Shown here in pieces: positions 1-64,000 of a stretch of 64,000 nt of DNA (the first letter of the stretch is position 1; every line of letters starts with the position of its first letter). The DNA lies in the NCBI GenBank assembly GCA_946699065.1, contig CAMPDV010000860.1, positions 1 through 64,000 on the forward strand, in the 5' to 3' direction. The notes below the pieces were generated by a model. It did not search any database. It saw nothing but the letters and a program-made list of their open reading frames with translations, and was not told the DNA's origin. A program made the position numbers and the translations under genes. The DNA is from Loxodes magnus (Eukaryota > Ciliophora > Karyorelictea > Loxodida > Loxodidae).

Positions 1-1499
1 AAAATCTGTTTAAACAGTTATCTCTTTAGAATTGACATAAGTTGTTTATACTGATTATTCGTGAATTCTTATTTACTATTTGGATTAAAATGAAAACTAA
101 TTCCTCTCAAATTTTTATTGAAAAATTTTTCTAAAGTAGTTATTAATTATGTTTTACTAAAGAAAGATATTATTTATAAGTAACATTATCTAATGAAATT
201 GCTCAGTTTAATCTTCTACTTTAAAATTATTAATAGGTTATTTTTTACCTGTTATAATATTTAATTATTTTTTAAATAGCTTTTCCTAATAATATTATAA
301 GTCAAATTTTAGTAACTAGTTTTATTTTTTTGTATTTCTAATTAATTTTATTAATATATGCTTTATAATATGCTTTTGATGATTCTTAGTTATTTATCAA
401 TGGTTTATTTTTCTAGTTAGTATTTTGTTTCTGTACTATCTAATTTTTAATTTAATAAAAAGTTCTTATCTATTAGTCTTTATATATCATATTTAAGTAC
501 TTTTATTTATTAAATAAACTAATTTTCATTAAATTAATTATTAAATGCTTAATTTTATATTGCATTTATCGGGCCACCATTTTATTATAGTTGTTTATTT
601 TGATTCTAAAGATCAGATAAATAGTAATACTTTGAATTAACAGAAATAATATTATTGCCTTACTTTTAACTGTTTTTATTACATTCAATTTAATCGAATT
701 ACTGGTTACTATTATTCAAAAATAAATCAAAGTTTACGTACTTTTTGACTACTGTAAAAGTATATTTTTATTTAATATTTAATTCAGATTTGAAAGTATA
801 TCTTAAGAGATCGGAGTGTCTTAGATAATATCTTAATTTTGAGAAGATTTTTTGGATGATCTTTTTGTATCTTCGGCGTAAGTATTTTAGGTGGTTAAAC
901 TAGTTTTCTACCTATAGGTTTATTTTTCTTTCAATAGATGCTAAAATTGATGTATACGATGAAGAGAATTTCGAATTGATTTCAGTGGAACGCGTAAGAA
1001 TTTATTTTCTAGTTTTTGACTACAGATATTTAGTAATTTTCTAAATAAATCCATTATTATGTTTACTTATTTGATTTTTAGCAACTCTAATTCTTTTATA
1101 AGGAGATTTTTATGCACCTGCCTGTGCTTTATCTACGAGTTTGAAGCTTCTTTATAATCAATTAAAGAAGAGTCGTTAGTTAAAACTAATGAATTTTAAG
1201 TATTTTCCATTTTTTTAATTTAACCTGGTGCTTATAATGATATAATCATTACACCACAATTATACAGTTTCTTTGTATACATGTATTTAACTTTACTATC
1301 ATTCATTATTTCAAGATCATTTTGTAGGAGAAATTCTTATAATCTATATGTATTATCAAATTATTTTCAGGATTGTATACAAAACCTTATAAAAGAGTGT
1401 TGAAATTTCCCGTCAGTATATGTGGCCTCTCATCAAACTTATTTAGCAATGTGTTAAAAAGTTCATAAGCTTAATCTTTGATATCTTAATTTAAAAACC
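1..1499. other. AT-rich stretch, no confident gene
   Basis: No recognisable domain was found. The plus-strand stretch about 800-1020 has a mixed, protein-like composition (frame around 'DVYDEENFEL') and could be part of an exon, but no family is recognised and neither end can be set. The remainder is low-complexity A/T sequence. Confidence 0.3.
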
Positions 1500-2759
1500 A
1501 TTGTTAAAAATTTTTATATCTATCAAAACTCTAACCCTTTTTTTTTAATTTATCCATCCCGAAAATCTTTTGAAGTGTAAGACTCAGAGCTAAAAAATAA
1601 AAAATAATTGTTCCCAATTTCATTCTTTACTTTCTTTTCTCTCTTTTTAATTGAGATCCTTTTCAATTAAGTAAATTCTTATAAAATTAAAAAATTTTAT
1701 CACTAGTTTTTTCATTTACTCGAAAAGAAATTCAAATTTTTTAAATTTTAGTTCCAAGTAAAAAAAAATTAATTTATATCAAAAACATAAACAATAACTT
1801 TTTTTTATCATTTCAAAAAAATTAAACTTATCAAATTTTTTTTCTTGAAATAAAAGCAACAAAAAATTTGCTAAAATTTTTCAAATCAAATATTTTTCAT
1901 TCAAACAAAAATAATTTTTTTCATTTTTACAAAATACCATTTAAAAAAAGATTTACAAATTCTAATTATACTAAGAAATTTTTTAAATTCCTATTTTTTT
2001 CAAAAAGCTTTTATATTTGGAATTTTTTTTTTAATTTTATTCCTAACTAGAATTTTTTATCCCGAAATAGATAAATTTATTCTGTGTCGAAAATTTTTGG
2101 TAGTGTAAAACACTAAGCAAAAAAACAAATTTTTCATTTTCATGAAATTCATACTCTAAAATTGGAAGATTAATAAAACCTACTATCAGAAAATTTTTTC
2201 TCAATCGGAATATTAAGCATAAAATTAAAAATTTTATAATTAATAATAATTAATAATCAATATTAAATATCAATCATAAAAAACAAAATTTAATTTAAAA
2301 TAATTAATATTAAATACTTAATTAAACTTTTTAAATTATAATCAAGATTATAAACTTACTTTGCAAGTACAAATAAATTTTAACTACTTCGCAAAAATAA
2401 TGGGATTTATACTTTACTTGAAATTTTTACAAAATCTAAAAATAAATCAATAAAATTTTATAGCATAAAATTAAACTTTAACTTATTATACATCTTCTTT
2501 TACCAAAATTATATTTTAAATATTTTTAAACATTACCCACTTTAAATCACATACCTCACTAATTTCAATAACCTATATTTACTCAACCTTTTTTTTTAAA
2601 CCAAGAATATTTAAGAATATATAACCTTTTAATAAATAAATAAAAAACAAACACTTCATATAACTACAAACATTATTACCATTCAACATTCATTTAAATG
2701 CATTACCAATATCTTATATCTTTAATCGTAAAATTAAATTAAGTCAAATAGCAAGTTAC

Positions 2760-3831
2760 TCAACTCGAAACTCTCCACTTTCTTATCGTCCTGTCATATC
2801 CTCCCGATACCAACCATCTATTATCAACACTCAATGCTATAGAATATATATAATCTTTATGCCCTTACAAAGTCTATATACACTCACCCTTATCAAAATT
2901 TCAGATCTTGATTGTTCTGTCAACAGAACCAGAAAATATAACACTTGAATCAACACTTAACTGAATACTTGATATAACATCTGCGTGACCTTGAAGAGTT
3001 CGAATACACTAACCAAAAGAGAAGTCCCATATCTTAATAGTCCTGTCCCGAGAACCAGATATTATATACCTATTATCCTTAGACACTATCACTGATCAAA
3101 CTTAGTCTAAATGCCCAGTAATAGTTCGCACAAGCTGGCCTGTCTAGAAATCCCAGATCTTTATAGTTGTATCACGAGATCCCGATATAATATATTTAGA
3201 GTCATAGGAGAGTACTACCGATATAACATATGAAGTATGTCCCGTTATAGTTCTTAGGAGATCACCATTGTGGAAATTTCAGATCTTTATAGTTTAGTCA
3301 GAAGATCCTGATACTATATAGCTAGAGTCATAGGAGATTACTACCGATCTAACTATATCAGCATGTCCCATTATAGTTCTTTGGAGATCACCATTCTATA
3401 AGTTTCAGATCTTTATGGTTGAATCACCAGATCCTGATACTATATAATTAGAGTCTGGAGATATTACTACCGATAAAATAGTAGAAGTATGCCCCGTTAT
3501 AGTTCTTAGGAGAGCACCTGTCTGGAAATTCCAGATCTTTATCGAATTTTCAGGAGTTCCTAAACCTGATACAATTCAATTCAGGTCACTTGATGTGGCT
3601 ACCGACCAAACACGTGAAGTGTGTCCAGTAAGGATTTAGTCTAAAAAATATTAAAGAAATACCTTTACTTTGGTCATAACTAATCTTGTTTATTAGCTTT
3701 TAGTAGCATAAGTTGGGCAGAATTTCATACTTAAAATGAAGTAGAGATATTTTCCCTAAAATGTGGCTTCTCACTCTTAAGAGTTTTCTTAAAAAAATAC
3801 TTTTAGTAAATTGCTTTTCTTTTTTCTCCAT
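2760..3831 (-). CDS. Seven-bladed WD40 repeat protein (copy A, intact)
   Basis: Predicted protein of 349 residues. The first ~65 residues are basic and have no known domain; seven WD40 repeats of ~42 residues follow, each ending with D-x-T-I-K-I-W or a close variant, enough for one complete beta-propeller, typically a protein-protein interaction platform. The ATG at 3831 sits in a GAGAAAAAA context conserved in the paralogues. A 22-nt intron (3641-3662) must be removed, after which the length is exactly 350 codons including TGA at 2760-2762. In-frame TGA encodes the repeat Trp, and TAA/TAG encode Gln. The last blade reads 'TIRKW' and is the only one without a following repeat, so the C-terminus appears natural. 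Function and partner are unknown. Confidence 0.88.
3641..3662 (-). other. 22-nt spliceosomal intron
   Basis: On the minus strand the sequence runs GTATTTC...TTTTTTAG. Removing it joins the N-terminal frame ('SYDQSK') to the first WD40 repeat frame ('ILTGHT'). The same 22 bases lie at the same place in all four WD40 paralogues, and removal makes three of the four exact multiples of three. Confidence 0.88.
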
Positions 3832-5040
3832 TTATTTTTTATAACTTACTTCAATAAATATTTAATTAAAATAACTCAATAAATTTTACTGATTTAATTT
3901 CAATACAATTAAGCAATTAAATTATTTATTAAGCATATTTATAAATATCTTATTTCTTAAACATTGATTTATTAATTCTATTTTTGTCTTAAAACAAGAC
4001 GAAATATTAAATTAATAGTGTAAAAAACGTTTACAATTTTATTTATTTTATATTTTTTTACTTTTAAATAAAAGGATAAATTATTATATCAAAAGTTTTA
4101 TAACGAAGAATTGTATCCTTATTATAATAACTTTAATATACATTTATTAGTTACTACTTATTTGTGCTTTAAATCAAAGACTCTTAATAAGAAAACCTTA
4201 TTACATTGTAAACTAATTTAATTGATAAATAAAATATTACCATTTTTTTAAATCTACTGCTATTAATTATTGTTTTTCACTTACATTTAATCAAAAAAAT
4301 GATTTCTTTAAGCTTTTTACTAATTAAAAAAATTAAATTAAATGAGTTTCTTATTAATTAGTTTGAATAAATATTAAAAAACATCAAATTATTTAAAACT
4401 AAGTATTTTTAGAATCTATAAGATAAGCTCTTTTAATTACCCACTTTCTTACTACTATTTAATTAAAACTTTTTATTTATAAATGTCTCTCTTAAAATAA
4501 TAAACTAATATAATTAATTACTTTTGATGTTGATTCTAAGCAAAATGTATAAATGTAATAAATACATTTAGATAACTTTCTCTTTTATAGCAAACTAATA
4601 TTATATTTATTATTTATGTTATTTTTGTAATTATCATTTCAAACTAATAGTACCTAAATTATTCTATATTATTTAAAGATAAAAACTTAATTCTATTATT
4701 CTATACTTATCCAAAAAACATAGTTACCACTATTAATACTATCTTTATTAAAATAAGTTGTTTGCTATTAAGGAAATTCTAAACTTTTAAGAAAGAAAGT
4801 ATATTTTTAATATATTCTATTAATATTTTCTGAATTAATAGAAAGAGTAAACTTAACATAATATGTTTCTTTGTAATAAGTATGAGATAACATAAGTATT
4901 AGATTAGCTAATATAAGCTATTTAAAACTAATCTAGCTGATTATTATTTACTCTTAATACATTTTATTAGTCTACTATTATTCTATATCTTATTTTTCCT
5001 AATAAACAATTCTTTATGTTTTGCTTTATAGCACATCATA

Positions 5041-5570
5041 ATTTGTAAATTCTGCAATACTGGAGTATAAGACGAAACTCCCACCATAATTACATGAGAA
5101 TAATATATGGAAGAAAGAGAAAGATGTAAATCTTAATTGTACAACATTTACCTCAATAACAGGTTAGAACTAATAGATCTACTAAACTTTGAACTAATAC
5201 ACATAATATAAGGCAGTTACAAATTTGATTACTGAATACGTAATAAATAAGAAAAACTGAAGTAATAAATAGACTTTATAGTAAAATATTACATAAAGAA
5301 ATATTAAAAAAAGAAAGAAAAGATACACTGAAAGAATTTTATCATAATAAAAAGTAATTGGCAAATATTTTTTTGGGATCTAATGAACATACGTTATTAT
5401 ATAATGAATTAACTAAACAAAGAAAATAGAAACTAAGCAAGGAAGAGCAAGAGGAATTTTAGAGAAAAGTTGAATATAATCTAAGATAAGTGTAAAAAGA
5501 TTAAAAAACAGTAAAAATGAATTAAGAACACAAATTTAGCATAAAAAAATTAAAAAAAAATTATGTTATC
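5041..5570 (+). pseudogene. LINE ORF2 C-terminal fragment
   Basis: The frame starting at 5041 reads 'ICKFCNTGVQDETPT', which resembles the Cys-rich C-terminal motif of non-LTR retrotransposon ORF2 proteins (C-x2-C ... ET ... H ... C). The expected His and final Cys are replaced, one by a TGA-encoded Trp. A Lys/Gln-rich tail follows. No reverse transcriptase domain lies upstream because the duplication boundary at 5040 cuts it off. I read it as a decayed 3' LINE piece. Confidence 0.45.
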
Positions 5571-7391
5571 TTAATTAAACGCCAAGTATAAGCTAAAATT
5601 ATATCTTATTTTAACCGTTTATCTTTATTTAAATTGTATTAGATTGCATTATCTCATTTCTATGCTCAGATACTCTCATCAATTATCATTATAAAATCAA
5701 TTAGCTAAACTAAAATTAAGTTTCTAATTATTTTAATCAATCTATTTCAAACTAAAATTAAATCTCTAACAACTAAAAACAGGCTTCCTTATATAAACTA
5801 AACCTTTAAAAATTACTTATTTATACTAAATTTACTATCTCTCTTAATATTAAGTCTTTAGCTTTAACTCACTTTACATCTCTTTAACTAAGACTAACAA
5901 TTTATTCTAATAAGTTATTTTACTATATAATTAAGGATCTCATTTTTAATCATGCTAGGTGTTGCTATTTAACAATAAAATTAAAGCTAGTTAAACATTT
6001 ATCAAGAAAAAGATAACAGGGATAATATGATTAAAAGCTAATGAATATCTATAATCTAATAAAATAAGAACTTCATTAAATTAACTAAAATAAATTACAT
6101 CTAGAAAATTTATAACTAAGTAAATTATATTTAAGTTAAAGCTGGAATTGGAGATTGCAATTTTGATGAAAATTACCTTCAAAAGCTGAAAAATTGTATG
6201 AAATAGCTATTGCATAAAACAATTTTAGTAAAGATAAATCGAATAAAACAAAGGATAAAATGAGAGAAACAGCAATAATAAAAAGATAAATTTAAGAAAA
6301 AAACTGAGATGCTATAAAATTAAAAGAAGGCCTAAATATATAGATAAAGTTATTTTGTATAATTTTTCTGCTAGATATCAGCGCTAAAAGAAAAAGAAAT
6401 ATAATACATGCTGAATATAAACATAACTATGAAAAGAAAACTAGAAAAAAAATTGAATAACCATAAATTCAAGCAATACTTGTTTCTAATGAGTAGAACT
6501 TACATTTGATATATCACTGTAGAAATTCGAACAAAACTTAAAAGAACAAGAATTAGATCTCTAATTGCGATTTATAAAGATGTTATGATAATTTTGAGTG
6601 CGTGCTTTGGCTTATTTAAGCCTTTAGAGTTTTTTCAAACTTAAATTTTAATTTATTTTTTTACCTTTATTTATTCTAACAAAATTAATTGCATATTTTT
6701 TTATTTCTTAGTGTTTCTCAATTAAATTTGTACATTTTCATAGCTCTTCTATTTCTTAACTTTATAGTTTTTGCATTAAAAAATTCCAACAGCTGAGAAA
6801 TATAATATCTAAGAATAAATTTTAGGATATTAATTTGAAGATCAATGAAGACTAATTTATATAAGCAGGGTATTATCTTTTAGTACCTATAGGTATTAGT
6901 TTATTTTCTTAAATTTCTTTAATAATTAATATTCCTCTGATTTATTATAAATTTTACTTTCTTTATTAAAACTTTCTTCAATTGATGAATTAATTAGTCT
7001 TATTATCTTACCAATTGAGATTCTAATTAGCTTTATGCTTCTAATTTTTCTAAATTTGCAAATACTTACTCTTTTATTATTTATGCATCTTGCAATTTAG
7101 ATTATCTTTCATATTATTACATTTTATATACAGTTCCGTCTTTTATAAATTTTACTTCTCATCTAATCTCCAATGAGATATTTCTATAGTAATGTTTGTT
7201 GTATAGGTAAATATGCAGGCTAATTTTTTTATAATTGGAGTCTTGGGCTATCTATGTTCTGTTTACTTAAAAAGCTTAAATTACTTTAATACTTTTAATA
7301 ATTTAAGACTTCACTGTAATGAAGAGTTATTAATGAACTCTTTTCTTGGCTCTATTTTAATAAATAAGCACTTACATTTTATTAATTTTTA
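5571..7391. other. AT-rich region, coding status unclear
   Basis: Nothing recognisable. Around 5980-6600 (plus) and 6600-7380 (either strand) there are Lys/Gln-rich or hydrophobic frames that could be fragments of genes. Because all three stop codons can be sense, an open frame has no evidential value here, and no domain supports a call. Confidence 0.3.
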
Positions 7392-7404
7392 ATTTAAATT
7401 TATT
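7392..7404. repeat. TSD of SINE-like element S1 (left copy)
   Basis: ATTTAAATTTATT, repeated perfectly at 7718-7730, brackets the GC-richer element. A 13-nt target-site duplication is the length expected from LINE-type target-primed integration. Confidence 0.7.
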
Positions 7405-7717
7405 TAATTAATTTCAACTAAAAAAGTTTTTGGACTGGAAACTCCTTTCCGATTGCACAACCCGACGCTCTCTTTTTATGGAATAACGGGGATATCCTGC
7501 TGTGCTCCAAGCACAGCTGCTAGGGAGCTCCATCGCTATGAGCAGCCAGGCTTCAAGCCCCTACCAAGAGCGGATAATCTCAAAGACAGTGTTCCCTTCA
7601 GAAAATGACTCTGACCAGGGACTTTCTCAGCGACAGGAAAGGAACTTGTTCCTAGTCATAAAACCAAAAAGTTTAGTCACGAAGGTCATTCTCAGCTCCT
7701 ACCATCTTTTCAATTAT
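7405..7717 (+). mobile_element. SINE-like structured element, copy S1
   Basis: A ~313 bp block far richer in G+C than its surroundings and alignable along most of its length with 49486-49800. It starts near 'AACTAAAAAAGTTTTTGGACTG' (first 20 bases AACTAAAAAAGTTTTTGGAC) and ends 'ACCATCTTTT', compatible with a polymerase III T-run terminator. Hairpins: GGAAA/TTTCC at 7437-7450 and GCTGTGCT/AGCACAGC around 7498-7517; both stems are kept by paired changes in S2. GGCTTCAAGCC is weakly like a tRNA box B, but I see no convincing box A. The 73-codon ATG ORF inside it (7502-7723) is probably a chance frame: it overlaps the hairpins and is not preserved in S2. Family unknown. Confidence 0.7.
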
Positions 7718-7730
7718 ATTTAAATTTATT
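7718..7730. repeat. TSD of SINE-like element S1 (right copy)
   Basis: Second copy of ATTTAAATTTATT, identical to 7392-7404. Confidence 0.7.
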
Positions 7731-8077
7731 AAAAGAAGAAAAAAGTAAATCCTTAGTTTATAGAAGCAAGTAAATCATTATCAACTTAATAAAACTCACT
7801 AAGCGATTTTATTAGCTGTAGAGACTAAATGTTATTATAGATGAGTTATAGAATCAGCTAAACCTTTTATTATTGTGATAATATTCATAAGTAAAATGTG
7901 AACAGTTAACTTGCAAGATTGAGGAAGATATTTAATTCTTAATAGAATAATATAAACATTAGAATAACAAATGAAGACTAATATATGAACACTTTAATAT
8001 CATTAATATGTATAATTATAACCTAATTTAAATAAAGCTTGAAGGTGTAAATTTCAAGTTCCACTGAAAATTCTTAA

Positions 8078-9403
8078 ATGGTATCATGCTGAGATATTAA
8101 TTCTTAAAAATACCAGACTTAACTTAAAAAGACAATTTTTAAACAGAAAGGAAGATTCCAAATAAGATGTTTAAAAGCATTGAAGTTAATTAAAGGGTTT
8201 ATCTGAAAGTTGTAAATTAAATTCAAGGATTTTATAGAAGTCAATTCTCGATTGGCTGGAACATCAAGAACTCCAAAAAGCAAAAATAACTTAAAGGGAA
8301 TAGAAGTGGAAAAAAGAAGAGTTTAGGAACAAGTTATAGATATGAAATAATGATTTAAGCCTTCAAGTGAACTTGATTTATCTAATACCTTTAACATTCA
8401 TTGAATTATTTAGAATAAGAACATTAGTTTGCTTGGCTATCTTTTAATAATATTTAAATTTTAATCTTTTAGCTATAAAGCATTAGAGCAAAATCATAGT
8501 ATCATCTTATTTAAAAATAAGGAGCGGATTAAAATAATAATAATAAGACTCAAGTTTAGATAAAGAGAATTAGTATAATTTTAAGAATAAGGAGAATAAT
8601 AATAGTAGAAGACTTCTTAACTAAAAGTATTTCTTTAATTAATATATTAATTGAATATCTTTAATTTAATATAAATCTTAATTAAATAAAAGAAAGATTC
8701 TTATTTCATTTAAATTAAAGAAATTAAGAAATTAACTGGGAACAATTAAAATTTTAATATCTTCTAAATCTTCACTAAAATTTTATCTCCATCTAAACAA
8801 ATTGAGAAACTATTACAAAATTAGAACTTTAGATTTAGCAAATAAATAAGAATAATTATGATTATTAATAAATAAGAAAGTATAAGTCATAAATCAAAAA
8901 GAAATTAATAAACATCAAAAATAAAATCTTTAGACTTGAAGCTATTGGAAATTAATTTTATTTGAAAGTGAAAAAGGACTAACTGATCAGAATAAGTGTA
9001 AAACACTATAAAATGCCTGTTAAAAGTAAAATATAAGAATTATAAAATAAAAAAATAGGAAATATTATAATCAGTTTGAATTCTGAATTTGAGGATTTAG
9101 AAAAATCTTCACAAAATAAAGAAATGCCTCATTAAATAATTACAAAAGTGGCAAAAATAGATAAAGTAAGATAATTTAAGACCATTGAATGAGCTACAGC
9201 TTTCAGTTCAATAAATGGGAAGTGAAAAATAGAATTTAGAGAAAGATCTTCAATGTAGAGAATAAGAACAATTTAAGAAATAAGACTCAAATAAAAAGCA
9301 TCTAAAAAACAAAATCAATCTAGAAAGTCAATTTTTATTTTGTCTAGCAAATTTTTTGTTAGCATATATTGATAGAAAGGGACTGAGGGATTTTTAACAA
9401 TGA
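8078..9403 (+). CDS. Candidate coiled-coil protein, unknown function
   Basis: From ATG 8078 to TGA 9401-9403 is 442 codons in one frame with few internal TGA codons. It begins 'MVSCWDINSQKYQTQLKK'. The middle contains a mixed, protein-like stretch around 'AGTSRTPKSKNNLKGIEVEK', and the last ~80 residues are Gln/Lys/Glu-rich and look coiled-coil ('LEKDLQCREQEQFKK'). No family is recognised. It ends just before the duplicated segment that starts near 9425. The start is the first in-frame ATG in the protein-like stretch and could be wrong. Confidence 0.4.
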
Positions 9404-9424
9404 TTTCACTAAATTATTTAAGAT

Positions 9425-12400
9425 ATCTTAAACCTAGAATTAGAAAACTTTTATTTTAATTATAAATTAGATACCATTGCATTAATTATTAAATACTAAT
9501 TATTTTTCTATGAAATTCAATTTATAAAATAATAAATATAAGATACGTAAATAAATTATAAATAGTATTATTATAATAATATTATTTTTCATTTATAATT
9601 TGTAATTATAAATGAGTTAGTTTTATAAAATTTAATAGCCAGAAATTTTTATTTTAGATTAAAATATTTAAATAATATTAAATTTTTAAATAAGTAAGAA
9701 TAATATTCAAATTTACTTTTATTTATATATCTATTGTTCTAAGACAATCTTTAACTCTCCTTTTAATAAAAAATGTTCCTGGTTTCATAATTTTTGATTT
9801 ATAGGCTTATTTTAATCAATAAAATTAAAAAATAGATATGTTTTTAATTAAAAATTTTAATTAATTTTTCTACTTTACTTAATATATAAAGTTAGAATGC
9901 TAATATTTATATAAAATATTTTAATTTTAAAAAAATGAAGGAAAGTTAATATTAAGTTTAGAAAATAAAAAATTAAATAATTTTTATTTATTTATTCAAA
10001 TATTGGAAAGTTTCCACTTAAGCAGAAGTTTAAAATTTGAAACTAATAAAAAAATTAGTAATTTAAACATAATATACATCCATAAAGGATGAAAAATAGT
10101 AAAAATAAACTATCTTCGAATAGACTAATTATAAAAAAGACTGAGAGTTAGAGAATTTTTTATATTTTGAAACTGAAAATTTCTAAGAATAATTATTTTT
10201 ATGTTGAATTTCTTTATTTAAAAAGTCAATCGATGCTAGATTTGTAAAATTTTTATTCTTTAATATTTATCTTTATCACAAATATTGTTAAATATAAAAT
10301 TTTAATTTAAATTTTTTTAAATTTTAAATTTATTAATTTATCCTTTATTTTTCTTTTAGTAATATTTTTAAATAATTTAATAGAACTTGATAGTGTCAAT
10401 TAAATCACTAGTAAATTTTATAATCATTTTTTATAGAAAAATTTAATTTCTTAAGTTTTCTTTATAATATTTCATTTAACTTTTAAAAATATTTCTAAGG
10501 TTAAAATAAAGATTACATAATTTATTATATGTTTTATCTAAACATTTATAAAATATTTAAAATGTTTATTTATAATATCATTTAGTGCTATAAATTTTCT
10601 TAATATTTTTTAAATTATATTTAATTAATTTATTTGCATTTACTTTGTTTTTTTATAAAATATTAAGAAATTTTATATATAATAAACTATTTGAAATTTT
10701 TATTAAACAAATAGAAAAATATTAATTTTCCTTATTTTTATTTTAATTTAAAATATTATTCTTCATTAATAAAAAATGCAATCTCAGTTTTATTAAATAT
10801 TTTATCTAGAGGATAAGAAAATTTCTCATTAGTATCTTATTAAACCTATCTAAATTAACTTAAAATATTTAGAATATTTGCTAGTACAGTTAAAGTCAAA
10901 AAGAATTTTCCTTTTAAGTTTTTATGAATTAATATTACTAAATGAGTTAGTAAAGGAGGCTATAATATATTAAACAGTTGATTTTAAGATAAATAGAGGA
11001 TTTTAGATATATGAATAATTGACTCTATTGAAGATTTAACTTAGCTTTTCTTTTCTTTATTTAATTATATAAAAGAATAATGTTTTATCTTTACTATTTA
11101 TTTTAGTACATATAATTACCTAAATGTTTTATAGAACTAGTATCATTTATAATTTAAATTTAATATATTCTTATAATCAGAAAAATTGTAAAACTTAGAT
11201 AAATTAAGATTAAATATTTTAGAAAATGTACCTTTTTATCAGTTTTCCAAACGAAAGTTAATTAAAAAAGATAGTTAATAAAAAGGAATATATAAATATA
11301 ATTTAAATTTAGGAAAATTACGAATAACCTAAAAGTCTAGCTCATTTTAATGTCTCAGCTTCAAATAATTCTATAATTATCTGAATCGGCTTTTTATGTT
11401 TTAATATTTTGTAATGTATAAGATTATTAAATGATGATGTGCTATAAAGCAAACATGAAGCTTTGTTGATTAGGAATAATAAGATATAGAATAGTAGTAG
11501 ACTAATAAAATGTATTAAGAGTAAATAATAATCTGTTAGATTAGTTTTAAATAACTTATACTAGCTAATCTAATACTTATGTTATCTCATACTTATTACA
11601 AAGAAACATATTATGTTAAGTTTACTCTTTCTATTAATTCAGAAAATATTAATAGATGTTATTAAAATTATGCTTTCTTTCTTCTTTCTTAATAACAAAC
11701 AACTTATTTAAAAAAAGAGAGTATTAATAGTGGTAACAATATAATATAGATTTGTATAGAATAATAGAAAAGAAGTAAGTGTAATATAAAGTAAAATAAT
11801 TTAGGTATTTTTAATTTGAAATGATAATTACAAAAATAACATAAATAATAAATATTAGTTTGGTATAAAAAGAGAAAGTAATCTAAATGTATTAATAATT
11901 ATAACTAATCTAATATCTTTATAAATTAAAGAGAAATTAAATTTAAATTAATAAATAATAAAGCTAAAAGGATAAAATTTTAAGTATTTAATAGATATAA
12001 TTAAACATATTAAAATTTATTTTAGTAATATAATTAAATATTACTATTTAATAATTGTAAGATAAAATTAGAGATCAATCATTTCTAGTTAGTTTTAAAT
12101 ATTTACTTTCTACTACTTCTATTTATTACATTTATATAACCTATTTTGCTTAAAATAAGCATTAAATATGGGTAATGAATGATATCTGTTTGTTATTTTA
12201 AGAGAGACCTATATAAGTAAAAAGTTTAAATGAAATAGTAGTAAGAAAGTGGATAAGTAAAAGAATCTATCTTATAAATTCTTAAAATTCTTTTTTTTAA
12301 ATAATTTGATGTTTTTTAATATCTATTCAAACTAATTATTAAGAAACTTATTTTATTTCATTTTTTTAATTAGTAAAAGTTTAAAGAAATAATTTTTAAG

Positions 12401-12567
12401 ATTAAATGTAAGTGAGAACCAATAACTAATAACAGTAGCTTTAAAAAATGGTAATATTTTATTTATTATTTAAAAGAGTATATAAAGAAATAAGTTATTC
12501 TTATTAAGAGTCTTTGATTTAAAGCACAAATAAGTTGTAATTAAATAAATCCATATTAAAGTCCTAA
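9425..12567 (+). repeat. Segmental duplication, partial copy A'
   Basis: Plus-strand copy of the 5' half of the duplicated segment, matching 22130-26195 and 47650-51870 starting at 'ACCTAGAATTAGAAAAC'. It lacks the WD40 part: similarity stops near 12567 after 'CATATTAAAGT' and the kinase-WD40 gene in opposite orientation follows. No gene recognised inside. Confidence 0.8.
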
Positions 12568-12571
12568 GAAC

Positions 12572-14635
12572 ACTCTCAAAATATTCCACAATTTCCTTCC
12601 AACATCTTCCTTTCCTCTTCACACACTCTTATCTCCTTAAAACTATTCTCCTTTATAACATTCTAATCCCCTCACTCATATGTCTTTACTCATTTATATT
12701 AAATTTTTAACTTACCTTCTCCACTTATAATTACTTTGCCAAATCTAATATCCTCTTTATATTCCATTTTCTTATCGTTTTATCTTCAGATGCTGATACA
12801 ATATAGTTAGAGTCCGGTGAGATAACTACCGATTTAACTCGATCAGTATGTCCTTTCAAAGTTTTTTGGAGAGTTCCATTCTGGAAATTCCAGATCTTTA
12901 TCGTTGTATCGTGAGATGCTGATATAATATAGTTAGAATCTGGGGAGATAACTACCGATTTAACTCAATCAGTATGTCCTTTCAAAGTTCTTTGGAGAGT
13001 TCCAGTCTAGAAATTCCAGATCTTTATCGTTTCTAAAGATGCTGATATAATATAGTTAGAGTCTGGAGAGATAACCACCGATCTAACTGAAAAATTATGT
13101 CCAGTCAAAGTTCTTAGGAGAGCACCAGTCTGCAAATTCCAGATCTTTATCGTTTTGTCATAAGATGCTGATATAATATAGTTAGAGTCTGGGGAGATAA
13201 CTACCGAGGTAACTGATTATGTATGTCCAGTTAAAGTTCTTTGGAGAGTTCCATTCTGGAAATTCCAGATCTTTATCGTTGTATCGTGAGATGCTGATAT
13301 TATATAGTTAGAGTCTGGGGAGATTACTACCGATGAAACAGAAGAAGTATGTCCAGTCATTAAATTGCTTTGCTCTAGTTGAATATTTTATATATTTTAT
13401 ATACTTGCCATGTCAAAATTACATTTTACAATTCTTACGTTTGTTATTTTAATATCCTATAAACTTGAATTACTGAAATCGCAATTCTCGAAATAAGAAT
13501 CACTCAAATCAACTCCTTTTATTCTCACTCCTCTCAAGTCTTAGTTAAAAAACACAAAACCCAAATAATTCAACATTTTTATCGCATTCCCCGAAGCTTA
13601 GGTAATCTTGTCACTCCATTTAGATATTTTTATCACCTCTAATAATTTTTACTCTATTGTCTGGTCTCTCATAACCTCTAACTATTATAAGATGTCCGTC
13701 TACTCTAGCAAATGCTTGTCATTCAGTATACTTACTTTTATCTACTCTATATATATTTTTTATTCCCTAAACAGGCTTAGAAATTATCTTATTTCTTAAC
13801 TACTCATTTAAGGATTAACGTCAGGCATTTCAATTAATTAGATTAAGCTTTACTTTATAGCCTCTATATTCAATCTACTTTAAGGTATCTATTACCAACA
13901 TCCTCTTATTATTTAGGCAAAACAATCCGGACACTCTTAAGGTATTTATTCTCTTTCTCCATGACTAACTTAGTATATAACAACCTAATCGTTTAAAGCT
14001 TTGAAAGGAATTTCTCTTGTCGCTATTTCCCAAAGTACTATTCCCAAAGCATATATATCCGATTATATGCTATATTTAGGTCTAAGCGCCATTAATTCCG
14101 GAGCCATTCAACGAGTAGTTCCAACTTATTATACCGAACTTAAAGATTTAGATTCTGTCTTTATTCTCGATAGTCCAAAATCAGTTATTTTAACTTTATA
14201 ACTAGCTTCCAATAGTATATTACTACTTTTCAAGTCTCTATGAATTATATTAAACTCATGAATATACTATAATCCCTATACTATCTATAAACATATCTCA
14301 TACCTTAACTTCCATTCAATCTCTTAACTACTATGTAAAAATCCATACAAGGATTATTACATTAACTCCATAACCAAAGACATTGGAGAAGGACAGTATC
14401 CATATAATAAGACTACATTTGGATGTCTAAGCTTTTATAATATATTAAGCTCTTATAGAAATTCATTAGTTATCTCATTCATAGAACTCTAAATTAATAG
14501 CTCCTTTATAGCCACATCAGTACTTCCTTACCATTTCCCTTTATACACAGTACCAAAGCTTCCCCTGGCAATTTGAGAAACTTTTTATAAACTTTAAGCC
14601 TCTATAACTAAATATTGATCTATGGTAGATTCCAT
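12572..14635 (-). CDS. Protein kinase - pentapeptide-like - WD40 fusion protein
   Basis: One continuous minus-strand frame from ATG 14635. Residues ~19-290 form a complete kinase domain of tyrosine-kinase-like (TKL/MAP3K-like) type: glycine loop '[11 protein letters not shown]' (23-33), VAIK Lys44, 'HRDLKSSN' (132-139), DFG (152-154) and 'MAPE' (177-180). All catalytic residues are present, so it should be an active Ser/Thr or dual-specificity kinase. A helical linker follows, then a pentapeptide-like stretch ('[20 protein letters not shown]'), then at least five WD40 repeats ending in '[10 protein letters not shown]'. TAA/TAG as Gln and TGA as Trp occur inside. The C-terminal ~70 codons after the last repeat have no known domain; the frame runs into the duplicated segment at about 12567, so the true end is uncertain. 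Five repeats are too few for a usual seven-bladed propeller. Probably a signalling kinase with an interaction module. Confidence 0.85.
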
Positions 14636-14819
14636 TTATAATTGATTAAAATGATTACTTTTAAAGCTATTAAATATAAGAAATGATTAGTAATTTTATA
14701 GTTTATAAGAGTTACTTATTATTTATACATTAATATAGCTATTTTATTTAAATACTAATATATTTAATTATATAGTAAATTTAAGTAATATAAATAAGAT
14801 ATAAATAAATAAATAAAAA
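14636..14819. other. AT-rich intergenic spacer upstream of kinase gene
   Basis: Nearly pure A/T between the kinase ATG and the 3' end of the minus-strand Gag element. It probably holds the kinase promoter, but no motif is identifiable. Confidence 0.4.
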
Positions 14820-14825
14820 CTATTA

Positions 14826-14855
14826 TAAAGCGCGTAGCACCTCATTGGCGCGCAG
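14826..14855 (-). other. Conserved 3'-terminal hairpin of G1
   Basis: Minus strand: GCGCG stem, loop CCAATGAGGTGCTA, CGCGC stem. Related hairpins with the core AAYGARGTKCTA lie near 24650-24680 (minus), 31340-31365, 55046-55072 and 63468-63492 (plus), always near the 3' end of a Gag-type element. It may be the recognition site for the retrotransposition machinery (inference). Confidence 0.55.
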
Positions 14856-15227
14856 CTCTTTCAATATTAATATTTAATATTAAGAAAATGTTCTCATGTT
14901 TCTTGTTAAAATTCTAGAGGTCCGATGAGTCATGTCAGCTTCTCCAAATGGAGAATCTTCTTATTAAAATTTATTCTTAAATCTTGAGTCAAATACTTCA
15001 GCCTTCTTGAATAAGGTCCAAATAAAAGAAGTTATTAAGTCGGTAATAAGAAGGCCCGTCAGTCAAACTTTCATACTGCTAGAGAAAACCTCGGGGTAAG
15101 TTAGGTATGTCTCAACGGAGCTTATCCATCCTTCCCCGTAGTGGCATCTAGTGCGAGATTACTCTCAATGCAGTGTACACTGCACCAGATTACCTACTAG
15201 TTTGGCTGACGCGGCCGACATGCATTT

Positions 15228-15258
15228 GATATTTTGATTAAGATTAAGATTAAGATTA
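15228..15258. repeat. Short tandem repeat, (GATTAA)n
   Basis: About four to five copies of a GATTAA-type hexamer in the 3' region of element G1. It does not match ciliate telomere repeats (C4A2 or C4A4 type). Confidence 0.6.
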
Positions 15259-15377
15259 AATGAGAGTTAACAATTATGCTAAAAAGCCGGTTAACGTCGG
15301 TGTTACTTCTGGACGGGTTTTTTTTGACGGTTTTCTTTCCGCCGTGACACTCTTCTAGGCTGTATGTCACTCTGAGA

Positions 15378-16227
15378 TCAGTCATTAAGAAAATCTTGAA
15401 TATAAATGTGCGCCCTTGGGTCTTTCTAGTTCATTTCTTCTGGTGTCAATTTCCTATAAATCCTCCCGTTCGTATCGCAGTATAGCCTCTACTTATTAAA
15501 AAACAATTGTCTTTCTTTTTGTTTTTTTAGGTTTATTCTGCTTTAATCCGCTTCAGCTCTAATGTCCTCCAATATTCTCTTTGTTAGTCTTAAAATTTCC
15601 TGCAATTTCTAAAGAGATGTCAGCTACTGCCACAGCAGTAACAAGATTTGGGCTGACTATATTGAATCTTGGGAGGTGAGGTAGAGGTCTAGGAGGCGTG
15701 TTCTTACTCCAGTTCCATGAATTAATTTTACTGGAGAGCAGAATCCGGCTGATAAGCCTACGCTTACACGTAATGGGTCTTCTGACCACTCAATTACTCG
15801 ATAGTGCGACTCTGAAGCAAAATAGTGTCGTGAGCTTTTTTGAGCTCCGCTCGCATATCGAAAACCTCCTACTCAAGCTTAACAAGTCTGGCTTAATCCA
15901 AAGTACTCAACTTGGTGCCAGTTTGCATGATTTTTGTTAGAGTTTGCTTAAGGTCTTGTACCTCCTGTCTGAGCTCTGCTTACTCGATGGCTAGCTCGTT
16001 ATCATAGCCAGAGCCGGACAGAGAGAAATCGCTCACTGAGGATTGTTGGAGTTAAGTTTTCTTTTTAGGTTTCTCTTCCTGCAGTGGCGTCCCTGGAGAA
16101 GTCTGTAGATGTTTCTTCTGGGTCTGGGGAATAGTCTTTTGTTGATATTGGGTCTTTTCTTCCTTGCCCTCTTCCCCTTTTTTATTACCTGTTGGAGTGG
16201 ATAAAATCCTTTTCTCAGACCTGACAT
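15378..16227 (-). CDS. Gag-like zinc-knuckle protein (G1), frame interrupted
   Basis: ATG at 16227 gives 'MSGLRKGFYPLQQ', similar to the start of G5 ('MVEGFKKGFY'). After a frame change near 16190 the frame reads a Gln-rich region, a coiled coil ('ELRQEVQDLKQTLTKI'), a CCHC knuckle 'CYCCGSSWHLFRNC' (15602-15643, its Trp encoded by TGA) and a basic tail. After a second frame change near 15540 it reads the C-terminal motif 'CDTNGRIYRKLTPEE' and stops at TGA 15378-15380. The first shift could be a ~20-nt intron or an indel, and the second lies in an A-rich run; I read it as a decaying or mis-framed copy. Probable role: nucleic-acid-binding ORF1/Gag of a retroelement. Confidence 0.7.
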
Positions 16228-16239
16228 CTTGTTAATTTT

Positions 16240-17250
16240 TTATCTCAATAATCTTGATTTAGTTTTCTTTAATCATTTTTTTCTTCGCTTGCTCACTAGT
16301 CAAATTATTCCATTAACTCTTCCACTTGTTCGTTTTTTTACTCTAAAATTTAAATTTTTCTATGAAGCAATTTTGAATGAAAGTATTTAATTCTGTAGTC
16401 AATTTGTTAAAGTTATCTTAGAGTATGGAAGTTAGGATTAATTTAAATTTTTTGTAAGTTATAAGTTTAAGCAAATCATAATTTTTCAAGTCTTTAAATT
16501 CTTCCATTAAATTTTGCAGAGCTTCACATTAAGAAATATGTTAATAGGTTTCTTATTCTCCGCAAATGCAAATTTCAGAGTTTTTTATTTAATAGTACCT
16601 ATATTTCAAATAAACTAAAAATTGTAACTAAAGGTCATTAATTTGAAAATTGATACTATTTCTTGAATTATTGTCTTGTTTAATATTGTATAAGTATAAG
16701 TTGGAAATTTCTATTAATCAATGTTATTATCTTAATCTTTAAAATAAAGGTGTGGAGTAGGCATCGCACTCAACCTTCTTATTACATCTGAATAAAATGT
16801 TTATTCTATTTTATTTAATACTTTATTTAAAATTATTTGCTACTACTAGCATCTTAAAGTTCTATTTGAAAATGTTAAGTCATTTATTTAAATTCTTTAA
16901 ATATTTAAGGTTACTGTTCTTTGTTAAAATAAATGCTACATCAGAGTTGGGATCCATTTAAGATTCAGTGTGAAGTTTTATATAAAATTTGAAATAATAC
17001 ATTGCAATGTAATTTTAAAAGAATAACCAATTCAAGACAATAAAGTAAGATTCATTCAAAGTAGAATTAAGATTTTTTTAAAGCACATCTTGCTACTTAT
17101 CTTTAGCTAGTGGTTATATCATTTTATTTTTTATCTCTGAAGAATAGTTGAAGGAATTAATTCTGACAAATACCGCGTCTTCGGTAGTATAAATATTCTA
17201 AAAATCTATTATATATTAATTAACACTTTTTATTGCCATTAAATTTACAG
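16240..17250 (-). pseudogene. LINE ORF2 3' part with Cys/His C-terminal motif
   Basis: The minus-strand frame contains 'SEICICGEQETYQHISQCEA' near 16505-16570. This has the C-x-C ... H-x3-C arrangement of non-LTR retrotransposon ORF2 C-termini and is closely like 'CMCEEYDAFKHIFRC' in the LINE at 41365-41415. About 200 upstream residues look like the post-RT region ('SDVAFILTKNSNLKYLKN'). No RT catalytic motif was seen, so the copy is 5'-truncated. It runs into G1 in the same orientation. Confidence 0.6.
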
Positions 17251-17372
17251 TCCCTGTACTTTTTATATCTTATTAAGATTGCCTGTCTCCAATAATTAAT
17301 TATTAAATACCATCTCCAATGTAGTGAGCTGCAGAGAGATAAAATTTATTGCGATAAAATGTAGAATTTGAA

Positions 17373-19266
17373 ATGCTTAATGATACCTTGAAAACTCATG
17401 ATGGCATAACTGAAGTTTATGTGTATTTAGTGCTAGTTTTTTAATTACCAGAAACAGACGTAACATTACAAACGGGAACTGTACCTGTTTGTATTTTAGA
17501 ACAAATAATTGAGTCTGGATGAAGCGTGCAAATTAGTGAGGTTTTTTAGGATTACTACCTTGCAGTATAATTAATAATGCATTTTGGAGAAAGAAACTTC
17601 CTGAGAACTAAAACTGATTAATATCATCTTTCGTACATCTAGAGCCTGATGTATAGAATAAACTTTTAAGATTAGAGGAGAAATAAAAAATATATGCTTT
17701 GAAATGGTTTAGTCTTACCTAACATATATTCATGGTATTTTAATGGCTTTTTATAGATTAGGAGAAGACATATATTTAACCTATATATGGCTAAGATAAA
17801 CACTGTATAAATAATTCTAAGAGAATAATCTGTGAAAGTTGCAAACTTGTTAAGCTTTTAGTGAAATTGTAAGGAATATAGTTATTGAAAGAACTGATGA
17901 TGAAGAGAAATAGTTCTCTTGAAGCAGCTTTAAAGTATAGAGATTATATAAATTTTCTTCATCCTAGTGACTATGACTTCATACTTTATAATATGAGAGA
18001 TTTTGAAATAGTAAAGCATTCAAAAATAACCGACTTATAGTGTTTTGTCTATGGTTTATTTTTTACTCAACAATAAAATATAACAGTTGATGGATTATCT
18101 TACTAAATCCTAAGAATGATTTGGGTAAGATTTGTTAGAAATATTCCAAGTCTTTAAATGAAAAGCATATTTAAAAGAGACTAAACTGATTGAATATTTA
18201 CAAAAAAAGTATGAAGTTCAGTGCAAAATACGACAATAAGTTGAAATTTTGTATTGGGTTGCTTCAGAAAAGTATTTTAGAGAACGTGAAAAATCCCTAG
18301 CTTATATGCTACTTAGAAGAATTTATCTTTAGTAAGGTTAAATTGTAAAAACTTGAATGAAGATACTACTCTATGTTAAGCAATCTGTCCAAGTGTGAAA
18401 AACTCCTTAAGTGATGCAGGAGTTACCGAATTTATTCTAGGAGCTAGTAAATTTAATAGATGTGCTGTTTGAACAGGAGAGTAGATGCTTAGATTAGTAT
18501 AATAAAATGCTCCCATACTTCTTTAGATTAAAAAATACACTAAAATACTTAAAATGTTCTTAGTAATTAATAAATTGAATAAGAAAAAGTAAATCAAACT
18601 AAATAAATGTTAAATATTTATCAAATCTTAAGATCTCCCTTTTCAAATCAAATTTATACTTCTTAAAATAGCAAAGAATGAAAAATTATTATTCTTGGTT
18701 TACCAAAAGATTGAACTGAAAAAAATACACGAGCTATCTAAGAGAAAATGAGATGGTTGTAAAGAAGAAAAACCTACGCAACCTTTAGGAGTCAAATTTA
18801 TTTTACTTATAATTGCAAGAACAGTTTCTTAAAATAGTGCAGTATTTAAGATTTTCAAAGGAAAGACTTCCTAAGCTTAACAGTTATGATATGAATTGGA
18901 GAAATAGAAGAAAATCAGGTAAAGAATAAGCAAGTCTTATAGTAATGTAATTAGGATAAACTATAAGAAAAAATCAGGATGTATAGTAAAAATATGTAGA
19001 AGTAAGTGAAGAAAAATAGGAAGAAATATAAGAGGAAACGTAAGAGGAAATTGACTATATTCCTTCAGAAAAAGCTATTTAAGTAGTAAGAATCTTTAAA
19101 CAAGAAAAAGAAAGAATATAGCAGCAAATAGAGGACGAGGCAGGATATCCTATATGTTTTTCATTTTTCTCATAAATTTAGAAAGTTGCTTTGCATGGTG
19201 ATCCAAGTCATTTGAAATGTGAAATATATCTATAGAGTTTGAGTTTTTGTCCTCTATATAGATAGA
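17373..19266 (+). CDS. Candidate multi-exon or decayed gene, unknown function
   Basis: Starts ATG 17373 with a protein-like frame ('MLNDTLKTHDGITEVYVYLV'). Other protein-like stretches follow in changing frames: around 17900-18340 ('QDLLEIFQVFKWKAYLKE'), 18380-18560 ('VMQELPNLFQELVNLIDVL') and 19010-19260 ('EIDYIPSEKAIQVVRIFKQE'). The last contains 'GYPIC' and 'CPLYR', faintly like a decayed RING finger. Frame changes could be tiny introns or indels. The middle faintly resembles a RasGEF N-terminal region, but no catalytic domain follows. I do not assign a function. Confidence 0.4.
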
Positions 19267-19589
19267 AACTTTAAAAACAATTTTAATTAAAATATCGATC
19301 TTAAATATTTATATTCTAATAATATTGAAGCTCTTATTGAAGCAATATTAAAAGCTAAAACTAATTAAGATTATTTACTTTAACATATTTAATTTAATAA
19401 TTAATTTTCAAAACTTAAAATAAAAAATGTTTAAGATGCTTTCTTAAAAGAAATAATATTTAATTAGCTATTTGAAAACTAAAATGTATTTAAAAAGGTT
19501 AAATCTAATAATTAAATTATTTTAAATTATTAACTTCATGAAATTTTAAGTTTTTTCTAGCTTGGATAATTATAAATTACATTAATTTA

Positions 19590-20540
19590 TATGTAATTAA
19601 AAAAATGTCAAACATCCGATGGGGCTTCTTTGCCACCTCTTCAAAAGGCAAAAAGGAAGAGAGGAAGCGAGATGCCATTCTTCTAACCCCACGTCTTTTC
19701 TTTAATTAGACCAACCTTTTTATCAGCAAAAAAACTAATAATAGACCTAACAATTTTCAAAGCCGGGTAAACAACAGAAACAAACTTGGTAAACTCCAAA
19801 CACGGAAGAGAGGTCTCGAAGGCAGTAGGAGATGGTATTGCGTGACTAGGAACGATCCTTTGGCTTTAGCTCTGAGCAATTTGATGTAGCGTAGTTTGCA
19901 TTAAGAGTGGTGAACTTCAATGAAGAGGTTTAAAAGTTGAAATACTAGAACAAAAAGCTAATTTTCAAGCCACAAAGAAAAGAATTAAATGGATGGGGAT
20001 CATATAGATGACTATGAACGCAAATGGATGCGTTCTTCAGCATCCAACACCATTAGGATAAAAACACAACTTAGCTGAGGAATTAAGTAGTTAAATAAGA
20101 ATAGGAAATTCAACTCCTAAAAGAATCAAGAATGGAATAGCTAAATACTGGATCGATCTCAATATATGTCAAACCCTAAGCTTAACCTCAAATGAGACTA
20201 ATTCCGATCAAGAAGAGATGCTTTCGCTTCTAAAACCAATAAAAGCTATATCAGAACTATTAGAAGTTTCAATAGAAACAAAGGAATTTGTGATAAGCAA
20301 AGCGAACAGAAGCAATTGGGCTGAACAAGATTTTTTTGCATGAGAATGGAAATATGTATAAGCGGAAGAATATGGAGTTATAACCAAGCCCGACAGGAAT
20401 GTAGAAAGGTAAAACTATCTAAAAAAATCGTAGATGGGAACGCGAAATCATAAAGTTGCCCCAAAAATTTTAACGAACAGCGAAAAGCTTGAAGCGTTGT
20501 ACTTTTGAGAGGGTAAAACTCCTTAATAATGGAGAAACAA
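19590..20540 (+). pseudogene. Gag-like retroelement copy G2, zinc knuckle lost
   Basis: A GC-richer block of ~950 bp. The frame that aligns with the other Gag proteins has two coiled-coil segments ('NFNEEVQKLKYQNKKL', 'LRNQVVKQEQEIQLLKE'), then 'KRCFRFQNQQKLYQNYQKF', which aligns with the G6 knuckle 'CFQCGSIWHLYRQC' but with Cys-to-Phe, His-to-Lys and Cys-to-Tyr changes, then 'LNKIFLHENGNMYKRK', matching the C-terminal [NS]G-x-[IVM]-Y motif. A second frame ('EEMLSLLKPIKAISELLEVS') also looks protein-like and cannot be excluded. No TSD could be set. Confidence 0.5.
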
Positions 20541-21118
20541 TTTTATATAATAATAATTACAAAACCAAATATTTGTTGTTTTATCTAAAACTTTATAGTA
20601 TCCTATGATTTAATTTTAAGTATACGTTTTCTCCTCATTAATTCCAAAGATATTTGTTTTACTCCAAAAGTTATAAGCTTTTATATAAAAAAGGATATCG
20701 ATAATACAAATGAAAAATTAAAATAATACTATTAAATAAACTATGAATTTCATTTAAACTTAATCATTCGATTCTAGTTGAGAAAAAAAGCTTGATCTGA
20801 TACTGTGATAAATAAGATTTTAGTCAAATTTTTCTTGATATAAAAAATTGAAAGTGAAAAAATGAGCAAAAAATAACCTTTTCGAACTTTATTTAACATC
20901 AGAGTAATTTTTTAATAGAATATGACAATTTGAAATAACATAATTTAAAAATATAGAAAATATAGAAAAAATAGATTTATTTATTAGTGAAGAAACTTAG
21001 TTTATTGAAAGATATTCGCTAGAATTAAATTAATTGGAGCCTAAATTTTAAGTAATATAATTACTATATAAATAAGTTATTATGACAAGAATTTAACAAA
21101 TATAAGATAATATTTAAT
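20541..21118. other. AT-rich DNA without recognisable feature
   Basis: Low-complexity A/T sequence between Gag copy G2 and duplicated segment B. Nothing supported. Confidence 0.5.
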
Positions 21119-24100
21119 CTAAAAGAATATGATAAATATTATAAATGACACAGTTTAATAATAAAATTATTACGAAGAAAAATGTACTGAAACAAATAAA
21201 AACTAAATATAAAATTTCACTATTAAAAATATTTAGAATCTAATAATAAAAATTATAAGAAATGAAAATGCTATTAAATAAAGTTTGAAAGAATTATATA
21301 AATTAAACTAATTGATTTATAATTATTATTAAAATAGTAATATTTATTTCTATATATAACTTAAAATTATTTAAAACTATGCTTAGAATGTTTAAAAATA
21401 AAGATAATTATTTTTTAAGCTATTAAATATATTAAATAAGTTTAATTATATTTTTTAAATACGATACATAAATTTTATAATTTCTTTAATTTCTAATTAT
21501 AGCTTAAAATAATATTATAGTTTTATTACATTTTTAATCATTTTACACATTAAATATTTTAAATTTTATATCTAAATTCTTTTTAATTTATAAAGATTTT
21601 GCTAAAGTTTAATGAAAAATTAATTAAAACTATTTTATAAATATAAAAATTAATTATTTTAATATATAATAAGAAATTAAATATTTTTATAATAGATAAA
21701 AAGAATCCATTCATGATGCAAAATTATTTATTATATTCTTTATTTACTTTATAATTTCTTGTTTAAATTTACTATCTATAAATACATTTTTTTATATTAC
21801 AAAGGCTTTAAAATGCTAGTCTCATTTTTTTTAATTTTTATATATATTTGAAAGTATGATAACCACTTGCTATAATATAATTAGAAAGAAATTTTCTTTG
21901 ATAAAAGTATAAATATTACTTATCAACTTGATAGAGTTTTTAATTGATTGCAAAATAGATTTTTATAATTAATTTCGTCGAAAATGTTTAAAAAATGATT
22001 TTTTATAGAAAGGGATATTTTAAACTAAAAATAAGAAGGGATTTATACTCTATTGATATAATTTATTTTATAAATAAATAATTTATTTTATTTTAATTTC
22101 CTATTTTAATTAAAAACAATTAGCATTTACATCTCTTAAACCTAGAATTAGAAAACTTTGATTTTAATTATAAATTAGATACAATTGCATAATTATTATT
22201 AATTATTTTTCTATGAAATTAAATTTATAAAAATAATAAATATAAGATACGTAAATAAATTAAAAAAATATTACTATAATAATATTATTTTTCGTTTATA
22301 ATTCGTAATCATAAATTGAGTAAGTTTTATAAAATTTAATAACCAAAAATTTTATTTTAGATTAAAAATATTTAAATAATATTAAATTTTAAATAAGCAA
22401 GAATGATATTCAAATTTAATATAATTTATATTTTATTTTCTTAATACAAATTTATCAAAAAGTTTAATTTAATTTAATTTTATTTATTGTTTTTAAATAA
22501 CCTTTAAATCTTCTTTTAATAGAAAATGGTCCTAATTTCGCATTTTTTTAATTTATAGGCATATTTTAATCAATAAAATTAAAAAATAAACATGTTTTTA
22601 ATTCAAAATTTTAATTAATTTTGCTACTTTACTTAATATTTAAAGTTAGAATGCTAATATTTAAATAATTAAATTATTTTAAAAAAATGAAGCTGGATTT
22701 CATATTAAGTTTAGAATATATAAAATTAAATAATTTTTATTTATTTATTCAAATATTGAATAGTTTCCGTTTAAGCAGAAGTTTAAGATTTGCGATTAGT
22801 AAAAAAATTAGTACTTTTACCATAATAAACATCCATAATTGATGAAAAATAGTAAAAATAACCTATCTTCGAATAGTCTGATTATAAAAAACTGAGACTT
22901 AGATCATTTTTTAGCATTTTTAACATTATTAAATTTTTATATTTTGAAATTGAAAATTTCTAAGAATAATTATTTTTTGTTGAATTTCTTCATTTAAAAA
23001 GTCAATCAATGCTAGATTTGTAAAATTTTTAATTTTTTAATATTTATCTTTATCACAAATATTGTTAAATATAAAATTTTAAATTATAATTTTTTTTTAT
23101 TTTTCAATTAATAATTTATACTTTATTTTTTCTTTTAGTAATAATTTTAAATAATTTAATAGAAGTTGATAGTGTCAATTAAATAATTAGTAAATTTTAT
23201 ATTCATTTTTTATAGAAAAATTTAATTTCTTAAGTTTTCCTTATAATTTTTAATTTAACTTTTAAAAATATTTTACTACATTTCTAAGGTTAAAATAGAG
23301 ATTACATAATTTATTATATGTTTTATCTAAAAATTAATTAAATATTTAAATATTTATTTATAATATCATTTAGAATTATATATTTTCTTAATATTTTTAA
23401 TTATATTTATTTAATTTTTTTGCATTTACTTTGGTTTTTTATAAAATATTAAGAGATTTTATATATAATGAATTATTTTAAATTTTTATTAAACAAATAG
23501 AAAAATATTAATTTTTCCTTATTTTAATTTAAAATATTATTCTTCATTAATAAAAAATGCAATCACAGTTTTATTAAATATTTTATCTAGAGGATAAGAT
23601 AATTTCTCATTAGTATCTAATTAAACCTACTTTTAACTAGTTAAAATACTTAGAATATTTGCAAGTACAGTTAAAGTAAAAAGGAAATTTCTTTTAAGTT
23701 TTTATGAATTAATATAATTAAGTGAGTTAGTGAAGGAGGCTATAATATATTAAACACTTGATTTTAAGATAAATAGAGGATTTTAGATATATGAATAAAT
23801 TACTCTATAGAAGATTTAAATTAGCTTTTCTTTATTTAATTATATAAAAGAATAATGTTTTCTCTTTACTATTTATTTTAGTACATATAATTACCTAAAT
23901 GTTTTATAGAACTAGTATCATTAATACTTTAAATTTAATATATTCTTATACTCACTAAAATAAACTTAGATCAATTAAGACTAAATTTTTTACAGAATGT
24001 ATCTTTTTGTCAGTTTTCCAAACGAAAGTTAATTACAAAAGATAGTTAAAAAAAAGGAATATATAAATATAATTTAAATTTAAGAAAATTATAAATAATC

Positions 24101-24537
24101 TAAAAATCAAACTTATTTTAATGCCTAAGTTTCAAATAATTCTATAACTATCTATATCATCTTTTTAGGTTTAAATCTTTTGTAATAAGATTAATAAATG
24201 GCGATATGCTATAAAGCAAAACATGAAGAATTGTTGATTAGGAACAGAAAGATATAGAATAATAGTAGACTAATAAAATGTATTAAGAGTAAATAATAAT
24301 CTGTTAGATTAGTTTTAAATAGTTTATATTAGCTAATCTAATACTTATATTATCTCATACTTATTACAAAGAAACATATTATGTTAAGTTTACTCTTTCT
24401 ATTAATTCAGAAAATAATAATAGAAGATAGTAAAAATATGCTTTCTTAAAAGCTTATAATTTTCTTAAGAACAAACAACTTATTTTAATAAAGAGAGTAT
24501 TAATAGTGTTAGCAATATAATATAGATTTGAATATAA

Positions 24538-25405
24538 AGTTAAAAAGTTAAAGTTAAAAAGCTTTGTTAAAGCCTTAGTAGTCAGCCATCTGACCTATTC
24601 TATCAGCTTGTCTCTATTAGTTTGTCTTGAATTTCTACTAGGCTTAGTTAGGCGGTGTAGCACTTCATTAGCGCACCATCCTTTAATATTCTGAATAGTT
24701 TTCATCTTGCATGTAGCGTTCCTAATTATTTCTCCAAGGATTAAGATTTGAATTAAAGAATTTTTTTCTATAAATTTTTCCGCTTTATGTTGGATATATC
24801 CTAAATAGTTTTCTAAAATTATCTTATTTATTCTTTCTTTAAATTTCGCTTAGTTAGTAGCAGTATTTTCATTGGTGTTATTTATTGCACACGTAGCATT
24901 TTATTCTTCTTTTAAACTATTATTCCTGTAACACTTATTTAATTTAAATTTACTACTTATTTTAAATAAACGTTTACTGTTTATTTTAATTTGAGGCTTC
25001 ATTTTCTATTTCCATAGGATCTGATTAATTCTGTTAAAACGAAAATGGCGTTACCTGAATTTATTATTAAATTTAAAGAATTCTTTGCTCCAGTTTGTCT
25101 TCTATTTCTTATGATTATTAATATTGTTTCTCAAGTAAAGACGTTATTAGTTTTTCTAATTTTTCTACTTTATCAGGTATCTATTTTTAAACATAAACTC
25201 TTTTAATGACTTAGATAATATTTCTATTTGAGTTTGTGTCGGAAGTTTTTTTAGTTCTGGATTTCCAAGTGGCTAATGTTCGTCATATCAATCATATTTT
25301 TCGCTTTCACTCATTGTAATTATTTCGCTTTTTTATTTTTTAGAAAATTTTCCTGTTTAAATGTTTTGTTCAAAGTTCTGTTATTTCTTAGAAGCCATTT
25401 TATAT
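24538..25405 (-). mobile_element. Gag-only retroelement of family M, copy G3
   Basis: Minus-strand copy of an ~870 bp element also at 30605-31490 and 54316-55185. It starts 'ATATATAAAATGGCTTCTAAG' (first 20 bases ATATATAAAATGGCTTCTAA) and ends in a TTTTTAACTTTAACTTTA-like tail. Comparison with the empty site in copy C (34485-34495, 'GAATATAATAATAG') shows a clean insertion with at most a 6-7 nt AT-rich duplication ('ATATAA'). Confidence 0.85.
24665..25398 (-). CDS. Gag-like protein of family M (G3)
   Basis: ATG 25398 to TGA 24665-24667. A first frame of ~70 codons ('GNPELKKLPTQTQIEILSKS') is followed by a second frame carrying a coiled coil ('DKVEKLEKLITSLLEKQ'), 'DPMEIE', a knuckle 'CYVCNKQHQWKYC' (one residue shorter than CX2CX4HX4C) and 'SGKIYRKKFF'. 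The 734 bp length is the same in copy G4, so the frame change is shared and not a recent indel. The stop lies inside the 3' hairpin loop. Probably the RNA-binding protein of a LINE-dependent element. Confidence 0.65.
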
Positions 25406-26492
25406 ATATATAATAATAGAATTAAGTTTTTATCTTTAAATAATCTAGAATAATTTAGGTATTATTAATTAGAAATGATAATTACAAAAATAACATAAAT
25501 AATAAATATTAGTTTGCTATAAAAGAGAAAGTTATCTTAATGTATTAATTATAATTAATCTAATATCTTTATTAATTAAAGAGAAATTAAATTAATAACT
25601 AATAAAGCTAAAAGGATAAAATATTAAGTATTTAATAGACATAATTAAAATATTAAAGCTTATTTTAATAATAAAATTAAATATTACTATTTAATAATTG
25701 TAAGGTAAAATTAGTGAAATCCATTTCTAGTTAGTTTAAATATTTACTTTCTACTACTTATATTTATTACATTTATATATTTTGCTTAGAATCAACATTA
25801 AAATAATTATATTATTTTATTATTAAAAGAGAGACCTTTATAAATAAAAGGTTTTAATGAAATAATAGTAAGAAAATGGACGATTAAAAGATTTTATCTT
25901 ATGAATACTAAAAATACTTTGTTTTAAATAAATTAATGTTTTTTAATTTCTATTTAAGCTAATTAATAAGAAACTCAATTTTATTTCATTATTTTAATTA
26001 GTAAATAGCTTAAATAAATATTTTTTTTGATTAAATGTAAGTTAAAAACAATAATTAATAGCAGTAGATTTAAAAAATGGTAATATTATATTTATCATTT
26101 AAATTAGTCTACAACGAAAATTTTTTTTCTTATTAAGAGTCTTTGATTATAACACAAATAAATAGTAACTAATAAATGTATATTAAAGTTATTATAATAA
26201 GGATATAATTCTTCGTTATAAACTTTTGATATAATAATTTATCCTTTTATTTAAAAGTAAAAGAAATAAAATTATTAAAATTGTAAAAGCTTGTACAGAT
26301 AGTTTTATATCTTGTCTTGTTTTAAGACAAAAATAGAAAAATCAATGTTTTAGAAATTAGATACTTATAAGTATGCTTAATAAACAATTTAATTGTTTAA
26401 TTGTAATGAAATTAAGTCAGTAAAATGTATTGAGTTATTTTAATTAAAAAGTCATAGAAGTAAATTATAAAATTAAAATGGAAAAAAAATAA

Positions 26493-27563
<1,071 letters not shown>

Positions 27564-28029
27564 GTAACTTGCTATTTGACTTAAATAAATTTTACGATTA
27601 AAGATATAAGATATTGGTTATTCGTTTAAATGAATGTTGAATGGTAATAATGTTTGTAGTTATATGAAGTGTTTGTTTTTTATATATTTATTAAAAGGTT
27701 GTATATTCTTAAATATTCTTGGTTTAAAAAAAAGGTTGAGTAACATAGGTTATAGAAATTAGTGAGGTATGTTGATTTAAAGTGGGTAATATTAAAAATA
27801 TTTTAAATATATCTTTTGTTAAATGAAGACGTATAATAAATTTAAGTTTAATTTTATGCTATAAAATTTTATAGATTTATTTTTAGATTTGGTAAAAATT
27901 TTAAGTTGAGTATAAATTTAATTTTTTTGTGAAGTAGTTAAAATATTATTTATAAGGGCAAAGATGGTTTATAATCTTGATTACAATTAAAAAAATTTAA
28001 TTAAATGTTTCATTTTATTTATATTATTA

Positions 28030-28100
28030 TTAATTATTTACTTTTTATGATTGATATTTATTATTAATTATTATTAATTATTTATTTATTTATTATAATT
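28030..28100. repeat. ATTA/TTA microsatellite-like tract
   Basis: ATTATTAATTATTA-type low-complexity tract in the WD40 downstream flank. The matching tracts at 37125-37180 and 53775-53850 differ in length, so it is variable between copies. Confidence 0.6.
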
Positions 28101-28839
28101 TTAAATTTTAATATTTAAGTTTAATATTTTATGTTTCCGATTGGAAAAATAATTTTTCTGATAATAAGTTTTATTTATCTTTAGTCTTAAGTGTTTAAAT
28201 TTCATGAAAATAAAAAATTTGTTTTTTTGCTCATCGTTTTATACTACCAAAGATTTCTGGTACGGAATACATTTTTTAATTTCGGGATAAAAAATCCTAA
28301 ATAGGAATAAAATTTCAAGAAAAAATTCCAAATTTTAAAAATTTTTGAGAAAAATAGGAATAAAAAAATTTTTTATATTAAAATAGAATTTGAAATATTT
28401 TTTATTGAAATGGTATTTTGTAAAAATAAAAAACATTTTGTTAGGAAATTTTTTGATTTAACAAATTTTTAACTAAATTTATTTGTTTTTTTATTTAAAG
28501 AAAAAACTTTGATAAGGTAAATTATTTTTGAAATGATAAAAAAAATTATTGTTTATGCTTTGGAAAAAATAAAATTTTTGATTTTGAAATTCTTTTCGAG
28601 TAAATGAAAAAATTCGCTTTAAAAATTTTTAATGTTATAAGAATTTACTTAAATGATATGGATCTCAATAAAAATAGAGATATGATAAAATAAACCATGA
28701 AATCGTGAAAAAATTATCCTTTTTTCACTCTGAGTTATTCGCTACAAAAAATTTTCGGGATAGATAAATCTTTTTCTTAAAGGGATAGAATTTTAAAAGA
28801 TTTGAAAAGTTTTTTAAATTACTTTTAAGAAGTAAAAAT

Positions 28840-29480
28840 AAAAAAATAAATGACAATTTTAGGAAGAAATAATTTAGTAAAAAAAACCTCTATAAGAGTC
28901 CTTACCGTTTATAATAGATATTTTTAATTGTTAAAAAACCAATCTAAAATAGCTAAAAAATCTCTTTATAAAAATATGATCAATCAAATAGAAAAAATGA
29001 GGTACAATGCATCTATAATAATAAATTTTAGGCCAATCTACAAAGAATCCAAAAAATTAATTAAACGAGGATCTAAATAATATATCTAACCTAACTATAT
29101 CAAATATAAAAATAAAAACTTATTAATCAAGTTTAAAAAACTGTTTTATTATAATAATAAGAAAAACATTAAAAATTTAAAAAGATTAGCAAAAGTGCCT
29201 TGAAAAGAGCTTACTACGAGCAATTTATCTATTTTTTAGTTTGCGATAGAAATTAATTTAGAATAGAAAACGATTTTTTAAGAAAAATTGCTATATTAAA
29301 TATTTTTTCTCTTTAAAATTTTTCTCATTATGTAATATTAAAAGGAATAGCTTTAAAGATAAACTTTCTGATTATTAGCAACTTGAATATATCTACTGTG
29401 CATGTAGAAAATTGATTTTATTTATTAATCTAAAATTTTGAATTCCTAATGAAGCTATTTTATTAAAGTTGAAAACTTAA
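28840..29480 (+). pseudogene. Duplicated candidate coding relic (copy B)
   Basis: A Lys/Asn-rich but protein-like frame ('NQIEKMRYNASIIINFRPIY') downstream of the WD40 gene. The copy C equivalent (37800-38440) has single-base indels that change frame, so neither copy is clearly functional. No family recognised. Confidence 0.25.
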
Positions 29481-30604
29481 AAAAAATTGATTGATTATTT
29501 ATCATATAAAAAGCATTTGCTAGAAACTATATAAATAATTTGAATATATGCAAAATTATAAAAATCTTCACTTTCTTGTAAATTATCTTATATTTCCATC
29601 TAAAATAAGAATAAAATTATATTCTAATATTAAATAATAAGAATTACCAAAATGAAAGTGTAAATAATTAAGAAATTAATATAGTTTTGATTATATCAAA
29701 AAAGGTTAAAAGAAAAACTTTAATCTTTTTTATTAATTAAATTAATATACAAAGTGTAATTTAATAACTATTATAATTATATCTATATGGGAAATATTTC
29801 GTACAATATAAAAAGAAACATATATAGCATAATAAAAAGCAAAGTTTCTACTAAGTCGATAATGCTAATAGCATTCAATTTCATAAATGATCTTAAAAAT
29901 GAGCTATTTTTGTTATATTCTAAATTATTAGACAAATAAATTATAATTTATAACTTAAGCATTCCTTTAATAAATGCTTGCTTTAATATATAATATATTA
30001 TTTTTTAATTTAAGATACTAAATATTCATAAACATAAAAACATTTAAAGTGCTTTATTTAGTAGAAGAGTTAAAAAACAACTAATTTAAATTTAAAAGAT
30101 CTTATCAAAAAATTAAATTAAAATGTTTTAATATTCATTTTCTAATTAAAAATAGTTATTATTTTTTGTTCACTGATCTATTTTATTTATATTTTAAAGA
30201 TTTTAATTATATGTTTTCATAATGTCTGAAAAAAGCTGAAAAATTGCTAGATTATTTAAAGATGGGAATCAACTCTTAAAAACAATCCTTTTATAAGATA
30301 AACAGAAATAAGAGGAATTATAATTAAAAAAAATTCTAACAAACAAATTTATAAGACAAAAAATAAATTTTATAAGAGATCAATTAAGGTTGTGCAAGAA
30401 TTTGAGAGCAAAAATATTACAGTTAATATAAAAATATTGTAATCCAAAAGCCATAGATGCAAAAATTTATGCTCAAATTAAACTACAAATATATTTATTA
30501 TTTGGTAAATTAATCTAGAAATAAGAAATATGGTATTGCTTTAACAGATTTATTGAGAAATTTAATTTATCTTCAAATTTAATATCTTGTTTATTTATTA
30601 TTAG

Positions 30605-31490
30605 ATATATATATAAAATGGCTTCTAAGAAATAACAGAACTTTGAACAAAACATTTAAACAGGAAAATTCTCTAAAAAATAAAAAAGCGAAATAATTAC
30701 AATGAGTGAAAGTGAGAAATATGATTGATATGACGAACGTTAACCATTTGGAAATCCAGAATTAAAAAAACTTCCGACACAAACTCAAATAGAAATATTA
30801 TCTAAGTCATTAAAAGAGTTTATGTTTAAAAATAGATACCTGATAAAGTAGAAAAATTAGAAAAACTAATAACGTCTTTACTTGAGAAACAATATTAATC
30901 ATCATAAGAAATAGAAGACAAACTGGAACAAAGAATTCTTTAAATTTAATAATAAATTCAGGTTACGCCATTTTCGTTTTAACAGAATTAATCAGATCCT
31001 ATGGAAATAGAAAATGAAGCCTCAAATTAAAATAAACAGTAAACGATTATTTAAAATAAGTAGTAAATTTAAATTAAATAAGTGTTACAGGAATAATAGG
31101 TTAGAAGAAGAATAAAATGCTACGTGTGCAATAAATAACACCAATGAAAATACTGCTACTAACTAAGCGAAATTTAAAGAAAGAATAAATAAGATATTTT
31201 TAGAAAACTATTTAGGATATATCCAACATAAAGCGGAAAAATTTATAGAAAAAAATTCTTTAATTCAAATCTTAATCCTTGGATAAATAATTAGGAACGC
31301 TACATGCAAGATGAAAACTATTCAGAATATTAAAGGATGGTGCGCTAATGAAGTGCTACACCGCCTAACTAAGCCTAGTAGAAATTCAAGACAAACTAAT
31401 AGAGACAAGCTGATAGAATAGGTCAGATGGCTGACTACTAATGCTTTAACAAAGCTTTTTAACTTTTAACTTTAACTTTATAAAGCTATA
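30605..31490 (+). mobile_element. Gag-only retroelement of family M, copy G4
   Basis: Plus-strand copy nearly identical to G3 and G7. It has the 5' end 'ATATATATAAAATGG' and a 3' tail of TTAACTTT/AACTTTA units. The 3' 150 bp contains the hairpin with loop core TAATGAAGTGCTA and a conserved tail ending 'CTTTAACAAAGCTTTTTAA'. Confidence 0.85.
30618..31351 (+). CDS. Gag-like protein of family M (G4)
   Basis: ATG 30618 to TGA 31349-31351, 734 bp, the same length as in G3. The first frame ('MASKKQQNFEQNIQTGKFSK') runs to about 30825; the second frame starts near 'IPDKVEKLEKL' and carries 'DPMEIE', the knuckle 'CYVCNKQHQWKYC' (Trp by TGA) and the 'SGKIYRKK' motif. No GT-AG intron of suitable length was found at the switch, so ribosomal frameshifting or an ancestral frameshift shared by dead copies are the options. 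Confidence 0.65.
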
Positions 31491-32299
31491 AAGATTTTTA
31501 ATTTTAAAGTTATGAGTCTAAATTAAAAAAAGTGTTAATTTTTTTAAATGTAAAATTAATTAAATCTGACTAGAATTTAATTATCATATAATATAAAGCA
31601 ATATATTATTTCTAGGTTAAGTATCTATGTTTTAGCATAATAATCAAATAATGTAGAATAATTTTTATACACTAGCATATTTATTTTTTCTTTCATTAAT
31701 CTTTAGATAAATCTGGAGAAAGAAATAAGTTGCAAGATTAACTATAAGACAGGTAAAATAGTTAGGAGGGTAAATAATTAAACTAACAAATAAACTTTTA
31801 CTTTTAAATAAAAAGGCAAATTATATTAATGATTATTAAATTTACATTCCATTTAATCTATGAAACATTGTATTTTAAATATAATATAATTAAAAGTGAT
31901 AAAGTATTATAACATTTATAAACTATAATTTTTAAATAAATTATTTTTGTTTATGAATATAAAGAGTATATATATATAATATTTGTAATATATTGCATAT
32001 AGTTAAAAATTAAAGTTAATTATCTTTAATGGTAAAAAGAATTAATTTTATATATTTATACTATAATAAAGTAATATAAAATTAAAATTAATTAAATATA
32101 ATAATTTAAATCTTATTAGTATCTTCTTTTTTAATACTAAGGTTTACTTTATTTCCTCACTCATTTTTTTGTATTTTTATTAATATAATAAAGCTAATAT
32201 AATTTATATTTATTTTATAATATAGATAATTATAATAATAAAAAATTAGCAGTTATTGTAAATTCTAGTTTAAAATTAAGTAACAAGTAACTATAATTT
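31491..32299. other. AT-rich DNA without recognisable feature
   Basis: Low-complexity A/T sequence between element G4 and duplicated segment C. No motif or domain seen. Confidence 0.5.
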
Positions 32300-33106
32300 T
32301 TAAATAGGATACATAAATTTTATAATTTCTTTAATTTCTAATTATAGCTTAAAATAATATTATAGTTTTATTACATTTTTAATCATTTTACACATTAAAT
32401 ATTTTAAATTTTATATATAAATTCTTTTTAATTTATAAAGATTTTGCTAAAGTTTAATGAAAAATTAATTAAAACTATTTTATAAAATATAAAAATATAT
32501 TATTTTAATATATAATAAGACATTAAATATTTTTATAATAGATAAAAAGAATCCATTCATGATGCAAAATTATTTATTATATTCTTTATTTACTTTATAA
32601 TTTCTTGTTTAAATTTATTATCTATAAATACATTTTTTTATATTACAAAGGCTTTAAAATTCTAGTCTCATTTTTTTTAATTTTTATATATATTTGAAAG
32701 TATGATAACCACTTGCTATAATCTAATTAGAAAGAAATGTTCTTTGATAAAAGTATAAATATTACTTATAAACTTGATAGAGTTTTTAATTTATAAAAGA
32801 GATTTTTATAATTAGTTTCGCAGAAAATGTTTAAAAAATATTTTTAATAGAAAGGGATATTTTAAACTAAAAATAAGAAGGGATTTATGCTCTATTGATA
32901 TAATTTATTTTATAAATAAATAATTTATTTTTTTAATTAGAAATTTATCAACAAATTTAATCTTATTTTATTTGTATTTCTATTGTTCTTAAATAAACTT
33001 TAAATCTTCTTATGTATTTTACCATAAATACATCCATAATTGATGAAAAATAGTAAAAATAAACTATCTTCAAATAGGCTGATTATAAAAATCTGAGAGT
33101 TAGAGA

Positions 33107-33152
33107 ATTTTTTAGCATTTTTAGCATTTTTAACATTTTTAACATTTTTATA
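33107..33152 (+). repeat. Short tandem repeat (AGCATTTTTA/AACATTTTTA)n
   Basis: Four imperfect 10-bp units in copy C. Copies B and D have fewer units at this place (about 22913 and 49150). Confidence 0.6.
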
Positions 33153-35549
33153 GTTTTTTGTTGAATTTCTTTATTTAAAAACTCAATCGATGCTAGATTT
33201 ATAAGATTTTTATTTATAATATTTATCTTAGACACAATTATTGTTAAATATAAAATTTTAAATTATAATTTTTTAATTTTTTAAATTAATTAATTTATAA
33301 TTTATTTTTTCTTTTAGTAATATTTTTAAATAATTTAATAAAAATGATAGTGTCAACTAAATAATTAGTAAATTTTATATTCATTTTTTATAGAAAAATT
33401 TAATTTCTTAAGTTTTCCTTATAATTTTTAATTTAACTTTTTATTAAACAAATAGAAAAATATTAATTTTCCTTATTTTAATTTAAAATATTATTCTTCA
33501 TTAATAAGAAATGCAATCAAGGTTTTATTAAATATTTTATCTAGAGGATAAGAAAATTTCTTATTAGTCTCTAATTAAACCTATCTTTAAATAGTTAAAG
33601 TACTTAGAATATTTGCAAGTAAAGTTAAAGTAAAAAGGAATTTTGTTTTAAGTTTTTATGAATTAATATTACTAAATTAGTAAAGGAGGCTATAATATAT
33701 TAAGCACTTGGTTTAAAGATAAATAGAGGACTTTAGATAAATGAATAATTGACTCTATTGAAGATTTAAGCTAGCTTTTCTTGGTTTAATTATATAAAAG
33801 AATAATGTTTTCTCTTTACTATTTATTTTAGTACATATAATTACCTAAATGTTTTATAGAACTAGTATCATTAATACTTTAAATTTAATATATTCTTATA
33901 CTCACTAAAAAAATTTAGATAAATTAAGACTAAATTTTTTATAAAATGTACCTTTTTATCAGTTTTCCAAACAAAAGTTAATTACAAAAGATAGTTAATA
34001 AAAAGGAATATATAAATATAATTTAAATTTAGGAAAATTATAAATAATCTAAAAATCAAACTTATTTAATGCCTAAGTTTCAAATAATTCTATAACTATC
34101 TATATCATCTTTTTAGGTTTAAATCTTCTGTAATAAGATTAATAAATGAGGATGTGCTATAAAGCAAAACATGTAGAATTGTTGATTAGGAACAGAAAGA
34201 TATAGAATAATAGTAGACTAATAAAATGTATTAAGAGTAAATAATAATCTGTTAGATTAGTTTTAAATAGTTTATATTAGCTAATCTAATACTTATATTA
34301 TCTCATACTTATTACAAAGAAACATATTATGTTAAGTTTACTCTTTCTATTAATTCAGAAAATAATAATAGAAGATAGTAAAAATCTGCTTTCTTATAAT
34401 CTTATAATTTTCTTAAGAGCAAACAACTTATTTTAATAAAGAGAGTATTAATAGTGTTAGCAATATAATATAGATTTGAATATAATAATAGAATTAAGTT
34501 TTTATCTTTAAATAATCTAGAATAATTTAGGTATTATTAATTAGAAATGATAATTACTAAAATAACATAAATAATAAATATTAGTTTGCTATAAAAAGAG
34601 AAAGTTATCTAAATGTATTAATTATAACTAATATAATATCTTTATAAATTAAAGAGAAATTAAATTAATAACTAATAAAGCTAAAAGGATAAAATATTAA
34701 GTATTTAATAGACATAATTAAAATATTAAAGCTTATTTTAATAATAAAATTAAATATTACTATTTAATAATTGTAAGATAAAATTAGTAATCAACCATTT
34801 TTAGTTAGTTCTTAATATTTACTTTCTATTACTTCTATTTATTACATTTATATATTTTTCTTAGAATCAACATTATAATAAATTATATTATTTTTATTAT
34901 TATAAGAGAGATCTTTATAAATAAAAAGTTTTAATGAAATAGTAGTAAGAAAGTGGATAATTAAAAGATTTTATCTTATAAATTCTAAAAATACTTTATT
35001 TTAAATAATTTAATGTTTTTAATATTTATTCAAAATAATTATAAGAAACTTATTTTATTTACTTTTATTTAATTAGTAAAAAGCTTAAAGAAATATTTTT
35101 TTGATTAAATGTAAGTGAAAAGTAATAATTAATAGCAATAGGTTTTAAAAGAATTGTAATATTATATTTATCATTTAAATTAGTCTATAAAGAAATAATG
35201 TTTTCTTATTAAAAGTCTTTGATTTAAAGCACAAATAAGTTTTAATTAATTAAATGCATATTAAAGTTATTATAATAAGGATATAATTCTTCGTTATAAA
35301 CTTTTGATAAAATAAATTATCCTTTTATTTAAAAGTAAAAGGATATAAAATAATTAAAATCTTAAAAGTTTATACACTATTAGTTTAATATCTTGTCTTG
35401 TTTTAAGACAAAAATAGAAAAATCAATGTTTTAGAAGATACTTATAAGTATGCTTAATAAATAATTTAATTGTTTAATTGTAATGAAATTAAGTAAGTAA
35501 AATTTATTGAGTTATTTTAATTAAATTGAAGTAAGTTATAAAAATTAAA

Positions 35550-36618
35550 ATGGAGGAAAAAGAAAATCAATTTACTAAAAGTATTTTTTTAAGAAAACTC
35601 TTAAGAGCGAGAAGCCACATTTTAGGGAAAATATCTCTTCTTCATTTTAAGTATGAAATTCTGCCTAACTTATGCTACTAAAAGTTAGTAAATAAGATCA
35701 GTTATGACCAAAGTAAAGGTATTTCTTTAATATTTTTTAGACTAAGTCCTTACTGACACTTCAGCTGTTTTCTCTGTCGTCATATCAAGTGATCTGAATT
35801 GAATTGTATCAGGTTCAGCATATCCTGAATGTTCAATAAAGATCTGGAATTTCCAGACAGGTGCTCTCCTAAGAACTATAACAGGGCATACTAATATAAT
35901 TCTCTCGGTAGTAATCTCCCCAGACTCTAGCTATATAGTATCAGGATCTTACGATAAAACCATAAAGATCTGAAACTTATAGACTGGTTCTCTCATAAGA
36001 ACTTTAACAGAACATATTTCTACAGTTTACTCGGTAGTAATCTCCCCTGACTCTAGCTATATAATATCAGGATCTTCTGACAAAACCATAAAGATCTGAA
36101 ATTTCCACAATGGAGCTCTCCAAAAAACTATAACGGGACATACTGGTTCAGTTTTATCGGTAGTAATCGCCTATGACTCTAGATATATTATATCGGGATC
36201 TGGTGATACAACTATAAATATCTGGGATTTCTAGACTGGTCAGCTTGTGTGAAATCTTACTGGGCATTCAGATTATGTTAGATCGGTGATAGTATCTAAG
36301 GATAATAGGTATATAATATCGGGTTCTGGTGACAAGAATATTAAAATATGGGATTTCTCTTCTGGTTAGTGTATTCGTACTCTTTAAGGTCACTCAAATT
36401 ATGTATCAAGTATTCAGTTAAGTGTTGATTCAAGTGTTATCTTTTCTGGTTCATGGGACAGAACAATCAAGATCTGGAATTTTGATAAGGGTGAGTGTAT
36501 CTAGACTTTGTAAGGGCATACAGATCCAATATACTCTATAGCATTGAGTGTTGACAATTGATGGTTGGTATCGGGAGGATTTGACAATACGATAAGAAAG
36601 GGGAGAGTTTCGAGTTGA
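35550..36618 (+). CDS. Seven-bladed WD40 repeat protein (copy C, intact)
   Basis: ATG 35550, 22-nt intron 35719-35740, TGA 36616-36618; the spliced length is exactly 349 codons. It has the N-terminal ~65 residues ('MEEKENQFTKSIFLRKLL') and seven WD40 repeats. In-frame TGA supplies the repeat Trp in several blades. The first repeat has lost the usual GH ('LTDTSAVFS' versus 'LTGHT' in copies A and D), and the last blade reads 'TIRKGRVSS'. Differences from the other copies are scattered through the exposed inter-strand positions just after GH ('GHTNII', 'EHISTV', 'GHTGSV'). Confidence 0.85.
35719..35740 (+). other. 22-nt intron in WD40 copy C
   Basis: Same GTATTTC...TTTTTTAG intron and phase as the other copies. 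Confidence 0.88.
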
Positions 36619-39300
36619 GTAACTTGCTATTTGACTTAAATAAATTTTACGATTAAAGATATAAGATATTGGTTATTCGTTTAAATGAATGTTGAATGGT
36701 AATAATGTTTGTAGTTATATGAAGTGTTTGTTTTTTATATATTTATTAAAAGGTTGTATATTCTTAAATATTCTTGGTTTAAAAAAAAGGTTGAGTAACA
36801 TAGGTTATAGAAACTAGTGAGGTATGTTGATTTAAAGTGGGTAATATTAAAAATATTTTAAATATATCTTTTGTTAAATGAAGACGTATAATAAATTTAA
36901 GTTTAATTTTATGCTATAAAATTTAATAGATTTATTTTTAGATTTGGTAAAAATTTTAAGTTGAGTATAAATTTAATTTTTTTGTGGAGTAGTTAAAATA
37001 TTATTTATAAGGTAAAGTTAGTTTATAATCTTGATTATTAATTAAAAAATTTAATTAAGTATTTTATTTTATTTATTTTATTTTAAATTTTGTTTTTTTA
37101 TTATTTATTTTTTATGATTGACATTTAATATTAATTATTATTAATTATTATTATTAATTATTATTGATTATTACTATAAAATTTTAAATTTTATGTTTAA
37201 TATTTTATGTTTCCGATTGGAATAAATTTTTTAATTTCTGGATAAGAAATTAAAAATTGGAATAAATTTTCAAGAAAAAATTTCAAATATAAAAGATTTT
37301 TGAGAAAAAAATAGGAATAAAAAAATTTTATATTCAAAATAGAATTTGGAAATCTATTTTGTCGAAATGGTATTTTGTAAAAATAAAAAACATTTTTTTT
37401 GTTAGGAAAATTTTTTGATTTGAAGAATTTTTAACAAAATTGTATTGTTTTTGATTTAAAAATATATTTTTGATAAGGTAAATTATTTTTGAAATTATAA
37501 AATCATTTATTGTTTATGCTTTAGAAAAATATACAATTTTTGATTTTGAACTTCTTTTCGAGTAAATGAAAAAATTCGCTTTAAAAATTTTTAATGTTAT
37601 AAGAATTTACTTAAATGAAAAGGATCTCAAGAAAAAAGGAGATATAATTAAATAAACCATGAAATCGTGAAAAAATTATCCTTTTTTCACTCTGAGTTAT
37701 TCGCTACAAAAGATTTTCGGGTGAATAAATCCTTTTCTTAAAGGGATAGAATTTTAAAAGATTTGAAAAGTTTTTTAAATGACTTTTAAGAAGTAAAGAT
37801 AAAAAATAAATGACAATTTTAGGAAGAAACAAAATCAGTAAAAAATACCTCTATAAGAGTGCTTAAAACTACCTTTTTTAATAGATATTGCGAATTTAAA
37901 AAAATAACTAATCAAAAAGAACTAAAAAATGTCTTTTTAAAAATATGATGAATCAAATAGAAAAAATGAGGTACAATAAATCTGTAATAATAATTTTAGG
38001 CCAATTTACAAAGAATCTAAAAAAAAGTAATTAAGCAAGGATCTAAATAATATATCTAACTTAACTATATAAAATAAAAAAACAAAAATTTATTAATCAA
38101 GTTTAAGAATATTCTGTTTTATTTAATAATTAGAAAAACATTAAAAATTTAAGATGAGTAAAAGAGTTTTGAAAAGAGCTTACTACGACTAACTATCTGT
38201 TTTTAGTTTGCGAAAAGATGTTAATTTAGAAGAGAAAAATTAGTTTTTAAGAAAAAATTGTTATATTAAGTATTTTTTCTCTTAAAAATTTTTTCTCATT
38301 TCGTAATATTAAAGGAATAGCTTTAAAGATAAGCTTTCTAATTTTAAGCAACTTGAATATATCTACTATGTATATAGAAAATTGATTTTATTTATTAATC
38401 TTAAAATTTGAGATTCTAATGAAGCTATTTTATTAAAGCTGAAAGCTTTTTTAAAAAATTGATTGATTATTTATCATATAGAAACATCTTTTAGTAAACT
38501 ATATAAATAATTTGAATATATGCAAAATTATAAAAATCTTCACTTTCCTGTAAAGTATCTTATACTTCCATCTAAAATAAGAATAAAATTATATTCTAAT
38601 ATTAAATAATACGAATTAGCAAAATGAAAGTGTAAATAATTAAGAAATTAATATAGTTTTTATTATATCAAAAAAGGTTAAAAGAAAAGCTTTAATCTTT
38701 TTTATTAATTAAAATAATATACAAAGTGTAAGTTAATAACTATTATAATTATATCTATATGGCAAATATTTCGTATAATATAAAAAGAAACATATATAGC
38801 ATAATAAAAAGCAAAGTTTCTACTAAACCGATAATGCTAATAGTACACAATTTCATAAATAACCTTAATAATGAGCTATTTTTGTTATATTCTAAATTAT
38901 TAGACAACTAAATTATAATTTATAATTTAAGCATTCCTTTAATAAATATTTGATTTAATATACAATATATTATTTTTTAATTTAAGATACTAAATATTCA
39001 TAAACATAAAAACATTTAAATTGGTTTAATAAATATGATTTTTAAAATATTAAGCACTTATTTTAATTTAAAATATCTTATCAAGAAATTAAATTAAAAT
39101 GTTTTCATATTAATTTTCTAATTAAATAGTCATTATTTATTGTTCATTAATCTATTTGATTGATGTTTTAAAGATTGTAATTATATTTATTCATAAAGTA
39201 TGATATCAACTGAAAATTGCTAGATTATTTAAAGATAAAAACTTAATTCTTAAAACAATTCTTTTATAAGATAAACAGTAATAAGATGATATTATAGCTT

Positions 39301-39859
39301 AAAAAGAAATTTTTTTCTTGCAAATTGATTTATAAAACAAAACTTATTTTTATGTGAGATTAATTGAAGATGAGCAAGAATTTGAAGAAATATAAAATAA
39401 ATAGGTTATAAGATGCAACATATCGTCAAAAATATTTAGAATCTTTCCTGCAAACTTATCTAGAATTCTTTTAGATAGATTAAGATAATCTTGAAGTTTA
39501 ATATAAATTTATAAAAGTAACATATAATACAATGATGATTAAACATTAGGATCCTTTATTCCAGACTCAAGTTATAACAAATTTCCTCAAGATCTTACTA
39601 AGAAATATGTAGGCCTAAAAGGGCTAACTCAGTATATAAGAAGTATACATTATATCTGGAAGAATAAACAAATAAGTAACTAATCTTCATGAAAAAGTGA
39701 AACAAATTTGGAAAGACTTCAAGTCTAATTTGTGAAAATTTGAAAAAATAAAGCAAAAAAGAAACTTTTACTTCTAAATGGAGATTCTAAAGAAATATTT
39801 TCGCATACTAAGAAAATTAAAAAGCCTAAAATAATAAATTAAATGAACTTTAATTAAGA
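39301..39859. other. AT-rich flank and possible LINE 5' remnant
   Basis: Between the end of duplication C and the RT domain there are Lys-rich frames ('GDSKEIFSHTKKIKK', near 39776) that fit the region N-terminal to a LINE RT, but in a different frame from the RT domain. Treated as decayed LINE sequence. Confidence 0.35.
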
Positions 39860-41640
39860 AATCAAAAATAAATCCATTGATTCATGGAAGAATTTATTTT
39901 TAAAAAACATTCTAATCTAACTCAATAATAAATAAATCTTAGTAATTAAAAAATAGATAAAATATAAGATAGTATTTAGGAAATTAAAGATTATCAACTC
40001 TCATATTTATAAGGATTTTATCTTTTTACCATACAAGAAATACAAGAAATTATAAAAGAAATTACAAATGGAAAAGCAGCTGTTTCAGCTTGAATAAAAG
40101 GTGAACTTCTGAAATATGGTGGATAATATTTGTTAATAATTCTTCACTCTTTTCTGAATAATATGTTAAGATTTGTAAGAATCCCTTAGGAATTAAATAC
40201 ATTGTCGGTAATTCCAATATTAAAAAAAGGAAATAAAGATGACTGGAAAAACTGACTACCTATTTCTCTTATTAATATTATTATTAAACTATATGATAAA
40301 GCTTTAGCAAAAAGACTATAAAATCTGATTTATTAGAGAAATTTGATTCACCCTTCATAAATAGGATTTATAAAAATCAGATAAACAACTTAATAAATTT
40401 GAATAATATAACAAATAATTGATAACTATCGGAAACGTGCTAAAGGTAAGTATTTTTACATAAACTCACTTAAAGATCAAAGTTATCAAATCTGAATGCA
40501 TCTAAATTTTAAAGAAACATTAGAAATAATAAAATTTAAATTTATGATTAGATAATTAACCAAATATTTAAAAGGAACTAGTAACATATTTAGATGTAAT
40601 GCTACATTAGAAGAAGAATTTTAATCCTCATTGTAGAGAAGTCGCGCTCAAGTATTTAGCTGCAATGAAAAAAGCTGTTTTTTAACTAATGAGATATAAG
40701 AATGTGATTTCTTGGCATTTTAAAACTTTATGCAAACTTTTTACACTACCTAAAGTAGAATATGGAGGAGAGCTAGCACCATGGTGTATTCAAAAAGGAA
40801 TAACTGGAGTTTTGAATAGAATTGAATCAAGTATGAGAATGATTTAAAGAAAAGCATTTTAAGCAGCAACTTCAACATTAATAAGTTATGTTTCATAGAT
40901 TTAAACTGGTTATCTTTCAAACACATTATGGCAATAAATTTGTTTAAATTCTATTATAAAATGAAATAAGAAAGTATTGATTTTTCAACATCGACAATAG
41001 GCTCTCTTTTCGTTACCAACTGAAAAAAATAATTTCAATGCTATGATCTAGTTTAGCAATTATCAGACCTCTATAGTATAGACCTGTAGAATTCCAAGAT
41101 TAGTACAAATTAACAAATTTTTACTAAATATATAAGAGACAAAATACAACAATATTTCGATAATATAGCTTCTCAAAAGTTTAAGAGAATGAAAAAAGTT
41201 AAAATATATACTAAGCAGTTTCGTATCTTAACTAATTTCCAGTAATTACTTACACTAAGTTGAACAAATAATTTAGATAAGAAATTATTAGTATATATAA
41301 ACTTAGAACCCAATCTTATAATTTTAGAAAAGATCTTTAAGATCGTCATTATCCTATTGATAATCCCTACTGTATGTGTGAAGAGTATGATGCATTCAAG
41401 CACATTTTTAGATGTATATACTATTCTAATATAAGAGATTGACTATCGTAAAAGATTGGGAATTATGAATTAAGCCGCTTTATAATATATGATTAAGGAC
41501 TTATAAACTTCTTTCCAAAGTCTTATTTGGGATATTTAGATTTATAAATAAAAGTATTTCACAAGAAACTTATATCAAGAAGATTAGAATTATTAGAAAT
41601 GGAAAAAGTAAATAAGGAAAACATAAAAGAGAGACTATAA
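39860..41640 (+). pseudogene. LINE ORF2 with reverse transcriptase remnants
   Basis: The frame contains hallmark non-LTR RT blocks: 'ITNGKAAVSAWIKGELLKYG', 'VIPILKKGNKDDWKNWLPIS' then 'LINIIIKLYDKALAKRLQN' (the K-x-G ... NWRPISLLN ... KI..K.LA.RL block) and 'HPSQIGFIKIRQT' (Q-x-GF-x3-R-T). The catalytic palm (the D of block A and the YxDD of block C) is missing: after about 40440 the frame jumps to post-RT sequence ('LPKVEYGGELAPW' near 40757). The C-terminal zinc motif 'CMCEEYDAFKHIFRC' is near 41365-41415. Trp by TGA and Gln by TAA/TAG occur inside the conserved blocks. Non-functional because of the internal deletion. Confidence 0.85.
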
Positions 41641-41769
41641 CAAGAGTAATTAAAAATTGATGAGATCAAGATTATAATTAAAAAGCATTAAAAAAATTTA
41701 CTAATGTCTATAAAAGGAAGCAATTCATGCAGTTATAGACGTCAAAAAACTCTTTTAATTTAAAATTTA

Positions 41770-42985
41770 TATAAACAGTTTCATACAATAACTCTTTCAT
41801 TAAATTGATATATTATTACTAAATAGCTTTAATTTATACCATTTATTTTTATAAATAAATATTAAAATTTAAGTTCTAAAAACTAATTAAATTGCTAATG
41901 AAGCCATTTAAAGAAATCTTTATTTAACTATAATTAATAAAACATAGATAATATAAAGGAAGAAATATTTTAAAGGAATTTAAGTTTTAAGTAAACCAAA
42001 GGAACTTTAGCTTTATTACTTTAATAATATAAAATTAAAATGATGGCAAAATATAGTTTAAAATAATCCTTTATAATAGTAAGATATTAATATTAAAAAT
42101 ACTATATAGAAAATCTAAAATAATTCAATAATTATATGCTTAGCTAGAATTAATTATCTTTGTATAATTAAAAATTAATAAAGAGGAAGCTTTTCATAAT
42201 TTTGATATGAATTTAAATAATTGGTTAACAATAAGCATTTGATTACTATATTATAAAAATATAAAAGTTCTCATTTAATAATTAATGTCTACAATAATTA
42301 AAACAATAATTTAGTAAATTAAAAAATAAATATAGTTAAACATATCTTTAGAGATAACTGTATAAAATAAAATTAATAAAGAATTATCAATAATTACAAA
42401 TTTAATGAATGTATAATTTTTAGTTCTAAGTAATATAAGTAATTATAATAATAATCTTAACTAACTTTTATTATATTTTAAAGTTAATTATAAATTATTA
42501 ATTTATATAAATTTAATTAAACTTATTATAATTATGTAAAATTAATTATTTTATAATTGTCAGTTAAATAAATTTAAATAAGCCATTATTATTAATTTGC
42601 TAATAATAAGAAAATTATACTTACATAAAATATTTAACTATAATTAAATTACTTTATTTCTTTTATTTAAAAACATATTTTAACTAAAACTATCCTTTAA
42701 TATTATAAGTGCTAAATTATTAAATTTTATTTATCCTATCATTTTTATTATTTATATATATATCAGCAATTATATTAGAAAGGCCCATATTTTAGCTTAA
42801 AATTAATAAAATAAATGATAATTATTAAAATAATTTATTTTAATTTTTAAAAATTAATAAATAAAAATCTTATTCACTATTTAAAAGTTTAAATAATAAG
42901 TAATAATAATAAACTATAAGAGTTTAAATATTTTAAATATTGAGACATAATTGTATAATTATTGCCATTTAACCATGCAAATTAC
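41770..42985. other. AT-rich DNA without recognisable feature
   Basis: Over 1.2 kb of nearly pure A/T low-complexity sequence. No gene, RNA or repeat boundary can be supported. Confidence 0.55.
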
Positions 42986-43344
42986 GCTAAATTTAAAAGT
43001 TTCTATATTTCATTCATGATTCTCTTTCACACTCATCTTGATAAAGAAATTTTAACTCATTAAATCTGTTTATGGGTTTTTAATATAATCTATTTTCTAT
43101 TCACTCTAGTTCTTAAAAATCTTTAATGGTCTTCTAAATATTATTGATGAAATATTTTTATGTACTTATCTAATTTAATTATCTTATCTTTTGTAAACTA
43201 TTTATTAATATAGTTTTGGTCTTGTAAAACAAGTCTTTTACACTATTTTCCGTTAATTATTTTAAGTTTTTAAAAATTGTTTAAAATATCTGTAGAAAGA
43301 TTACGCTTGAAAATGTGCTCAAATGTATCAAATTCCTATCTACT
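42986..43344 (-). pseudogene. Downstream part of candidate host gene split by G5
   Basis: Minus-strand frame with balanced composition ('ENSVKDLFYKTKTILINSLQ', 'IKDFQELEWIENRLYQKP', 'YQDECERESWMKYRNF'). It is in phase with 44321-44690 if element G5 and one TSD copy are removed: both sides read 'INFAQ' at the junction. No family recognised; 3' end unknown. Confidence 0.4.
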
Positions 43345-43358
43345 TAAGCAAAGTTTAT
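43345..43358. repeat. TSD of element G5 (left copy)
   Basis: TAAGCAAAGTTTAT, perfectly repeated at 44307-44320. Confidence 0.88.
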
Positions 43359-44306
43359 ATATATATTACTAAATTAAAAAATTTAAATTGGAGTTTAGTG
43401 AACTTGGAGGACTTTCAACCTTGTGTTCACAGGACCAGTTTGATAACCTGGCTGGAACCAGCTCCCTTCAGAACTCTTTCTTCAGTCGCCTTGGATTGTG
43501 TACCACTTCGGTTTGTAAATTTGACCTCCTGACGGATAAAATTAGTTACAGAATTCTCGTCTAATCTTATCCTAATATTAGTACTATTATTTTTCTTATT
43601 ATTTTCTATTCCAGTACTATTATTTAATTAATTTCAATTTCGAACATTGTCTATATTTATGTCCAGTTTTTTTGCATACAAAGCATCTTGGTTTATTACT
43701 AATTCATTTCTTGTCTGGACTCCTCGGTAAATTAGTAGCTCCTTCTATGTCCATTGGATCTTGAATTGTCCTAACTTTGAATTCCTACTACTGTTGCTAC
43801 TTGCTGTTCTCTTCAAGCACAGTTGTTCTCTGCTGTAGCAATCCCATTTCCCTGAAGAAAGTGTTTTGCTCTCGATCGTAGTCTTCCCAGAAGCTTTCTT
43901 TCCATTCCTTGAGCTCAGTAACTTGATTTTTTAGAGCTCTATTCTCTAATCGTAGCCTCTTTACTTCCTCTTTCAGGTCAGAGAATGCGACTAAAATTTA
44001 TGCCTGTTCTTCCTGGAACTGTGGCATCGCAAACTCTCGCACGGCTGCTGCTTCTTGCGTCTCCAGCACCTTTCTAGGTCCTTCCTCTTCAGTTGGTGTC
44101 ATCGGGGTAGCCTTTTGGCGCTTTTGTCCCATCTTAGTGGTTGGCCTGGAAGTTCCTAGTTGAGTCTATTATTCTTGAAGGTTTTGAGAATAAGATTATT
44201 TCTAAGAAGAAGATGTGTGAGTTAAAGATGAGGGTTCTTACTTTCTCTCCCCTTTTTAGGAGGTGGTATAAAAGCCTTTCTTGAACCCTTCTACCATTTT
44301 TTCCTC
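43359..44306 (-). mobile_element. Gag-only retroelement G5, complete, with TSD
   Basis: 948 bp between perfect 14-nt TSDs. The minus strand carries one intact Gag-like ORF (43482-44297) and only ~120 bp of 3' sequence, with a CTGGTTCCAGCCAG hairpin-like stretch overlapping the ORF end and an AT-rich 3' tail. There is no RT or endonuclease, so it is non-autonomous. It is inserted in a candidate host coding frame. Confidence 0.85.
43482..44297 (-). CDS. Gag-like zinc-knuckle protein (G5), intact
   Basis: ATG 44297 to TGA 43482-43484 is exactly 272 codons with one internal TGA read as Trp ('KKWISNKPRCF'). Order: 'MVEGFKKGFY' N-terminus shared with G1; a Ser/Thr/Gln-rich stretch; a coiled coil with a leucine heptad ('EEVKRLRLENRALKNQVTEL', residues ~105-125); 'DPMDIE'; a canonical CCHC knuckle 'CFVCKKTGHKYRQC' (43643-43686); 'SGGQIYKPKWY'; end. 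The gene fills almost the whole element and is GC-richer than its surroundings, suggesting recent activity. Probable RNA-binding/chaperone ORF1 protein. The best-preserved Gag in the window. Confidence 0.85.
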
Positions 44307-44320
44307 TAAGCAAAGTTTAT
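44307..44320. repeat. TSD of element G5 (right copy)
   Basis: Second copy of TAAGCAAAGTTTAT, identical to 43345-43358. Confidence 0.88.
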
Positions 44321-44690
44321 TGAATTGATTTTTGATATATCGATGATTCAGTTCATATTAAAAATTATAAATATAAGTAATTAGATTTTAGATTGAAATA
44401 GTTTCTTAAATTAGATGTCTATCGTATTTAGCGTATATTATTAAAGAGTAAACGTTTTATATATTTCTTATTAAATCAGCAAATCATTTTGCTGTTGATA
44501 TGACTTCATTTCTTTAAAGGGATTCTTAGAATAAACAATTTATTTAAATATTGCTATGCTTATTAAACTCTTTGAAATCATCAACTATAATATCTATTTG
44601 CAAATATTCATAAGTAAGCAAGGTTTCGATTATCTTGACAACTCTTCATTTTTAAAAAATAGTTATCTTAATTCAGATTTATTTCTTTGA
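44321..44690 (-). pseudogene. Upstream part of candidate host gene split by G5
   Basis: Minus-strand frame ('NPFKEMKSYQQQNDLLIQQE', 'IIDISKINSINFAQ') that runs into the TSD and continues in the same frame at 43344. Start not identified; no domain recognised. Confidence 0.35.
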
Positions 44691-46596
44691 TTTGATTTTG
44701 AGAATAAAGATTAAATGGGGTAATTTTTATCTTTTTACTAAGTAGAATTATTTTTGTTAAATTGGAGCTATCATTGTTGATATTAAAATGAAAGGTAAAA
44801 ATAAACTAGTATTCCCAACACTAGTGCAATATTTTATGACTTATAGATAGCTAATCTAAAACTTTCTCTTACACATGTTGTTCTTATGTTAAAATACTAT
44901 TTTAGGAAATAATAGTATGTTTCATTATAGTAAAGCAAATAATTAAATTAACGGTTTATTAAGGAGGAAACTTTGAAGCAAACATTTTAAATTTCTAAAT
45001 TTTAATTTTAGAAGTACCCTTATAACTATTGCTTCTTTTTCTTATTTAAGAAATAGAAGTGGTTAGAGTACAGGTTTGATATTAATAGGAATAAAGTAAA
45101 TGGTATTTAGTTTTTTTTAGTTTTGAATAATCTAATAACTAGGTATGGGTTTGGATTTAGTAGAAGTAAAATAGGTTATAGTTTTTGTTATAATAGTAGA
45201 ATGTAATATTTGTATGTTAAATAATAAATAGATATTATATAAGTTATTAAAGAATTAAGGAATAAGAAGTAATTTGAAATGAGTTATTTAGGTTTGTTAG
45301 TAAAAATATGTAAATAGTATATTTGATAGTAGTAATAGTAGTTTTGATAGTTACTGTTGATATAGTTAAATGTTATTTAAATAATGTTAAATGACTATGA
45401 ATTGATAAATAAATAATTAGTATATTTAATTTAAAAATAATAAAATTAATTAATTAAATTATTATTTTATCAAAAAAGATTAATTTAAATTAGTCATCAA
45501 AAATATAAAAGCATTATAAGGGATTATACTACTAATATTTTAAAACTATAAACATTATTATTCAAAATCAATATAATCATTAAATCATTAGTCTATTATT
45601 CATTAACTACTTTAAGTCAAAATACTAACTAATCATTTTATCCTTTTTAATCAAATTCAATTATCATTTATTAAATAATCCTAATTTACTTTAAATATTC
45701 AAAAATTATCACTAAATCATATTCAATTTATTAAAAAGCCTAATTTAAAACTTTCATAATCAAGGAATCCCTTTTAGAATATTTAACTATATATTAATCA
45801 AAGTATTTTAAATCTATTTTATTTATTAAACTTAAACAACTTATTTTATATTATATTTTTATTACATTTTAGCTAGTTTATACTAAATCAAATAATTATG
45901 TAGCATAAGAATTAATTATTTAATAATAATAAAACTTTAGAAATTCTTTTTTACTTAATAGATTCATTAATATCCTATAAATATTATCTCTTTTAATTTC
46001 AACCTTTTTCTATTAGAATTTATTAAGTTTTAGATATCTTTATCGCTCTATTTATTAAATTAAGATAACCTTTTAATTTTAGAATTTAAAGTCACTGGAC
46101 TTATACATTTGAATCTTTTTAGTGCAAAATTATTTAATATGAGTATCTATAAGAATGTGATTTTTTAAAACAGCAAAATTAGTCATTTTAGTAGTTGCTA
46201 TAAACTTGAAATCATAAGTTTTGCAATTTAAGGCATATACTATTTAAAATGCTCTAATATTTTTTTAAATATTTTCAAATTAAATAACATTTATTTAACT
46301 AAGATTCTGGTCTAAAAATAAATTTGTAAAAAAAGATTTAAATAATCTCAAAATATTTTCTGCCAGTTTATATACAGTCATGATATTTTTAACTTCTTTA
46401 AAAGTAAAAAAGTTTAATTTTTAATATAGTTAAAAATAAACACATCTTTATGGCCCGTTTTCTTTTGATATAGTATGTAACTATTACGTATGTGTGAATT
46501 ATTAGTAAATTAAGTTTTAAAAACTGGTTCAAATAGATACAATTTAGTTTTGAAAAATATGGGAATATACTTGAATAATGAACATCAGTCGTAAAA
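44691..46596. other. AT-rich DNA without recognisable feature
   Basis: Almost pure A/T sequence, with an A/G-biased stretch about 45040-45380 ('GTAGAAGTAAAATAGG'-like). I see no supported gene or structured element. Confidence 0.5.
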
Positions 46597-47871
46597 GAAT
46601 CTAAAAGAATATGATAAATATTATAAATGACACAATTCAATCATCAAATTATAACGAAGAAAAATGTATTGAAACAATTAAAAACTAAATATAAAATTTT
46701 ACTATTAAAAATATTTAGAATCTAATAATAAAAACTATAAATAAATAAGCCTAAACAATAAAAATATTTAGAAATGAAAATGCTATTAAAAAAAGTTTGA
46801 AAGAATTATATAAATTAAACTATTTGATTTATAATTTTTATTAAAATAGTAATATTTATTTCTATATATAACTTAAAATTATTTAAAACTATGTTAAAAT
46901 GTTTAAAAATAAAGAAAATTATTTTTAAGCTATTTAATTATATTTTTTATATACGATACATAAATTTTATACTTTCTTTTATTTCTAATTATATCTTAAA
47001 ATCATATGATATTTTGATTAAATTTTTAATCATTTTACAAATTAAATATTTTAAATTTGATATCTAAATTCTTTTTAATTTATAAAGATTTTGCTAAACT
47101 AAAGTTATATGAAAAATTAATTAAAACTATTTTATAAATATAAAAATATATTATTTTAATATATAATAAGAAATTAAATATTTTTATAATAGATAAAAAG
47201 AATCCATTCATGATTTAAAATTATTTATTATTTTCTTTATTTACTTTATAATTTCTTTGTTTAAATTTACTATCTATAAAATACATTTTTTTATAATGCA
47301 AAGACTTTAAAATGCTAGTCTCATTTTATTTTAATTTTTATATATATTTGAAAGTATGATAACCACTTGCTATAATATAATTAGAAAGAAATTCTCTTCG
47401 ATAAAAGTATAAATATTACTTATCAACTTGATAGAGTTTTTAATTTATTACAAAAGAGATTTTTATAATTAGTTTCGTCGAAAATGTTTACAAAATATTT
47501 TTAATAGAAAGGGACATTGTAAACTAAAAATAAGAAGGGATTTATACTCTATTGATATAATTATTTTATTAATTAATAATTTTTTATTATTTAATTTTAA
47601 TTATCTATTTTAAGTAAAAAAATAGCATTTTCCAATCTCTCTATAATTAGACAACTTTGATTTTAATTTTAAATTAGAAACAATTGCATTAATTATTAAA
47701 TATTAATTATTAATTATTTTTCTATGAAATTAAATTTATAAAAATAATAAATATAAGATACGTAAATAAATTATAAATACTATTATTATAATTATATTAT
47801 TTTTCGCTTATAATTTATAATCATAAATGAGAAAGTTTTATAAAATTTAATTACCAGAAATTTTTATTTTA

Positions 47872-47886
47872 ATTAAAATATTTAAA
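47872..47886. repeat. TSD of element G6 (left copy)
   Basis: ATTAAAATATTTAAA, repeated at 48604-48618. The empty site is visible in copy B near 22370. Confidence 0.85.
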
Positions 47887-48603
47887 AATAGGAGGAAGAA
47901 ATAGATTATAAGTAATTGGCTTTAAGTTTAGTCAAATAGGTTGCGAAATTGAAATAGGAAATTTAATAGCTCAGAATGTATGATGAAACGGAAGCTTAAC
48001 TATCTGATTAGCGAGCTGTTAACTCTGAACGAGAACTGCAAGCAATATGGAACATGATATAAGAGCAGTCCCGTCTATAGACTATGACCAATGGTAAGAT
48101 TGACGATATTTTAAAAGCAGTTTCTATGGCAAAAATTTAAAATGATCCTCTATTAGCTGTTAAGCCAGTTACGATGGAAATAGAATCAGTTTAACCTTTC
48201 AGCTAAAATTTTCAGAGTTAGACCAAGGAAAAACCTGTAAGGAAATGCTTTCAATGTGGTAGCATTTGACATTTATATCGTTAATGCAATAAGTTTAGGT
48301 AGGTTCAACATTAATATTGGAAGAAGTAGTATTGGCTTCAGCAGAACTACCTAGCAGAGTAAAGAGCTAGAACAATATTTTAAAAAGTAAAGTTAAACAA
48401 AATGTATTGTAACCCGAATGGTTATGTGTATAAAGTTAAGGTTTAAAACCCATGAAACTACCCTCAAGGCAACAAATGTCCCTAGTTGCAAAGCTGGAAG
48501 GAAAACCAGTTTGATAAACCCATCCAAAAGTAGATAGTATGTAAAAAATTCAGTTCGAGTTCGAATTGAAAACCTTTCTAACGTTTATTAACTTTATAAC
48601 TTT
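47887..48603 (+). mobile_element. Gag-only retroelement G6, 5'-truncated, with TSD
   Basis: 717 bp between 15-nt TSDs. The Gag frame is open from the very first bases with no ATG, so the copy is 5'-truncated as in target-primed reverse transcription. The 3' end has a hairpin TTCAGTTCGA/TTCGAATTGAA near 48550 and a tail 'TATTAACTTTATAACTTTA', similar to the tails of family M. Confidence 0.88.
47890..48560 (+). pseudogene. Gag-like zinc-knuckle protein (G6), 5'-truncated
   Basis: The frame begins inside a coiled coil ('VKQVAKLKQEIQQLRMYDE') and continues 'GKIDDILKAVSMAKIQNDP', then 'MEIESVQP', a CCHC knuckle 'CFQCGSIWHLYRQC' (48246-48287, Trp by TGA), a basic stretch with 'QYWKKQYW', and 'CNPNGYVYKVKV', the shared C-terminal motif. 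It stays in one frame throughout. No start codon remains. Closest in this window to G1 (same Trp-His in the knuckle). Confidence 0.75.
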
Positions 48604-48618
48604 ATTAAAATATTTAAA
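48604..48618. repeat. TSD of element G6 (right copy)
   Basis: Second copy of ATTAAAATATTTAAA. Confidence 0.85.
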
Positions 48619-49467
48619 TAATATTAAATTTTAAATAAGCAAGAATGATATTAAAATTTACTATAATTTATATTTTATTTTCTTAATACAAATTTATCAA
48701 AAAGTTTAATTTAATTTAATTTAATTTATTTATTGTTCTTAAATAACCTTTAAATCTTCTTTTAATAAAAAATGGTTCTAATTTCATATTTTTTATTTAT
48801 AGGCATATTTTAATCAATAATATAAAAAAATAAATAAGCTTTTAATTCAAAATTCTAATTAATTTTGCTACTTTACTTAATATTTAAAGTTAGAATGCTA
48901 ATATTTAAATAATTAAATTATTTTAAAAAAATGAAGCTGGATTTCATATTAAGTTTAGAAAATAAAAAATTAAATAATTCTTACTTATTTATTCAAATAT
49001 TGAAAAGTTTCCACTTAAGTAGAAGTTTAAAATTTGAAACTAATAAAAAAATTAGTAATTTTAACATAAAATACTTCCATAAGGATGAAAAATAGCCTAT
49101 CTTCGAATAGGCTGATTTAAAAAAAAATTGAGAGTTAGAGAATTTTTTAGCATTTTTAATTTTTTATATTTTGTAATTGAAAGTTTCTAAGAATAATAAT
49201 TTTTATGTTGAATTTCTTTATTTAAAAAGTCAATCAATGCTAGATTTGTAAAATTTTTTATTCTTTAATATTTATCTTAGACACAAATATTGTTAAATAT
49301 AAAATTTTAAATTATAATTTTTTTTAATTTTTCAATTAATTAATTTATACTTTTTTTCTCCTTTAGCAATTCTTTTAAATAATTTAATGAAGTTGATAGT
49401 ATCAATTAAATAATTAGTAAATTTTATATTCATTTTTTATAGAAAAATTTAATTTCTTAAGTTTTCC

Positions 49468-49485
49468 TTATAAATTTTAATTTAA
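49468..49485. repeat. TSD of SINE-like element S2 (left copy)
   Basis: TTATAAATTTTAATTTAA (18 nt), perfectly repeated at 49801-49818. Copy B shows the uninterrupted site near 23245. Confidence 0.88.
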
Positions 49486-49800
49486 TTTAATTTAATTTTA
49501 AACTAAAAGAGTTTTTGGACTGCAACTTCTTGCAGTTTAACGACCCCAACACTCCCTTCATGGGATAACGGGGATATCCTGTTGCTTTCGAAAAGCAGCT
49601 GCCAGGGAGCTCCATCGCTATGGGCAGCCAGGCTTCAAGCCCCTACCAGGAGTGGATAATCAAGAGGAAGGCGTTCCCTTGCAAAGGTTGACTTTGACCA
49701 GGGACTTTCTCAGCGACAGGAAAGGAACTTGTTCCTAGCCATAAAACCAGAAAGTATGATTCAGAAGGTCAATCTCAGCTCCCACCATCTTTTTAATTAT
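49486..49800 (+). mobile_element. SINE-like structured element, copy S2
   Basis: 315 bp, homologous to S1. Stem 1 is CTGCAA/TTGCAG (GGAAA/TTTCC in S1) and stem 2 is GTTGCTTT/AAAGCAGC (GCTGTGCT/AGCACAGC in S1), so paired changes keep both hairpins. The most conserved core is 'CAGCCAGGCTTCAAGCCCCT'. A second conserved block is 'GACTTTCTCAGCGACAGGAA', followed by GGAAC..GTTCC. It ends 'ACCATCTTTTT'. No ORF is conserved with S1, so it is a non-coding RNA retroposon. Its parent RNA is not recognised (not tRNA, 5S or 7SL by eye). Confidence 0.85.
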
Positions 49801-49818
49801 TTATAAATTTTAATTTAA
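49801..49818. repeat. TSD of SINE-like element S2 (right copy)
   Basis: Second copy of the 18-nt TSD. Confidence 0.88.
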
Positions 49819-52183
49819 CTTTTAAAAATATTTTACTACATTTCTAAGGTTAAAATATAGATTACATAATTTATTATATGTTTTATCTAAACATTAATAA
49901 AATATTTAAAATATTTATTTAAAATATCATTTAAAATTATAAATTTTCTTAATATTTTTAAATTATATTTAATTAATGTTTTTACATTTACTTTGGTTTT
50001 TTATAAAATATTAAGAGATTTTATATAATAAATTATTTTAAATTTTTATTAAACAAATAGAAAAACATTAATTTTCCTTATTTTAATTTAAAATATTATT
50101 CTTCATTAATAAGAAATGCAATCACAGTTTTATTAAATATTTTATCTAGAGGATAAGATAATTTCTTATTAGTATCTAATTAAACCTACTTTTAACTAGT
50201 TAAAATACTTAGAATATTTGCAAGTACAGTAAAGTAAAAAGGAATTTTCTTTTAAGTTTTTATGAATTAATATAATTAAGTGAGTTAGTGAAGGAGGCTA
50301 TAATATATTAAACACTTGATTTTAAGATAAATAGAGGATTTTAGATATATGAATAAATTACTCTATAGAAGATTTAAATTAGCTTTTCTTTATTTAATTA
50401 TATAAAAGAATAATGTTTTCTCTTTACTATTTATTTTAGTACATATAATTACCTAAATGCTTTATAGAACTAGTATCATTAATACTTTAAATTTAATATA
50501 TTCTTATACTCACTAAAAATTATAAACTTAGATAAATTAAGACTAAATATTTTACAAAATGTACTTTTTTATCAGTTTTCCAAACGAAAGTTAATTACAA
50601 AAGATAGTTAATAAAAAGGAATATATAAATATAATTTAAATTTAGGAAAATTATAAATAATCTAAAATTCAAACTTATTTTATTGCCTAAGTTTCAAATA
50701 ATTCTATAACTATCTATATCATCTTTTTATATTTTAATCTTTTGTAATAAGATTAATAAATGATGATGTGCTATAAAGCAAAACATGAAGAATTGTTTAT
50801 TAGGAACAGAAAGATATAGAATAATAGTAGACTAATAAAATGTATTAAGAGTAAATAATAATCTGTTAGATTAATTTTAAATAACTTATACTAGCTAATC
50901 TAATACTTATATTATCTCATACTTATTACAAAGAAGCATATTATGTTAAGTTTACTCTTTCAATTAATTCAGAAAATAATAATAGAAGATATTTAAAATA
51001 TGCTTTCTTTCTTTAAAAAACTTATAATTTTATTTATATAAAACAACTAATTTTAAGAAAGAGAGTATTAATAGGGGTAACAATATAATATAGATTTGTA
51101 TATAATAATAGATTTAAGTTTTTATCTTTAAATAATCTAGAATAATTTAGGTATTATTAATTTGAAATTATAATTACAAAAATAACATAAATAATAAATA
51201 TTAGTTTGCTATAAAAAGAGGAAGTTATCTAAATGTATTAATTATAACTAATATAATATCTTTATTAATTAAAGAGAAATTAATTAATAACTAATAAAGC
51301 TAAAAGGATAAAATATTAAGTATTTAATAGACATAATTAAACATATTAAAGCTTATTTTAATAATAAATATTACTATTTAATAATTGTAAGATAAAGATA
51401 GTGATACACCATTTCTAGTTAGTTTAAATATTTACTTTCTACTACTTATATTTATTACATTTATATAACTTACTTAGAATCAACATTAAAATAAATTATA
51501 TTAGTTTATTATTTTAAGAGATACCTTTATAAGTAAAAAGTTTTAATGAAATAGTAGTAAGAAAATGGACAATTAAAAGAGTTTATCTTATAAATACTAA
51601 AAATGATTTATTTTAAATAATTTGATGTTTTTTAATATTTATTCAAACTAATTAATAAGAAACTTATTTTATTTTATTTATTTAATTAGTAAATAGCTTA
51701 AATAAATAATTTTTTGGGTTAAATGTAAGTGAAAATAATAATTAATAACAGTATTTTTTAAAAGAATTGTAATATTTTATTTATCATTTAAAAGGGTCTA
51801 CAACGAAATAAGGTTTTTTTATTAAGAGTCTTTGATTTAAAGCACAAATAAGTAGTAACTAATTAAATGCATATTAAAGTTATTATAATAAGGATATAAT
51901 TCTTCGTTATAAACTTTTGATAAAATAAATTATCCTTTTATTTAAAAGTAAAAAGAAATAAAATAATTCAAATTGTAAAAGTTTGTACAGTATTAGTTTA
52001 ATATCTGCCTTTTTTTAAGAAAAATATAATTTTTAAATCAATGCTTTAGAAAGATACTTATAAATATGCTTAATAAATAAATAATAAATTGTTTAATTGT
52101 ATTGAAATTAAGTCAGTAAAATTTATTGAGTTTATTGAGTTATTTTAATTAAAAAGTTATAGAAGTAAATTATAAAAATTAAA

Positions 52184-53270
52184 ATGGAGAAAAAAAAAAG
52201 AGAGAAAAAAGAAAAACAATTTACTAAAATTATTTTTTTAAGAAAACTCCTAAGAGCGAGAAGCCATATTTTAGGGAAAATATCTCTACTTCATTTTAAG
52301 TATGAAATTCTGCCTAACTTATGTTACTAAAAGTTAATAAATAAGATCAGTTATGACCAAAGTAAAGGTATTTCTTTAATATTTTTTAGATCAAATCCTC
52401 ACTGGTCACACTTAACCTGTTTACTCGGTAGTTATATCAAGTGACCTGAATTGAATTGTATCAGGTTCAGCATAACCTGAAAATTCGATAAAGATCTGGA
52501 ATTTCCAGACAGGTACTCTTCAAAGAACTATAACGGGACATATTTCATATGTTGAATCGGTAGTAATCTCCCCAGACTCTAGCTATATCGTATCAGCATC
52601 TTTCGATAACACTATAAAGATCTGGAATTTATAGACTGGCGCTCTCCAAAGAACTTTAACGGGACATACTTCCTCAGCTAGATCGGTAGTAATCTTCCCT
52701 GACTCTAGCTATATAGTATCAGGATCTGAAGACAAAACTATAAAGATCTGAAATTTCCTCAATGGTGATCTCCTAAGAACTATAACGGGACATACTCACT
52801 ATGTTATATCGGTAGTACTCTCCTATGACTCTAAATATATTATATCGGGATCTCGTGATACAACTATAAAGATCTGGGATTTCTGTATTGGTCAGCTTGT
52901 GCGAACTCTTACTGGGCATTCAGACTTAATTTGATCGGTAATAGTGTCTAAGGATAATAGGTATATAATATCTGGTTCTCGGGACAGGACTATTAAGATA
53001 TGGGACTTCTCTTCTGGTTAGTGTATTCGTACTCTTCAAGGTCATACAGGTGTTGCATCAAGTATTCAGTTAAGTGTTGATTCAAGTGTTATATTTTCTT
53101 GTTCATGGGACAGAACAATCAAGATCTGGAAATTTGATAAGGGTGAGTGTATCTAGACTTTGTAAGGGCATGCAGGATCAATATAATCTATAGCATTGAG
53201 TGGTGATAATAGATGGTTGGTATCGGGAGCGGATGACAAGACAATTAGAAAGTGGAAGATTTCGAGTTGA
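52184..53270 (+). CDS. Seven-bladed WD40 repeat protein (copy D, intact)
   Basis: ATG 52184, 22-nt intron 52368-52389, TGA 53268-53270; spliced length exactly 355 codons. The N-terminus has a few extra Lys/Arg residues ('[15 protein letters not shown]') relative to the other copies. Seven repeats; the first has the full 'LTGHT', and the last blade retains Trp ('TIRKWKISS'), so D together with A looks closest to an ancestral, functional form. Codons TGA (Trp) and TAG/TAA (Gln) appear at conserved repeat positions. Confidence 0.88.
52368..52389 (+). other. 22-nt intron in WD40 copy D
   Basis: Same GTATTTC...TTTTTTAG intron and phase as the other copies. Confidence 0.88.
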
Positions 53271-54315
53271 GTAACTTGCTATTTGACTTAATTAAATTTT
53301 ACGATTAAAGATATAAAATATTGGTAATGCATTTAAATGAATGTTTAATGTTAATAATTTTTTTAGTTTTATGAAGTGTTTGTTTTTTATATATTTATTT
53401 AAAATTTGTTATATTCTTAAATATTCTTGGTTTAAAAAAAAGGTTGAGTGATATGTTATTGAAATTAGTGAGGTATGCTGATTTAAAGTGGTAATGCTTA
53501 AAAATATTTAAAATATAATTTTGGTAAATGAAGACATAAAATAAGTTTAAGTTTTATTTTATGCTATAAAATTTTATTGATTTATTTTTAGATTTGGTAA
53601 AAATTTCAAGTTGATTATAAATTTTCATTTTTTTGTGAAGTAGTTATTATTTATAAGGGAAAAGTTAGTTTATAGTCTTGATTATAATTTAAAAAAATTT
53701 AATTAAGTATTTTATTTTATTTTTTTTAATTAAATTTTGTTTTTTTATTATTTATTTTTTATGATTGATATTTATTATTGCTTATTATTATTTTATATTG
53801 ATTATTAATTATTAATTATTATTAATTATTATTATTTATTATTATTATAAAATTTTAATATTTAAGTTTAATATTTTTCGTTTCCGAATAGAAAATTAAT
53901 TTTTCTGATGGTAAATTTTTATTTTTCAATTTTAAAGTATGGATTTCATGATAATGAAAAATTTGTTTTTTTACTCAATGTTTTATACTACCAAAGATTT
54001 CTGGGACGGAATAAATTTTTTGATTTCAGGATAAAAAATCCTAAATAGGAATAAAATTTATAGAAAAAATTCCAAATATAAAAGATTTTTGAGAAAAGAA
54101 TAGGAACTAAAAAAATTTTTGTATATTAAAATAGAATTTGGAAATCTTTTTTGTTGAAATGGTATTTTGTAAAAAAATAAAATTTTTTTGTTTTTAGGAA
54201 AATTTTTTGATTTGAAAAGATTTTAACAGATTTTTTTGTTTTTGATTTAAAAATATACTTTTGATAAGGTAAATTATTTTTGAAATTATAAAAAATTTTA
54301 TTGTTTATGACTAAA

Positions 54316-55185
54316 TATATATAAAATGGCTTCTAAGAAATAACAGAACTTTGAACAAAACATTTAAGCAGGAAAATTCTCTAAAAAAAAAAAGTGAAAT
54401 AATTACAATGAGTGAAAGTGAGAAATATGATTGATATGACGAACATTAACCACTTAGAAATCCAGAATTAAAAAAACTTCCGACACAAACTCAAATAGAA
54501 ATATTATCTAAGTCATTAAAAAAGTTTATGTTTAAAAATAGATACCTGATAAAGTAGAAAAATTAGAAAAACTAATAACGTCTTTACTTGAGAAACAATA
54601 TTAATCATCATAAGAAATAGAAAACAAACTGGAACAAAGAATTCTTTAAATTTAATAATAAATTCAGGTTACGCCATTTTCGTTTTAACAGAATTAATCA
54701 GATCCTATGGAAATAGAAAATGAAGCCTCAAATTAAAATAAACAGTAAACGTTTATTTAAAGTAATTAGTAAATTTAAATTAAATAAGTGTTACAGGAAT
54801 AATAGTTTAAAAGAAGAATTAAATGCTACGTTTGCAATAAATAACACCAATGAAAATACTGCTACTAACTAAGCGAAATTTAAAGAAAGAATAAATAAGA
54901 TATTTTTAGAAAACTACTTAGGATATATCCAACATAAAGCGGAAAAATTTATAGAAAAAAATTCTTTAATTCAAATCTTAATCCTTGGATAAATAATTAG
55001 GAAAGCTATGTGCAAGATGAAAACTATTCAGAATAATAAAGGATGGTGCGCTAATGAAGTGCTACACCGCCTAACTAAGCCTAGTAGAAATTCAAGACAA
55101 ACTAATGGAGACAAGCTGATAGAATAGGTCAGATGGCTGACTACTAAGGCTTTAACAAAGCTTTTTAACTTTAACTTTATAAAAC
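54316..55185 (+). mobile_element. Gag-only retroelement of family M, copy G7
   Basis: Third copy of the ~870 bp element, at the distal end of duplication D. The 3' end has the TAATGAAGTGCTA hairpin (about 55046-55072) and tail 'TTTTTAACTTTAACTTTATA'. Confidence 0.85.
54326..55057 (+). pseudogene. Gag-like protein of family M (G7), extra frameshift
   Basis: Same organisation as G3 and G4, but an A-run near 54384-54396 has lost bases relative to them, breaking the N-terminal frame a second time. The second frame (coiled coil, 'DPMEIE', knuckle, 'SGKIYRKK') is preserved down to TGA 55055-55057. Confidence 0.6.
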
Positions 55186-55429
55186 TTGCAATCATTTAAT
55201 GAAAATCTTTACCCGCATACTTGATAAATTCCGCTTTTATATTAATATTTCTTGAGGTTTTATTGTTTGCTAGTTTATTGATTATTTTTAAATTTCTAAA
55301 TCCGTAAAATGAGGCATATTTTAAAAATGACTTAGTTTGTTTATTATAATAGATTTATTTTTCTATTATATCTTCTTGCTTATTATCTTGCGATTTTGAT
55401 ATTGTAAAGAATAAACGTCATTAATATTC

Positions 55430-55900
55430 TTATTAAAGTCTTTTTAAATCACATTTCAATGTAATATTATTATGAAAATTATCAGTATGTAGTCCAGAAT
55501 CTTGAATATCTAGAAAATCTGCAAAATCATCAGAGTTTAGATGCTAAGTTGCTTACAAGTAGTCATTACAATAAACTTAGTTAAGAGTTCTATGAAAGAA
55601 AATGTTAGATTCTTATCGATTTAAAATGATTAATTCATTTGCTGATATAAAATCTAGAAACCTTTAAGTATTATTATTTATTCAAAACTAGTTATCGCCA
55701 TAATTAAGAAATAAAGCATTAAAATCACCACTAACAATGGTAGGAATAGGAAAATAAGTTTATTATGCTAAATTTTCTTTTATTGAAAAATAAAAATCAT
55801 TTTAAAATATAAATTTTTATATGGATTCTTATTTGCTAGATATAGAATTAATATTTATATGTCCTATCTTTATTTTTTCATCATTTTTAAATTCTCTAAG
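55430..55900 (-). pseudogene. LINE apurinic-type endonuclease fragment
   Basis: Minus-strand frame with 'KIGHININSISSK', resembling the N-terminal block of LINE AP endonucleases (W-N-x-N-S-x3-K), and 'PIPTIVSGDFNALFLNYGDN', the hallmark GDFNA motif, followed by 'FLDFISANELIILN', the expected helix. The two blocks are only ~50 residues apart, about half the usual spacing, so an internal deletion is likely. The C-terminal catalytic His block was not seen. Confidence 0.7.
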
Positions 55901-55989
55901 AAACCCTACTTAATAAATGCATAGTCTAAATAAGTAGCATATTTCCTGTTTACTGTGTTTGTTGAATCTTAGATAGTTTGGTGTTCCTT

Positions 55990-56464
55990 GTATGAATTGT
56001 TTCATTCATTCACTTCTATATTTTTAGCAAGTGGTCATATTCTACATTCATGTAATGGAATTTACATCATTTTGGAACTTTATCGCTTTTTTTATCAATA
56101 TTTTTCCATCTGTTCCTTTTCAGTTATCTTGTATTATTATTTCATCGTTGAGCTGAAGTATCTCCATTATCTTTCTTGAGTATGTTTCAAATATATAGTT
56201 ATTCCTCTTTTCTAATTGACATAATCATCCATCTAATGTTGATTCTTAGTTTAGGAACAATTTTCTTCTGGACATTAACATACGTTATCACGTATAGTAT
56301 TGTAGTTTTAGGGATTGCGTTTCATTCTCCAGGATTTTGTTTTATGCGCAAAAAGGTCCATCTATTACTGGTCTTAATGATCTACGCTGCATGATTTACA
56401 ATTTATTTAAAGATTTTTCCTATAGCTTTCTCTATGAATGGAATACTTTCGCTTCGATACTCAA
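55990..56464 (-). pseudogene. LINE ORF2 post-RT region, downstream part (split by G8)
   Basis: Continues the frame of 57352-57650 after removal of element G8 and one TSD: 'SFINQIFEYRSESIPFIEKA' spans the junction. This is followed by 'RWTFLRIKQNPGEWNAIPK'. The type is inferred from the upstream part. Confidence 0.5.
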
Positions 56465-56479
56465 ATATTTGATTTATAA
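56465..56479. repeat. TSD of element G8 (left copy)
   Basis: ATATTTGATTTATAA, perfectly repeated at 57337-57351. Confidence 0.88.
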
Positions 56480-57336
56480 TATAATTTTTAAAAAATGGAT
56501 TAATCTCTTCGACTCTCAAAAAATTAACTTAGAAATCTAAAGAGAAAAGCGGCAAAAGAAATTTAGAAAAAATAATAACAATAGGAGAAGTCAAGCTCTT
56601 CTTCAGAAGGTAAAGTTATGGTAGGATAAATAGAGATAAGTTAACCTAAAAACGAAACTAATCAAAAACTTTAAATTTAATTAGACCAAATTTAAAAAGT
56701 AATCTCAAATTATGAAGAAACAATTTACAACTTAGGCGAAAAAATACGGGAACTAATGAGTAACATAGAAGATTAAAACAACGAATTACTAATACTTAGA
56801 AGATAACTTATTTGTAGCAAATTAATAACGGAAGAATAACTCTGAACTTAATCATAATAAAATTTTAAATACGACACAAAAATGGAAATAGAAAAAATAC
56901 CAATAGAATTAAAAACAGAATTGAATCCAGAAAAAGAAATGATTGATACAAGTTTCATTAAAAGATTAGAAAATATAGAAAATATAGAAAATATAGAAAA
57001 TAAATTATCATAAAAAAGAACGAAATAAAGACAATAATACAAACTTTGTTGATGTTGCAAATCAACATATTTTAAAAAACTGTTGATAATGAAAGAAAAT
57101 AAACGAATAAGAGCATAAAAGAACATGGAGACAACTCAATAAACTATGAATAACTCCAACAGGGATCTACAAATAAAAGCTTTTTGCAAGACCACTTGAA
57201 CGGTTACAGTGGTAACCTTCCACTTAATAAAAAGGTCGTGGATCACACCCACGTTAAAAAAGCTGTCCGCAGGAACTGGTTGCAATTCCAGAGAATGCAA
57301 AACTCTACTAACTTTAAGTATATTATTATTATTATT
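56480..57336 (+). mobile_element. Gag-only retroelement G8, complete, with TSD
   Basis: 857 bp between perfect 15-nt TSDs. It carries one ATG-to-TGA Gag frame (56495-57199) and a ~135 bp GC-richer 3' region with hairpins (CGTGG/CCACG near 57236-57252; CTGG/CCAG near 57275-57290), ending in 'CTAACT TTAAG' followed by (TAT)n. It is inserted in a minus-strand LINE ORF2, so it is a nested insertion. Confidence 0.85.
56495..57199 (+). CDS. Gag-like protein (G8), degenerate knuckle
   Basis: ATG 56495 to TGA 57197-57199 is exactly 235 codons. Order: basic N-terminus ('LRNLKRKAAKEIQKK'), Ser-rich stretch, coiled coil ('NLGEKIRELMSNIEDQNNEL'), a second Glu-rich stretch with an (ENI)n repeat near 56970-57000, then 'CWCCKSTYFKKL', which aligns with CYCCGSSWHLFRNC but lacks the His and last Cys, then a short basic tail. 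Internal TGA codons encode Trp ('LCWCC'). Frame intact, but zinc binding doubtful. Confidence 0.65.
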
Positions 57337-57351
57337 ATATTTGATTTATAA
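57337..57351. repeat. TSD of element G8 (right copy)
   Basis: Second copy of ATATTTGATTTATAA. Confidence 0.88.
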
Positions 57352-57650
57352 AGGATTTTATTATTATAGATACATTATATGGAGTGATTCCTATCTAAAT
57401 TGTTAATTTACTTAAGATTCATGCTTGGGTTTTCTGGCATTCTTAGATTCTTGATTCCAGGTGTTTTTAATATGAAATGTTTTCTTATATCAAATGATCC
57501 AAACACTTAAATTCCTTAACTTTCTCTATTATTATTCCATTTATTGTGATTTTCTCTTAATTTTATCATGCATTACCATTTCATACCATTCATTTTATTT
57601 TGCCCACAATTTATAAATTATAGCATTATAATTATTATTATAGTATATCA
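57352..57650 (-). pseudogene. LINE ORF2 post-RT region, upstream part (split by G8)
   Basis: Minus-strand frame 'VKEFKCLDHLIQENISYQKH' followed by 'LESRIQECQKTQAWILSKL'. This is the typical LINE segment just after the RT palm (family consensus VxxFKYLGxxI). The copy is cut by G8; with 55990-56464 it forms one continuous frame. Confidence 0.6.
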
Positions 57651-57679
57651 GTCATATCTTCTAGTTATAATAATGAAAA

Positions 57680-58468
57680 ATGAATGAAGATTCAAAGCAG
57701 AAAATAAATAGATACCAATTTGTAATTATCACAATAGAACATTAAGAGAAATTACCTAATTTAACAAATTAGTAGTTATTAGATTTAGATATTTTAGCTT
57801 AATGTAGAAATACATTAAACTTAGTATGCATAAAATGACTACTACAATTAATAAAATTTGAATGAGTAAAGCTACTTTTGCAAGCAAAGAATAAAAAATG
57901 TTTAAAGCAAGTAAAAACATTGAGTATATATACCAGATCTAGTTTATTAGCACTATTGTAGCATTTTCTATTAAACTGAACTTTATTTTATATAGATGGT
58001 CATTTTAGTAAGAAGGATTGAAGGCAAGTTTGAAAGAGAATAAAATATAAATGATTTTTTAGTTTTAAAACTATGCAAAAATAAATTGAAGCCATGTCAA
58101 AGTTATTCTACTTTTCATTAGATAGTTCTTAAATCAAAATTTTAGTACCAATTTAAAAATCAGAAGTAAAGTAATTTGAAATAATTTAGAGTTAATATAA
58201 AATTTACATTCTTAAGAAAGATTATGGTTAGTAACTTATCATACAAAACTAAGTTGAGTTATAAAAGAATTATAATAAGTTCTAAAAGTTAAGCTAAGAA
58301 AATTATTGCTGTATTTCAGTAATTTTCTACCTTTCAGATGCTATTTAGAGTACTAAATGCTAAAAAGAACATAATTAATTGAAGCTTCATATATATCTTC
58401 ACTCAAATAATTACTCAAGCTAATAATATGTTTGTAAACTAGATAGTCCTTATTTTATATTTTAGTGA
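57680..58468 (+). CDS. Candidate protein of 262 residues, unknown function
   Basis: ATG 57680 to TGA 58466-58468 is exactly 263 codons with several internal TGA codons (as Trp). The sequence is Leu/Gln-rich, with 'LAQCRNTLNLVCIKWLLQL' faintly like an F-box helix, and 'FYIDGHFSKKDWRQVWKR'. Another frame of the same stretch also looks protein-like, so coding status is uncertain. No neighbours suggest a role. Confidence 0.3.
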
Positions 58469-61427
58469 GCATCTTTATATTTATTATTTGAATCTTTATT
58501 ATTTTACTTTTTCTAATTTTAAAGGCTTGCTTTATCCTAATTTATTCATTATTTACCTTTATCATCATAATTTCTATACTTTTCAAGACTATTTTTTCTC
58601 TTGATTTAAACCAATTTAATTAAATTAAAAAATTACTTATTGGTCTATAACAAAAAATGCCTTTAGATAATCAATATTAGCTTAAGCTATTTAAAATTGA
58701 TAGAAATTGTTTTGAATCTCCTTTGACAGTTTTAATCAATAACATTTATAAGCATCTTTTGTTTTTAGCCCACCTAATGAAAGTAAGATCCCTTTAGAAA
58801 TACCTAAAACCATTTATTGCTAAATATTAACTTTTAAGATTTACTCTACCTTCTAATTTATAAGTTTACATCTTTCTTAACATTTATACTTTTATATTCC
58901 TTAATACAACTTTCTTATATCGATATCAAAAAGAGAAATTAAATATAGTAGTTAAATCAAAGAACAGTATTAATAGAACTAAGTAGAAAAAGATAAAAAA
59001 GCTTTTCTATTATCTAAGATAATTAGATCTATAGGATATAGTTCAACTATAATAAGATTAGCTTGCTATTAAGCAAATAAGATACTAAATATCTATTATT
59101 AGTAGTGATAGTAGTAATATAAACTATGCTATATTTCAGATTGATGCAAGCAATATTACTAAAATATTAAGAGTTTGAAATTAAATGCTTCAAATGTTAT
59201 CACTACAGAGATAAAAAGGATCAAATTAATATTTATGGTTTCATTGAAAATCTTCAATTTCATTATTTTAAATATAGTTTAATTAAAATAAATCTAATGA
59301 AAATTAAAAAGGGAAAAGCTACCTTACTCAAACATATATTGGATACACTTCGATATATTTACCAAATTGAACGGATGCAAAGATTCACAAATCTTGCATT
59401 CCTTTTAGTAACTTTCATTCTGATTTTATCTAATTATGACTCTTTGATTTGTAAGTATGCTGCATTAAAATTTTATAGTTAAGTTATTTAAGTTGATTGA
59501 TAGTAAAAATAGCAATGATTCTAGAATATAAATGCAGGCTTTTAAGAAAATGAGACTATTGAGAAAAAAAGAGTAATACTTAGCTTTGCTAACTTTATAT
59601 TGGATTAAGATAAAGTAAAAGAAGTAAATGACTCTATTATGTTGTCATGCTTTTAGGCAAATTAATATAAATAAAAGAGAATAAATTAGACAGGTATAAT
59701 TTTGACTTAGTTCTCGAAATAATTCTCAGTAGCTTTACATATTAATAAAAGCTAAAAAGCAAACGATAAAGATTAAAAAGCTTTTGAAACTATGATATTC
59801 AAATATCTTACCCTAAACATTAGCATTCATCTTGTCAATATTTAGTTCTATTATTTCTTAAATCTATTTAAAAAGCCTTAGTAAATTAGCAATCATTAAT
59901 TTTACTCATACAGTACTGCTAAACCTATAAAACTATTTCTTTTAGAAATATTAAAAATCTATTTCTTGAATCTGATCAAACTAAACGTTTTTTTGATTAG
60001 TCTCATTAAATTCTACATCATCAAGTCATGGAATAGATGTTATAAATCAGTCTTATAAATATAACAAAAATCACTGAATATAAGAGTGTATATGTTCTCT
60101 TAATAAAAACCTCCTCAAATTAATTTTACCATCTACCATTGTGTCTATTTTTATTTTTATTCCGAAAGAAAATTCATTAGTCATTTTGATGTGGATGACT
60201 CATAAATATTAGTTACCTTTTCATATTAGATAGTTAGCATTATAATCTTGATCAATTATGAATAATTTTCTTTGCAAAACCTAGTAAAGGAAAGTTAAAT
60301 TAACCTTATTCTCTTTCGTTTCTACTCTTGAAATAATAAAAGCAACTAGCTGATAAATAATAATATCCTCTCTAATTTTATACTCTGCTTTATTCTGGAG
60401 AGATTAAGAAAATTATTAATAGTATTTATAAAGTTTGAGATTAAGAGCAAGTTTTCGATATAACTAGTTTTCCGTTGATAGATTGAACACTCTATTTACT
60501 TATGATGATATAACTAGAGATTAAACCTTAGGATATATCAATTTGATGACTAGACTTAAATATCTTTCCATTCACTATATTAAATACTTCTAGCCTATAG
60601 CATATTAATCATCTAATTACCACAGCTTTCTTAAACTAAGGTTAGAAGAGAGTTTCCTTATAATACTTCGATAATACAAATAAGCATTCCTTTCTAAATA
60701 AGAAGGCATATTTGTCAACGGAGGAATGTAGGTCATTATAAACTGATTATTATCTATCTTCCGAATCTAGTTTGTACTGTTATCTCATATTATTACTAGT
60801 TAATATTTCGATTATTATTATCAGGGGATAGAATATTAGACTTAATTGCTCTCTTAAATATTAATTTCAACAAAATCTTCTGATAAAAAAGATTTTAACG
60901 TTAGATTTAAAAATTGCTAAGGTTATCTAAAAGAAGAAGAGATTAAGGCTAAAATAAAGGGAATCTACTTTAGAACTACAAAAAGATAATTAGATGCAAT
61001 AATCAGAAAAAAAAAACTAACCTTGGCTAAATGGAACTATCAACAAAGGTAAAAATAGTAAGTGAAAGATGAGATGCTAATACTCAAACTTATTCTTATT
61101 AAGATATATTAACCATTTATCAATTTTAAATACTTAGACTGTAATAAAAGAGTAATTAAAACTAGCTCAAACTAAAGTTTTTCTTAAGAAAACTTAAATT
61201 ACTTAAAGCTTAAAAACGAATAATATAGTTCCTTTGAAATGATTTTAAAAGAGAAGATTTAAAATATAATAGCAAAATAAGCAATTTACTTTAATATTAA
61301 AGGGAATATCTTCATAATGTCTTATCTCTGTGAAGGTTTAATTAATTTAATTATAAGTTTTACTTTAGTCTATTTAATTACGACTATTTAAATAACAAAC
61401 TGAGAGAATTATCTATTTTAATAAAAA
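58469..61427. other. Region without confident gene
   Basis: Nothing with a recognisable domain. Around 59170-60300 (plus) a long stretch has protein-like composition ('KCFKCYHYRDKKDQ' near 59178, 'ISHFDVDDSQILVTFSYQ' near 60165) and may be part of an unidentified gene. The short ORF at 59297-59482 lies in it. No start or end could be justified. Confidence 0.3.
61422..61427 (-). terminator. Polymerase III terminator of tRNA-Phe
   Basis: Minus-strand T5 run immediately 3' of the tRNA discriminator base. Confidence 0.8.
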
Positions 61428-61500
61428 TGCCGAAACCCGGGATTGAACCGGGGACCTTTAGATCTTCAGTCTAACGCTCTCCCAACTGAGCTATTTCGGC
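61428..61500 (-). tRNA. tRNA-Phe (GAA)
   Basis: Minus-strand 73-base tRNA: acceptor GCCGAAA/TTTCGGC with discriminator A; D arm with AGCTCAGTTGGGAGAGC; anticodon stem-loop with GAA (loop CTGAAGA, stem GTTAGA/TCTAA-type); variable loop; T arm with GGTTCAATCC (box B). Box A is TAGCTCAGTTGG. A T5 run follows directly downstream on the minus strand, a polymerase III terminator. No intron and no encoded CCA, as usual in eukaryotes. It is nearly identical to the common eukaryotic tRNA-Phe. Confidence 0.97.
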
Positions 61501-62669
61501 TGTAAATATACTCTCATTGGAGCTATTTAAATATAATAACCAAAAAACATCTCTAATCTCTTAGCAATAGGAGTGAAACTCACTAGTAAGAAAAAAATCC
61601 AGCATGCTTTCAAACTTAATCAAACAAAAATATTTGAATTTCAAACACAAAAGAAAAATAACAAATTTACCCTTTTTAGCAGCTAATTCTTTTAGATCCT
61701 ATTTTCTATTTTTTATCGTTCGTATATTGTTTTATCCTTTTATTTAACCAGTTTAATCACTTTTTTACTTAAAAATAACTAATTTACACTACTCTTTTAA
61801 AATAACATAAACTCTATTATATTACTAATTTTAACTTAAATATTGCTTCACTATCTACTGACTACTATATCAGCTAACTATGCTAAACAATATTAAAAAT
61901 TGATAATAACTCTCTTTTATACTAATCTAAACTAATGATTCTAGCAATCTCTAACTATCTAATCTTTATACTCACTTATCTAAACTTCATCTTTAATTTA
62001 ATTTCTTTAATTTACTTTATTTCTCTCAATCTAATAGTATTAATAGATATCAATAATAGACTAAAAGAATTTTAACAGTTTGATTGTTACTTTTGATACC
62101 TCTTTTGATAAAAATAGCATCTAATAAAATTTTATTTTCCTTATATAATTCTTTTAACAAGCTAGTTCCCTTCAGTATAAACTAATTAAGATAATAGATA
62201 CTATTAGCTTTTAAAATGAGATATGCTATTATAGGCTTTCTGTTATCTTAGTTTTCATAGATACTCTTAATCACTATTTATTAAAGAGCTATAAGTTTAA
62301 AGTGGTTCGTTTACTTTTCTGACTTGGTAATTTTATTTCTTAATAGCTTTAAATTTATTTCCTTGTTTAAAGGGAAACAACTTTGGAGTTGCTAGGGTTT
62401 ATATCATTATGTGTAATTAAGCTTTAAGAAAGGAAGTTAAAGGAATGCTAATTAGGAGTTAGATTTGGGATAATTTAAGATTTCGAGGGATGATACAAGA
62501 AGAGATAATGGTAGGAAGAATGAAGATCAAGCAAATAAGGGGGTTAGATAAAAGTTACACAGGGTATATTTATTATTATAAAATGAGGATTTAGAAAGTA
62601 GCGACTGTGGATATTAATAGTTATCAGTTGATCTAATTTATTTATGTTATTTCACCTTTATTTGATTAA
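61501..62669. other. AT-rich region, one possible short exon
   Basis: Mostly low-complexity. A GC-richer stretch at 62450-62640 (plus) has a balanced frame ('QEEIMVGRMKIKQIRGLDKS') that could be the 3' part of a gene, but no domain, start or stop is supported. Confidence 0.3.
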
Positions 62670-63365
62670 TCACAAATCAAAAATTTATTGTAAAATAAAA
62701 GAGACTTAGAATTTGCTTGGATCTTGCATATCATTACGTTCTAAAGATTTTTAATCTATTTTTTCTGAGAGTTTCTGATAGATCGATTCCCATTCATTTA
62801 ATATTAAATTCGTTAATTGCATGCCATATATTTGGAACTTCTTTGTTTAGCTGGAGTTTTTTTCCCTGTATAGTTTACCTTCTTGATTGCAATAGATCCT
62901 GAAAATATTTTCCCATTAATTCTCTACTATTTTCTTTTATTTTCATTAGAATACGAAGCAGCTTCTAATTTTGTGCCCTGGTCGCTTGCAGAATCAACAT
63001 CTTATTGTTTTCCAATTTGGAATATAATTTGTTTTAGGCTGTCGCTTTATATCCATCGGATCATTCATCTTCATTTTTAGAATAATATGCTTTCAGTTAA
63101 CTCTGCGAATTAATTAAATTTTGTTTCTAATTATTCTATTCTGATAATTCCTAGCTATTTATTTTCAATGTTTTCTCTTATGAATTAATTATCAGGTGTT
63201 CAATTTTTCTTTCAATTTTTTGTACAGTTCTTAAATGTTTAACATTTCTAATTGCATGACTTGGAGTTTTTAAAGTATTTTTTATTAATCATAACTTGAC
63301 TAAGATGATTTCTTTTGAGAAGAGATTTTTTACTAGTAATTTTCCATTTTTTTTATTATTAATAA
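62670..63365 (-). pseudogene. Gag-like zinc-knuckle protein (G9)
   Basis: Minus-strand: coiled-coil-like N-terminal part ('KINSQELSEQNNQKQNLIN'), a frame change near 63085, then 'MNDPMDIKRQPK', a canonical CCHC knuckle 'CWFCKRPGHKIRSC' (62958-62999, Trp by TGA), 'VENQWENIFRIYCNQEGKLY', the shared C-terminal motif, and a tail to TGA 62670-62672. The DPMDI and IYCN..GKLY elements match G1, G5 and family M. Element ends not determined; the upstream end abuts the 3' fragment at 63370-63500. Confidence 0.7.
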
Positions 63366-63500
63366 GTTTATTTTCCACTTGGAAAAGCTGACGTGACTCA
63401 CTGAATGAATAGAATGAATAACATGAATAATGAGAACATTTTTATATTAATATTAATATTGAAAGAGTTGCGCACCAACGAGGTTCTACGCGCTCTATAA
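63366..63500 (+). mobile_element. 5'-truncated 3' end of a G1-type element
   Basis: About 130 bp matching the 3' end of G1 on the opposite strand: hairpin TTTTCC/GGAAAA near 63370 (TTCTCC/GGAGAA in G1), 'TGACTCA', 'GAGAACATTTT', 'AATATTAATATTGAAAGAG', and the terminal hairpin GCGC...CGCGC with loop CAACGAGGTTCTA. Severe 5' truncation is typical of LINE-type integration. Confidence 0.75.
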
Positions 63501-64000
63501 TTAAATTTATTTATTTTGAAAAATAGAGATAAAATAACCAAATTAAATGAGATAAACTTAGATTATATAAGTTTATTTTATTGTATAACTGTAAATTTTT
63601 TTCCATATTCATGTTTTTAAAGAAATAATTTTAAAAGAAAATAAATTAATTATATCGTTTAATTAATTTAATCTCAAATAAATTTTTTAAATTACTAAAA
63701 ACTTTATTTTTACATAAAAATATGTAGTAGATAGATGCTAAATTTCTTTAAACTTAAGATTTAAACAAACTTTGGTAAATTAATTGAGAAAATTATACTT
63801 ATAGAAAAATTAGTATGTTTTTTCTCTAATTATTAAAAATTAAAAATAGAATTTTCGTATTTTTGTAAAAATTTAAATTTAAATACATTATTTGTTGAAA
63901 TATTTTATCTTATATTCATTTATTATACATTATTTATTTTAAATCAGAAGGACCAATTCCACAACTCAGATTGACTAAAATTTTGGCATCAGGAAATACC
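63501..64000. other. AT-rich DNA to window end
   Basis: No recognisable feature in the last 500 bases. Confidence 0.5.

Follow-up and report, generated by a model that had tools for sequence, protein, structure and literature searches.

An apparently undescribed SINE-type retroposon family in the genome of the karyorelict ciliate Loxodes magnus

Two elements, S1 and S2, in a 64,000-nucleotide stretch of the Loxodes magnus genome (hereafter the window) are genuine insertions and represent recent copies of a retroposon of the SINE type. It is very probable that they belong to a SINE family of ~310 nt, comprising the subfamilies S1, S2, S3 and S4, of which the transcript is read from the minus strand and is copied by a LINE enzyme recognising a LINE-like 3' end. 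Direct support comes from insertion with target-site duplications (TSDs), empty sites of S2, one fixed and one variable end, the similarity of the S2 tail to a LINE and the structure of the minus strand.

The window copies and their relatives in the genome

The two copies and their duplications are located in the window as follows.

7392..7404, unstranded: TSD of S1, tail side, 13 nt, perfect direct repeat
7405..7717, minus strand: SINE copy S1, with its 5' end at 7717 and its tail at 7405
7718..7730, unstranded: TSD of S1, head side, 13 nt, perfect direct repeat
49468..49485, unstranded: TSD of S2, tail side, 18 nt, perfect direct repeat
49486..49800, minus strand: SINE copy S2, with its 5' end at 49800 and its tail at 49486
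49801..49818, unstranded: TSD of S2, head side, 18 nt, perfect direct repeat

S1 and S2 are 313-315 nt long, share 82% identity and are about twice as GC-rich as their surroundings (44.1% and 44.8%, respectively, vs 22.2% for the window). An earlier note on this DNA had described two related elements of ~313 bp that were GC-richer than their context, carried different perfect TSDs of 13 and 18 nt and formed a SINE-like retroposon family; all of this was borne out. In the genome-wide search for which the note had called, the genome containing the window (705.7 Mb) yielded 1991 first-look candidates for S1 and 1664 for S2. The best 40 of each were scored and proved complete or almost complete, with identities of 96-100% to S1 and 99-100% to S2, some of these copies having flanks in common.

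Among 68 blast hits in 67 loci, 59 were copies of at least 300 nt, while nine shorter hits (eight LINE tails and one partial S4 copy) were left out. Removal of 15 flank-duplicates from the 59 copies gave 44 distinct sites, 24 of them S2-like and 20 S1-like. A perfect TSD of at least 10 nt was found at 35 of the 44 sites, in contrast to 0.65% of 2000 controls with swapped left and right flanks; eight of the remaining nine sites bear flank matches of 6-9 nt, and one bears none. The TSD has a median of 15 nt across all 44 sites, and measures 14-17 nt at 28 of the 35 sites where it reaches 10 nt. Duplications of such variable length, along with the two empty sites of S2 described below, are as expected from target-primed reverse transcription, and the S1/S2 family has the character of a short, dispersed, non-coding and non-autonomous repeat. 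For S2, the best 40 matches, a sample biased toward young copies, included 24 sites with different flanks, and the 24 distinct sequences differ by 0-0.96% from their own consensus.

The flanks of S2 match paralogous segments within the window, and in two of these the stretch common to the left and right flanks is exactly the 18-nt TSD.

23241..23258, unstranded: first empty paralogous site of S2, holding a single copy of the 18-nt target (left flank 22741-23258, right flank 23241-23842)
10462..10479, unstranded: second empty paralogous site of S2 (left flank 9988-10479, right flank 10462-11067)
33428..33436, unstranded: a further paralogue that lacks S2 and is rearranged on its right side (left flank 33016-33436; the right flank matches at 33428-33792, beginning with its base 233)

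Because of this exact overlap, the first two are empty sites, and the S2 insertion most simply postdates the duplication of its segment. The flanks of S1 have no paralogue within the window, and hence S1 has no empty site there. The density in sequence not selected for SINEs was 3 copies in about 224 kb, partly redundant, which very roughly corresponds to 10,000 copies per 706 Mb, a figure resting on 3 events.

Searches with S3 and S4 gave 841 and 1545 first-look candidates, respectively, of which 40 each were scored. The 13 S3 loci examined (12 plus locus L079) all share their flanks, as do the 12 S4 loci, and in either case a single insertion seems to have been multiplied by segmental duplication; on account of these shared flanks we rejected the idea that S3 and S4 are large families. 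Many SINE copies are segmental duplicates rather than independent jumps. Segmental duplications with WD40-like 126-nt repeats, in both orientations, were observed in the window at 2590-3840, 12754-13360, 26484-27733, 35756-36788 and 52190-53403, and such segments passively multiply old SINE and LINE insertions. Two other repeats came to our attention. One, of ~800-870 bp and 97-98% alike between copies, lies in opposite orientations at 24543-25411, 30605-31473 and 54377-55182. The other, GC-richer, is common to the window (56734-57301, minus strand) and L079 (1568-2092, reverse), with similar read-through peptides noticed by eye in locus L066, and is possibly a second SINE-like element.

Sense strand, coding capacity and RNA structure

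In 43 of 44 copies the minus-strand 5' end extends to an identical first base, and the opposite end of the element is an AT-rich repeat tail of variable length: the TAGTT motif and the TSD are 11-27 nt apart in 35 measured sites, and the copies L016 and L027-L029, which have flanks in common, differ in repeat number at the tail end. Since a fixed first base at one end and a variable repeat tail at the other constitute the anatomy of a SINE, the minus strand is taken as the sense strand. The predicted folds agree with this polarity. The consensus of 28 copies folds on the minus strand at -27.8, as against -11.6 +/- 4.2 for column shuffles (0 of 60 as low), with a covariation term of 4.65 vs 2.84 +/- 0.94 (59 of 60 shuffles at or below), whereas the plus strand reaches -10.9 vs -7.3 +/- 3.1 (10 of 60 as low). 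The minus strand is most likely the one transcribed, and the plus-strand orientation implicit in the earlier note was wrong, the transcript most likely being the reverse complement.

The plus-strand alternative, a Pol III RNA with a terminal T run that is moved by a relaxed LINE, is improbable, albeit the best placed of the competing explanations. It draws on a T run near the plus-strand 3' end (CTTTTT in S2, CTTTTC in S1) and on an A-like and a B-like box, each with one mismatch, which stand in order on the plus strand, the only strand with a B-box-like site. By our own estimate, however, chance would give roughly one or two such one-mismatch boxes per strand; neither strand of the element has a perfect A or B box and one-mismatch sites occur on both, with the reservation that the consensus may not cover ciliate Pol III promoters. 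Furthermore, in this orientation the 5' end would be variable and repetitive and the 3' end fixed, opposite to what target-primed reverse transcription usually produces; folding of the plus strand is weak, and the LINE match described below belongs to the minus strand. The minus-strand reading has a difficulty of its own, as TTTT runs seen by eye within the sense strand would trouble Pol III.

No ORF of at least 150 amino acids (table 11) was found within the window. RT matches in this genome carry TGA, TAG and TAA in frame (7, 4 and 8, respectively, in the best match), and TGA is read as Trp, by eye, in the WD40-like repeat of the window; all three stop codons appear to be read as amino acids in this genome, and stop-based ORF tests are consequently little informative. 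In the alignment, S1, S2 and S3 differ by indels of which the length is not a multiple of 3, which supports the earlier claim that the elements share no conserved ORF and led us to reject a coding gene. A DNA transposon or MITE was rejected as well, because the TSD length varies, one end is a variable repeat and no terminal inverted repeats were seen by eye.

Two stems had been singled out in the earlier note as covarying, and they correspond to the following hairpins.

7437..7450, minus strand: S1 tail hairpin, with the GGAAA/TTTCC stem of the earlier note
7499..7517, minus strand: S1 internal hairpin, with the GCTGTGCT/AGCACAGC stem of the earlier note
49520..49535, minus strand: S2 tail hairpin CTGCAA-GAAG-TTGCAG
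49581..49599, minus strand: S2 internal hairpin

We aligned 28 hand-chosen rows (11 of S1, 6 of S2 and 11 of the 13 S3 loci, with S4 left out), on which RNAalifold predicted 34 pairs, 13 of them with at least one double change. Both stems exist, and once S3 is included 91.4% of the 301 cells are paired (95.2% in the tail stem and 84.8% in the internal stem), compared with only 18-49% in a control with slid partners. The tail stem of S1 in the window nevertheless contains a C-A mismatch, which recurs in 2 of the 10 further S1 rows, while 8 of the 11 S1 rows have a C-G pair; in the internal stem, the pair of columns 210 and 218 is unpaired in 11 of the 28 rows. The further claim of selection on RNA structure held in part. 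Cells with both sides changed numbered 41 vs 15.6 in shuffles and the covariation score of the two stems was 0.380 vs 0.185 (0 of 500 shuffles as high in either case), for pairs that were named after the sequences had been seen. On the other hand, the 5 pairs showing a double change (188 of 500 shuffles as high) and the 11 pair types (378 of 500) were no more than the shuffles gave, and the rows represent three lineages only, with few independent changes, the S3 lineage looking like a single old insertion. The covariation supports an RNA structure, short of strong statistical proof, and compensatory differences between the subfamilies preserve the stems.

The LINE-like tail and a putative partner

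A decayed LINE in the window shares its 3' end with the sense tail of S2.

39360..41775, plus strand: decayed LINE, approximate extent; the RT piece 40022-40597 matches RVT_1 (1.8e-9)
41706..41740, plus strand: hairpin GTCTATAA...TTATAGAC immediately preceding the LINE tail, by eye
41741..41775, plus strand: LINE 3' end common to the S2 sense tail, 30/35 bases

The LINE remnant terminates in GTCAAAAAACTCTTTTAATTTAAAATTTATATAAA, and it is this sequence that has the 30 of 35 bases listed in common with the sense tail of S2, while the best score among 300 dinucleotide-shuffled S2 tails on both strands was 27. The match is in sense, at the 3' terminus of an element that carries an RT. The S1 tail agrees with the LINE end at 23 of 32 bases, tied with other places and not above background, so that a 3' end common to a LINE of the same genome was found for S2, in a decayed element, and only at background level for S1. 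The window LINE is old and was copied along with its segment; its three long frames, read whole, gave no Pfam match, perhaps owing to decay and skewed composition.

The RT of the window LINE shares 47% amino acid identity over 179 aa with an element here called LINE-C (loci L097 and L079), and 31% over 121 aa with LINE-A. LINE-C encodes EN (PF14529, Exo_endo_phos_2, 1.3e-10) and RT (PF00078, RVT_1, 7.2e-32) in one frame, and ends, by eye, in a hairpin CAATATT...AATATTG followed by AAACTATTATATTTTAATTAATTAATT. LINE-A, of which four copies were compared (97-98% alike over shared parts), is unlikely to be the partner of the SINE, its 3' end consisting of a GAGC...GCTC hairpin and a TTTA tail. Among the LINE loci examined, no intact or young element ended in exactly the SINE tail. 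LINE-A and LINE-B (L068-L071 and L072-L074) also seem, by eye, to end in a hairpin and an AT repeat tail of different sequences, and each may have its own SINE. Elsewhere, RT matches recur every 2532 bases at C20:2028-7877 and C5131:12904-26349 of the genome (G000), and every 2504 bases at C5131:5395-11161; these are tandem arrays of LINE pieces, possibly assembly artefacts.

From the features above we infer transcription, a partner enzyme and hairpin recognition, in the following manner. The minus-strand SINE RNA would begin with the fixed 5' end ATAATT-AAAAGATGGTGGGAGC, continue into a structured body and finish in a LINE-like 3' end, namely a short hairpin, after which S2 has TCCAAAAACTCTTTTAGTTTAAAATT and a repeat tail of the AATTA type. 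The 3' end of the partner LINE would likewise carry a hairpin and nearly the same tail as S2. The enzyme of an EN- and RT-bearing LINE related to LINE-C most likely recognises the SINE 3' end; it would nick an AT-rich target and copy the SINE RNA in place by target-primed reverse transcription, which would leave TSDs around the new SINE. The RT of stringent LINEs recognises a 3' hairpin (PMC4176376), and by analogy the tail hairpin of the SINE, adjoining the LINE-like tail, is a natural candidate for such recognition.

Origin of the head, and comparison with known elements

Comparison with Rfam, also proposed in the earlier note, for which a good match would have counted as refutation, revealed no known family: S1 and S2 had no match reaching gathering, and at E up to 10 only irrelevant sub-threshold matches were obtained for S1, S2 and S3. 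A known Rfam RNA was accordingly rejected as the parent of the three. No parental RNA was recognised, as in the earlier note, but the 3' end at least is in S2 LINE-like rather than part of an unfamiliar RNA. None of the Rfam matches for S1, S2 or S3 pointed to a tRNA, 5S or 7SL head, and ARAGORN detected no tRNA in S1 or S2; its only prediction in the window was a tRNA-Phe (GAA) gene elsewhere, at 61428-61500 on the minus strand. One stretch of the element may resemble human 7SL, a resemblance that we dropped because it is not kept in S3. SINEs with heads of unexplained origin exist, and a head derived from tRNA, 5S or 7SL is not required.

The covarying stems and the want of a known parent in Rfam would also suit a multi-copy structural RNA gene, the copies being retropseudogenes of one functional parent; yet a LINE tail is not expected on retropseudogenes, and S1 and S2 form separate subfamilies, each at many sites, which makes this explanation less likely still than a plus-strand SINE. 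An internally deleted LINE derivative, in which a LINE 5' region rather than a SINE head is joined to a LINE tail, would account for the short length, the LINE tail of S2 and the EN-type TSDs, and is just as unlikely, since no match longer than 50 nt links S1, S2 or S3 to 86,368 bases of LINE-targeted loci (in which not all full-length LINE 5' ends are included), save for one S3 copy downstream of a LINE-C ORF.

Returning to a minus-strand SINE copied by a LINE enzyme, a broader proposal can be put forward tentatively. The subfamilies might form a SINE superfamily, recently active in a karyorelict ciliate and kept in its somatic genome, of which the body derived from a structured RNA unlike tRNA, 5S or 7SL, and of which the 3' hairpin changes its sequence and keeps its shape, as if tracking changing LINE RTs. 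Most ciliates excise transposons from the somatic nucleus. Loxodes is reported to leave them there (PMC11441545), and for this reason an active SINE/LINE pair, if genuine, would be present in both nuclei and open to study as in a conventional eukaryote.

The MAC assembly of L. magnus is described as 706 Mbp in size, with LINEs and 757 k unclassified repeat copies, and the word 'SINE' has 0 occurrences in the main text of the genome paper (PMC11441545). We found no description of a ciliate SINE, or of a Loxodes element of this kind, among the titles and abstract openings of the open-licence papers retrieved. The family is apparently undescribed; it is new, but its kind of mobile DNA is an ordinary and familiar one, and it would help to classify part of those unclassified copies.

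The LINEs published for L. magnus are autonomous elements of 5-6 kb with RVT_1 and Exo_endo_phos_2 (PMC11441545). LINE-A and LINE-C resemble them in carrying both domains, whereas the SINE differs from them in being neither autonomous nor of such length. In the eel UnaL2/UnaSINE and in zebrafish LINEs, pairs of the stringent type consist of a SINE and an RT-encoding LINE with a common 3' hairpin-plus-tail, a repeat tail and TSDs. The Loxodes SINE differs from UnaL2/UnaSINE in sequence, host and head, and its partner is known here from an old decayed copy, with a putative recognition by RT; by analogy, it would resemble that pair in the 3' hairpin-plus-tail common with an RT-encoding LINE, the repeat tail and the TSDs. 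EhSINE/EhLINE of Entamoeba inhabit an AT-rich protist genome, the SINE having a 3' end common to the LINE and a head of unclear origin. Likened by description, and across unrelated hosts, the Loxodes SINE corresponds to them as an element of an AT-rich protist, with an unclear head and a 3' end that, in S2, would be shared with a LINE.
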